Shown here: one piece after another, positions 1 to 64,000 of the stretch
Layout of the letters: each line of letters opens with the position of its first letter
Position numbering within the stretch: position 1 is the first letter of the stretch
DNA from: Antedon mediterranea
Lineage: Eukaryota > Echinodermata > Crinoidea > Comatulida > Antedonidae
Length of the DNA stretch: 64,000 nucleotides
Assembly: GCF_964355755.1 (NCBI RefSeq)
Contig: NC_092672.1
Location: 26,904,501-26,968,500 of the forward strand
Reading direction: 5' to 3'
Position numbers and translations under genes: made by a program
The notes under the pieces: generated by a model
Seen by the model: only the letters and a program-made list of their open reading frames with translations
Database searches by the model: none
What the model was told of the DNA's origin: nothing

Positions 1-501
1 GTCTTGTTCACGATAACGCCACCACATTCGTCTCGTTTTGGTGTGAACATCTACATCATATATCCCAATGATCCCCAGCAACAGAAGATTCACCTTTGTA
101 GTTATCTTGTAGTTGCCAATTCAGGCAAACAAACTGACGTTTTACCAATACCCGATACCGATGTACACTGGGGAGAAACAAGAGCATTTGGTAATCTAGG
201 GTTGTCTTCTGTCAGCCATCCAGATCCTTTTGTCATCGTACAATCTGGTGATACACTTCGTATTGATCTTGGTGTAAGTCAACCTGTTTTTGCAAAACAT
301 GTACTTCATCACTATTCAGAAACCTTGGATTGTAGTGACCTTACCGCGTCTACGTATGGCCAGTCAACGAAGGGGAAAATAACGTTTCTGCTCCATCTAC
401 CCAAAAAGGGATATTATGTTTTCAAAATTTTAGGCTCAGATAATAATTCAACTGATTTTCCTATGACACTATGCTTTGTTTACCTTATCAAAAAGTGTTA
501 A
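1..501 (+). CDS. 3' end of a KY (kyphoscoliosis peptidase)/hillarin-like protein, partial
   Basis: The frame is open from base 1 (GTC TTG TTC) to a TAA at 499-501, giving about 166 C-terminal residues; the start lies outside the window. The visible protein reads as a repeated beta-sandwich region. One stretch has a cytosol-type strand followed by HWG and then LGLSSVSHPDP; near the end comes LHLPKKGYYVFKILGS. The order WG, LGL, SHP, then a 'lP+.GyY.l.i' strand resembles the C-terminal domains that follow the transglutaminase-like core in KY and hillarin proteins, which are cytoskeletal (Z-disc or cleavage-furrow) proteins. No catalytic Cys-His-Asp core is visible here, so the assignment rests on the C-terminal domain alone. 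Alternatively this is the last exon of another large beta-sandwich protein. No intron is needed within these 501 bases. Confidence 0.5.
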   Translation, partial: VLFTITPPHSSRFGVNIYIIYPNDPQQQKIHLCSYLVVANSGKQTDVLPIPDTDVHWGETRAFGNLGLSSVSHPDPFVIVQSGDTLRIDLGVSQPVFAKHVLHHYSETLDCSDLTASTYGQSTKGKITFLLHLPKKGYYVFKILGSDNNSTDFPMTLCFVYLIKKC

Positions 502-514
502 AAATTTATGTAAG

Positions 515-715
515 AATGTTGCGTGGCCGAGTGGTTTATGCCAGGGGTGCCACAAACCACAGCCATAAAATGGCAGAGATCCAAGACACGTACTCTTCAA
601 CCATATTTTTTTTTTGTGCTAGAAGTCTCCTCGGATAAGGACTTAAAACTTTAGGTCCAGTGTACACATCTGGCTCATGTGCACTTTAAAGAACCTATCA
701 TCGATGGTATCTCAA
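515..715 (+). mobile_element. tRNA(Ser/Leu)-headed SINE
   Basis: The segment begins with a polymerase III A-box-like run, GCGTGGCCGAGTGGTTTATG, typical of a class II (Ser/Leu) tRNA head. After a T-run it continues into CCTCGGATAAGGAC, GGTCCAGTGTACAC and GTGCAC-TTAAAGAA, which align loosely with a central block also seen near 13.85 kb and 51.15 kb. It lies just downstream of the stop of the partial gene. The B box is degenerate and no clear target duplication was found. Confidence 0.5.
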
Positions 716-1433
716 CACGAGTGTCCCAGGATAGGATATGAAAGTTGTTTTATGTGACATAATCCACTGCTCTTTGAGATAATTGTGTGTAGCTTGTTAT
801 AAATATGAATCATGAATGAATCTATTATGAATACCAATATTTTCACCAGCAATAGAAGGGGTAAGGTAAAGTCAAAACCTAAGCTAATGCTAACGGCCGT
901 GGTGCCCATCTCCATTTCCTTAGCGTTTGTGCCAGACTCCACTAAAATGTTTGTGGGGGGTACGCCACTCCTCCTGCACAAACAAGTCTGATTTACCTTC
1001 CCAGTACTTTTTACATACCGGTACCCAAGGGGTAATATAAGTACTAATTTTGTTTTGTGATATTGAATTTTTGTAATTAAGTTGTACGTAGTAAACTTCG
1101 TTCTAAGAGTGTGAGAGATAATTATTTTGCCTATTTCACAGGCAACTAGGAAATCCAAAATAATGCTACAGTGAATAATGTATGCAATAGTTTATTTAGA
1201 TCATACCATTTCATAATAGTGTATTCATAATAGGGTATTTATGAGGGTGATTATTATACATGCATTGTCTAGGTGTAAATCAATTGTGTTGCGTAGCACT
1301 GTGTAAATTATATATAAATCGTACTGTAAATTATAGAAACAGTGCTCATATTCGGAACATGATCTCATAATTGTGTCGAGCATAGCTCATTGGCGAAAGA
1401 TCCATATTTTTCAGTTGTATGAAAAAATGTCTC
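716..1433. other. Intergenic, nothing recognised
   Basis: The only long open frame, on the minus strand (712-1158), shows no recognisable protein family, no splice partners and no repeat signature beyond the edge of the preceding SINE. I treat it as chance. Confidence 0.5.
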
Positions 1434-1500
1434 TGGCGGGATTCGAAACCGCAACTTCTCGCTTACAGGGCAAGTATCCTACCACTAATCAGTAAGATGG
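1434..1500 (-). repeat. tRNA-like sequence (SINE head or tRNA relic)
   Basis: Read on the minus strand it has an A-box-like TGATTAGTGGTAGGATACTT, a five-base-pair anticodon-type stem CTTGC/GCGAG around a seven-base loop whose central triplet is TGT, and a B box GGTTTCGAATCC. The acceptor stem does not close, so a working tRNA is unlikely. Confidence 0.4.
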
Positions 1501-1741
1501 ATGGGTATGTAATGATGTCTACATCTCAGAAATCTTAATTATTGAATTGAAATAATAATAACCCTATAAAATGGTATGAACTATTGGCATTATTTCACAC
1601 ATACGTGTATATTGTTTATAAGAAATGTTTGAAATAACCTTGATTGACAGTGCAGTACTATTTAAAAATGATATTTATACGCTTTTTAAAATAGAGACAA
1701 TTTAATATAATGCAATTATTAATTTATACACTATTTGTTAA

Positions 1742-2088
1742 AGATGTATTGTCCCCCAAAAACATGAAAAATGAAGATTAATTAAATCAAACTTTGAATA
1801 GGTTATTTTGTAGTTTTAATAAAGTGAATCACTTCCGCAGAAAAAAAAAACGGAAAAAAATAATGTTTTTACTTATAAAATAACATGATAAATGGTTAAA
1901 TTCAACCAAAAATCCATTGGCTGGCAGCCAATTTGATCATTTTTTGCTTTAAATTCCAGTTTTTTCAGGAAAATAAATTTTTTTTTTGATCCAATTTTTG
2001 ATCAAAGTCAATAACTTTTATGTGACATTAAAATGGCATATTCAACAACAAAAATTGTAAAAATTATTTTCAGGGGGACAATACATCT
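1742..2088. mobile_element. MITE with TIR AGATGTATTGTCCCCC, TTAA family, copy 1
   Basis: The left end is AGATGTATTGTCCCCC and the right end its exact reverse complement, GGGGGACAATACATCT. TTAA precedes the left end (1738-1741); the right flank is ATGC, so that side of the target duplication seems mutated. Related copies lie at 19979-20236 (TTAA on both sides), about 55520-55786 (degraded) and 62035 onward (right end lost). A shared interior block reads GCCATTTTAATGTCACA or its complement. No transposase is encoded. Confidence 0.65.
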
Positions 2089-3173
2089 ATGCTATATGAA
2101 TCATACATATCCAATTTTACGATCTATCGGACAAGTTTGACTAGTTCATAAGCGAACAGGTAATGTGATGTGACACCGATCATTTTACTAATTTTTTTTT
2201 TGTTTTGTAGAGATTTCACCCATATTCATTTCTCTACTTTCCAAATATTTATACAGGTGTATATAACTTTTTCTTATACATAAATTATGACAATATGTTA
2301 TACTCTAAACATTATGTTTTTAGCATATATTTCACTTTCTTCTTACACAAACATAATTATATCTGTCTAATGGTAATATATTTGTGTACACATTAAATTA
2401 TGTATAAATATAACATACAAATATAATTCCTTTGTATGTAATTGTTTCAAAATAACTAAGTATTTAAACACTAATAGTTACAACCAAATGATTATAATTG
2501 TTAAATTAATAGCAATTTCTCACCAATAACTTGGACATAATATTATAATTATCAATATGTTATACTTTAAATACTATATTTATCGCATTTTTTACCATTT
2601 TCTTCTTACCAATTATATAATGCATTATGGTAGACTAATCGATCATTGTTGTGAAAAATTAATTAATTATATAATACAATGGTATAGGAACAAAATCATG
2701 TTATTTTAATGTATGTAATAAACTTTTTTATGCCAAATGATGAAGTTAATATTATGAATACTTTTTACATTTAAAATAGGCAATATGGAATAAATATCCT
2801 TAATTTTAATTACATCTTATAATAAAATTTCTGTGAATAACTGTGCAATTGTAAAATTGTGGAATAAAATACTGGTTCCCTGTACTATTGTGATCCTTTA
2901 TTGATAGATGGTCATCTTTTTTAGAAAATAAACGCCTCACTTTGAATAAAAACTCGAAACGCCCCATATATATTGGCTGGCGTATTTGTGCGGTTGATAT
3001 CTACTACAAATATCAATTATTAATACTTTTCCAATCAAAGAACACTTTTTTATTCGTTCCAATTTATTTCTGTTGGATCTTTGTCTCCTTTTGACATTAA
3101 AAGATAATTAATACATATTATAGATATAAAATAACTCCTCTGCGTTGAGAGGTAGATAACTAATATTACTATG
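2089..3173. other. AT-rich intergenic DNA
   Basis: Very AT-rich with many TAATTATAT-type runs. I saw no gene, RNA or bounded repeat. Confidence 0.5.
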
Positions 3174-3266
3174 AACACGTACGTACATATTAAATAAATA
3201 TTACGTACGTACGTATTAATCAACACGTGCGTTAATATTAACACGTTTAATATGTACGTACGTGTT
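3174..3266. repeat. Perfect 21-bp inverted repeat rich in ACGT
   Basis: Bases 3174-3194 are the exact reverse complement of 3246-3266, separated by about 51 bases that themselves carry ACGTACGTACGT and CACGTG. It could extrude as a cruciform. No transposon termini or target duplication are evident. Confidence 0.7.
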
Positions 3267-3289
3267 AATAGTATAGTACGTACTTACGT

Positions 3290-3390
3290 ATACCCTAGGG
3301 CTTGTAAACATTGGAATGAATTACCACACAACATATTGGACTTTGTTAACATTTCTCTTAAAAAACACTTCTGCAGATAATGGACAATGA
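3290..3390 (+). pseudogene. Possible LINE reverse-transcriptase C-terminal relic
   Basis: A plus-strand frame reads CKHWNELPHNILDFVNISL followed by KKHF and a stop. The pattern WN-x-LP, then about 13 residues, then F/L-K-K-x-L/F is the usual C-terminal tail of CR1/L2/Rex-type LINE reverse transcriptases. Only about 30 residues survive, so this is tentative. Confidence 0.35.
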
Positions 3391-3689
3391 AATCATTGTC
3401 TACAGTAGTGTGATGTAGTATTCCTGCTTTATTGGAGTATAATGATCCACAGGTCCAGATCCACATCAAAATGTAGGCGTCGCCATGTTCAGCCAATCAT
3501 CTGATATATCGATATGACGCTGCATTATTTCGGTGATTCCCCTAAATGAAATTCGAGGTCAGTAAAAAGAAATGTGTACTGGTAGTCACAGTGTATCAAG
3601 TTAAAAAGTCTCAAAACTCAGGTAACGTTTTTGTTCAAATACTGATTTACTACTCTAATAAATAGGACGGTTTAGCCATAATATGGAAG

Positions 3690-3900
3690 TAGGCATTTAT
3701 AATAGGCCTCTAGGAGGCCTAGGCCTAGGCCTAATAGATAGTAGGCCCTACCTTTCTTTACCTCTCTCCTATCCTACTACTAACTAGCCTAGCCCTCTAG
3801 CATAGTTTAGTAGGCTAAGAGCTAGAACAGGGAGTTGCAACTCCATGGCTAGACTTAGTTTGGAACTTGCTTGCCTAGCCTATACCACAAATTAGGTCCC
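3690..3900. repeat. AGGCCT/CCTAGG-rich low-complexity cluster
   Basis: Dense overlapping AGGCCTAGGCCTAGGCCTAA, TAGCCTAG and similar palindromic six-mers. Comparable clusters lie at 27990-28200, 30340-30480, 62480-62640 and at the right edge of the window. Confidence 0.6.
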
Positions 3901-3902
3901 TA

Positions 3903-5351
3903 TAAGCAGGCGGCGCTAATGCAGTTTCGTACCCACCCCTTAAAATTACTCAAAATGATTTCAATACTTCATCTAGCCTACTCACGAGTTGTCTACAGCA
4001 TTCAGCAAGCATAAAATGGTAAAATATCGATAATTTCTTATTTATAACTATTTTTAATCAATTAATAATTGAGCACCCTTCAGAAATCCATCGCCAGCTT
4101 AGCTTCGCGAAAATCATCGCTAGGCCTGCCGATGAAAGTACGGAGGCCTCATAGGGCATCGATCTATAGAGGACGCTGTTATATGATCATATTATGGCGA
4201 TAATAAAATATTTTTTACATGTTCCTCGTGAAACGGATTTTAAGTTTTTTTCATAAAGAAATATTTTGTGTTTAATTATGTTGAATTCTATTTATTTTGA
4301 ATGTTGTGTGTTATTGTCTTGTCAAATTATATTTTTTGTAAGGGTCCCTAATGATCAGCTTCGGCTGGATGGACCACCCTCATAAAATATTGTTGAAATA
4401 AATTAATGAATAGACATGAAATGATGTATTCAGTGTCAGCAGAAGTAAAATAAATTCTAGTAATTGATGGAAAACATTTTTATTATAATTATTATTGTAT
4501 TACTGTACATTACATTTCAATAAATTATATCTTTCTGTTTTTGTTGCATTTCCTATTTCCATGTATTTGAAGAGGTCTTTCATAGGTGAATAAAAAATGT
4601 TAATTAATAATAATATACTTCTATAAAATCTTAAAACAGGGAAACCCATTAGCGTTTCTAGTATAGCTAGTGATAACAAATACTAAAACAATTAATTCGT
4701 AATAGCTTGATTATTGTGTTATAACATTAACAATGTAACTCAGGAATGAAGTACTGTAATTCTTTTTATTCATTTCATTTATTTATTTGACCTAAACCAT
4801 AATGTAAAATAAACTAAAACAGAGGAAAATTGGTCAGTACTTATATCTTCAAGAGTCAGCAGTTCCATATTTATCTTCTTTTCTGTGTGAAATTCTACTA
4901 GTAAAATGAAAGAACAAATTAAAAACATAACATAATTATGATGATACCCACAATGATGAATACAGCAATTGTATAGTATTTCTTTTCTTTATTAAAAATA
5001 CGAAACGCATGTCGGAAATAATGAAAATTATAATTATTTGTTGCGTGCTTTAAACGTTAGTAACTACGCCCTCTATAGAACGCAACTGTTTACTCTATAG
5101 AGTTAATGTCCTGTGAGGCCTCCGTACTTTTATGGGCAGGCCTAGCGATGATTTTCGCGAAGCTAAGCTGGCGATGTATTTCCGAAGGGTGCTCAGTATT
5201 AATTGATTAAAAATAGTTTTAAATAAAAAATTATCGATTTTTTACACTTTTATGATTGCAGAATGTTGTAGACAACTCGTGAGTAGGTTGGATGAAGATT
5301 TTGAGTAATTTTAAGGGGTGGGTACGAAACTGCATTAGCGCCTAAGCAGGC
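3903..5351. mobile_element. Non-autonomous Mutator-like foldback element with 9-bp target duplication
   Basis: The element occupies 3912-5342 and is flanked by perfect direct repeats TAAGCAGGC at 3903-3911 and 5343-5351. Its ends are long terminal inverted repeats of about 270 bp (3912-4180 and 5075-5342), starting GGCGCTAATGCAGTTTCG and ending in the complement; the arms differ by scattered substitutions and small indels. The AT-rich middle has no coding potential. Long inverted arms, a terminal G and a 9-bp duplication are the hallmarks of MULE-derived elements. The superfamily call is inference because no transposase is present. Confidence 0.8.
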
Positions 5352-5402
5352 CTACTGGGCCTAACCTAGGAGGTATAGGTAGTAGCAGGCAGTTGTAACA
5401 CA

Positions 5403-6047
5403 ATTCCATGGGTCACAGTGCATTTCGGCCGCCAATCATTTCGGCCGCCAATCATTTCGGCCGCCGGTTATGGAACGACCAAATTCATGAAACTCCAAAA
5501 AGGACAAAATATGGCATGATCATTTCGGCCGCCAGGTATGGCGCGCCAAATTGAAATATCCAGAAATAACTGTACAGTATTACAGTGAAAAAAAAGTAAC
5601 TTTATCAAGTCTATGGAACGCCGCAGAGAACTATGGTCATTTAAACTAGAGATCAGTTGTGCAATGGGCTAAATACATTTTGTTTTTGAAGTTATTTAAA
5701 GTTATATTAGTTACCGTATTTTACCGTCTGAATATTTTGGTCAATGTTTATTTTTGCGTTTAATGTTTAATGTGCACGCTATACTGTAAATATCGCTGCT
5801 GTTTCTGGAATTGAAGACCGCCGATTCGGCTTAATACAGTATTTAGTAAAATATCAACATTTTAACACACATGGCGTGTCATACATATTCAAGAAATTTC
5901 GGCGGCCGAAATTAACAATACATATTTTGTCCTTTTTGGCGTTTCATGAATTTGGCAATTTCATAACCGGCGGCCGAAATGACTGGCGGCCGAAATGACT
6001 GGCGGCCGAAATGACTGGCGGCCGAAATGATCAGACACCATTCCATG
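5403..6047. mobile_element. Foldback element with TTTCGGCCGCC arrays, copy 1
   Basis: The element spans 5411-6039, flanked by ATTCCATG on both sides (5403-5410 and 6040-6047; the next base G also matches). The left end carries three tandem copies of ATTTCGGCCGCC plus another near 5521; the right end carries four inverted copies, GGCGGCCGAAATGACT, plus another near 5900. The two halves also mirror each other outside the motif (AATTCATGAAAC and a run containing AAAAAGGACAAAAT). Termini are GGTCACAG and CAGACACC. A close relative lies at 27093-27897. No transposase. Confidence 0.75.
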
Positions 6048-7029
6048 GTAGTAGTATACCTAGGCTACATCACTATAGGTAGGCTGGGCTTATTCTATAA
6101 TTAATATCTCCTTTTATAGTCTCTTTGGCCCCTCTTTGGTAAAAAAAAAGAAGATAAATCCCTTCTATAAAATTGTTCACAACAAAAATGTCTTGCTCTT
6201 GAGTTTCGCTCATTTATATACATTGTTTGTGTACAGTATTTGTATTCTATTATATTCTTTTGCCTGCATGTCAACTGCAATTAAAAATAATTGCAGTATA
6301 ATAGCAGCTGTGCCCTTTACAATGTTATCGGTTGTGTTTGAAATTGATCTCATTTATTATGTTGATTGATTATAAATAGTTTTTTATTTTTGATTGACAA
6401 TGACATTAAGCTTCTTGGTTTTTTATATGAAGAGCCATTAGTTATCCATTTGCATTTGATCATATCTATTGCCGTCAAGTTACCTGCCACTCAAAGAATA
6501 TTTATACTTCCCAATAAAATAGATTACTAAGTGCAAATGGAGATACATAGTAAGATCAAAAGTGTATCTACCAGCACTTCATAGTTCTTTTATTGCAACC
6601 AATATAATAAAAAGTGCAAATGATTACAAATGCGACCATCTGTCACCTGATCTGCCTACTGTTACAGCACTTAACATAAATATAACATTAACAAGGCATT
6701 TTTATTACAATACTGCCCAATACAAAAATACAAAAAAATGAATAATAATATAGTCAAAACTGTATCTACTAGCACTTCATAGATTTTTTTATTGCAACCA
6801 AATACCATCTGTCACCTAATGTGCCTACTGGTACAGCACTTAACAAAAATATAACAAAAACAAGGCATTTTATTACAATCCAATCAGTCTTTATTTTTAG
6901 CACAGACATTTTCAAGAACCTTTTCTTATCACCAGAACCAAAGTAGCCGAAAGTTCTTATATCATATTAACAACAGTATGTAAGTCTGGCAATAGCATAA
7001 TAAAGTTTAGCATTTTTTTTTACTCTACA
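6048..7029. other. Intergenic DNA with a two-copy direct repeat
   Basis: Two direct copies of an AT-rich unit, about 6556-6720 and 6752-6885, share ACTGTATCTACTAGCACTTC, CCATCTGTCACCTAAT and TACAGCACTTAACA. The rest up to the oxidase start shows no feature except TTTACTCTACAG at 7030, a plausible 3' splice site for an upstream untranslated exon that I could not locate. Confidence 0.5.
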
Positions 7030-7039
7030 GTGTTTCAGT

Positions 7040-7524
7040 ATGTCTAGGCCTACAGCTAAGGTTGCAATTGTAGGTGGGGGGATAAATGGCTTTAGTTGCG
7101 GGGTAAACATCCTTCAATCAATACCAAATACTGAAGTTACAATCTTAGCCGAAGTGCTTCCACCAAATACAACCGGAGACAATGCTGCAGGCTTGATATT
7201 TCCATTTGCAATTAATGAAACTAAGATGGAATCAGTTTTGTAAGTACTCCGTTTCTTTTCCAAAGTTATCTGTTAGAAAATGTGATATTTCTGTCGAAAA
7301 ATACATTTGTTTATTTTTATTCTAAAGGCAAATTACTGAAAAAATGACAGGGTTACAGTGAGTGTTTGTGCACTCTTTGTGTTCATAATTAGTGTACCAT
7401 GTCCCGCATACCTAGCTCAGCCTATATATTGTGCCAGTTCTGCGGTACATTTCATTTCGAAACCTGAGCTGCACTGACGAGATCTAATAAGATCGAAACA
7501 GTACTGTCTGCAGATTGGATATAT

Positions 7525-7568
<44 letters not shown>

Positions 7569-10500
7569 CATTCCTGATTAATTTTACTTTTATTTTAGAA
7601 AATGGGTTAAGGAGACGATTGCATTCTGCAATCAATTGTCATTGACAGGTGACGCAGCTGAAGCAGGAATTTTTCCACAATCGGGATTCTATGTTGTAGA
7701 TGATGATGATGTGAGTTAAACATTTTTGTCACAATGTCAAGCAAACTGCTTAGTTCTGAAATCTCTTGAATGCAATAGATTTTAACATTACAAACATATT
7801 TTTTGTGGCTGCGCAACAGCCAAAAATCACAAACAAATGGCCTTCTTCCATTTGTTTCGTCAAAACTACTGATTGGTTTTCTTTGGGGCACACATTAAAC
7901 TCTACATAATTTTATATTCTTTAAATCTAATCACAGTTTGAGCTCATAGTATTTTGAAGTTTCCACATACAAAAGTTTTTTGTAGAGTCGAGTCTGTAAA
8001 ATTTACAGCATGTAATACATGACTTGTCTTTTAAGGCAAGCGAGTGTGATCACTCACCTAACATACTCCTAAAATGCCCTTGAGGAGTGCGATTTACAAC
8101 ATGCTTAAATGTGGTTAACTTCTACACACCAAAATACAAACAGCATACCTACAGCACCCCTGAATGTATAGAGGAGTGCAATTTGTAGCACACCTATAAT
8201 TTTCAAAAGACACTTAGCCTGGTAATAGCTATTTTTCTTCAATTTTTTTACATATTATTTTTTGTCTTTAAAAATATATTTTCTTTACCCATTAATATCA
8301 TATAGGCTATAACAATTTTAAAGAATTACTTTTAAAGTATTTTATTTATTTTGTTTAATATTTATAGAATGCTTTGCAATATAAAGACATACTTCTTACT
8401 TTCGATGTTATAAGTGCAGAAAATATGAAAGTTATAATGCCGTCAATAAACAGGTGAGAAAAAGATATAAGATTACATTTAGATGAATAAATTAATGACT
8501 TTGATGAATTTCAACATTGTATTTCCACACCTCCAGACTGTTTTAATGAATGTGTTAAAAATCACTCTTCAGTCATCTGGTTCTCCGAGTAAAGAATAAC
8601 GTAAACAGCAATCAACAAGGAATTTATGTATACTATTATAATAAGATCACCATCACATTAAGGCCATCATGTGAAGTTCCTAGTGATATCTCATCCACAA
8701 GTAAGCTCACCGGGAAGTATTATTACATTCATAGGTTATAACCCCACTCTGAGTTTATAAGCCCACTGTGATTTAAAAGCCCATCTTGACGTACGGTCAC
8801 TCAGAGGTATTATACTTATTCTGAGGTAGTATAAGCCCTCCCAATTAGCAATTTGTGTGGAAGTACTAGTGTACAGTATGATGATCATAACACTTTTCTT
8901 TCATTAAATCACAGCAAAGCTGCTTTTGCAACCACATATGTTATGGAAGGAGAACCATTTCTAGCATGGCTCAAAAAAAGGTAAGTTACCAGTATTCAGT
9001 TGTGAGACTCGGTATAGATTATCTTGCAGTTAATTGTGCTTGTTTAGTTTAAACACAATATTAAACTAAGAAATAGTGCTACACTACCAAACTACCAAGG
9101 TGCAATACCTCTATTAGGTACCAAGGTATGGTACCACTATTAGGTACCAAGGTACGGTATATCACTGTTATGTACCGAGGTACAATATCACTATTAGGTA
9201 CTGAGGTATGGTACCAATATTAGGTACCAAGTTACAGCACTACTACTAGATACAGAAGTACAGTGGCTCTATTAGATACCAAGGTATGGTACCACTATCA
9301 GGTACTGAGGTACAGACGTACCACTATTAGTATTAGGTGCCAAGGTATGGTACCACAAATTAGGTACCATGTACTGTACAGTACCACTATTAGGTACCAA
9401 GGTACGGTACCACTATTAGTTAATAAAGTATGGTACCACTATTGCTAAGTACCAAACTATATTTCCATGCACTATTATGTGATTTACAGTCCATTGTTAA
9501 AAATTTTTTAACTCATGAAAACTCATTACTTATTATTTGAATTTATTACTTTTGCAGGTTTAGGAGATATGGCGGTAATGTACAACAAGTCAAAATTCAT
9601 TCACTTAGTGAGGTTAGTCTGAAATGTCACAATTAGTTAATTGTATTGATCTTGTTGATGATGATGCTATTGAAGGAGATATCTTTTTGAGAGGACATTT
9701 TCATGTGAAATAGTTTTAACATCAAGGCCGACTTGTATTTCAGGAGACCCCCCTATTAACGTGGCCACTTGGTTTGTTCATGAGGGTGTCCTTGTTGTAC
9801 TGTAATTAAATCTTAAAAATTGATTTGAACAAAATAATCTTGCACAATAATGTTATCTAAGGAGACTTTTACAATATTTGTTTTTAAATATCATTGCTGG
9901 TTTTATCAAACTACACATTTTAATATTTTTGCTTTAAACCCACTCAATTTGACTAAAAAAATTGTATTTTGCCAGTTCTTCAAAATCACTATGATTTTTT
10001 GTACTATTTATTGAAGCTTTCTAGTAAGTATGATGTAATTGTTAACTGCACCGGTATGGGTGCCAAAGAGTTGGTGCCAGATAATGAAGTGTTCCCTGTA
10101 CGAGGTCAAGTTATAAAGGTAAATTTACATATAATTTTATCATAATTTTACTTCTGCTGTGAGAATAGACCTATTTGTTGAAATTGTACCAAATACTCTC
10201 TATGTGTAGAGCACTTTCATGTTGGTGCATTAAACTTGCTGTTTTTTTTAACCTTAAATCTCATCCTAGCCACCAGCAAAAACTTGCAGGCTACTATCTG
10301 GAGGTCAGTGTTTGAGTTTCATCCAAAAATTACTTGTTCATTTTTTTGTAAATTGGTATAAAAAGATATTTAGTACAATTATGCTCCCTCAAAGTTACTC
10401 AATAGATGATGATGTTGTGTATGTTGTTTTTTTGTTGTTTTTTGGTGTAATATATGTTTTATTCTAAACCAATAGGTTAAAGCTCCCTTTATAAAACACT

Positions 10501-12383
10501 TCTTTATTGACCAGAGGAATGACTTAACTATGTCGTATATAATTCCTACGTAAGTAAATATAACGTTACTAAACCACTTAGTATTTAACAAACATGCCTT
10601 TCGGTATCGCTGGACTAAAATTGAGCTTGTGGACTTTAAAAACACAGCCATGTATAGGCACTTATAGTATATTTTGAGGCTGGCATATGGTGTTTTATAT
10701 ATTGTAGTGTATTTCTGATGCTAAATACCATATTTTTAAAATACCATATTTATAACACTTAATATTCTGTAGACTACCAAGGAATTCCTTTTATAAGGTT
10801 ACTGCTTTTCAAACTAAATTTCAGCTAATAGCGAAAGTGCTAGAAAATAGGGCTATAGACAATTTGGCCTGTCCTATGTAGCTAGGTAAAAAAGGAACAA
10901 CCTTGCTAACGTTAATAATGAATATCTTTACAGATCTGAGACTGTAACAGTCGGTGGAACTGCTCAAAAAGGAAATTATAACGTGGACGTTGATTTTTCA
11001 GATAAGAAACGGATTATGGATGGTGCCTGTCGGATGATTCCAAATTTGAAAGTAATAAGATCTAAATACAAATCTTCCTCCAATTTAAGACTTAAATAAT
11101 AACTGATAAAATGAGTGAATAAATAAATAAGAGACCACTTTTCCGAATGGGATAAACACATGATTTATCAAGCCTGAAGCCCAAAAGTGTGATCGAAGTA
11201 TGATTTCAAGCAAAAAATAGTCAAATTTTGACTGCCAGCTAATATGGCTTTGGTTGCATTTAAACATTTATTTTGTCATTTTATAATTGAAAACATTATT
11301 TTTTTCGGTTTTTCTTTCCATGGAAGTGATTAACTTGTACACAACAAAATGGTCTATTTTATTAATCTTCATATTTTATGTTTTTGTGCACCTTTTTGGT
11401 TTGTATGGACCAATAATTTTTGGTAGAATCCTTACAAAAAACACTGATTTTCACCCATAAAGCCTTCAGAAACTATTAAACTATAGTCTATTAAAATAAT
11501 AGTCGATCTTAAATCAAATATTATCATTTAGAATTGTACATATATACGAGACTGGGTTGGTTTACGTCCCGGAAGAAGGTCTGTAAGACTTGAGAAAGAA
11601 ACAATGCATTTTAATGGGAAAAGAATTTCAGTGAGTATTTTTTGTTTTACACTGTATCATCAAATAGCACTACCCCAAACCCTTTTCCTCTATCTCCTCC
11701 TTAACTGCACAAACGATAATAGTATATGGCTATATCTGGTCAGAAATATTAATAGTATACAAACAAAATGAAAAACAAATAAAATCAGAATGATAAAGAT
11801 GAGGGTATTTATTTACTTCAACCATCTTTAAATATCTATGAGAATGAGAAAAGACAGATCCACCTGAGATTTGAACACAGAACCTTCTACTTGATATACA
11901 GTCGTTCCAACAATTAGACCACTGGGGCTTTGATGGTATTGTTCAAATTTGAATGGATAGCGAGAACACCTTCAGCGTGAAGAGCACAGTTTATTGTACA
12001 CATTACCAACCGAGATCAAATTGATACTCCCTTTCACTATGTCAATTCACGAAGCAGGATCTCTGAACCGGAAATTTTAGAATTTATTCTGTGCCTGCCC
12101 AAAACGAAATTGCAGTACCCGATTGTATATAAAGACACCACACTCATGAGGACGTAATTAAGAGGGCTGCAGTACATTTATTTAGTGTAACGTGACCCAC
12201 AATTCTATCAAATAAATCTACTTAGGTGTGTTATAAAATGGGATAAAATTCTTTGTTTTTCTACAGGTAATACATAACTATGGACATGGCGGGGCTGGAC
12301 TAACTCTTTCTTGGGGGTGTGCCAAAGATGTGGTGGCATTGATGAAACAGGATATCGCAAACAAAATAAGTTCTAGATTGTAA
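7040..12383 (+). CDS. DDO/DAO: D-amino-acid oxidase family flavoprotein (D-aspartate/D-amino-acid oxidase)
   Basis: FAD enzyme oxidising D-amino acids to 2-oxo acids, ammonia and H2O2 in peroxisomes. Ten coding exons agree in phase: 7040-7239, 7599-7710, 8368-8453, 8915-8980, 9558-9612, 10017-10118, 10476-10549, 10934-11051, 11532-11630, 12267-12383, giving 342 residues, the usual family length. Visible: Rossmann motif [12 protein letters not shown] (residues 8-19), FAD-contact [24 protein letters not shown], the lid with Tyr228 in [14 protein letters not shown], Arg283 in VGLRPGRR (equivalent to the substrate-carboxylate Arg), and [14 protein letters not shown]. The C-terminus SRL is a PTS1 import signal. 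FPVRGQV and QKGN look like D-aspartate oxidase, but the lid, the Ala where that enzyme has Arg in GGTRQKG, and GHGGAGLT look like D-amino-acid oxidase, so substrate preference is open. AATAAA occurs near 12689. Confidence 0.93.
7526..7566. repeat. (TA)n microsatellite in oxidase intron 1
   Basis: About 20 uninterrupted TA dinucleotides, ending some 30 bases before the exon 2 acceptor. Confidence 0.9.
9095..9455. repeat. GGTACC-containing minisatellite in oxidase intron 4
   Basis: About 13 imperfect tandem copies of a 25-30 bp unit of the type GGTACCAAGGTATGGTACCA followed by CTATTA. Copies vary in length and drift strongly. Each holds one or two GGTACC palindromes. It lies wholly inside the intron between exons 4 and 5. 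Confidence 0.85.
11846..11945 (-). repeat. tRNA-like SINE fragment in oxidase intron 9
   Basis: On the minus strand AGTGGTCTAATTGTTGGAAC resembles an A-box/D-arm and TGTTCAAATCTCA a B box at the right spacing. The stems are imperfect, so I read it as a SINE head rather than a tRNA gene. Confidence 0.35.
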
Positions 12384-12825
12384 AGATCATGTGAAAATGC
12401 AACATACTGTACATACAAGTTGTCTTTTATTTTTAAAATAACAGGAAATCATCATCTATATTGTTTGTAATAATTAGTCACTGGTTGGAGGTACACACCT
12501 AATTGGTGACAGTGGCTTAGGCTGCTTTTCTGCTTTCCTGGTAGCTAGTGACTATGATTTTATATTTTCTTCTTGCATCGTGTTTGTTAAATTTGTTGAT
12601 TTGTATTATATTTTGTAAAATGTATCTTTTGCCTTAATAATAATAATAATAATCTAGGAAAACTGTTGGGAAACTTGGGAAACTAATGAAATAAAATAAA
12701 ATAGTAACGCTTTCAAAGGTAGGAAAAGTTAAAATGCTGACATTTTAAAGTTGATTTGAATTTGTGTGTGAAATTTTTAAATTTTCTGTATATTATGGTG
12801 TGTTGAGTTGTGTAATTGTTCCTTT

Positions 12826-13290
12826 TGAGGATCAGTCTGGTCCATCTGGGAGATCAGTCTGGTTCATCTGGGAGATCAGTCTGGTTCATCTGGGAGATCA
12901 GTCTGGTTCATCTGGGAGATCAGTCTGGTTCATCTGGGAGATCAGTCTGGTTCATCTGAGAGATCAGTCTGTTTCATCTGAGAGATTAGTCTGTTCATCT
13001 GAGAGATCAGTCTGGTTCATCTGGGAGATCAGTCTGGTTCATCTGAGAGATCAGTCTGGTTCGTCTGAGAGATCAGTCTGGTTCGTCTGGGAGATCAGTC
13101 TGGTTCTTCTGGGAGATCAATCTGGTTCTTCTGGGAGATCAGTCTGGTTCATCTGGGAGATCAGTCTGGTTCATCTGGGAGATCAGTCTGGTTCATCTGG
13201 GAGATCAGTTTGGTTCATCAGGGAGATCAGTCTGGTTCTTCTGGGAGATCAGTCTGGTTCATATGGAAGATCAGTCTGGTTCATCTAAGG
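12826..13290. repeat. 22-bp minisatellite downstream of the oxidase
   Basis: About 21 tandem copies of GAGATCAGTCTGGTTCATCT plus GG, many identical. Because 22 is not a multiple of 3, the plus strand stays open for 174 codons with a 22-residue periodic translation (SVWFIW, EISLVHL, GDQSGSS in turn). That open frame is a by-product of the repeat, not evidence of a gene. Confidence 0.92.
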
Positions 13291-13845
13291 AAACAATTTG
13301 GTTCCTCCGAGTCTTTATATTGACGGGCATTAATTGAATTACTTATAGTTTTATAAGGTGTAGGTTAAGCCATATGTTATGCATATTTCAATAGCCATTG
13401 AACTTATTTTAACTAAAATATAAGATTAATATATATTTTCTATTTTGAATTTTAACAAATTATCTTAGTAAGTAAGAGTATAAGTAAGATTCTGAATTTT
13501 AAAAATGCAATTAAACTAAGAAATAAAGGTGTATACTGTAATGGTTTTTATTAGGTGGGAAAAATCAGTACATAAAGTACAGTGCAGTACATTTTTTAAC
13601 TATTCAGAAAAGGCTGAAGAAGTTAATCACGATTTACTGAAGTAACCTTACATGACTTTAATATATATGATTAAAATTATGAAAATCAAAATTATATTTC
13701 TGTGTTTATTTTATTTTAGTATCCAATACATACATTTGCTAGGTCATAGATCATGTAACAGTGAGTAGTAACAAAGATAATGGAGTGTAATGGTACATAA
13801 AAGGTGTTTTGATAAACATGTGGATGACATGGGTCTGATACATAC
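13291..13845. other. Intergenic, nothing recognised
   Basis: AT-rich sequence without coding or repeat signatures that I could support. Confidence 0.5.
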
Positions 13846-13925
13846 TGCCATTGCCTCATCCTTCATGTGGGACATACAGATGTTGATCCTGTGAACATAC
13901 AATGCATATGTACATGATACAGACC
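13846..13925 (+). mobile_element. SINE central-domain fragment
   Basis: CTGCCATTGCCTCATCCTTC, then a GGGACATACAG block and GATCCTGTGAACATAC, match the central part of the SINE at 50.9-51.4 kb (CATTGCCTCATCCTTCCGAT, GGTCCTGTGTAC). The promoter head is missing. Confidence 0.5.
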
Positions 13926-15174
13926 TTGGAATGATGCATTAAAACTGTTTATGGATTGTACAGTTATTTTTTATATTTTTGTTACTGCAATAATGTTTCT
14001 TTAATTCTATTAAAGGGGGCTCCTGTATATTAGTTAAGAATGTTTGCCACACAAGCTTTTATCACTATATTTTCCTCTATGTATCTTGGTTATTCCTCTG
14101 TGGTTGGAGATAGTATTTCATTCGATAAAGGATTAACTGCTCTATTCAACTTAGCGCCATCTCATTAAATAGAGCAGTCATCAACTCATGAAATATTCTC
14201 AACATTCAACTCATAAACATTCATTTTGTATTTTGATTTACAAACAGCATAAATGAATCAGAATAAGTATTTGTTCTTCTGAAGTCTATTTTAATAGTAC
14301 AATAGCATAAATGAGCAACTCTGTCACGTGAGGACTACACTGATCAATTTATGTACAAAATAGTACATTCCTAAATGAGAAAAATGTCTGAACCATGAAC
14401 CTTTGATTTTTAAACAGAACCCTTCATTTTTGACACTTTTTTGTTTAATGATCGAATGGAAATACTCCATACGACCAACTCCTATTAATGGGACACCCTG
14501 AAAACCTCACTGTCTATACTATCAAGACAGTTTTACAACAAATGTGTGATGTGCCCATATATGTCCATATAATGGTACACTTTTTTTGTCACATAATTCA
14601 ATTCACATTTATTTAGCAACATAAATTTTACATTACAGGGATTTTAGTAATTGTCTGTAGTCGTAGGACCCTTTAGAAAAAACAAATATATCACAAAGAA
14701 AAGTTGGGGAAAAAAAAAAAATAAGCTAAAGTATAAATACATATAATATAAAACGAACTAAAGTTTAATAGTGTAGACATAGGCCTATTGTTGGGTGCCC
14801 TTATATAATATTAATAGGGGTTCCACTGTGCAGTGTAAATGAGCAAATGTCTACCAAAAATACACTAATACTATACCAATACAGTAGCAAAATTGCATTT
14901 GTTACAGATCGTTTTCTTTTGGCAATATCATATAAATGAGTGGCGTTTATGAACAACAACAATCCTCCATTTTGTACTAAAAAAATAGTTTATAGCTCAG
15001 AGATACACGTAATCAAAGTTACTCAGAGTGTTTCAAAGCAATTAGTGTTTTCAGCGACTCTGTTGATAGGTAAAAAGTGTTCACTTTCCACTTGATAATG
15101 ATTGCTATTTTGCGAGCGGATCACACCGTAAAGATTCTTAGATAGGAGAGAGATACTGTATGCTAATTTTTACT
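13926..15174. other. Intergenic between convergent genes
   Basis: Lies between the 3' ends of the oxidase (+) and DGCR8 (-). AT-rich, with one A-run; no gene recognised. Confidence 0.5.
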
Positions 15175-15278
15175 CTGAGCTATCTCCCCCTGGTCAATTC
15201 CCCACCAGGACGAACGACATAAACGGCTGAGCTATCTCCCCCTGGTCAATTCCCCACCAGGACGAACGACATAAACGG
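15175..15278. repeat. Perfect 52-bp tandem duplication
   Basis: Two adjacent, essentially identical 52-base copies, each beginning CTGAGCTATCTCCCCCTGGT and ending GACATAAACGG. The GC content is much higher than the surroundings. Each copy contains CCTGGTCAATTCCCCACCAGG, able to form a small hairpin (CCTGGT/ACCAGG). Confidence 0.8.
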
Positions 15279-15860
15279 AGAGGACACAGTTATACATGCA
15301 CACTTAATTCATTGAGGTATTATGTACAGTAACAATATATAAATGAGTTGTAGAACTTGAAATAATCATAGAGGTTTTTACAACTACAAAGTCAACAACT
15401 AGATGCTAATGAAATGATGCAAACAGAGACTCCTCACAATAACTACCTTATCTGTTGCTGTTTCTGTATAATACTGATTAAAACATATTATGAAGAAAAG
15501 CATACATGGTATCTTTTTGAGCCGTGATTGTGTTAAAGATGACCCTCTAGTTGCATTACTGTACCAATACCTCTATGATATTAATACATTACAATCATTT
15601 TTATTATGGTAGCAACAAATATAAATGAGAATGATCTATCATATATTAACAATAAATGAGAAAATACCCAGTTAAGAATTGTTATTTTCTTTGTTTCACA
15701 AATCAGTTGAGTTCAGAGTCCACTCATTAAAGAACCAATCCATGTTTTGAAACATGAGTCAAACTCTCTTAACACCTCAACTCTCATACAAAATTAAGAA
15801 ACACAACAAGTTGTGGAGGATTTGAAGCCACAACCTGTTCAACTACAGCATTGTGTACAA

Positions 15861-15889
15861 ACGTATGATATATTTAATATATCATACGT
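15861..15889. repeat. Perfect 29-base palindrome
   Basis: A 14-base arm beginning ACGTATGATATATT is followed by one central base and its exact reverse complement. It is AT-rich and may be fortuitous. Confidence 0.7.
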
Positions 15890-17284
15890 GACCTACCAAC
15901 CTTACATTTACATTCAGATAAATAATACACAAACAAGTTTTTACAGAAATTCTTACCAAATGCACTCAACAAACCAAATAGCTGAACTTAACGTATGGAA
16001 AATCAAACATAAAGATCCTTTACAAATAAATATAGTAAAGAAAAATATTCTAAGTAAAAAGTATTTTATACCAGTTCCTTTTTAAGTTACCACTTACATT
16101 AAACAACATAAAAACCAGCACACTCAAGAAAGTACAATAACAATTGAATTAAATATCTCACATTATGCCAGCAAGTTAATTAATTAAACATAATATAACA
16201 AGAACACCTTTTATAACTCAAATAGTAAACAACATAAATATTTATATAAATAACCATACAAAATAAAAAACTAATACTATAAAAATTATTTGGCAATAAA
16301 CTCAAATAATAGCCAGTTCTATGAAACAATGTTGGTATTATTTTTTAACTAAATTTTTAATTAATAACATTTCACATAACATATTGATTGCAAACATAGC
16401 TCGGGGCTTAGAAGGTTTGAACAAAACCACTTTTTTTCCCTAATGTGCAAGTCCTAGCAGAAAAGGTTATACACATGTTTAACTAGCCTAGTTAATGTTG
16501 ATTTTGCCCTTTTGTGCGAAGAATGTGCTCTTTTGTGAAAAAAAAAGTTCCCCCTCATAAAAATCAAATTCATTATTAAAAATAGGCCTCAAGCATACAA
16601 TAAATGGCATTTTAACTATAAACATTTCTTGGAGAAGACAACAGATTCAGCTTTAATCCTTCAGTAATTAATAAATGATTTCTTATAATTATTGTTAGAT
16701 ATATTTAAAAATAAATACAAATTTCAAATTGTTGACAATGCCAGTGAATGTATTTTTTGCAGTACTAAGCGCAATATAATATATGACATAAAAAAACTTT
16801 TAGACTATCACATCAGTCAAATCTCGTCTAGCTTATTCACTAAAAATACTTGTAGTGTAGTAACTTTTCTATCTGTATGAATTGATTTGCAGTCAACAAT
16901 TTATACACATGCATAGACCAAAGTTGTGGAAAGAATTCACATGTACTGGCGGTAATAAACTGAATATTTTGGAAATAAATAATAAATTTGTAAATAAACA
17001 CGTTAAAAAACACTAATTATCGCTTTATGAACAACACTAAAATGTATATAGAAATGATGTTTCTTTTTAAAGTTTATTTTATTTATGTTTTATTTTTAGT
17101 TTTTATGTAAAATGGTCCTTCAAAAACAGAATTGTAAATTTGTTTATAGAAGATCCTTGCCTTCAATTGTATATTGTAATTGTAAAATTATAAACGGTGA
17201 CTAAGTCAATGTGAATAAATGAATTTAATTCATTCTGATATAATATTTTGAATATAACTTCTTTTTTCCATTTACAATACTAAG

Positions 17285-17540
17285 ATTCAATTGTTCATTT
17301 AGTATTGCTGGTCCTAAATTATGGAATGTGCTTAAGGCTAATTTATGTGCATATCAAAACATTTTACTTTTAAATAAATATGTTAAACATTATCTTTTAT
17401 CTAATTATAATTACTATCTCTTATTGTTTATATGCAAAATATGTGTTTCTTTCTGCATTAACGTAAAACTTTGTAACTTTAAATTACTCATATTATATTG
17501 TATCTATCCCCGGGTAATTTTGAGACAATTTCTTTGAACT
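17285..17540 (+). pseudogene. LINE reverse-transcriptase C-terminal relic
   Basis: A plus-strand frame reads SFSIAGPKLWNVLKANL, then an alternating Leu/Lys stretch KYVKHYLLSNYN. The 'f-s-x-x-G-P-K-L-W-N' tail followed by an FKKxLKxxLL-like helix is typical of the end of CR1/Rex-type LINE reverse transcriptases. Upstream domains are absent. Confidence 0.5.
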
Positions 17541-17882
17541 TTGAATTATGATCCAAGTCAATAGAATATGGCCAATCCTATCCTCATGCATTATTATGTC
17601 AAATTGTTATTATTTTGTTCCATTTGTTAAATAAATGGTAAAAAATGCTGAATGTAAATAAGAGCAACTTATCTGTTTTGGCTTATATCTTTAATTTGCT
17701 TTTGCCGATACTGATTTTGCCAAATAAATGCTGTTATCAAGTATAAATAAGTACAGGGCAAGCCTACTGTCAACTGGTTTAAATAATTAGTATTGCAATT
17801 GTTTTTTTGTTAATCAAAGTACTTTTGTATTTTGTGTTCCAAAAACTGGACACACACTTTTATGAACAAATAAATACATATT

Positions 17883-17888
17883 TTTATT
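17883..17888 (-). promoter_or_regulatory. Candidate DGCR8 polyadenylation signal
   Basis: AATAAA on the minus strand, about 300 bases beyond the DGCR8 stop codon. Other A-rich hexamers occur nearby, so the site used is uncertain. Confidence 0.4.
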
Positions 17889-18181
17889 TTATAATATTAA
17901 ATACAAAAATTAATTTAATTAAAAAATTAATCATTCCAGTTGATAATAAAAAATAATAAAAATTGATTGCAAATTTTTCTCAATGTAGTTTAGTATAAAG
18001 TACAGATTACGTTAGAGTAGGACAAAACATTTGACCAATTTCATCTTTATAAAAGGAATAAATTGAGATTTTTTGGGTAAACTCATTCCTGAGGGAATTC
18101 CTGACAGAAATGATAAATAAGAATTGGCAAAAAATAATTATTTTTATATAATTATAATTGAAATTATTTCATAAACTGTTT

Positions 18182-21100
18182 TTAATCATCGCTATCATTT
18201 TCTTCATGTTCATGAGATGTACATTTTCCTTTTTCTACATTTTTCCTTGTTTCTGGCAACTTTTCCTTACTTTCAACTTCTTTCATGTTAAATTTATCAC
18301 CATACATTTTTAGCATCTCTACTTTCAGCTTGTTTAGAATCTTTTCATTTGGTTTGTTCTTCGTCTTTGCTTGTAACTCTATTATACTCTGCTCTGCTTC
18401 CTAATAAATAAACAGAAGTGGTTTTTGAACATTAAATGTGGATACAAATTATATTCAAACACAGACTGTAAGTGGGTTGAAAGTTCAAGCCCTAAACCAT
18501 TTTAAACACGCAGCATACAACTGATTTGTTAAAACTGGAGAACCTTGGCTTTTTAAATCACAAGAACCATTTTTGGTTGAAAGACTTTTGACATGTTACT
18601 ACCGTCACACGTTGTCTTTGCATTGTCAGAGAATTGCGTACATAAAATTCTCATTACATACATATACATACATAGTTATTTCATCATGTTTGTAGTATAC
18701 AAACTTTTCTTTATAGATCTTAATATTAAGAGAATCCCAGTATAGCAAAACCCAACAATTACAGGACCTAAGAAACTGTCACCTAATAAGTGGTGACCAC
18801 AGAGTGTTATAAAAGTACAATTCGAAAGACTTTATGTGTGTCCCTGTTACGGGTGCAGGTCAAGTCGGCCCCAAACCGTCTCGGCCAAAGTCAAGTCGGC
18901 CCCACGTCAAGTCGGCCCCAAGTCAACTCGGCCTCAAGTCAACTCGGCCTCACGTCAACTCGGCCAAAAACTAATCGGTCAACTCGGCCACAATAAAGTA
19001 TGGAACGCAAAAAGTGCTTAATATTATTACAATTCTTACTATCCACGTTTAAAAAAAAATGAAGAAATAAAAAATATAATATCATATAAAAAAATGAACT
19101 CATTGCCGAAATGAATAGAAGTACCCGCGTGTTACAAAAAACACGTGCAGGTACCGTATTTTAGGAAATCGAAGACGGAGGCCTACGTTCCACCATTTGG
19201 CCATAGAAAAAATGATCGTGCATGATTTGCGTTTTTAAAAAAGGGGAATCCCCCGGTCAGCGAAAACACATAGCAGTTGTAGATATCGAAAAAGCTGGCA
19301 AACGCACAGGGAGGCTCAGCTACGAAATTTTATTAAACGTAAATAAAGGAAAGTTGGTGAAATCATTCCTATTTTTTTTGCTAAATATATTATTGTCTAA
19401 ATAATAATATTCATTAAAAGTCAGAATTATTCATAGTTAAAAAATTGTGAAGAAATATTATTTTATCAATCCCCTTCATTTGCACTTTTTGCGTTCCATA
19501 CTTTAATGGGCCGAGTTGACCGATTATTTTTTGGCCGAGTTGACGTGAGGCCGAGTTGACTTGAGGCCGAGTTGACTTGCGGCCGAGTTGACTTGAGGCC
19601 GACTTGACTTGGGGCCGACTTGACTTTGGCCGAGACGGTTTAGGGCCGACTTGGATCGAAACCCCTGTTACACTTTGTAACCATTGAGATAAGTATAGCA
19701 TACTTATAGCCGCTTGTACAGGATTAAAATATTATTTTTCAATTGTAAATTTAAAATGAACACTTACTTGCCCAGCTCAAATCCGATTTAAATGCTCAAA
19801 TCACACATTTCCTAATTCAATGTATGTTCTCAAATATCTTAATAGATTCCCATACAGTAAACGCCTTTTAACAGAACGCTTTCTGGACCATAGAAAGTGT
19901 CCGCTTTATAGGGGATTTCTTTGTCCACTGTAACGCTAAAACATATATTTTCTCTTTTACAGGCAAGTGTCCCCTTAAAGATGTATTGTCTCCCAAAAAA
20001 AAATATTTTTTTGTTGAATATGCCATTTTAATGTCACAAAATAGTGAAAACAAAAATTGAATCGGAAAAATGTATTTACCTGAAAATAACTGTAGTTTAA
20101 AGCAAAAAATAGTTGAATTGGCTGTCAGCCAATGGGTTTTTGGTTAAATTTGACGATTATTTGTCATTTAATTTTAAAAGTCTGATTTAATTAATCTTAA
20201 TCATATTTTTTCATGTTATTGGGGGACAATACATCTTTAATAGGGTTCCCCTTGAATATGGGTTGACGGTAGTGTTAAAATATATATATAATATTTCCTT
20301 ATTTCACAGGAAAGTGTCCCTTAATAGGGTTTCCCCTGAATATTGGTTAACTGTTATATTCCCTCTTGTTAATTTCACAGGAAAGTGTCCCTTAATAGGG
20401 TTTCCCTGAATATTGGTTAACTGTTATATTCCCTCTTGTTAATTTCACAGGAAAGTGTCCCTTAATTGAGGTGTTCCAAATCAAAAATCATCACTCATTC
20501 AAGTCATACCTTTTTCTCTTTGTTCCTAATAGACGCTCCTTTCTTATATATCTTAATAAGTGAACCCCAGTACTTTAGATGTGGGTGGAGTAATTTCAGA
20601 ATCTTTTGGGCACCATGTTGTTTACCAACCTTCTTATTCTTACATTGACCCTGAAAAAATAAAAAATTAAAGATTAAAAAGTGCTTTAATATCCTATTTC
20701 TTTTAAATAAGGCATTTTTAGTAGTACTGAATTTACAATATAAATATATTTTGTTTATTTTATATGCAGTCAACAGTGAGAGATTGCCAATTACAGGATG
20801 AATGAATCGTGAATTACAACCCTGACACAAAGTCAGGATTAAACCTTGGGATTGGAAGGCAAGAATGTGACCCACCAATCTACAGCTTCACTACATGCAC
20901 ACATCTGATCTAGTGGAATATGCTGGAGAAACATAATTAACCAGTTTTATAAGAGATAGTAAACAGGCCTTTTGTCTTCTAGGAAACTATTTTTAACATT
21001 GAGACATGTGACTAGAGTAAAAGTATAAATGTTAGAAATTACTTACAGTGACAACGTGTTGGCCAAAGGTCAAAGTGTATGTGCTTCGTTGGTGTTTACT

Positions 21101-24100
21101 AACTTGTACAGTAAAGTCTAGATCCATATCATCTAGACCATGATGTCTGTAACAGGAGAAAACAGGCTTCTTTTTTAGATGAGTTTCTTTGCGAGATTAG
21201 TTTTGCAAACTAAAGAATGGGATTTCTTTTCGAAATGAATGCTGTAAATTTTGTGAATTGCAATAATATGGATTTTTAATGGAATTAAACTTTTAAAATG
21301 ATAATATAAACTTGATCATTTCATATTCAAATAGTCTATCTTGAAAAGAAGCCCACTGCGCTTGATTTTCGAGGGGGTGGGGGGCTTCAATTCGAGATGG
21401 ATTTCTTTTTTAGGTTTTACGGTATAAGACTACTTTCTTCAAATGGCATATTAAAGGCAGCTGATTTAAAGTTATGACCTCTAACCTTTGTTTGTATTCT
21501 TGTAACATCATCCAAGGGGTCAGCTGACCAGCCTTGGTACACAATTCATATACTCTTGTGTCTTCTATTAAAATATTGTTAAAATACTGAAAGAATGAAA
21601 TCAGTTGGTTGTATGTTATACAATACAATCAAGTAGACAAAAATATTTTATCATAATTGTTTTATGACAGAATTACCTCCAAGTCATCAGTATCGCTAGC
21701 TTTTTTCTCTCCCAGACACAAATTTGGAATTAAAATTTCTAGAGTTGCTCGGGCTGAAATGCAAAGAAAATAGTTATTACTGATACAAGACAAATTATGT
21801 ACACAATATAGAAAACGGATACAATCTGGGATATACACAGGGCCGACATTCATCTTTCGAAATGTGCTGGCATGTCGCATAAATACCTATACGTTGTTGA
21901 ACTCACCTGCTTCATTCTTGGCTTGTTTCTTACTAATTGCTGCTCCTTTGCCATACTGTGTTCCATCAATCTCAGCAATGGCCTCAAACGGTGTGCTCAT
22001 GTTTTCTGTGGGGGAAAATGCAAATGTTCCCAGTTTAATACCTTGGCTGGCGGATCTTTTTAAAGGTTCTATCACATATGTCAAAACAAATAATTAATAC
22101 TTTTTACAAAAAACACAACTATCGGAAGTTATATTCACATTATCGTCTAGGTGCATCTGTTCAGCCGTATCCTGTGAAATTGTGATGTACTATGACATAT
22201 ACATGCTGGTTACAAACATTCTAAGTCAACACTGCTTTTGATGGGTGTTATTCGCAGCGCCCTGGATAAAACCAATATGCAATAAAACTCGTTGCTGAAG
22301 GCGACTTGTTAAGCCTGTTTCTTTCTAGGCAATTTTATTCAGGCAAATCTAACATTTTCTGTAGAAGTAAATTTATTGACTCACCACATTCATTGTATAT
22401 ATACTTTGGCTGCACTTTCATCACTCTTTGAGCATATTCATGCAATATACATACAGGTGTTTTGTCTTTTGAATTTATTACAAAATCTATCATAAAACAA
22501 AAGTTTTAGTGAGGTATTTATAGGGAATTAACTAAATTTAGAGTTTCTTATCTTCACCTTGTAACATTCCTACAATACAGTATATTGTTTAAAATAACTT
22601 TCATAACAACATTATCAATTCTAAAATAGGCTTTTGGCACTGACTTGTAAAAGGTGATGATTGGATTGACCAAATTCGCTATATACATTATGAAAATCAA
22701 ATTGCCTACTGTCCTAAAGTTTAGTCAAAACGTTTTCACATTACATGATGATGTAACGATGACATAGTGTCTATGCTCTCCTGAGGCAAGAGAGATAACA
22801 CATTTGTAATGAACAATAATGTAAAACAACAGAAGTAAATGATCAATATTCAACATGGAAAACTTCAGATTTATTTCTATTTACCTTTTTTGCCCTTTCC
22901 TGATTTCTCTGACCCAGGAATCTGACAAGTTATTAGACTTGATTTCCCAGGCTGAAAAATGGAAATAAATTTATTTATAAGTCCTTAGTTTACATTTCTC
23001 ACTGCCTTTTGTTAGCCTTTCTCAGTGATGGTTGCTCTGCCTTGTTATTGGCCAGCTTTTTGTGTTGGGTTTCAATTTAATTTGTTTAGCTAGATACCCA
23101 CATCACTGATAACACCTGCGAGGTATGTACTGACTGGTCTATGCACCTTAAATTGCTGGTAAACGGAAGCAGCGATGTGGGTTCGATTGGTTTTGTTTTA
23201 TTTCGATTTTTGTCAAAATTATCAGTAGTATTTAGGTTTCAAGGACTATGTTTTTTTCATGGTTTTTCACAAGCGCCTTGAACATTTTTGTGGATATGTG
23301 CGCTATATAAATCTTATTATTATTATTATAGGGCTTTTATGCGGGTAGGTTTGTTTTAAATTTGAAATTAAGAAAATGTATAAATATAAGAAATACTAAA
23401 TATTAACCATTTTATTCAAGTTGACTTACAAGCTGTGGACGATCAAGGCTTTCTTTTAACTGCTTGTTGTGTCTTCTTTTATCTGCATACGTTCTAAACA
23501 AAATAAAAAAATAATTTAGAGCTTTCAATTTGTGATAACCAAGAACCTAGTTACGCCATTATAATTGTGGAGACGTTGGGACATTTAGTATGAGGATCCC
23601 TGTATTGTTTGGCTAAAAGCCATCAATGCAACATTGTGGTATAGAGGTATGAACGCAAGGCTAGTATAGTGTCTCTTAAGGTTGTAGGTTTCCCACTCAT
23701 ATGTACTCATGCACATTTAATGTACTCATATGTACTTTTGCATGTTGTCATAATTTGACTTTATACATGTGTCCAAAGGCAAGTTACTAAAAAATCTCAA
23801 TAATAAGAATAAGCAAAAAGCAAAACCAAAACTATAAAGTAAAACAGCCAATAAAAAATGTATAAAATCAAATTATGACAATATGGCAAAACATCTGACC
23901 AATTTTCAAATTCAGTAAAAGTTTCCAATTCAGTAAAAGTGGAAACTTAATCAAAGTTGGTACTTAAAAGAATTAACACTGCAAAGGTTTCTCTGCAATC
24001 AAAAGTATTAATAATGGCAAACCAAAATACAAAATATGTGTACAAAAAAATAACATTAGTAATTTTAATCTAGAAAAATAGCAAAACAGCGAACTTACTT

Positions 24101-26696
24101 GAATTTTTTAACTGTTAATGTTTCAAATTCAAATAAGTTAACAAGGTAATTATGCAGCTCAACTGAATCTGTGGACAAAAATATTAGTAATAAAATTAGA
24201 AAAAAGAAGGTATTTCAAGTACAACTATTAGGAGGAAAACAATTAAGGGGCAACTTTTACTCACAATTGGTCAGGAAAAGGAGATTGGTTTAATTATAGT
24301 TGGTCATTATAAACCCCATTTTGCAACTCAAAAGTGTCCCTGACCCCGTAATAGGGATGTCTCCTGAGTTGGCTATAGTGTTCAAACATATATTACCCCT
24401 CGTTTTGTGGGAAAGTGTCTCTTTAATATTAGTGTCCCTTGAATAAGGGTGTCCCAAAGGAGGGGTTCTTTTTTCTCATCATTCATTACATACCCACAGA
24501 CTCATCTTTGCAAACATGTATTTTATCAGGAGCATTCTGTGTTGTCACACCATTGCTTAATTCTGATTTAGTAGCTCCTGTAAACAAAAAAAATTATTGT
24601 TTTTTTCTAAATAGTTACAGTATATAAAAACGTGCTAATATTAATTAATTTTCATTTGGAATGATGTGCATCCAGAGAGATAGGTAATAACTACAAAAAG
24701 ATCTGAGACGACAGTGCCAATATTAATGTAAAAATCTAGGTGTTTTTTCAATACATACATGCCATTTGTACACTGGACAAAAGACAAGTTCTACTACCAT
24801 GGAGCGTGTTGGCCACAAACCTATGCCAACGAAGCACCTGTGGATAATGGTGCCCATTTGGCAATTAAATGATATCTAAAATAAAGAATTTAACTAAAGT
24901 AGAAACGACACTTAAAGGAACTACTTCAGGGCCAAATTACTGTCAACTTAATAGGGATGTTCTCTGAATAGGAGCTGGCGTTTAAACATTCCACATGTTA
25001 ACCATTTAAAGGAAAAATGTCCTGTTTATACAGTTTCCCCCAGGTTAATAGGATGTCATCTTTTTAGAAGTGTCTTCTTAATAGAGATGCCTATTGTAAT
25101 AACTACTATAAAAGTGTATCGAACCTGACTCTTCCTGGTTTTTGTCTGTTGATTTTTCTTTGTGTTCATCAATTGATTTTTCATCTTGAAGATCTGGATT
25201 TCCAGGAAGGCCATCATCACGTGTAACATCTACCTGTGTACTTATGCTGGTATCTCTAACAATGTGGGAATTTCCATCAGAATTGGAATCTCCCAATGGG
25301 TTGGAATTTCCCTCAGGATGGCAAGTTTTTTCTTTAGTATTTGAATTCCTGAAAGGGCAACCATTGGCATCAGGAAGTTCTTCGTTAGTACTGTTTGTAA
25401 GGTTTCCAGTTTCCAGCTTTGACTCCTGTGCTTCTTCCCTATCCTGGTTTTGTTCCAGAGCATCTGCATCATTTTTCTGCAGCTCTCCCATTTCTCTCTT
25501 TAGCTCACGTTTATAATGAAGGCAAGGTATACTAGTTACTGGCACTTTGTGTCGCTGCAAAGAAATATTTAAGATTGCGTTTTATTTACACATGATGATA
25601 AAAGATGGTTCTAGAGTAGTATGTACATAGACAATTGTTGACTTACCCTCGCACTGCCACTGCCTAGTAGATATGGCCTGGACCATACACACACTCTAGT
25701 TGATCTATGTAGGTAAAGATGCATGCCAGAATCATGAGCAATTTGAACCCAGTCGTCTGGAAGACCTTCAATTGGTTCATGACCTTTTTCTAAAAAAATT
25801 GTAAAATAAAAAGTGGATAGAAGGCATTTCGGTTTAAATACCCTTCACATTAAACACCAGAGAAACATCTCGGACAAGATAATCTGCAGAGATCCCATTC
25901 ACAAATATGTATTTCAATCAACACCAACCATGCCACTCTTTCTGGGTTTTTTTTAGTCGATGTGAATAGTACCAGTGTAGCACTCTGGTGTTTCTCCGGA
26001 GTTTAATGTGAAAGGGGTATAGTGGGTATGAATGTTAACTGAATAATAACGATAACTGAAATTTATTCAAAATTAAATTACAATATTACCTTTAAGAACA
26101 ATTTTGTGACGTATAGCCACGATGCCTTGTGGATTATCCAGTGATGGTTCCATGGATTCCTTCTCCTCCTTCACACGTTGATTATAGTCTTCCTCCAACA
26201 TGGCATCAACATCAATACCACTTCCCCAACTATCAGCATCATCATCGTCGTCGTCGTCTTCAAGTATGACCATATCATCAGGCATTTCTTCAAGTTTATC
26301 TTTTAATGTATCATTTTTAAGTTGCGTGTCCTCAGACTCTCCATCAAGAGTCACATGAGTTCTACGCATTGCTCCTTTCTCAGAGCGCTGCAACGTAATT
26401 TTGATATCGGAGGCAGCAGACTCGTTATCTGAAGTGTTCAGTTTCTGGCGTTTTACATCCGGTTCTGGAGAAGACTCCGATTGTAGAAATGTTACGTTTC
26501 GACGTTTAACATTCTTAGAAATGCTAACTGTTAAAGTTGGTATGACAGAGTCCTCGCTGCCACAGTCACTACCCACGTTTGATGCACCAGGTAGTGGAGG
26601 TGGGAGCGGAGGTATGGCACGGTCTTCCAATGGCGGTGGCGGTGCAGGTGAACTGTCCATCATATCACTACAATTCTCTACACTAGTCTCTTCCAT
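18182..26696 (-). CDS. DGCR8: DGCR8/Pasha, microprocessor complex subunit
   Basis: RNA-binding partner of Drosha in pri-miRNA cleavage in the nucleus. Fourteen coding exons agree in phase: 26696-26090, 25789-25647, 25554-25125, 24577-24494, 24168-24099, 23493-23430, 22951-22885, 22486-22385, 22005-21907, 21753-21677, 21586-21486, 21146-21047, 20650-20510, 18400-18182; 767 residues (human 773). Features: acidic, proline-rich N-terminus with an Asp run near 150; WW-type domain from W216 to P241 (WVQIAHDSG to VWSRP); TSIPCLHYK with C261, matching the heme-ligand Pro-Cys of human DGCR8; dimer/heme region [11 protein letters not shown]; dsRBD1 about 492-565 ([30 protein letters not shown]); dsRBD2 about 600-672 ([29 protein letters not shown]); C-terminal Drosha-binding helix [12 protein letters not shown] onward. 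No frame breaks. 5' untranslated exons are uncertain; a donor at 28227 is a candidate. It converges on the oxidase and diverges from STN1. Confidence 0.97.
18842..19671. mobile_element. Foldback element with GGCCGAGTTGACTT arrays, in the last DGCR8 intron
   Basis: The element spans 18851-19662, flanked by CCCTGTTAC at 18842-18850 and 19663-19671. The left arm holds seven or more units of the type AAGTCAACTCGGCC/AAGTCGGCCCC; the right arm holds the inverse, GGCCGAGTTGACTTG. Both arms end at the interior with the same GCACTTTTTGCGTTCCATAC and its complement. The middle is AT-rich and non-coding. It resembles the TTTCGGCCGCC foldback in design but shares no obvious sequence with it. Confidence 0.8.
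19975..20240. mobile_element. TTAA MITE (AGATGTATTGTCCCCC family), copy 2
   Basis: The element 19979-20236 has ends AGATGTATTGTCTCCC and GGGGGACAATACATCT, with TTAA on both sides (19975-19978 and 20237-20240). It is the best-preserved of four copies and lies in the last DGCR8 intron. A TTAA target suggests piggyBac- or Kolobok-type mobilisation, by inference only. Confidence 0.8.
20300..20470. repeat. About 71-bp tandem repeat (AAAGTGTCCCTTAATAGGG)
   Basis: Three starts of TTTCACAGGAAAGTGTCCCT at about 20303, 20373 and 20443, with near-identical intervening sequence (GAATATTGGTTAACTG). Diverged relatives of the phrase AAGTGTCCC with ATAGGG occur at about 19.9, 24.35 and 24.95 kb, all in DGCR8 introns. 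Confidence 0.75.
20815..20888 (-). repeat. tRNA(Gly)-like SINE fragment
   Basis: The minus strand reads GTAGATTGGTGGGTCACATT (A-box-like), then CTTGCCTTCCAATCCCAAGG (an anticodon arm with TCC) and a decayed B box. The stems are imperfect. It lies in the DGCR8 intron between exons 12 and 13. Confidence 0.4.
23250..23335 (+). mobile_element. SINE/LINE 3' tail (GCGCTATATAAATC with TTATTA repeats)
   Basis: CAAGCGCCTTGAACATTTTT, then TGTGCGCTATATAAATC and tandem TTATTATTATTA form a 3' tail shared by many tRNA-SINEs and L2/CR1-type LINEs. The upstream limit is not clear; it may reach to about 22.99 kb. Confidence 0.55.
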
Positions 26697-27092
26697 ATCG
26701 TCGATTTTAAAATTTAAACCCGACCAAAATAATTAAATATTATTTAAAAATGTAATCGTTTCTATTTTATATTTGTGGTCAGAAAGATAGAACTGTACAA
26801 CTCTTTTCATTAATAATGATAAGGAATTTGAAAAGAAACCTTATCGATATCACTGGAAAGATATATACAGTTTGTCAAAGACATAATATCTGTAAAACAA
26901 AAAAGTGTAGATTAGCCTTTTAATTTAATGAATAATAGCTTTTCAAATTTATACATTCACGGAAAATGGTATGTATCCTCAGCTGCAGGTCAGCACAGAC
27001 AAACTTTGACTTTTCTTTCAACAGCCTGAAATGAAAGATACAAAATAAATAGTGTAATCGATTTACAATATCGGTCGCGACCTAATTTTTGT

Positions 27093-27897
27093 CACGGTTA
27101 TGGAACGATCAAATTCATGAAACTCCAAAAAGGACAAAATATAGCATGATCATTTCGGCCGCCAGGTATGGCGCACCAAATTGAAATAGCCAGAAATAAC
27201 TGTACAGTACTACAGTGAAAAAAATAAAAAAATAACCAAGTCTATGGTATGGAACGCCACAGAGAACTATGGTCATTTAAACCAGAGATCAGTTGTGTAA
27301 TGGGCTAAATACATTTTTTTTGCCGTAGATTTAAAGTTATATTACGGTATTTTACCATCTGAATATTTTTGACAAAATAAATATTTATTAAATGTTTATT
27401 TATATTTTTATTTTACAGGTCTTGCTTTGTAAAAATGTGTTTATTTATGAATATAATAAATGTGAAACATACGACTGTGTTTTTGACTGGCACATAAAAA
27501 AAACACCTTCTTCTTCTTATTAAAAAAATATCATTAATATTCACTGTAGTGATGGCAAAGTGCACGCCATAAATTATGGCATAAATATCGCTGCTGTTTC
27601 TGGAATTGAAGACCGCCGAGTCGGCTTAATAATACAGTGTTTAGTAAAAATTAAATTTTAACACACATGGCGTGTCATACATATTCAAGAATAATTACAA
27701 TTCTGGCGGCCGAAATGAACAATACATATTTTGTCTTTTTTGGCGATTCATTCTTATTCTTATTCTTTTATTGCCAAATATAAAATACATGAAAAACACG
27801 ACATACAAAAAAAAAAATCATGAATTTGGCAATTCCATAACCGGCGGCCGAAATGACTGGCGGCCGAAATGACTGGCGGCCGAAATGATCAGACACC
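27093..27897. mobile_element. Foldback element with TTTCGGCCGCC arrays, copy 2
   Basis: Closely matches the element at 5411-6039: it shares ACCAAATTGAAATA, AACTGTACAGTA, GTTTCTGGAATTGAAGACCG and the right-hand GGCGGCCGAAATGACTGG array (three copies) ending GATCAGACACC. The left array is missing, so the left end is truncated or rearranged, and no target duplication is visible. Bases about 27430-27540 and 27745-27825 look like extra insertions relative to copy 1. It lies just upstream of the DGCR8 coding region. Confidence 0.75.
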
Positions 27898-27989
27898 CTA
27901 TTAATGACATCGGTCACATTTGAAGTCGGTCACGTTTTATTGCAGTCGCAATAAATCAGGGCCGAATCGTTTTCCGTTATCAACCGTAC

Positions 27990-28200
27990 AAGCCTAGCTA
28001 GCCTAGGCCTAGCTAAGTAGCTCGTAGTAGCCTAGGCCTCTAAAGTCTGGCTAGGCTAGTCCTAGCTAGCAAAGCAAGGAGAATAGGGCTAGGCCTAGGC
28101 TAGGCCTAGACCTAATGATGCTATCGTGTGGCGTTACTAAATACTAGCCTACTAGCTTAGGCCTAGGCTAGGCCTATACAAGGTCTAACTAGCCTATTAT
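27990..28200. repeat. AGGCCT/CCTAGG-rich cluster upstream of DGCR8
   Basis: Dense TAGGCCTAGGC, CTAGCTAGCC and GGCTAGGCCTAG motifs next to the candidate DGCR8 5' exon. May be a low-complexity promoter-proximal sequence. Confidence 0.55.
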
Positions 28201-28226
28201 ATTTCAGAAAGATTCAGATATTCTTA

Positions 28227-28330
28227 CCATGACCATCAATACTAAGTTTCCATCAGTTTAGTTGATGTTAAAGACAAAATTATTCTCAACAAACAAAGAG
28301 ACTCACTTTCTCGATTCCATTGTTTTTTCA
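28227..28330 (-). promoter_or_regulatory. Candidate DGCR8 5' untranslated exon and promoter region
   Basis: On the minus strand, GGTCATG is followed by GTAAGAATAT, a good 5' splice site at 28227. Acceptor-like TTCATTTCAG (about 27.03 kb) and TTTGTTTTACAG (about 26.89 kb) lie between it and the start codon. No TATA box is obvious. This is a splice-signal argument only. Confidence 0.3.
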
Positions 28331-28373
28331 TTATGGGACGCTCAAAGTGCATATCGATATTTATTAATTTTTA

Positions 28374-29985
28374 TCTATATATAAATTTACGTAAGGGCAA
28401 AATTCGGTAAATCGCACCTTACTTCTAGAATGTTTACTCGATGGTATATACAGTTGGTTTGTACTTTCGGTACTGATTTTAACCACCTGATGTAAGCCTG
28501 TTTACTAATTAAATTAAGTTAGATAATTATTTATTGACGATTAAAACGAATTTAGGTTCAACGATTTGCCCCAAATAGGGGTGTTTTCCGATCATGGTAT
28601 ACACTGTCTAATGGAGACAGACAATAATACGAGGATGCTTCGCATTTTCCTATCTCCTCCTAAGATAATTGTTTTTAATGGCTGAAAACCGGTTGAACAG
28701 CTCGAGTACAGCATCATAATATTGAAGACAGGCCGATTTTCTTTAAAAAATACTATTTTGATAGATTTAATATACGTTTATACAAATGTATTGATTTGCG
28801 ATGAATGAAACATTCCAATCTCTGTTCCACAAGTGTCTATTCCCTCAGGCGTCGTAAAGGCAAGTACTGTATACTCATAACAAAAATTCGATCCATTTTT
28901 TTTTTCAACCAACCCAACCATTTCAATCTGTGCTGCAGAGGTTGGATATAAAATTTTTTTTAACGGATAATGAGCTAGCGTTTTCACTCGCCGTATATTA
29001 TGTACACATCTTTATTATTGCAGTCAAACCACCCACATCACCACCCTTCCCTCACTGGCATGAGTAGCGTTGTAAAACCAGTAGAGGATGGGCCTACGGT
29101 ACATCACATGCCCTAAACGCAGAACAACTTTGGTGGGTAGGGTAGGAACCAACTTAAGTATGAATTGGCTCTAAGAAACAATTGAAAACCATTAGGCCTA
29201 CTAATTAAGTTGAGTTAGATAATTTAATATTTATTGACGATTATATCGAATTTATGATTTTCCCCGAATAGAGGTGGTTTTTACAAATTGTTTTATATTA
29301 TATAAACAAATCCAAAGGCAAATTACTGAGAAAAATGACAATGCTGTGGGTATCAGTGGCTGGATCTCAATGGAGATACAAAAATAAAAATCGAAAAGCT
29401 AAATCAAAACGATAAAGTAAACAGCCAGAAAAGTTAGCAGAGCTTTCGGGCAACACTAGCCTTTCATCAGTGCATCATATTATATAAACATATACACGTC
29501 GCAGTGATGTATCGTTAGGCCTACATGTACTGTACTATTTCAATCGACTATGACGGTGATAGTTTCAACAAAGTATTAAATCGCAATGTTTTACTGTGTG
29601 TAGTGGTATATTATTTGTAAAACATGAAAAACAATTAATATTTTGTTACTAAATGGATAAAGAATATAGGCCTATTTAAAAATTGTTCCTCTTTGTACCC
29701 ATCCTCTTCCTCATCCCTCAACACTAATGTTACATACAAAACACAAATTAAGTTTGTTTAAATTTTACTTAAACAATTGGTCTCATTTTGTGACAAGTTT
29801 CTCTTTCGGAAGTAATTCCCAGGGTGCTAATTTTAGTTGAGTAAATAAATCACAGTGTCTATTTATTCGTTCCTGTAAACGACATGGATTATTGTCCTGC
29901 GGTACGTAGGCCCTACATTGAAATCGCCAGTTTTTTAACGCTGAAATTATTATGTAATTCGAGAACCATCTGTGGGTACGACCTA
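28374..29985. mobile_element. Non-autonomous Helitron, copy 1 (3' end lost)
   Basis: Starts TCTATATATAAATTTACG directly after an A and stays alignable with the copy at 55977-57427 over about 1.4 kb, up to GTGGGTACGACCT. The terminal hairpin and CTAG of copy 2 are missing here. A nested insertion lies at 29308-29476. It carries no Rep/helicase gene. Confidence 0.8.
29308..29476. mobile_element. Short insertion nested in Helitron copy 1
   Basis: Absent from Helitron copy 2 and flanked by a 14-base direct repeat, ATATTATATAAACA (29294-29307 and 29477-29490), so it looks like a retroposed SINE. It starts AATCCAAAGGCAAATTACTG; related sequence occurs at about 7325 and 23770, both in introns. It includes AAAGTAAACAGCCAGAAAAG and AGCTTTCGGGCAACACT. 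Confidence 0.65.
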
Positions 29986-30231
29986 TAATTTACAAACAAG
30001 GCTGCAATAAACGGTCGCTGACTAAATTTTGGTGGTCTTATTTGCATTAATATATAATTTTAAGACAATTTATGATGAAATTTACGCATTACCATCTTCA
30101 ATAATTATCAAAGGCTCACATGACGTTCCATAGGTGTTTTAGTTTACATTTTATTTTTATAGACGATTTTTATTTTGATCGCGCCAGCTTTAAATTTTGA
30201 TAAAAGTCTACTGTGTATATTACTGTTTGTC

Positions 30232-33200
30232 ATGGATAAAAATAATCCTATTAGCAAGGCTTTTGCTAAGCTGTATATTAAAGATATATTAGCGTTAAAA
30301 GGCGCAGGTAGGCCAAGTTAATTTCAAATAGAAGACCACCTATACGCCTAGGCCTAGGCTAGCTAGCCCGGGCCTTGGTCCTTGGGCGGTCCTTGGAATC
30401 CTCTACTACCCTTAGGCCTAGTTGCATCCATACTTTGTAGGCCAGCTACCCGCTGGCCTAACCCTGGCCCAAGCTCTGTCTGGTAGACTAACTAGCCATA
30501 AATCAATGTAAGCAGGAGGAGTATATTGGTTATATAGTGTAAAATACGATATAATTTACAGACACATAGGCTAACTACAGCAGCAGTTTTTTGTTTGTTT
30601 TATCAAACACAGTGAAATACAAAACAATTGGCACAATGACACGGAACAATAGAAGCCTCAACAAGCCTGGCATCCAACCCAACATATTGACTAACACCCC
30701 TATAAATAATAATGGAATAGTCCTATATTCAATACATGCCGAAAACTCAGGTTGATCCCCTACTACTACTACTACTGTAGCTAGAGGTGATGGGGAGATC
30801 AGAAATTTTGAAGGGCAGCTAACTACTATAATTATAAATACAAGCTTCCTTTAATACAAGCTTCGCTTTTTATGAATGGTGCCCCACTTATTTAAATCAG
30901 TATTTACTGTTAATTTTTATTTTCTGTGAATGACAAGAAGAGAAATAAATGTTTCTTTGATTGATTGATTGATGAGCGCCACTAACAACAAGCTGGAGGA
31001 GCAATTCAATAATAGCCAAGAAATACATTGACCGATCACAAACGAACTTAGTTTGGAAGATTGATGACATTACGCACAGACAGCTGGAGGCTCGCTTCCT
31101 GTCCCAAACCTCAGGCAGGGCAGCAGGCATCACAGAGGAAACCAGATAAGAAACATGGATGTGTATCAACTGTCAACAAAGGGGCCATTCATTAGACTTG
31201 GTCAAAAAAGATCAATGAAGAATCAGCAGAAATGGAGGATCAACTGACTTGGGGGTGAAAGAAGCCAAAGGTCCAGAGAACCAAATAGGAAAAAGAACCG
31301 CTCCTTCTCACAAACAACAAGTACTCAGTGAGCCAACCTGGAGGGACAAAGTAATTAGTGTACCAGATCTGACCACCCTAACAAAGGTCTCTAGATAGAG
31401 CCAATGATGAACAGGATGAAAGAATATAGTCCTGTCATCTCAACTACTATGATGAGGTGCCGAAATAACGCAGACGTACCAGAGCTCAAACAGGATGGTT
31501 GAGAATGCCAACAAGCAAATGGCAGCTGATGAGATTTGATGAGACAATTTTAACCTACTGTCATGTTTTTTCCAAACAATACACTTCAGTTTACTAGAGT
31601 CAGATCATGAAGGAAAACTAGCTGTGTCAGACAAGGAAAGGAAGCTAGTGAATACAAAACAATCCAGAACAAAATAATTATTTTGTTCTGGAACCAAAGT
31701 TGGAAAGTTATTCTCAGTGTCTGCAGATACATGTAGTTCCCGAGTTCAAATAGCTATTCTTTTCTTGGAACATCTGGTGGACCTTTAATTAAGCCAAAGT
31801 AACATATTTTAGATCCACAGATGGATTCAAGACATATTCTTGGAATGAGATTCAGAGCAGGGAAGGTGGGATAAATTAAATGGATCACCACATTGATGTA
31901 GGGACAGTATGGGCAATCAGCATATCCAACGGGCTCTCGGCCATTTGATGGGTAATTGAAATTGAGAGAGAGTGGAACCTAGACCCACACATTCAAAGAG
32001 AACTGGATTGTAAGCTACAGTAACTACAATAGTTACTGGAAGAATTGGAACCTGGATGTGAGGAACAGTGTGTTGTATCGCTGGTGGAAATTTGACAATG
32101 GAAAAGAGATAAAACATGGTGAGCGACTTGTGCTCCCAGAAGAATTTAAAAATATGGCTCTCAAAGAGCTCTATTTAGTGAAGACGAGTGGATGTGGATG
32201 GCATCAACAATTTTGACATGAGTATGTAGGGCAGTTTTTTTGCTCAATGGAAGACACAGTCAAGAAATGAAGCATCTTCAACAACGACCCATATGGAACC
32301 CATAGGGAACCCATAGGGAACCCAGATGGAAAGGGTCGATGTGAACATTTTGGATGAGATGTTTTGTAGACAATTAAGTGGTTCTGGGTTCCTTAACTCC
32401 ATATCGATCAAAGGAGTTATCTCATTTAGTCCTCAGATGGATGGATGACCAAGAGATTCAACCACACTTTGGTTAACATAGTGATATGCTCCACTTTAAC
32501 TAGAAATACTGGCCATACGCCAATATACACTTCACATACCTTGGGATAGAAGTCTCCCTTCCGGATTCGACGATGCCAACTATTTGGATGGAAGATGTAG
32601 AAGCATAATGGCGACGAGATAGCCCACTTGGACATTTACAGTGGGAAAGAAAAGGACCTGTTTGCTCAGAAAGAAGGAAAGTGTCAAATAGTAGGACAAA
32701 GAGAAAATTCCCAAGAAGCAATTTGTGTAGTAATAATTACTAATTGGGATAAACTAATTGAAAGTGTTTGTTGTGTTATGTGCAACTAAAAGTGAGAGTA
32801 TGGTTTAGCCACAGACTTTAACTATATAAGTGACAAACTCGACCAGAAAACAATTTTTTACCAATTTTTTTCAGTAGCTAATTTAAAAACGTGAACTCAT
32901 CAAAGTCAAACAAACAATTAAACTTCTTATTTATGATTTATATGCTATATAATATATTATTAAAATCTTCATTTTTTTTTTTTCTAAACAGAAATATTAC
33001 AATACAATGGTCATCAAATATGCAAAGTAGATATCTTTGGAATAGTTGTAAAAGTGACAGAAAAACACAAGTTTTTTATTTATGGGGGTAAGAGTTTAAA
33101 ATTCAAATTTATTTATCATAAAGATTTACACTAGAATAAGTTTTCCACAGTATGCATGTTCAACCATTCATGTTGGAGTTGATAGTTGATGCTTCTTTTG

Positions 33201-36200
33201 CAGTTGATGATGGCACTGGAGTTATCAACTGTTGCTGCTGGAAACCAAATCCAGAACCACAACCATTCTTCCCAAAGGGTAAATTAATTAAATAAGTTTC
33301 AAAATTGTATTTTTGTTCTTAATCTTATTATGATTATGATTAAAACAGTTTTACCCTTTATGTTCAGGTGATGTTGAAAGTTTACCAATTGAGGAATTTC
33401 TAAACTTAACAATCTCTGACAGCTTAGTACAAATGATGTTACCATTAGATCTAGGAGATTCTATTCATGTCAGAGGTAGAGTTAAACGATACAGGGGTGA
33501 CATTCAAGTGTCTGCTGATTTCTTTGGTATGGTTATTTTTTCAATTTAACAAATCATGTTTACACCTCTCTTGTATTGCCTGTTTCTCCAGAGAAAAATA
33601 TATTGATAGAAATTTATTGTTTTCTACATGACAATATTCAGTTTTATACGTGTCTGCTGAGCTGCTCGATTTGTATGAGTCCTGAACATGCTATAACTCA
33701 TTGCCTGACCTCTGATTGGTTGCTCACTTTTTTGCTTAACAAAAAGTAGAAACTGCTAGTTTTCCTTTTTTTTGTGAAAAAATTTGAAAGCTTTTAAAGG
33801 CCATTTTTGCGGGAAAAAAATTTCTATTGATCATACATTTCAATAATTATCGATCTATAGTTTCCCCTATGTTTCATAATTTTGGGATTTTATTTGTGTT
33901 ACACGAGCTTGTTGAAAATAAGCACTTTCTTATCAGTGGGGGGGATAGTTCAAATTACACAGTAAAATCTCTATTCTTTTGTACACAAATTTTGTAAATA
34001 GAGAGGCATTTTAAAAAGCTATGAAAAATAAACAGTGTGGTAAAAAATGTTATCAGATGACTAAATATAGGTAATATAACTTGAATATTACATTTCTGGT
34101 ATTTTTATTCAACTTCATATTTTTATTTTCATGATATAGCAAAAATTATCCACTGTATATCCACCATCTTTTTTCACCTTCTAGGGAGTCACCAGACATG
34201 TTATTACATTAGAAACTACCTAACTACTGAAAAAAAGTCTTTCTGGTTTTTATGGAAGAATTTTGCCAACCTTTGTATTTGACCATATTAAGGGAAATTC
34301 ATGTTTTTTCGTCTTGATTTCTGTTACAAATATTTGATTTATGTACAATTAACCAAATATTATATTTAAAATTCATGCCTGTACCTGAGCTTTAAATCGA
34401 CATGCATGAATTGCCTAGTTAAGACAGGCTACTAAATAACAACAGGAGGACAAAACTTTATTGTTGTCCAACAATTAATTTGAATTAATACAGAAAAGGT
34501 AGATGATCCTCGATGTGAAAGAGAAATTGCAAGAATGTTGGAACTTCCAAAGCTCTACCGTGATGTTTATGACAAACAATTCAATTGGAGGGAAGCGGAA
34601 AAAATGAAATTACAGGTACTGTCGCCTAATATTATAAGGAATATAATTAGAAGGATTTAGTTATACATTTGTAAATAAACAAGGCTTGACATTTTTTGAC
34701 GGTAGGCTTTAATTTACATTTTATTCATTATTTAATCCATTTACCAATGACTTCTTATTTAGGCTTCAGTACCAGACAGTCTTATTGATGCTGTGGTCGA
34801 TTTTCTTCAGAATAGCTCCACCAATAGTTTCTATATTGAGGAGTTAGGAACAGTGGGGCAGTTAGTGGATATTGCGACGAGTTTATGCAAGGTAACTTTA
34901 TAATCAATGTATTTTTCTAGATCATCAAAATTGTCTTTAAAGCTTCTCTTTGAAGTGGTTCTTTGCTGGCAAGTCTCCACCAATTCATAATTCTGCGCAA
35001 TTTAATTGGCATAGTTTCACCTTTCAAGAATGATGTGTTGTAGTTTATATTATAAATTGATATACTAATGTAAACAGATATTAAAGCTGATTGAATGCAA
35101 CTTTGCAACTTCCAACCAAACATGATTTCTATCTTTAAGAACCCCACAGGTAATCCTATTATGGACGCTTCTACTTTATCCTCCAACCAAAGATGTACAA
35201 CTAGATCTACTACTCGTAATCAATCTGTCATCACAACCAATCCTAATGATTGTTCTTCTAAGACTTCCCAATCAGTTCCCCACATTTTTTCAAATCAAAA
35301 GCCATCTGGTGAAAAAGACCAGAGTTCTGTCACATCATCCACTCATGCCATTCATAAACTGTTAAAGGAAGCAGTGCATCACCTAGAGCACAGAGGTCTT
35401 GTTTACAAGGCAGAATCTGAGAAAGATCTTTTCTATGTAAGTATTTTCTTAAATACCGTACTGACGCTGGTATAAGCCCACCCTCCTTGAACATGAAATC
35501 ACGTCAAGTTTGGGGAGTGGGCTTATACCCGAGGATCCAAAAATGCAGATCGTCAAAAACAGCACATGTACTGTGTATTTTATCATGGACATCCCTCCTT
35601 TGAAACCACCACATGAGCGCCCTCACGATGTGTTGCAACGTGTATGTTGCCTATACACGAGGTGTAGAGTGTCGGAAAATTAAACTTTTAGTTTGTGTCA
35701 TTTATCGTAGAATCTAATATTTTAAACGTCAATTGAACAAGAATTTATACAATGTTCGTTAGATAGAAATGTACCAAAGAAATTTAATAAGCTTGTTTTA
35801 TGGCAGCCGATACCAAATAGGGGTTCTCCGTTTTGGCGACTTGTGATTCGAGCGTAGTGTGTGCAGCGATCTTCGCCAGCGATGGAGTGTAAACAAAACA
35901 GGACTGCTAGGCCTAATATGGCCTAGCTTATAATTAGCCTAGCTTGGTTATGATAAAAGGTAGGTGGATGCGGTGTATGGAAGTCCCAGATGGATCACAA
36001 AATTAATACTCGCCCTTACTAAATACAAAATATTGTTTTACTGCACCTACTGTAAATCTTCGAATTATGTGAAAGTCGGGAGTGGGCTTATACCCGAGTA
36101 TGGGTTTATACCTGCGTCAGTGTGGTAAAACAATGAAATATTGAAATATGTCAGTCAGTGTGCTTTGATTATATTTCCTGGTGATTTGCGCTTTCGTGGT

Positions 36201-37290
36201 ATGAAAAGTAACGTTTGGCATGTCTTCTCTACTTATAACAAAAATTTGATTACACTTTTATTTAAATGCAATGTCTTTCTAAAGTTGAATTTGACTGATT
36301 TTGTATTTCAGGTTGTACATGACCGCAAGTCCGTAGACGCAAAAGTTATAAAACTGTTGAAAGATTTGTGTTCAAAAACAAAGAGTAAGTTATAAAGAGT
36401 TATCTTATAACTCATAATTTACGGTTCTCATGTACTTGGTTAACTGAAGGCTTTGAAACTGCACAAATGAAATCATACAAGGTACACTTCTGTGTGCCTA
36501 ATTACGAAAAATATCCTTGTATTATTGTGTGTGGGTATTCTGCAGACAGTGCATACCACATTCACAAAACGCTCATATTTTTGACAACTGGTTCAACGAA
36601 AATTTGTCAAGAAATAGTAATATCTAACGCAACTAAATTAGTAAATATTCTGTACCATAAAGCTTTAAAAAAAAGTAGGTTTCAGCTGAATGCATTGAGG
36701 GCTAATTATTAGTGGATATTATGCAGGTGATTGTTATTGCTATAATTTACAAGTTAACAATTATAAGTATTAAAATGATTTTTGGATCAAGGAATGTGAT
36801 TTTTAGCAAACTTGGCAACTCTTCTTCAACTTTTAATCAATCTTCCTACTTTAAATATCTTTAACTACTGTAGTTAGACATGAGACTGACCAGGTGTCTG
36901 GTCTGAATTTTCCATTTTTTTTTCTTCTGATAATTTATAATTTTTGTTATTTGTGCAATTTTGCAACTCTGACTATAACCCCAGATATTGAATATGCTTG
37001 TTTGTAACTGAGAGTTTTTAAAGAAAGTTGACGTAAGTTTACAGCATGATATTGGCGTTACTGGTGGAAGTAAAATTTCAGTTCTCTTTTATAGCATGGT
37101 GGTTCTTTAATTCAATTGTATTTTAGATTTGAGAGGATGTCACTATCTTCAATTGTTAAAGAACCTTCAACAAAACAAAAGGTTTAGTAACGTCACAGAA
37201 AGCGCCCTCTTAGATGTTCTACAAAAACTGGAGAAGAACAGTGAAATAATTAGCACAACAAATGAACATTACATTCCATTCAGAATGTAA
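30232..37290 (+). CDS. STN1: STN1, CST telomere-capping complex subunit
   Basis: OB-fold protein that with CTC1 and TEN1 binds telomeric single-stranded DNA and helps polymerase alpha fill in the C strand. Nine coding exons agree in phase: 30232-30307, 32992-33087, 33204-33278, 33368-33526, 34494-34615, 34763-34891, 35140-35436, 36312-36384, 37127-37290; 396 residues (human 368). N-terminal FAKLYIKDIL matches the human FAKLYIRDIL. OB-fold about 31-138: VDIFGIVVKV, FFIYGVDDGTGVINCCCWK, GDSIHVRGRVKRYRG. After it come VDDPRCEREIARMLELPKLYRDVYD, a Ser/Thr/Asn-rich linker in exon 7 (about 225-270) that accounts for the extra length, and two winged-helix regions (AIHKLLKEAVHHLEHRGLV; LRGCHYLQLLK to NEHYIPF). 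The start is the only Met before FAKLY. AATAAA lies at 37319. Intron 1 (2.7 kb) holds a Gypsy relic and intron 7 a MITE. Confidence 0.95.
30340..30480. repeat. AGGCCT/GGCC-rich cluster in STN1 intron 1
   Basis: Starts about 30 bases after the exon 1 donor; rich in CCTAGGCCTAGGCTAGCTAGC-like overlapping palindromes. Confidence 0.5.
31000..32640 (+). pseudogene. Decayed Ty3/Gypsy retrotransposon in STN1 intron 1
   Basis: Short frame fragments appear in gag-to-integrase order on the plus strand, interrupted by many stops and frameshifts. At 31162 the frame reads CINCQQRGH, a gag zinc knuckle whose final Cys is lost. Near 32070-32190, SVLYRWW followed by RLVLPEEFKNMALKEL resembles the stretch before the integrase H2C2 zinc finger. 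Near 32390-32500, a PQMDG followed after a shift by RFNHTLVN matches the conserved 'HPQTDG..ERFNRTL' end of the integrase core. Protease and reverse transcriptase are not recognisable and no LTRs were found. It is incapable of activity. Confidence 0.6.
35454..36127. mobile_element. MITE in STN1 intron 7
   Basis: Left end TACCGTACTGACGCTGGTAT; the reverse complement of the right end is TACCACACTGACGCAGGTAT, so about 27 bp of inverted terminal repeat with few mismatches. The phrase GTGGGCTTATACCCGAG occurs near both ends. No coding content. The target duplication is unclear (TA or AAA). Confidence 0.65.
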
Positions 37291-37324
37291 TGATAAAAGA
37301 AAAAGGTTAGTAACTTCAAATAAA

Positions 37325-37982
37325 AAGGAAACAAATAATATCTTAATATTGCTGAAATGGAAATTTATTATTAAACTTTATAATTGAATAACCATTTCTT
37401 TAATTATTGCATTTAAAAGCTATAAACTAATTTAAAATTGTTTCTTAGCATATTATAATATGTATAAACTATGTACGATAATTAAAGATACATTTTGAAT
37501 TAAATTCTAAAATGTAATGTTCTTACAAATTGCCATTATAAAAATTGCTATATTGTTATTTTTTATCCTAAGTAAAGGTATTTTCTTAAATTTTAATGAT
37601 TTAGGCAATATTTTTTTTAACTTACCCTTACTTTACAATGTCAGTTAAGAAGAAATATTTGTTTTAATTATACTACAGTATATTCACAAGAAATAATGAT
37701 AATTTACAAAAAAAATGATTATTTGGAAAATTTATCTAAATTACAAATTATTGTCAAAATCATGCAAATTTTGAATATATTATAGCTCCTCGGGATCGAT
37801 GGTGACCTCCAATTTTTTAAATCTTCTATTGCAAGCAGATAAGGTGTAGATATGAATTCATGTAAAATTGTTATCTCTCCGATGTTTTTTACATCATCAT
37901 ATGGCTACTCAAATAAAAAATATAGGAATTTTGTCTCTTTTGTTATTGTTGATCACATTTAAATTATTCATTTATTCATTGC
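37325..37982. other. STN1 3' flank with an interspersed-repeat copy
   Basis: AT-rich. Bases about 37790-37910, read in reverse complement (GATGATGTAA, TACATGAATTCA, CTACACC, AAAAAATTGGAGGT), align loosely with 50395-50510 (GATGATGTCA, TACATGAATTCA, CTACAAC, AAAAATATTGGGGT). Diverged copies of one repeat therefore lie in opposite orientation on either side of the L23a array. Confidence 0.45.
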
Positions 37983-40900
37983 CAGAAGGAACAAGTTGGA
38001 TGACTACATCATCTTTAAGTTTCCTTTGACCACAGAGAGTGCTTTGAAGAAATTTGAAGATAACAACACACTTGTCTTTATTGTTTCCCTCAAAGCTAAC
38101 AAGTTCCAGATCAAGGCTGCTGTAAAGAAACTCTACGAAATTAAACTGTCAAAGATCAATACACTCATCAGACCTGATGGACAGAAAAAAGCTCATGTGA
38201 GTTTGGAATCCGATTACAATGCTTTAGACATTGCAAACAAAATGCAATTTAATTTATTTTTTGTCTTAAGCGAGACGCGCTGTATTAAATGTAATGAGCA
38301 GTGACGAAAGAGACAACAGAAGAATCATACCAAGGTAACATTTTAAAGATCAAAGATGCTCTCGCTGACATGTAATAAAAAATATCCCAGGAGGACTATT
38401 GCCAGAAGGAACAAGTTTAAGATGACTACAGCATCATCAAGTTTCCTTTAACCACAGAGAGTGCTTTGAAGAAAATTGAAGAAAACAACACACTTGTCTT
38501 TATTGTTGTCCTCAAAGCTAACAAGTTCCAGATCAAGGCTGTTGTAAAGAAACTCTACAACATAAAGTGTCAAAGGGTCAACACACTCAACAGACCTGAT
38601 AGGTACAAAAAAGCTTATGTAAGGTTGGAATCCGATTACAATGCTTTAGACATTGCAAACAAAATGCAATTTAATTTATTTTTTGTCTTAAGCGAGACGC
38701 GCTGTATTAAATGTGATGAGCAGTGACGAAAGAGACAACAGAAGAATCATACCAAGGTAACATTTAGAAGATCAAAGATACTCTCGCTGACATGTAATAA
38801 AAAATATCCCAGGAGGACTATTGCCAGAAGGAACAAGTTTAAGATGACTACAGCATCATCAAGTTTCCTTTAACCACAGAGAGTGCTTGGAAGAAAATTG
38901 AAGAAAACAACACATTTGTCTTTATTGTTGTCCTCAAAGCTAACAAGTTCCAGATCAAGGCTGTTGTAAAGAAACTCTACAACATAAAGTGTCAAAGGGT
39001 CAACACACTCAACAGACCTGATAGATTGGAAAAATCTTATGTAGGTTGAATCCGGTTACGATGCTTTAGACGTTTCAAACAAGATTGGTATAATATAAAC
39101 CAGAATCGACAAGACCATGTTGCAAATTTTTGTCTTCTTGTTTGTAATCCATGTTTCTACAGTCCCACTGAAGGGAAAGGGCAAGTCACCTTGTGATAGG
39201 CTGCAATCTGACAGTCTATTTCATTTCAGAAAAAGAAGATTCATACCCGGTAATACCATGGTGACATTTAGAAGACCAAAGACACTGTCGCTGAAACGTA
39301 ATCCATAATATCCCAGAAGGACCATTGCCAGAAGGAACAAGTTGGATGACTACATCATCTTTAAGTTTCCTTTGACCACAGAGAGTGCTTTGAAGAAATT
39401 TGAAGATAACAACACACTTGTCTTTATTGTTGCCCTCAAAGCTAACAAGTTCCAGATCAAGGCTGCTGTAAAGAAACTCTACGAAATTAAACTGTCAAAG
39501 GTCAATACACTCATCAGACCTGATGGACAGAAAAAAGCTCATGTGAGTTTGGAATCCGATTACAATGCTTTAGACATTGCAAACAAAATGTAATTTAATT
39601 TATTTTTTGTCTTAAGCGAGATGCGCTGTATTAAATGTAATGAGCAGTGACAAAAGAGACAACAGAAGAATCATACCAAGGTAACATTTTAAAGATCAAA
39701 GATGCTCTCGCTGACATGTAATAAAAAATATCCCAGGAGGACTATTGCCAGAAGGAACAAGTTTAAGATGACTACAGCATCATCAAGTTTCCTTTGACCA
39801 CAGGGAGTGCTTTGAAGAAAATTGAAGAAAACAACACACTTGTCTTTATTGTTGTCCTCAAAGCTAACAAGTTCCAGATCAAGGCTGTTGTAAAGAAACT
39901 CTACAACATAAAGGGTCAAAGGGTCAACACACTCAACAGACCTGATAGATACAAAAAAGCTTATGTAAGGTTGGAATCTGGTTACGATGATTTAGACGTT
40001 TCAAACAAGATTGGTATAATATAAACCAGAATCGACAAGACCATGTTGCAAATTTGTGTCTACTTGTTTGTATAATCCATGTTTCTACAGTCCCACTGAA
40101 GGGAAAGGGCCTTGTCACCTTGTGATAGGCTGCAATTTGACAGTCTATTCCATTTCAGCTAAAGAAGATTCATACCATGGTGACATTTAGAAGACCAAAG
40201 ACGCTCTCGCTGAAACGTAATCCATAATATCCCAGAAGGACCATTGCCAGAAGGAACAAGTTGGATGACTACATCATCTTTAAGTTTCCTTTGACCACAG
40301 AGAGTGCTTTGAAGAAATTTGAAGATAACAACACACTTGTCTTTATTGTTGCCCTCAAAGCTAACAAGTTCCAGATCAAGGCTGCTGTAAAGAAACTCTA
40401 CGAAATTAAACTGTCAAAGGTCAATACACTCATCAGACCTGATGGACAGAAAAAAGCTCATGTGAGTTTGGAATCCGATTACAATGCTTTAGACATTGCA
40501 AACAAAATGAAATTTAATTTATATTTTGTCTTAAGCGAGACGCGCTGTATTAATTGTAATGAGCAGTGACGAAAGAGACAACAGAAGAATCATACCAAGG
40601 TAACATTTGGAAGATCAAAGATGCTCTCGCTGACATGTAATAAAAAATATCCCAGGAGGACTATTGCCAGAAGGAACAAGTTAAAGATGACTACAGCATC
40701 ATCAAGTTTCCTTTAACCACAGAGAGTGCTTGGAAGAAAATTGAAGAAAACAACACACTTTTCTTTATTGTTGTCCTCAAAGCTAACAAGTTCCAGATCA
40801 AGGCTGTTGTAAAGAAACTCTACAACATAAAGTGTCAAAGGGTCAACACACTCAACAGACCTGATAGATACAAAAAAGCTTATGTAGGTTGAATCCGGTT

Positions 40901-41493
40901 ACGATGCTTTAGACGTTTCAAACAAGATTGGTATAATATAAACCAGAATCGACAAGACCATGTTGCAAATTTTTGTCTTCTTGTTTGTAATCCATGTTTC
41001 TACAGTCCCACTGAAGGGAAAGGGCAAGTCACCTTGTGATAGGCTGCAATTTGACAGTCTATTCCATTTCAGCAAAAGAAGATTCATACCATGGTGACAT
41101 TTAGAAGACCAAAGACGCTCTCGCTGAAACGTAATCCATAATATCCCAGAAGGACCATTGCCAGAAGGAACAAGTTGGATGACTACATCATCTTTAAGTT
41201 TCCTTTGACCACAGAGAGTGCTTTGAAGATATTTGAAGATAACAACACACTTGTCTTTATTGTTGCCCTCAAAGCTAACAAGTTCCAGATCAAGGCTGCT
41301 GTAAAGAAACTCTACGAAATTAAACTGTCAAAGGTCAATACACTCATCAGACCTGATGGACAGAAAAAAGCTCATGTGAGTTTGGAATCCGATTACAATG
41401 CTTTAGACATTACAAACAAAATGCAATTTAATTTATTTTTTGTCTTAAGCGAGACGCGCTGTATTAAATGTAATGAGCAGTGACGAAAGAGAC

Positions 41494-41904
41494 AACAGAA
41501 GAATCATACCAAAGTAACATTTTAAAGATCAAAGATGCTCTCGCTGACATGTAATAAAAAATATCCCAGGAGGACTATTGCCAGAAGGAACAAGTTTAAG
41601 ATGACTACAGCATCATCAAGTTTCCTTTAACCACAGAGAGTGCTTTGAAGAAAATTGAAGAAAACAACACACTTGTCTTTATTGTTGTCCTCAAAGCTAA
41701 CAAGTTCCAGATCAAGGCTGCTGTAAAGAAACTCTACAACATAAAGTGTCAAAGGGTCAACACACTCAACAGACCTGATAGATACAAAAAAGCTTATGTA
41801 AGGTTGGAATCCGATTACAATGCTTTAGACATTGCAAACAAAATGCAATTTAAATTATTTTTTGTCTTAAGCGAGACGCGCTGTATTAAATGTGATGAGC
41901 AGTG
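41494..41904 (+). pseudogene. Representative class B L23a unit
   Basis: Here the Lys codon is intact ([15 protein letters not shown]), but AACAAGTTTAAGATGAC carries a two-base insertion relative to AACAAGTTGGATGAC-type units, shifting the frame just before the conserved FPLTTESA block. Downstream the frame reads [40 protein letters not shown]. Some B units have further lesions: TGCTTGGAAG instead of TGCTTTGAAG, a deletion giving TATGTAGGTTGA, or AATTGCAAACAAAATG at the end. About 16 copies. Confidence 0.85.
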
Positions 41905-44900
41905 ACGAAAGAGACTACAGAAAAATCATACCAAGGTAACATTTTGAAGATCAAAGATGCTCTCGCTGACATGTAATAAAAAATATCCCAGGAGGACTAT
42001 TGCCAGAAGGAACAAGTTTAAGATGACTACAGCATCATCAAGTTTCCTTTTACCACAGAAAGTACTTTGAAGAAAATTGAAGAAAACAACACACTTGTCT
42101 TTATTGTTGTCCTCAAAGCTAACAAGTTCCAGATCAAGGCTGTTGTAAAGAAACTCTACAACATAAAGGGTCAAAGGGTCAACACACTCAACAGACCTGA
42201 TCGATACAAAAAAACTTATGTAAGGTTGGAATCCGATTACAATGCTTTAGACATTAATTGCAAACAAAATGCAATTTAATTTATTTTTTGTCTTAAGCGA
42301 GACGCGCTGTATTAAATGTGATGAGCAGTGACGAAAGAGACTACAGAAGAATCATACCAAGGTAACATTTTGAAGATCAAAGATGCTCTCGCTGACATGT
42401 AATAAAAAATATCCCAGGAGGACTATTGCCAGAAGGAACAAGTTTAAGATGACTACAGCATCATCAAGTTTCCTTTAACCACAGAGAGTGCTTGGAAGAA
42501 AATTGAAGAAAACAACACACTTGTCTTTATTGTTGTCCTCAAAGCTAACAAGTTCCAGATCAAGGCTGTTGTAAAGAAACTCTACAACATAAAGGGTCAA
42601 AGGGTCAACACACTCAACAGACCTGATCAATACAAAAAAACTTATGTAAGGTTGGAATCCGATTACAATGCTTTAGACATTAATTGCAAACAAAATGCAA
42701 TTTAATTTATTTTTTGTCTTAAGCGAGACGCGCTGTATTAAATGTGATGAGCAGTGACGAAAGAGACTACAGAAGAATCATACCAAGGTAACATTTTGAA
42801 GATCAAAGATGCTCTCGCTGACATGTAATAAAAAATATCCCAGGAGGACTATTGCCAGAAGGAACAAGTTAAAGATGACTACAGCATCATCAAGTTTCCT
42901 TTAACCACAGAGAGTGCTTTGAAGAAAATTGAAGAAAACAACACACTTGTCTTTATTGTTGTCCTCAAAGCTAACAAGTTCCAGATCAAGGCTGCTGTAA
43001 AGAAACTCTACAACATAAAGTGTCAAAGGGTCAACACACTCAACAGACCTGATAGATACAAAAAAGCTTATGTAAGGTTGGAATCCGATTACAATGCTTT
43101 AGACATTGCAAACAAAATGCAATTTAAATTATTTTTTGTCTTAAGTGAGACGCGCTGTATTAAATGTGATGAGCAGTGACGAAAGAGACTACAGAAAAAT
43201 CATACCAAGGTAACATTTTAAAGATCAAAGATGCTCTCGCTGACATGTAATAAAAAATATCCCAGGAGGACTATTGCCAGAAGGAACAAGTTTAAGATGA
43301 CTACAGCATCATCAAGTTTCCTTTTACCACAGAGAGTGCTTTGAAGAAAATTGAAGAAAACAACACACTTGTCTTTATTGTTGTCCTCAAAGCTAACAAG
43401 TTCCAGATCAAGGCTGTTGTAAAGAAACTCTACAACATAAAGGGTCAAAGGGTCAACACACTCAACAGACCTGATCGATACAAAAAAACTTATGTAAGGT
43501 TGGAATCCGATTACAATGCTTTAGACATTAATTGCAAACAAAATGCAATTTAATTTATTTTTTGTCTTAAGCGAGACGCGCTGTATTAAATGTGATGAGC
43601 AGTGACGAAAGAGACTACAGAAGAATCATACCAAGGTAACATTTTGAAGATCAAAGATGCTCTCGCTGACATGTAATAAAAAATATCCCAGGAGGACTAT
43701 TGCCAGAAGGAACAAGTTTAAGATGACTACAGCATCATCAAGTTTCCTTTAACCACAGAGAGTGCTTGGAAGAAAATTGAAGAAAACAACACACTTGTCT
43801 TTATTGTTGTCCTCAAAGCTAACAAGTTCCAGATCAAGGCTGTTGTAAAGAAACTCTACAACATAAAGGGTCAAAGGGTCAACACACTCAACAGACCTGA
43901 TCAATACAAAAAAACTTATGTAAGGTTGGAATCCGATTACAATGCTTTAGACATTAATTGCAAACAAAATGCAATTTAATTTATTTTTTGTCTTAAGCGA
44001 GACGCGCTGTATTAAATGTGATGAGCAGTGACGAAAGAGACTACAGAAGAATCATACCAAGGTAACATTTTGAAGATCAAAGATGCTCTCGCTGACATGT
44101 AATAAAAAATATCCCAGGAGGACTATTGCCAGAAGGAACAAGTTAAAGATGACTACAGCATCATCAAGTTTCCTTTAACCACAGAGAGTGCTTGGAAGAA
44201 AATTGAAGAAAACAACACACTTGTCTTTATTGTTGTCCTCAAAGCTAACAAGTTCCAGATCAAGGCTGTTGTAAAGAAACTCTACAACATAAAGTGTCAA
44301 AGGGTCAACACACTCAACAGACCTGATAGATACAAAAAAGCTTATGTAGGTTGAATCCGGTTACGGTGCTTTAGACGTTTCAAACAAGATTGGTATAATA
44401 TAAACCAGAATCGACAAGACCATGTTGCAAATTTTTGTCTTCTTGTTTGTAATCCATGTTTCTACAGTCCCACTGAAGGGAAAGGGCAAGTCACCTTGTG
44501 ATAGGCTGCAATTTGACAGTCTATTCCATTTCAGCAAAAGAAGATTCATACCATGGTGACATTTAGAAGACCAAAGACGCTCTCGCTGAAACGTAATCCA
44601 TAATATCCCAGAAGGACCATTGCCAGAAGGAACAAGTTGGATGACTACATCATCTTTAAGTTTCCTTTGACCACAGAGAGTGCTTTGAAGATATTTGAAG
44701 ATAACAACACACTTGTCTTTATTGTTGCCCTCAAAGCTAACAAGTTCCAGATCAAGGCTGCTGTAAAGAAACTCTACGAAATTAAACTGTCAAAGGTCAA
44801 TACACTCATCAGACCTGATGGACAGAAAAAAGCTCATGTGAGTTTGGAATCCGATTACAATGCTTTAGACATTACAAACAAAATGCAATTTAATTTATTT

Positions 44901-45288
44901 TTTGTCTTAAGCGAGACGCGCTGTATTAAATGTAATGAGCAGTGACGAAAGAGACAACAGAAGAATCATACCAAGGTAACATTTTAAAGATCAAAGATGC
45001 TCTCGCTGACATGTAATAAAAAATATCCCAGGAGGACTATTGCCAGAAGGAACAAGTTTAAGATGACTACAGCATCATCAAGTTTCCTTTGACCACAGGG
45101 AGTGCTTTGAAGAAAATTGAAGAAAACAACACACTTGTCTTTATTGTTGTCCTCAAAGCTAACAAGTTCCAGATCAAGGCTGTTGTAAAGAAACTCTACA
45201 ACATAAAGGGTCAAAGGGTCAATACCCTCAACAGACCTGATAGATACAAAAAAGCTTATGTAAGGTTGGAATCTGGTTACGATGATTT

Positions 45289-45452
45289 AGACGTTTCAAA
45301 CAAGATTGGTATAATATAAACCAGAATCGACAAGACCATGTTGCAAATTTGTGTCTACTTGTTTGTAATCCATGTTTCTATAGTCCCACTGAAGGGAAAG
45401 GGCCTTGTCACCTTGTGATAGGCTGCAATTTGACAGTCTATTCCATTTCAGC
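45289..45452 (+). repeat. Representative long spacer of the L23a array
   Basis: After a normal L23a ending (SNKIGII and stop), about 160 bases follow with ATCCATGTTTCTATAGTCCC and TTCCATTTCAG before the next unit. The TTTCAG end and the phase of the next exon suggest the founding copy was a genomic segment (intron 3' end, last exon, 3' flank), not a reverse-transcribed mRNA. Short-spacer units replace this with GTCTTAAGCGAGACGCGCTG. Confidence 0.7.
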
Positions 45453-45862
45453 TAAAGAAGATTCATACCATGGTGACATTTAGAAGACCAAAGACGCTCT
45501 CGCTGAAACGTAATCCATAATATCCCAGAAGGACCATTGCCAGAAGGAACAAGTTGGATGACTACATCATCTTTAAGTTTCCTTTGACCACAGAGAGTGC
45601 TTTGAAGAAATTTGAAGATAACAACACACTTGTCTTTATTGTTGCCCTCAAAGCTAACAAGTTCCAGATCAAGGCTGCTGTAAAGAAACTCTACGAAATT
45701 AAACTGTCAAAGGTCAATACACTCATCAGACCTGATGGACAGAAAAAAGCTCATGTGAGTTTGGAATCCGATTACAATGCTTTAGACATTACAAACAAAA
45801 TGCAATTTAATTTATTTTTTGTCTTAAGCGAGACGCGCTGTATTAAATGTAATGAGCAGTGA
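45451..45862 (+). pseudogene. Representative class A L23a unit
   Basis: After CATTTCAG, an apparent 3' splice site, the frame reads LKKIHTMVTFRRPKTL, SLKRNP, then TAA where L23a has the Lys of QPKYPRK. The frame is open again for about 115 codons: [19 protein letters not shown] to ANK, but the normal ending IGII is replaced by [16 protein letters not shown]. Class A units also begin near 37983 (partial), 39270, 40170, 41090, 44550, 46390 and 47720; units near 48630 and 49130 share its 5' half. The same in-frame TAA recurs wherever the 5' part is present. Confidence 0.85.
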
Positions 45863-48800
45863 CGAAAGAGACAACAGAAGAATCATACCAAGGTAACATT
45901 TTAAAGATCAAAGATGCTCTCGCTGACATGTAATAAAAAATATCCCAGGAGGACTATTGCCAGAAGGAACAAGTTTAAGATGACTACAGCATCATCAAGT
46001 TTCCTTTGACCACAGGGAGTGCTTTGAAGAAAATTGAAGAAAACAACACACTTGTCTTTATTGTTGTCCTCAAAGCTAACAAGTTCCAGATCAAGGCTGT
46101 TGTAAAGAAACTCTACAACATAAAGGGTCAAACGGTCAATACACTCAACAGACCTGATAGATACAAAAAAGCTTATGTAAGGTTGGAATCTGGTTACGAT
46201 GATTTAGACGTTTCAAACAGGATTGGTATAATATAAACCAGAATCGACAAGACCATGTTGCAAATTTGTGTCTACTTGTTTGTAATCCATGTTTCTACAG
46301 TCCCACTGAAGGGAAAGGGCCTTGTCACCTTGTGATAGGCTGAAATTTGACAGTCTATTCCATTTCAGCTAAAGAAGATTCATACCATGGTGACATTTAG
46401 AAGACCAAAGACGCTCTCGCTGAAACGTAATCCATAATATCCCAGAAGGACCATTGCCAGAAGGAACAAGTTGGATGACTACATCATCTTTAAGTTTCCT
46501 TTGACCACAGAGAGTGCTTTGAAGAAATTTGAAGATAACAACACACTTGTCTTTATTGTTGCCCTCAAAGCTAACAAGTTCCAGATCAAGGCTGCTGTAA
46601 AGAAACTCTACGAAATTAAACTGTCAAAGGTCAATACACTCATCAGACCTGATGGACAGAAAAAAGCTCATGTGAGTTTGGAATCCGATTACAATGCTTT
46701 AGACATTGCAAACAAAATGAAATTTAATTTATATTTTGTCTTAAGCGAGACGCGCTGTATTAATTGTAATGAGCAGTGACGAAAGAGACAACAGAAGAAT
46801 CATACCAAGGTAACATTTGGAAGATCAAAGATGCTCTCGCTGACATGTAATAAAAAATATCCCAGGAGGACTATTGCCAGAAGGAACAAGTTAAAGATGA
46901 CTACAGCATCATCAAGTTTCCTTTAACCACAGAGAGTGCTTTGAAGAAAATTGAAGAAAACAACACACTTGTCTTTATTGTTGTCCTCAAAGCTAACAAG
47001 TTCCAGATCAAGGCTGTTGTAAAGAAACTCTACAACATAAAGTGTCAAAGGGTCAACACACTCAACAGACCTGATAGATACAAAAAAGCTTATGTAAGGT
47101 TGGAATCCGATTACAATGCTTTAGACATTGCAAACAAAATGCAATTTAATTTATTTTTTGTCTTAAGCGAGACACGCTGTATTAAATGTGATGAGCAGTG
47201 ACGAAAGAGACTACAGAAGAATAATACCAAGGTAACATTTTGAAGATCAAAGATGCTCTCGCTGACATGTAATAAAAAATATCCCAGGAGGACTATTGCC
47301 AGAAGGAACAAGTTTAAGATGACTACAGCATCATCAAGTTTCCTTTAACCACAGAGAGTGCTTGGAAGAAAATTGAAGAAAACAACACACTTGTCTTTAT
47401 TGTTGTCCTCAAAGCTAACAAGTTCCAGATCAAGGCTGTTGTAAAGAAACTCTACAACATAAAGTGTCAAAGGGTCAACACACTCAACAGACCTGATAGA
47501 TACAAAAAAGCTTATGTAGGTTGAATCCGGTTACGATGATTTAGACGTTTCAAACAAGATTGGTATAATATAAACCAGAATCGACAAGACCATGTTGCAA
47601 ATTTGTGTCTACTTGTTTGTAATCCATGTTTCTACAGTCCCACTGAAGGGAAAGGGCAAGTCACCTTTTGATAGGCTGCAATTTGACAGTCTATTCCATT
47701 TCAGCTAAAGAAGATTCATACCATGGTGACATTTAGAAGACCAAAGACGCTCTCGCTGAAACGTAATCCATAATATCCCAGAAGGACCATTGCCAGAAGG
47801 AACAAGTTGGATGACTACATCATCTTTAAGTTTCCTTTGACCACAGAGAGTGCTTTGAAGAAATTTGAAGATAACAACACACTTGTCTTTATTGTTGCCC
47901 TCAAAGCTAACAAGTTCCAGATCAAGGCTGCTGTAAAGAGACTCTACGAAATTAAACTGTCAAAGGTCAATACACTCATCAGACCTGATGGACAGAAAAA
48001 AGCTCATGTGAGTTTGGAATCCGATTACAATGCTTTAGACATTACAAACAAAATGCAATTTAATTTATTTTTTGTCTTAAGCGAGACGCGCTGTATTAAA
48101 TGTAATGAGCAGTGACGAAAGAGACAACAGAAGAATCATACCAAGGTAACATTTTAAAGATCAAAGATGCTCTCGCTGACATGTAATAAAAAATATCCCA
48201 GGAGGACTATTGCCAGAAGGAACAAGTTTAAGATGACTACAGCATCATCAAGTTTCCTTTAACCACAGAGAGTGCTTGGAAGAAAATTGAAGAAAACAAC
48301 ACACTTGTCTTTATTGTTGTCCTCAAAGCTAACAAGTTCCAGATCAAGGCTGTTGTAAAGAAACTCTACAACATAAAGTGGCAAAGGGTCAACACACTCA
48401 ACAGACCTGATAGATAGAAAAAAGCTTATGTAGGTTGAATCAAGTTATGATGCTTTAGACGTTTCAAACAAGATTGGTATAATATAAACCAGAATCGACA
48501 AGACCATGTTGCAAATTTTTGTCTACTTGTTTATAATCCATGTTTCTACAGTCCCACTGAAGGGAAGGAGAATGCTTCCTTGTGATTGGCTGCAATTTTA
48601 CAGTCCATTCTATTTCAGCAAATGAAGATTCATACCAAGGTGACATTTAGAAGACCAAAGATGCTCTCGCTGAAACATAATCCATAATATCCCAGAAGGA
48701 CCATTGCCAGAAGGAACAAGTTGGATGACTACATCATCTTTAAGTTTCCTTCGACCACAGAGAGTGCTTTGAAGAAATTTGAAGATAACAACAAACTTGT

Positions 48801-50100
48801 CTTTATTGTTGCCCTCAAAGCTAACAAGTTCCAGATCAAGGCTGTTGTAAAGAAACACTACAACATAAAGTGTCAAAGGGTCAACGCACTCAACAGACCT
48901 GATAGATACAAAAAAGCTTATGTAAGGTTGGAATCTGGTTACGATGATTTAGAAGTTTCAAACAAGATTGGTATAATATAAACCAGAATCGACAAGACCA
49001 TGTTGCAAATTTTTGTCTACTTGTTTGTAATCCTTGCTTCTACAGTCCCACTGAAGGGAAGGAGAATGCTTCCTTGTGATAGGCTGCAATTTTACAGTCC
49101 ATTCTATTTCAGCAAAAGAAGATTCATACCAAGGTGACATTTAGAAGACCAAAGATGCTCTCGCTGAAACATAATCCATAATATCCCAGAAGGACCATTG
49201 CCAGAAGGAACAAGTTGGATGACTACATCATCTTTAAGTTTCCTTCGACCACAGAGAGTGCTTTGAAGAAATTTGAAGATAACAACAAACTTGTCTTTAT
49301 TGTTGCCCTCAAAGCTAACAAGTTCCAGATCAAGGCTGTTGTAAATAAACTTTGCAACATAAAGTGTCAAAGGTCAATACACTCATCAGACCTGATGGAC
49401 AGAAAAAAGCTCATTTGAGTTTGGAATCCGATTACAATGCTTCAGACATTGCAAACAAAATGCAATTTAATTTAATTTTTGTCTTAAACAGACGCGCTGT
49501 ATTAAATGTGATGAGCAATGACGAAAGAGACAAACGAGGAATCATACCAAGGTGACATTTCGAAGATCAAAGATACTCTCGCTGACATGTAATCAAAAAT
49601 ATCCCAGGAAGACCATTGCCAGAAGGAACAAGTTTAAGATGACTACAGCATCATCAAGTTTCCTTTAACCTCAGAGAGTGCTTTGAAGAAAATTTAAGAA
49701 AACAACACACTTGTCTTTGTTGTTGCCCTCAAAACTAACAATATCCAGATCAAGGCTGTTGTAAAGAAACTCTACAACATAAAGTGTCAAAGGGTCAACA
49801 CACTCAACAGACCTGATATATACAAAAAAGCTTATGTAAGGTTGGAATCTAGTTACGATGATTTAAACGTTTCAAACAAGATTGGTATAATATAAGCCAG
49901 AATCGACAAGACCATGTTGAAAATGTTTGTCTATTTGTTTATGTTTCTACGGTCCCACTGAAGGGAAAGAGCAAGCTTCCTTGTGATAGGCTGCAATTTG
50001 ACAGTCCATTCCATTTCAACAAAAGAAGATTCATACCATGGTGACATTTAGAAGACCAAAGACGCTCTCGTTGAAACGTAATCCAAAATATCCCAGAAGG

Positions 50101-50220
50101 ACAATTGCCAGTTTCCTTTAACCACAGAAAGTGCTTTGAAGAAATGAAATTAAAGTGTCAAAGGTCGACATACTCATCAGACCTGATCGACAGAAAAAGT
50201 CTTATATATTGTGTAGGTTA
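50101..50220 (+). pseudogene. Degenerate terminal fragment of the L23a array
   Basis: GGACAATTGCCAG joins directly to TTTCCTTTAACCACAGAAAG, then jumps to AAATTAAAGTGTCAAAGGTC and a decayed RPDRQKK. Internal deletions mark the right edge of the array. Confidence 0.75.
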
Positions 50221-50901
50221 AATTACGTGATATACGTATTCAAATTTTTAGGCATGTTGGTGTCATCAAAATAAAAAGGGTGCCAAATCATGAGAAAGAT
50301 AATTAATAAAGCTAATTGAAATTTGAAAGGAAAATCAGGCACAGATAAACAAGATGGCTTCTCTTAAATATGATAATCTATATTATGAAAGAGAAAAAGT
50401 GGACACTTTGATGATGTCACAACATTTTTTTACATCAAATATGTACATGAATTCACACCTACAACACAATGGCTTCCAGAATACATTAAAAATATTGGGG
50501 TTATCGTGCATTCTGAAGAATTATTTTCATTAAAAAAATGCCTTAATTTTTACCATATTCAGCACTTTTGTGTAATTAATGTGCGCATTTTTTCATTTTG
50601 TAGGAGCTTGTATTGCTTTATTTAAATCGGAATGGACTCAAATTTAGTGAATGTATTAAGGAAGGTGAGTAGAATGCGATTTGTACAAAAAACATTTTTT
50701 TAAGTATTGTGTGTAATTTTTTGAAAATTGATCAAAACGTCATTTTGAGTTTTTTAAATTTTTAACGTGCACTTTAACACTCATGACCCTGTGTACTATT
50801 TTATTTGATAATATTGTTACCCCTGACCTGAAGTTTATGTATAGATGTAATGACGGCAACGATGACGATGATGATGGTGATAATGATAATCATAATAATA
50901 T
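50221..50901. other. Interspersed repeat copy and GAT-rich microsatellite
   Basis: Bases 50353-50530 read like part of a dispersed repeat (AAGTGGACACTTTGATGATG and TACATGAATTCA) whose inverted, diverged counterpart lies near 37.8 kb. Bases 50860-50900 are GATGATGGTGATAATGATAA-type simple sequence leading into the SINE. Confidence 0.45.
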
Positions 50902-51390
50902 GATTAGTACGGCCATACTGCGTTGAAACACCGGTTCTCGTCAGATCACCGAAGTTAAGCAACGTTGGGCCCGGTTGCGTTCTGGATGGGAGACCGTCCA
51001 GAAATCGCGGCGGGTGCTGTATATACTGGAGAGTGATGGTGTAATGGTAATATCGAACTAGCATGTGATAGGCATGGGTTCGAGTTTATCTGTACCATAC
51101 TAATTGCATCCTTAGGCAAGATGCTTTACTCTCATTGCCTCATCCTTCCGATGGGATGTAAAGCCGTTGGTCCTGTGTACTTAACAGTGCACGTTAAAGA
51201 AATTGGTACACTATTCGAAAAGAGTAGGGGATCGTCTCCCGGTGTGCTGATATGGTAGGCGCTGCACTGCTGGCTGCCGTGGGTCCGTGGAGGGCCTAAT
51301 CCGAATTTCCTCAGTTTCCAGTTAAGCATGAGGACAAATACATATAAAATAAAAAATAAAATAAATAAAATAATAATCATAATAATAATA
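50902..51390 (+). mobile_element. SINE with a 5S rRNA head and an internal tRNA-like promoter
   Basis: Bases 50903-51020 align with 5S rRNA along its length. They are followed at 51037-51047 by TGGTGTAATGG (A-box-like) and at 51077-51087 by GGTTCGAGTTT (B-box-like) at tRNA spacing. A central domain (GGCAAGATGCTTTACTCTCA, GGGATGTAAAGCCGTTGGTC, AGTGCACGTTAAAGAA) follows, and the element ends in an AATAAAATAATAA tail. ATAATCATAATAATA lies at both ends (50886-50900 and 51373-51387), a likely target duplication although in simple sequence. No protein is encoded. Confidence 0.8.
50903..51020 (+). pseudogene. 5S rRNA-derived sequence (SINE head)
   Basis: TACGGCCATACTGCGTTGAA, ACCGGTTCTCGTCAGATCAC, CGAAGTTAAGCAACGTTGGG and TGGATGGGAGACCGTC match the conserved metazoan 5S core, including its internal control region. 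The 5' end (GATTAG), the 3' stem and several central positions have drifted, and the sequence runs straight into the SINE body, so it is not a functional 5S gene. Confidence 0.85.
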
Positions 51391-51529
51391 ATCAATGATA
51401 ATAATTTTATACGTCATTGAAAAATTGGAGGTACACAACTTCACATAAATGTGGATATCAAAATATTTTGTCCACACCTTCTAGAGAAACGACGCACAAA
51501 AAAAGAAGAAAGAAGAATAATACAGACAA

Positions 51530-51650
51530 AAAATATGATTCTATACAATAACAAGGAGTTATCCGCATATTGCAGATAACTATAAAAGATGCTGATTTCA
51601 TACAATTACAAGGAGTTATCTGCCAAGGTGTGGATAACTAAAAGGTTTTT
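51530..51650. repeat. Short two-copy direct repeat
   Basis: ACAAGGAGTTATCCGCATAT and ACAAGGAGTTATCTGCCAAG, each followed within about 20 bases by GGATAACTA- or AGATAACTA-type sequence; the period is about 70 bases. Confidence 0.5.
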
Positions 51651-51679
51651 AAAGCTTGTTTAAAACTACAGGATCTTAG

Positions 51680-53450
51680 TGTATTTGGTAAACTGTTACA
51701 TAAACATTGGTGCCACTTTGCTTCTCAAAACTTTGTTCTCCACAGGTTTGTTCATGTTCTCACTGTGATTGTATGGAATCATCATCTTTTTATTTTTATT
51801 AGTTCTAAAAGTTTGATGTCTACTCTTAGCTTCGGTTTAATTGATGATGTTTACCTATATTGTGATAGTGTTGAAGATAAAACATCTAAGTTTTATGAAA
51901 GCCTAAGTATTGCGATTGATTACTACTTTCCAAAAAAATCAGTAAAAATGCATGTACGTGACCGACCATGGATGACACCTGCAATCAAGAATCTGATAAA
52001 AAAAAGCGCCAGCAAGCTTTTGCAACTAGAGGAACATCAAATGTATGGAGATTCTACAAAAACATTGTGCAAAAACAAATCAAATCGTGCAAAAAACATT
52101 GTTACAAAGAAAATATTAGTAATCTAAAATCATCTGACTCTAAAAAATGGCACCAAGGAATCAAACTACTTACAAATAAGCTTAAACCACAACCTACTAT
52201 TTGTGCCCCAGGTGTTCCATTAGATAATTTGGTTGGCACGAGCAATGCTATCAACTCCTTCTTTGGTGACATAGCGCGCAGCAGACCCTATCGCCTTGAA
52301 CAAATTACCATAATTTCTACATGCACAACTGCCGCCTTGTGTATCAGAGTGGGAGATGTATCTAGAACTTAAGAAAGTGAAGGTTGGAAAATCTCCCGGA
52401 CCCGACAATATTCCAAACAAAATCTTGAAGGAATTTGCATGTGAAATTAGCCAACCAATAACGCATATTTTCAACACATCCTTAAGCAAAGGCATTGTCC
52501 CCAGCTGGTGTACTTCTCGTTTCAAAAAGTACTTCCTGTCATTGATCCCATTGTAATTGACGACCGACAACTTGAATGTGTCACTGAAGTGAGTATCTTA
52601 GGAGTCTGGGTCCAAAGCAACCTTAAATGGAATAAAAATGTTAGTGAAATCATTTTAAAAAGCAGCAGAAAACTACATTATGTTATGTCGTCTAAAAAAT
52701 TCAGTGTCCCCGTTGAAGATCTAGTAGAGGTATATACTGGCTACATTAGATCTACCCTTGAATATGCGGCATAAGTGTGGCATTCAGGTATAACTAATGA
52801 ACAGAGCAATGCTATTGAGAAAATACATATTGCGTGCTTGCCGAATCATTCTAGGCCATAAATATATAGATTATCCTCACGCACTGAATAACCTTAACCT
52901 CCTAACCTTATCTGAACGTAGAACAAAGCTGTGCCTTAAACTTGCCAAAACTTGTGCAAAAGACGATCGCTTTTCATGGTGGTTCAGTTGAAATAACACA
53001 GCTCACAATATGGTTCTTCGCAATCCTAAAAAATATGTTGAGCCATTAGCCAAAGTCAGCCGTTATCATAATTAATAGTGCAATCCCATATCTTACCAGA
53101 ATTTTAAATAAAAATAATATTAATAATATATAAAGATTTAACAACAGCGTGCAACATCTGTTGGCCCCATTGTGTATTTTTGTAAATTTTTATACCATTT
53201 TACTGCTACTAATGAATTGTTAATTAGTTTTTTATATATTTACAAGTGCATATCCATTCCGTAATTTTTATAAGTAGTCATTTAATTCTTCAACCATATA
53301 TTTTTGATATCTTATTTGTAAATTTGATTTTGTTTTATATGTGTATAATGATCTGTGCAATTTTTATTGTTATGTAAATCCCAAGAAATTCAGTTTCTTT
53401 TCTGTGATTTGTGGATATTATTAAAATAAATAAATAAATAAATAAATTGG
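51680..53450 (+). pseudogene. CR1/Rex-like LINE relic with deleted catalytic core
   Basis: The plus strand holds fragments of a LINE ORF2 in order. First is the linker between endonuclease and reverse transcriptase (VRDRPWMTPAIKNLIKKSAS, then KHCYKENISNLKSSDSKKWH in another frame). Next is the first reverse-transcriptase block, KKVKVGKSPGPDNIPNKIL, and FNTSLSKGIVPSWC. The sequence then jumps to thumb-region blocks SILGVWVQSNLKWNKNV and YTGYIRSTLEYAA. The segment with the catalytic F/YADD motif is missing. It ends in (AAAT)n at about 53425-53450, a typical LINE tail. The 5' endonuclease is truncated and frameshifts and stops are present. Non-functional. Confidence 0.8.
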
Positions 53451-53559
53451 TATTTGATTTGAATATATAAATCATAATCCATTTTATATTTGTTGTTTGT
53501 TGTAAAGTACGTGTTTTTTACTGTTTACCTTCTTACATTACATGTAGATTATAAATGAC
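53451..53559. other. Short AT-rich gap
   Basis: Nothing recognised between the LINE tail and the membrane-protein relic. Confidence 0.5.
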
Positions 53560-53680
53560 TGGATGAACTTGATGAATGCAATCCACCAATTCTATATTGC
53601 TCTTTGATTGATTTGTAGTTTCTGAACAATTATCTGGTGCTAGAATAACACAAAGGTAATTCTTTAGTTTTTGTCAAATG
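53560..53680 (-). pseudogene. Relic of the membrane-protein terminal exon
   Basis: On the minus strand, ACCTTTGTGTTATTCTAG matches the acceptor region at 61.7 kb almost exactly. The following sequence translates to PDNCSETTNQS and then IELVDCIH, against TDNAAQLTNNES and LEIWWIALI in the intact exon. A frame change destroys the transmembrane segment. Confidence 0.7.
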
Positions 53681-54255
53681 TTATTGCCTATTCTTTAAAA
53701 ATGTTGTGATTAAAAATTAGTATTTCTGAATTAACTATAGCTGTTTTTGCCTGATGAGGATTTCTGTACTTGTTATATTTGATTTCCATACCTTTTTTAT
53801 TGGTTCCAGATCTTGGTTTTATTTGTTTTTTTTTTGGTTGTGCCATAATCATTTGTTTCTTGGTTGCCAATTACCATAGTTTTGCTGCCAGTGTTGTCAT
53901 GCAGGTGTAATTTTTCTGCTTCTGGTTGTAGTTTGAACTACAGTAGTAAAGATTGTTGTGTGTGATTGTAGTTCATTGTTCTTATTACACCATCTAACAT
54001 AAAGATAGATTCATAATAAAGTCTAAGCTATAATAAAGTCAGTGTTAAAAATATTTCCTACAATATTTTTAAAATAGTTTCACCATTATATAGTCATCAA
54101 ACATGATGATTAAGTTTTTATTTTTGTTTTGTTCACCACCTCTTGACAATTTCCTCATTTGGTTATTAATGCAACTGAAAAGTTACTCTGCATCATTAAT
54201 TGTAATGCTACAGAAGTTAAATTGATTCTGCAAGCTCTTCAATAGTACTATCTCA
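53681..54255. other. Intergenic, nothing recognised
   Basis: AT- and T-rich; probably the decayed intron of the duplicated membrane-protein segment. Confidence 0.4.
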
Positions 54256-54616
54256 AGCCGATTTTCCACTAGGCGAATCGAAAGCGTCATGCTATGCGCA
54301 TGTGTATTCGAGTTTCTGTCTGTCATACTCCCTTCTTCGACGAATTCTAGTTCCTTTGATGTTTCGCTTCAGCGAAATTTACTAGTTCGAATTGTTTCTA
54401 CTTTTTGCGAAGCGAAATATTGCGCAACCAATCAGAGCTCAGGAAATGAGCTATGATGCTTTCATGAGCACTCATGCGAATTGATATGCTCAGCAACCAC
54501 GCGAGGAACATGAACTTCGCAGCAATTTGCTCATGTAATGGAAAGAGAGTAGGGGATTTTCTTCTCTTCGAAACGTTGGATTTGTGCGAACAAATTTACC
54601 TAGTGGAAAATCAGCT
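54256..54616. mobile_element. MITE with TIR AGCCGATTTTCCACTAGG
   Basis: The left end AGCCGATTTTCCACTAGGCG is mirrored at the right by CCTAGTGGAAAATCAGCT (one mismatch in the terminal 18 bases). The interior is GC-richer than its surroundings, with many TTCG/CGAA words (CTTCGACGAATTC, TTTCGCTTCAGCGAAA) and further internal symmetry. About 360 bp, non-coding. No secure target duplication. Confidence 0.7.
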
Positions 54617-55519
54617 TCAGGAGTAACTAATACAATAACAAAAACTTTCAATGAATATTCCAAAATGTACATACAGTACAAATTTTCCTGAATTGTAAAC
54701 AAAAAGCAATGTCTCTATTTTCTATCATCTTATAACTTTACTAACATCCTTTCTTTTGTTGGAAATGTCTCAGTAAAGATTTCCTTTTCTATGTATTAGA
54801 GGCTTTGGATAACATGTTTTGCCTGTTTAAAAAAAAAGAAAAATTATTAAAAAGCTTGCTAAAAACTGCCTATCCATGCAGTGCAAATCAGTTAAATATC
54901 TTACATATAAAGTATAAATAGTACTCAGAAAAGATGCTTGTTTGAATTTTAATATTGGAATTATTTAAAAAAAAAAAAAAAAAAAAACAGAAAATTTACC
55001 TTCAGCCTTGAAGTGTACTTACTATGTAGGATTAGCTTGATGTTATTGTGAGTTTGCCTGAACCAGACAACAATATGAGTTCTCCATACCTATATCAACC
55101 TAGGTTTACCAAAGCTTTTGACACAACCTCGTCGGTACAAACCTGTGAGTAAGAAATTCCTGTAGTAGGCCTACTGTCTATTTGTAATCCTTATTATATC
55201 TATAGGCGTCAATAAACATCAACAAATTGAAGTTCAATTTTATGGTTTATACACTAAATAAATGACGCACATAGAAAAGCCAGGAAATGACGTACTTTTG
55301 TTACCTCTTATTGTTCTTTTCATTTAATAATGCAAATATAATACCTGATGGCGTTCTACAATGCAATGCAAATAGAACACCTGATGGCGCCCTATAATGC
55401 AGCCAGAATATTGTTTAATCGGGGTGGAGATAGGTGATTATTAATACTGTGTGTTTGATTTATGTAGATTTGAAATAAATACACAAACAAAATCTGTATA
55501 TTTCCTTAAATGTAAAGAA
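54617..55519. other. Intergenic, nothing recognised
   Basis: Contains a long A-run at about 54966-54987 and two ATACCTGATGGCG/CACCTGATGGCG phrases 40 bases apart (55343 and 55380). No gene found. Confidence 0.5.
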
Positions 55520-55786
55520 TTATATGGTCTCCCTAAAAAATAATTTTTTTAACATTTTTTGTTAATTATGTCATTTTAATGTCACATAGTTATACACTTT
55601 GACAAAAAACTGAAACGGGAAAAAAAAATAATTTCCTGAAAAAAAAATGTAATTTAAAGCAATTGTTTTTGTGGATTGTTTTTTCTACAGAAGTGAATAA
55701 CTTTATTAAAACTGCAAAATGGCCTATTCAAAGTCTGATTTTATTAATATTTATTCTTCAGGTTTTTGGGGGCTAATACATTTTTA
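55520..55786. mobile_element. TTAA MITE, copy 3 (degraded)
   Basis: The left part ATGGTCTCCCTAAAAAATAA and interior GTCATTTTAATGTCACATAG match the TTAA MITE family; the right end reads TTTTTGGGGGCTAATACATT. Both termini have drifted. Confidence 0.5.
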
Positions 55787-55976
55787 AATCAAATGGAAAT
55801 AGAGAAATAATGTTGAAAAGATGGTAATAAATGGTGAGAGTAAAAAAAATAAGTGATTCTAATTTGGCAACAAGTTTACCTGATTGAATGCTAACTTGTG
55901 TAGTAGAATTTTTACATATTAATATGTTGTAATAAGAATTGTAGTTAAAATGTTGTAATCATTTTAAGTTGTGTTA

Positions 55977-57427
55977 TCTATATATAAATTTACGTAAGGG
56001 CAAAATTCGGTAAATCACGCGTTATTTCTAGAATGTTTACTCGATGGTATATAAAGTTGGTTAGAATCTCGGTACTGATTTTAACCACCTGATGTAACCC
56101 TGTTTACTAATTAAATTGAGTTAGATAATTAGTTATTGACAATTAAAACGAATTTAGGTTCAACGATTTGCCCCAAATAGGGGTGTTTTTCGATCGTGGT
56201 ATACACTGTCTAATGGATGTCCGTCTTGAAAAATACCCACAGACAATAATACGAGGATGCTTCGCATTTTCCTATCTCCTCCTACGATAATTGTTTTTAA
56301 TGGCTGAAAACCGGTTGAACAGCTCGAGTACAGCATCATAATGTTGAAGACAGGCCGCTTTTCTTTAAAAAATACTATTTTGATAGATTTAATATACGTT
56401 TATACAAATGTATTGATTTGCGATGAATGGAACATTCCAATCTCTGTTCCACAAGTGTCTATTCCCTCAGGCGTCGTAAAGGCAAGTACTGTATACTCAT
56501 AACAGAAATTTGATCCATTTTTTTTTTAATCTGTGCTGCAGAGGTTGGATATAATTTTTTTTAAACGGATAATGAGCTAGCGTTTTCAGTCGCAGTATAT
56601 TATGTAAACATCTTTATTATTGCATTTAAACCACCCACATCATCACCCCTCCCTCACTGGCATGAGTAGCGTTGTAAAGCCAGTACAGGATAGGCCTACG
56701 GTGCATCACATCCCCTAAACGCAGAACAACTTTGGTGGGTAGGGTAAGAACCAACTTAAGTATGAATTGGCTCTAAGAAACAATTGAAAACCATTAGGCC
56801 TACTAATTAAGTTGAGTTAGATAATTTAATATTTATTGACGATTAAATCGAATTTATGATTTTCCTCGAATAGAGGTGGTTTTCACAAATTGTTTTACAT
56901 TATATAAACATACACGTCGTAGTGATGTATCGTTACATGTACTGTAGCCTACTATTTCAATCGACTAGGACGGTGATAGTTTCAACAAAGTATTACATAG
57001 CAATGTTTTACTGTGTTTAGTGGTATATTATTTGTAAAACATGAAAACAATTAATATTTCGTTACTAAATGGATAAAGAATATATTTAATATATTTAAAA
57101 ATTGTTCCTCTTTGCACCCATCCTCTTCCCCATCCCTCACCCCTAATGTTACATACAAAACACAAATTAAGTTTGTTTAAATTTGACTTAAACAATTGGT
57201 CTCATTTTGTGACAAGTTTCTCTTTCGGAAGTAATTCTCAGGGTGCTAATTTTAGTTGAGTACATAAATCATTGTCTATTTATTCGTTCCTGTAAACGAC
57301 ATGTATTATTGTAGGCCTACGTACATTTGAAATCGCCAGTTTTTTAACGCTGCAATTATTATGTATTCGAAAACCATCTGTGGGCACGACCTAGATGGTA
57401 CGCGAGCGAAGCGAGCGTACCATCTAG
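55977..57427. mobile_element. Non-autonomous Helitron, copy 2, both ends intact
   Basis: It starts TCTATATATAAATTTACG and ends CATCTAG (CTRR-type), between a flanking A (55976) and T (57428), as expected of Helitron insertion into AT. Just before the 3' end lies a perfect hairpin with arm AGATGGTACGC, loop GAGCGAAGCGA and its complement. The 1451-bp body has no Rep/helicase frame and matches the copy at 28374-29985. Confidence 0.88.
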
Positions 57428-57446
57428 TATTGTCAATGCAGAAAAA

Positions 57447-58965
57447 TAATCTCAAAATTCCTCAAAAGTTATGAATCGTATGGTAACTAAGAATTTCACA
57501 GAGCATTTGTTTGTCTTCACTGAACCATAGGTTGTATTCATTCAGACATGAATTTTAGTTACTGTTTCATTTCAACTGCTGTTGCCATATTATACTTCAT
57601 AGTATTGATTTTAAATTGAAACTTGGTGTAGTATTGTTATTAAAAATTTGCATACTTCAGAGGAACAACTACTGTCAATAAATGTTTCCAAATGATTTCA
57701 TGTGGAAATTTCCCAAATGATCGAAATCAAACGGTACTGGGTTTGATCTACTAACACATAAAAAGTGAATATAGATATATAATAAGGAAGATCAGTATCT
57801 CTTTGAGTGGCGGTTTCATCGCTGTTGGTTGACAACTGAATAAAATAAATAAATATCTAAAAACACTTTATTTTAAATTAATACTTTTATACTAACACAT
57901 ATCATTGTCTTTTTTATTTAATATATGTACAAGATCAGTACATCCAAATATTTACCAAACTATTTACACAAATATAATCAAACATTTTGTACTGTCTCTA
58001 AGAAAACATTTCAATCTTCTATCAACTAAAGCTGAAGTAACTCATGTTCCCAGACCCCACTCTATTCATCAGTGCTTCTATGAATGGATGACTTTTGAGA
58101 GCAGGAACGCTAATAGACTAAACTCGGTACCATTTTGATTTCGATGCCTGGACTATACTACTAGAAAAGTATGTGCAGAGAGACAGTTGACATGAGACGG
58201 TAGACTGTAAATAAAGTTTTATAATTAAAAATCAATGTTTTTGTATTTCCTATTCAATAAATATATACATTCGAGGTTGCATCTATTCCAGGCACATGGA
58301 CTTTTGTGGCTTATCAGAGCCATGGTTTTCAATCAGTGATTTTTTGTTAAATTTTACCCTTAAAGTACAGTGCACAAAAAAAATTATTGTTCCTATTTTA
58401 TTTTTTTTTTTTGTGCTGTTAAGGTTAAAATGTAAAATTAAACTGAAACTGCTGAAACTTCTCCAACAAAACCAAAGACTGTCACTGACTAGAACATTAA
58501 AAATAATAAGCCTGTTTTACATTAGATTCCTACACTGCCATTTTAAATTAGGTGACCCAATGGTTCATTTTGTTTTTCATCCATTGAAAATTGGTTTTAT
58601 TTTAGTCTTAACACACTCCATTTATATACTAAATAACAGATATTTGCTGTTGACTCCCAGTTAATATTCATCATGTTTTGCTAAAGACTCATGTCCATGA
58701 TGATGGTGAGTTTCCAAAAAGCTATATTTAGTATTATTTTGTTAGAAATCTAAACATTCCTCAAAAGTACAAAATCATTGTACCAATTCACCTATTTTAA
58801 TCAATATCTAAATTAAACAAACAACCTTCATAGTGAGTTCTTTTATTCACTAGTAATGTTTAATTTACTGAGCTATAATAATAATAGGTTGTATTCATTC
58901 AAATGTGAATTTCTACCAGTTGTTACTGTATTTAATTTCATTTAACAATGTGGCAGTGAATTCCA
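57447..58965. repeat. Direct repeat of about 200 bp (57447-57650 and 58750-58965)
   Basis: Shared phrases in the same order: ATTCCTCAAAAGT, then ATAGGTTGTATTCATTCA followed by TGAATTT, then TTTCATTT. Diverged but collinear. The 1.1 kb between (57650-58750) has no recognised gene; its open frames match nothing I know. Confidence 0.5.
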
Positions 58966-59099
58966 ATAGTGTTAATAGTTGTAAATATTACCAATACCAA
59001 TGTATAGTACAATTTGTGTTGGAACAAGATGTTTTCTTTTCCTACAAATAAAATAAATGAAATATCTCTATTTGTTATTTAACCAACCTTTCGGTTCAT

Positions 59100-59640
59100 T
59101 ATCGAGAGACATAGCCGCAACGAGAGATGATCAGTTGTTTGGTTTGACATTTTAAAAATGTTTTCATTTATCTGGTATTTTGAAATTTCGATTGCATTAA
59201 AAAAAAAAATATTAAAAACATCTTTGCCAGTTTTACAACTCTGGCTATGGCTGTGCTTATTTGATATGCTTAATTCTGTCTGTGAGTTTAAGAAGGGTGC
59301 CGTAATCAAATAGCATTCTATCTGTAAACCATACACTTTTCCTGTGTGTGAACTTATGGAAGCCTAATTTCTTTTGAAATGTGTAGCAGGTTTCTCTTGT
59401 GGCGTGGTTCTTCTGAATATTGTTCAGTGCACGATTCATTGTTTTTTTTTTTTATAAAGACACATGAACAAATGAAGGTTTCGTAATGAAAGCGCCTTCT
59501 TAGATGTTTTACAAAAACTGGAGAAGAACAGCGAAGTAATCAGTAAAAACAACCATGCATTATATTCAATTCAGAATGTAATGATAAAAGAAAGAAAGGG
59601 TAGTGTAGTAGTTTCAAATCAAAGTAAAAAAAAAACAAAA
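59100..59640 (+). pseudogene. Duplicated STN1 3' end (intron 8 to 3' UTR), degraded
   Basis: Bases 59466-59600 match the end of STN1 exon 9 and its 3' UTR (GCGCCTTCTTAGATGTTTTA, AAACTGGAGAAGAACAGCGA, TTCAGAATGTAATGATAAAA), with small deletions that break the frame. Upstream, 59229-59310 matches STN1 intron 8 (CAACTCTGGCTATGG and ATATGCTT, against CAACTCTGACTATAA and ATATGCTT near 36963). Because intron sequence is included, it arose by DNA duplication, not retroposition. About 150 bases between, including the first part of exon 9, are replaced or lost. Confidence 0.85.
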
Positions 59641-61499
59641 CAATTACTCGCCATTATTAATATCTACATAACAAATTTATTAAAAATATTATATATTCCT
59701 TAAACAATTACATTAAAAAAATTCAAATAATATATTTTATAATAAAATATCTTTTATTTTGATTATTTTATACATAAAAATGTTAAATATGTTAACTTTG
59801 GTATAAGAAATTGTGTAATGAAACATGTATTTTGTAACAAGTACTTTTATTATTAATACTACTACAATTTATTAAGCGATTTTCCAACAAATTATAAATA
59901 TTGAAAACCAAAAATTTAAAATCCTTAAACCATATTTGTACAGTAAAACTCTTTAAAAATAAGTATTATTCTTAATTAATTACTTAATCCTTAATTCCTC
60001 TGTGCAAAGATTTTTTATTGGTGAAATTTTTTTTCATACTAAAATCGGTTACCTTTTTTTTATCTGGTCATGTGACCAGTTTTTTTATCACTAAATTCGT
60101 ATGTAATATGTTTTTAACACTGTGTAATGATGAAAATCAACAAAACTACCAATAGTTTGAATTATTTTCATTATTTTATATAAAAAATACACAAATAAAT
60201 GTTTGCCAGCATTATTAGAGAAAACTAGAATTTTAATTTATATTTAGAATTTCAAAAATAACCTAAAATTTATTGCTTACTATAGAGGGGGTGTACAGTT
60301 GAGGCAATGATTGGTTGTATACAGTTATTTGTTTAATACCCAGTAGATATATGCAGTGACAGGGTTAATAAAATGCTTCAACAAAAAAATTCATGCACTA
60401 TTGCCATTTGAAAAATTGTCATATAACCCGCTTTATTTTATAATATTATAATTTCCTTCCTTAAAAGCCAAATATCTAGTATATTTAATCTATTCTTACA
60501 GATTGATATTCCCTCTTGAAATATTTTTACTGTCCAATATAGTTCAGTTTCTTAACTACCAAATTTAAAATAAAAAACTGATGATAATATCGTTATATTG
60601 AAGGAAATACTGTAGGCATACAATGTGAACATTAATGTATATTAATAAAGTATATTTCCATATGCGTTTGATCAAAAAATAACCTGGGTAATACTGCCCT
60701 ACTTTGAGAAAAGGGCTTCACTACATTTTTTTAGACATTGAGATTTTTATCTTATCTGACTCTTGGGGTTATATTCTTTCACTTGAATTGACCAGTTATC
60801 ACAAACACCTATAGAAATCATTTGACAAAAGGCCTCAACTACAACAATTGACCAATCAGATAAGAGTATGATGAATATATAATGAGGCAGATTAATGCTC
60901 TAATGAGAAAAGCCTTTTTCATATATTTTGTAAATTTTTTACAAATTACCTAATCTAAATTACATTTATAATTTATTTCAACTAAAGTTACTAAATGTTT
61001 TGGTAAATTTTGATCAAAAATCAAGTAAAGTAACTGCAAAAGTGCCCTGTTTTTTAAGTATGTCCCGCCATTTTTAAGTACAAATAATTTGGAAAAAGCT
61101 TTATGCAATTTGACCCACTAAAATAAAAAAAAAATAATTGAAAATTTTGTCAGATGTTTTTCAATAATGTACTTTTGAAATAAATTCATTTGAAAATAAA
61201 ATACTATTATGTATTGAAAAACAAAAACACGTTTTGGTTAATTACTCAAAAGTAGCTTTTTGTAGATAAGCCCTTTTCTCAAAGTACGGCAGTATACAAG
61301 AACAACATATTATTTTTATAATGGTAATGTAAATGAATATATTGGTGATGTTATATTCGGATCCTGCCGAAGTCAATTGTACATAAAATAAGAGGAAAAA
61401 AACTAGTCTAACATTTCGATTACACTTTTTTTTAAAGTAAAAACAATAGTCTAACAATTACACTTCGATTACACTTTCATTTTAATGAATCATGTTTGG
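59641..61499. other. AT-rich intergenic DNA
   Basis: Extremely AT-rich. GAAAAGGGCTTCACTAC near 60710 and AAGCCCTTTTCTCAAAGTAC near 61270, with GGTAATACTGCCCTACTTTG near 60688 and TACGGCAGTATAC near 61285, form an inverted pair about 570 bases apart, possibly the ends of a MITE. No gene found. Confidence 0.4.
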
Positions 61500-61699
61500 T
61501 TAGATAAGGTCATCAATCTTCTGTGGTTTGTGGTCAACTTCTTCTTTTCTTTTTCTGGTTTTGCCTCTGTACGTGCAGACAACAATCAGAGTAAATACGA
61601 TGAGAAGAACTATCATAAGCGCAATGAGTGCAATCCACCAAATCTCTAGAGGGAGCTCATCTGATTCATTATTCGTAAGCTGTGCAGCATTATCCGTCA
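61500..61699 (-). CDS. Terminal exon of a single-pass membrane protein, partial gene
   Basis: After TTGTGTTATTCTAG (3' splice site) a 66-codon frame runs to TAA at 61502-61500. It encodes a short acidic, Asn-rich juxtamembrane stretch (TDNAAQLTNNESDELPLE), a hydrophobic segment of about 22 residues (IWWIALIALMIVLLIVFTLIVV), and a basic tail beginning CTYRGKTRKRKEE. A hydrophobic helix followed at once by a cluster of Arg/Lys is the signature of a type I single-pass protein with a short cytoplasmic tail. I cannot name the family. Upstream exons should lie above 61.8 kb on this strand, but none was identified in the window. A broken copy of this exon lies at 53560-53680. Confidence 0.55.
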
Positions 61700-61759
61700 C
61701 TAGAATAACACAAAGGTAATTAATTTGGTTTTTATAAAAGCTAATATTTATTCTCATTA

Positions 61760-62034
61760 ATTTACTAAAAGCTGAAAGTTATTTTTATTCACATGACAAA
61801 TGACCCAGCACTGAGCTCCGGAAACAAGTAAGCAATTAATGGGTTAAATTGACATTTTTATTCCCACACTAAATGGTAAAAAATAATTTAGATTTGTATT
61901 CACATTGTTGGTAAAATTATGGTATATTGCTATTTTTACTCGGGGTACTCAAGTTTAGGACTCACTCATCTTCTCCTCCTCCATCTGGAAACTATTGAGT
62001 GAAAAGTGCGATTTATAAAGTACTCCTCCCTTAA
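61760..62034. other. Intron or flank, nothing recognised
   Basis: Presumed last intron of the membrane-protein gene. Confidence 0.35.
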
Positions 62035-62230
62035 AGATGTATTGTCCCCCTGAAAAAAATTTTTTTTTCAATATTTTTGTTGAATAGGCCATTTTAATTG
62101 CACATAAAAGTTATTCACTTTGACCTCAATTTGGATTGAAAAAAATAATTTTTTACACGGGAAAATCGCAATTTAATGCAAAAATTAACCAACCGGAAGC
62201 TATTTGTCTGGAAGACAAATGTGTTCCGGT
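62035..62230. mobile_element. TTAA MITE, copy 4 (right end lost)
   Basis: TTAA (62031-62034) precedes AGATGTATTGTCCCCC, followed by the family interior GCCATTTTAATTGCACATAA and GTTATTCACTTTGAC. The matching right terminus was not found; the limit is approximate. Confidence 0.6.
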
Positions 62231-62329
62231 TTAATTTAACCCTTGACCTGAGTTAGCTCATAAATATTCATATTGTATGGATACATCGTGTGGATGATGA
62301 TGCTTTCCAAATCAACAGCCAACAACGAT

Positions 62330-62640
62330 AGCAATGCATGCGTGCGAGAGAGTCGAATAGTGATGCGAGACGAATCTTGAAGAAAACTATAGCTAGCAGA
62401 ATGCTAAGTTAGAATTACAGTTGGTAACTTTGATGTTGAATCTTATTCATTTAGGTGAGTTTTTGTTTCGCTAACAGGAGAGGCCTAGCTAGGCCTAGGC
62501 CCGAATTTGCTGCTACTGTACTACTACTACTACTAGCACTGACACTGACAGTCTCGAGTAGCCTAACTGCTGCCTACTTCTGTCTCTAGAAGTAGAGTGT
62601 AGTAGGCCTAGGTAGTACACTGCTAGCTAGGGATACAGTA
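62330..62640 (+). promoter_or_regulatory. Possible first exon/promoter with AGGCCT cluster
   Basis: TTATTCATTTAG is followed by GTGAGTTTTT at 62455, a consensus 5' splice site on the plus strand. An AGGCCTAGCTAGGCCTAGGC cluster lies just downstream, as in STN1 intron 1. CATT-rich sequence without a start codon in a useful frame precedes it. A plausible acceptor, TTTTTTTTTAG, lies near 62886. No coding sequence is linked to it. Confidence 0.25.
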
Positions 62641-63669
62641 GACCACCACCAGAAGGGATGTATTTTTGTTTTAATCATGATGAATTGGTTTAATTTTTAA
62701 AGATTTCAACTATCTATTCGGCAGTGAAAATTAAAAAAAAAAGAAAATCTAAATATTGTTTTGGATGTTTTACTGATGCAATATTTTAAAAATATTTTCT
62801 GTATCAAATGCAATAGGTTCAAATTAACATTCCACAAATAAACATTTTATGCAGATATTTTGACACAAATTTCTTTTTTTTTTTAGGTTGATTGATTGAA
62901 CAATAAGAGCAAGTAGTGAGAAACATAAAATGTGTCGTACAGTGGCAACATTCACAATTTATTGAAACGTTTCTTACTATTAAAATGACACTTTGTAATG
63001 GATGTGAGCGATCTTAGAAGACTATAGCTGTCGTAATTACTGCCACAATCAACACATTGATAATTAGTAGACAAATTGACACAAAAAACAATACAGCTGA
63101 GGAATTCAATAAGATATACTGTATATATATATTTTATTAACTCCTTTTGCACTGTAATATTTACAGTAAAATTATGAAGTGTAAGTAAATTTGAAGAATT
63201 TATCCTGTGTACTGTTGTAGTAGTTTTTTTTTTTATTGAATGTTATGTTTACAAAATAATATACTGTACATATAATACAAAAAAAATTATACAATATTTT
63301 ACAAGCTGGACAAGAACATATTGGCCGAATGCAGCAGGAGAGTCAGAAATATTTTTCCTGCAATATCCAATAATATTCCAATACCGAGTCTATCATTGTT
63401 GTCTTTGGGTGACCTCTGTTCCAGTCTTCATCAGCTCAACGTCTTTAAAAAAAGTAAAAGCAAAGTATGAAAATCTGGAAAAAATAGATCATGCATATTT
63501 AGTGAAAAATTGGGCTAGTGAAATTGCTTACTTTGACATAGTCAAATAAGTATACTACCTTTCTATGGTAATTAAAACACATTACTTATAATGTTATAAC
63601 TTATAAAAAGAGAAAATAAATATTTGACTTACTACAGTACAGAGAACATTTGTTTGTGTTTTAAAATGG
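62641..63669. other. Mostly featureless; weak minus-strand splice signals
   Basis: AT-rich. On the minus strand, TTTTTTTAAAG at 63443 precedes a 50-base frame VELMKTGTEVTQRQQ ending in TGA; it could be a small terminal exon but stands alone. Confidence 0.3.
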
Positions 63670-63756
63670 CTAGGCTGGCTTTTCCCCTCTGTCTACTTGT
63701 ATGTACAGTGCTGCTGGAAGGTTCTCAATTTCAGGCTTGTATTGCAACCATTTTCC
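63670..63756 (-). CDS. Candidate terminal exon, unknown protein
   Basis: After AAACATTTTTCAG on the minus strand the frame reads GKWLQYKPEIENLPAALYIQ and continues to GEKPA and TAG (63672-63670). It has non-repetitive, protein-like composition and a good 3' splice site, but I recognise no family and no partner exon is visible before the window ends. A chance frame is possible. Confidence 0.3.
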   Translation of the reverse strand, partial: GKWLQYKPEIENLPAALYIQVDRGEKPA

Positions 63757-64000
63757 CTGAAAAATGTTTGTTTTATTTTTATCATAAAAATTAGTTAAAC
63801 AAGCTTCAACTGTAAATATATATGGTACAGCAAGCTGGCTGTATTTTCGGAATGTAGCTAAGATTGATGGCATATAGCCTAGGCCAGTCTATGAAGAGTA
63901 CAATGTATAGGGCCTAGCTGGGCATCTTCTGCAGGGACCCGATTGTCACAGTCTGCTTGCTACTAGCCTAGTAATATGCAGCAGCATGTATTAATTATTC
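63757..64000. other. Right edge, AGGCCT-containing
   Basis: Contains CCTAGGCCAGTC and GGGCCTAGCTGGGC, like the other AGGCCT clusters. No gene assigned. Confidence 0.4.

Follow-up and report, generated by a model that had tools for sequence, protein, structure and literature searches.

A tandem array of truncated RPL23A retrocopy units, with Helentron-type transposon DNA in its spacers and flanks, in the crinoid Antedon mediterranea

The window analysed here, a whole stretch of 64,000 nt from Antedon mediterranea (GCF_964355755.1, NC_092672.1:26,904,501-26,968,500, forward strand), contains an array of head-to-tail fragments of the ribosomal protein gene RPL23A. Upstream lie plus-strand C-terminal exons of STN1, of the telomere CST complex (35095-37287; Pfam matches at 37,129-37,287, above the cut-off with 43.1 bits, and at 35,095-35,475, just below it with 26.7 against 27.2), and the array begins about 0.7 kb downstream of them. 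The units fall into two types, A and B, separated by two types of spacer, S1 and S2, and transposon DNA of the Helentron type (HINE) is found in S1 and on both flanks. The features are:

37738..37962, plus strand: left flank, internal HINE-type piece corresponding to element positions 634-856 (80% identity over 225 bp)
37978..50216, plus strand: the array in full, with 27 units, of which 17 are A and 10 B, and a degenerate 28th, delimited by anchors, unit types and tandem-repeat rows
40949..41076, plus strand: example S2 spacer, made of the native start of the 3' UTR, a middle of about 83 bp and the native start of exon 3
41077..41449, plus strand: example B body (u08), RPL23A exons 3 and 4 joined, with the stop CCATAA, running into the start of S1
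41450..41500, minus strand: HINE-derived piece in an example S1 spacer (matches of 45-51 bp, 88-91% identical to the copies L003 and L007)
41501..41838, plus strand: example A body (u09), exons 3 and 4, with a +2 insertion that follows the anchor's AAGTT
48706..50216, plus strand: right edge, the most diverged units u25-u27 and the degenerate u28
50204..51641, minus strand: right flank, HINE-type element, degraded and split by a 5S-derived SINE-like repeat, with its 5' end at 51,641

The 17-base anchor, GCCAGAAGGAACAAGTT, occurs exactly 27 times on the plus strand, from 37,981 to 49,618, at spacings of 418-504 bp, and Tandem Repeats Finder gave five rows with periods of 422-494 bp in the same stretch. 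After the 27 anchor-bearing units comes an internally deleted 28th, u28, at about 50,009-50,204. The figure of about 27 head-to-tail plus-strand copies in a preliminary description of this DNA is thus borne out, as is its assignment of the copies to RPL23A/uL23. A search of the 354-Mb assembly with the Pfam profile Ribosomal_L23 (PF00276), with all 30 of 30 candidates scored, produced 29 matches above the cut-off, of which 27 lie in the array, one lies in the parent gene (C3:1,888,117) and one, weak, at C2:2,684,192. The best PDB match for the reading frame of one B unit is uL23/L23a (E 3.4e-39), so that no better match to another protein was seen for that frame. The L23eN profile (PF03939, 51 positions) matched only the parent and 10 places in the array, where the matches begin at profile positions 18-26. 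Since homology to the parent mRNA also starts in exon 3, the N-terminal third is missing from the array, as had been proposed.

From left to right the units follow the order BAABABABAAAAAAABABABAABABBA (17 A and 10 B). The step that leads to an A unit runs through S1 and the step that leads to a B unit through S2, and there are 17 S1 and 10 S2 spacers. Of these 27, pattern typed 24; the remaining three were assigned from their lengths (S1 at 420 and 422 bp, S2 at 497 bp), and spacer searches agree, with 17 matches for S1 and 10 for S2. The array is a mixture of B-S1-A-S2 dimers of about 917 bp and A-S1 monomers of about 424 bp. Mean identity is 96.7% among A units (120 pairs, 16 units) and 98.8% among B units (28 pairs, 8 units), and falls to 86.3% between A and B (128 pairs); to the parent it is 86.0% for A and 89.9% for B, units u25-u27 being excluded from all of these sets. 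Could so regular a structure be an artefact of assembly? An identity between A and B of this size, the irregular order of the two types, a longest exact repeat of 855 bp and the complete absence of N from the window all speak against it, and we consider an artefact highly improbable.

The S1 spacer carries the HINE-derived sequence of about 50 bp in antisense orientation. A search of the genome met the S2 middle, of about 83 bp, in the array and at no other place. An origin of the S2 middle as a remnant of parent exon 2 is not supported, its best local alignment score being equalled or passed by 44 of 500 shuffles; a comparison with the parent locus over its first 3,500 bases, judged by score only, gave no convincing match to it.

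The parent is an intron-bearing RPL23A gene at 1.888 Mb on C3, the contig that also holds the array, 25 Mb away. Its frame is open across exons 2-5 (exon 1 was not located), and its introns measure 236 bp between exons 2 and 3, 1,232 bp between exons 3 and 4 and 384 bp between exons 4 and 5. The last of these (L001:5081-5464) is of the GC-AG type. What is repeated in the array consists of parts of exons 3, 4 and 5, each unit beginning in exon 3. The exon 3/4 junction is crossed without any intron bases in all 27 units, in place of the 1,232-bp intron of the parent. Ten of the 27 also cross the exon 4/5 junction without an intron and reach the 3' UTR, the other 17 stopping before exon 5. When 8 kb of the parent locus was compared with the array by BLAST, matches were confined to exons 3, 4 and 5 and to the first part of the 3' UTR, with joints placed to within a few bases. 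Parent introns are thus removed at exact splice junctions, as in a retrocopy, and their absence shows that the founder was made from spliced mRNA, a processed pseudogene that was multiplied later as DNA. The preliminary description needs correction in two respects here. It had spoken of one truncated exon, and the repeated piece comprises parts of three with the introns gone; it had also set the array against processed pseudogenes as the usual fate of ribosomal protein genes, and the three-exon, intron-free span suggests that the array is itself a processed pseudogene, subsequently amplified.

Neither a poly-A tail nor a target-site duplication was seen by eye in the spacers or at the array edges; both edges are rearranged, and the original insertion ends are not recognisable, so that this absence carries little weight. 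The lack of a visible poly-A tail, together with the location of parent and array on one contig, would suit a duplication of part of the parent gene at the DNA level, a truncated exon being then amplified. Such an origin is contradicted by the exact junctions, with intron 3 missing from 27 of 27 units and intron 4 from 10 of 10 that reach exon 5, unless the parent gained both introns later, and we give it almost no credence.

The two unit types are disabled in different ways. The stop CCATAA is present in all nine B units that hold the relevant column, u01 starting after it, and the degenerate u28 is without this stop; a frame-shifting +2 insertion is present in 17 of 17 A units. Against the parent, changes found only in A number 6 synonymous and 20 not, and those found only in B number 4 and 9, where random change would be expected to give a synonymous share of 25%. 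The counts rest on consensus sequences of 16 A and 8 B units, without u25, u26, u27 and u28. Every base change was judged by itself against the parent codon, and columns with a gap in the parent were skipped; three columns in which A and B have each departed from the parent in their own way (1 synonymous, 2 non-synonymous) were assigned to neither group. A short shift in A (alignment columns 250-258) adds non-independent changes to the A-only set, 2 synonymous and 4 non-synonymous, and without it the A-only counts become 4 and 16. Shares so close to the random value suggest that A and B have changed without visible constraint since they separated. Disabled frames and unconstrained change are what is expected of a processed pseudogene, and nothing in the letters of the array suggests that it still makes protein.

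Changes common to A and B have a different composition, 11 synonymous and 6 not, and include no stops. As the A and B consensus sequences have no disabling lesion in common, the frame of their ancestor was still open in this part when the two types split. The shared, mostly synonymous changes may come from the working parent gene or from a copy still under constraint, and an open frame at the split may be compatible with two separate insertions or with a short functional phase. Could the units then be a functional retrogene array, or code for short uL23-like peptides? Many units have open frames, of 61-115 codons, and this, like the 11 synonymous changes among the 17 that are shared, might be taken in this sense. 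Yet the stop in B, the frameshift in A, the missing N-terminal third and type-specific changes with about the random synonymous share all count against it, and the shared changes may date from the working parent gene; present function of this kind would be extremely improbable. Most likely the array does nothing for the cell.

How the units multiplied can be read in part from their similarities. Exact repeats extend over 855 bp at a lag of 1,274 (three A units), 608 bp at a lag of 3,462 and 523 bp at a lag of 917 (one dimer); they were found by an ungapped lag scan, a megablast search for long repeats having given one row. Repeats of these lengths point to recent exchanges spanning several units. 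Units u25-u27, at the right edge, share on average 84-95% identity with the two main types, and u28 is deleted internally, so this edge probably holds the oldest units. The left edge has no such decay: it ends abruptly in the middle of a unit, and u01 is 95-99% like other B-type units. A+B dimers, runs of A, long exact repeats and decayed units at the right edge fit repeated unequal exchange, although unequal exchange, rolling-circle amplification and gene conversion would look alike in one assembled haplotype. The near-identity of the central units and the decay at the right edge, both remarked upon earlier, are accordingly confirmed by the exact repeats and by the divergence of the last units. 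The term satellite-like, used in the same place, suits the structure, for head-to-tail copies, a homogenised interior and higher-order repeats are those of a macrosatellite-type array with concerted evolution. It does not suit the distribution: in genome searches with the best candidates scored, array units and the S2 spacer were found at this locus only, so that the array lacks the abundance at many loci of classical satellite DNA.

The dispersed repeat from which the S1 piece derives is represented here by a single copy of about 1.6 kb, in L012. It starts with TTAGTTATCCGC-TTAGTA-GCGGATAACT and ends with GCGGATAACTAACTCGTCAAAGTGACGAGTT-TCATGTCTAGTT, and has a 5' sub-terminal repeat (subTIR) with its complement nearby; at the 3' end, a palindrome comes after the sub-terminal repeat. 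Terminal features of this kind are described for HINEs, which are non-autonomous Helentrons, in the part of PMC7492417 drawn on here; the combination was read from the one copy in L012. At four of five longer loci (L009, L010, L011 and L013, of L009-L013) further HINE-type copies lie in the same orientation within a few kb, but these five were hand-picked from 40 scored of 1,147 candidates, partly for having second matches nearby, and give no frequency of tandem arrangement.

HINE DNA in the S1 spacers and on both flanks suggests that it joined the retrocopy before or during amplification. Did it also drive the amplification? A Helentron might have captured the retrocopy and built the array by rolling-circle replication, the array being the cargo of a broken HINE. 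In support, HINE pieces are present within S1 and on either side of the array, the right-hand side having a 5' module in minus orientation, and satellite-like arrays joined to Helitron parts, including one-sided ones, are described together with rolling-circle amplification in the portion of PMC12628747 cited here. Matches on the right flank extend over 51,641-51,411, 50,765-50,724 (weak) and 50,570-50,204 (63%). However, a HINE 3' module next to the array was sought in vain, both by pattern and in BLAST searches that used five copies of the element and E values up to 0.01, one weak 41-bp match lying 35 kb off at 2,379-2,419. A HINE-borne array would have 5' and 3' modules in one orientation; here the 5' module is on the right only, and the left piece is internal and inverted. 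Similarity to other copies is 80-90% for the left piece and for S1, against 63% for the inner right piece, a gap that speaks for different HINE insertions, and the searches made found the array at a single locus. Capture and rolling-circle replication by a Helentron is on balance unlikely. Very unlikely, in our judgement, is a further version, in which Helentron-driven amplification would have turned the gene fragment into a proto-satellite whose putative transcripts could feed small RNAs directed against the parent mRNA, to which stretches of up to 45 nt in the array still correspond exactly.

The right-hand element is interrupted at 50905-51300 by a sequence with an Rfam 5S rRNA match (66.6 bits), part of the dispersed 5S-derived SINE-like repeat, which has at least 39 other places among 40 scored of 2,379 first-look candidates. 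By eye, a tail like that of this repeat is present within intron 3 of the parent RPL23A gene. Beyond the 5' end of the element, at 51,642-52,774, are broken frames that resemble the remnant of a LINE reverse transcriptase; they produced nothing above the Pfam cut-off.

The history that we regard, with good confidence, as probable runs from retrocopy through a duplication of B and A at a HINE junction and decay as pseudogenes to unequal exchange or equivalent slippage at the DNA level. The spliced origin, the order of the units, the HINE content of S1, the unconstrained pattern of the type-specific changes and, within the searches made, the single locus are observed; in what sequence the steps took place, and that unequal exchange was at work, is what we infer. 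Spliced RPL23A mRNA would have been reverse-transcribed and inserted in a HINE-rich place 25 Mb from its parent. This retrocopy, or the part of it that survived, would have been without exons 1-2 and the greater part of the 3' UTR. An early duplication would have divided it into the pieces B and A, the junction between them, now S1, taking up about 50 bp of HINE. Both pieces would then have decayed as pseudogenes, each with its own disabling changes, and the B-S1-A-S2 dimer and the A-S1 monomer would have been multiplied by repeated unequal exchange or slippage. This multiplication would have made the inner units alike, while decayed ones persisted at the right edge.

This is reminiscent of several known systems, each with its own differences. 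Like the Dux/DUX4 (D4Z4) macrosatellites of mammals, which are described as retrogene arrays in the section of PMC8877164 used here, the RPL23A array appears to have arisen from an intron-free retrocopy that became a local array. Unlike the Dux/DUX4 units, which in that section code for a transcription factor, the RPL23A units are of about 420-500 bp, truncated, disabled and of ribosomal-protein origin, and an intact, selected unit frame of the Dux kind was not found. The human RPL23AP7 subtelomeric duplicons also involve RPL23A-pseudogene-like transcripts, but as far as the passages of PMC2323237 relied on here describe them, these are blocks of 7-38 kb spread by DNA duplication to many chromosome ends and not a tandem array of a fragment. 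Tandem repeats beside Helentron-type sequence are shared with the oyster Cg_HINE arrays, in the account given by the part of PMC7492417 consulted; the present array differs from HINE/Helentron arrays, as there portrayed, in that its repeat unit is mostly host mRNA, occupies one locus and is without both HINE modules. A single RNA-derived insertion followed by secondary multiplication at the DNA level is likewise reported for SEPTIN14P-CICP of great apes in PMC13015009, where the spread was in segmental duplications, unlike the short-unit tandem array of the RPL23A copy. Among titles and abstract openings in the literature searched, we met no tandem array of a retrocopy of RPL23A or of any other ribosomal protein gene. 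Retrocopy-derived tandem arrays being already known from Dux/DUX4, the RPL23A array adds an apparently dead example, one that combines the themes of the retrogene array, RPL23A-pseudogene spread and the Helitron-joined array. It amounts to unusual but understandable junk DNA that has formed a local repeat, and it probably makes no difference to the organism. Its value lies in what one stretch of DNA seems to record: a spliced mRNA, a retrocopy, a decayed dimer and a homogenised array, with a piece of transposon fixed in the repeat unit. With the parent gene supplying the founder sequence, one can put in order how a tandem repeat was born and turned over, which is hard for satellites without a known origin.

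Two other repeats were observed in the window. At 12830-13286 a 22-bp sequence is repeated in about 21 copies with 94% matches, within an open frame of 177 codons. Two direct copies of a longer segment, about 90-92% alike, flank the array on the left (28371-29985) and on the right (55974-57393).
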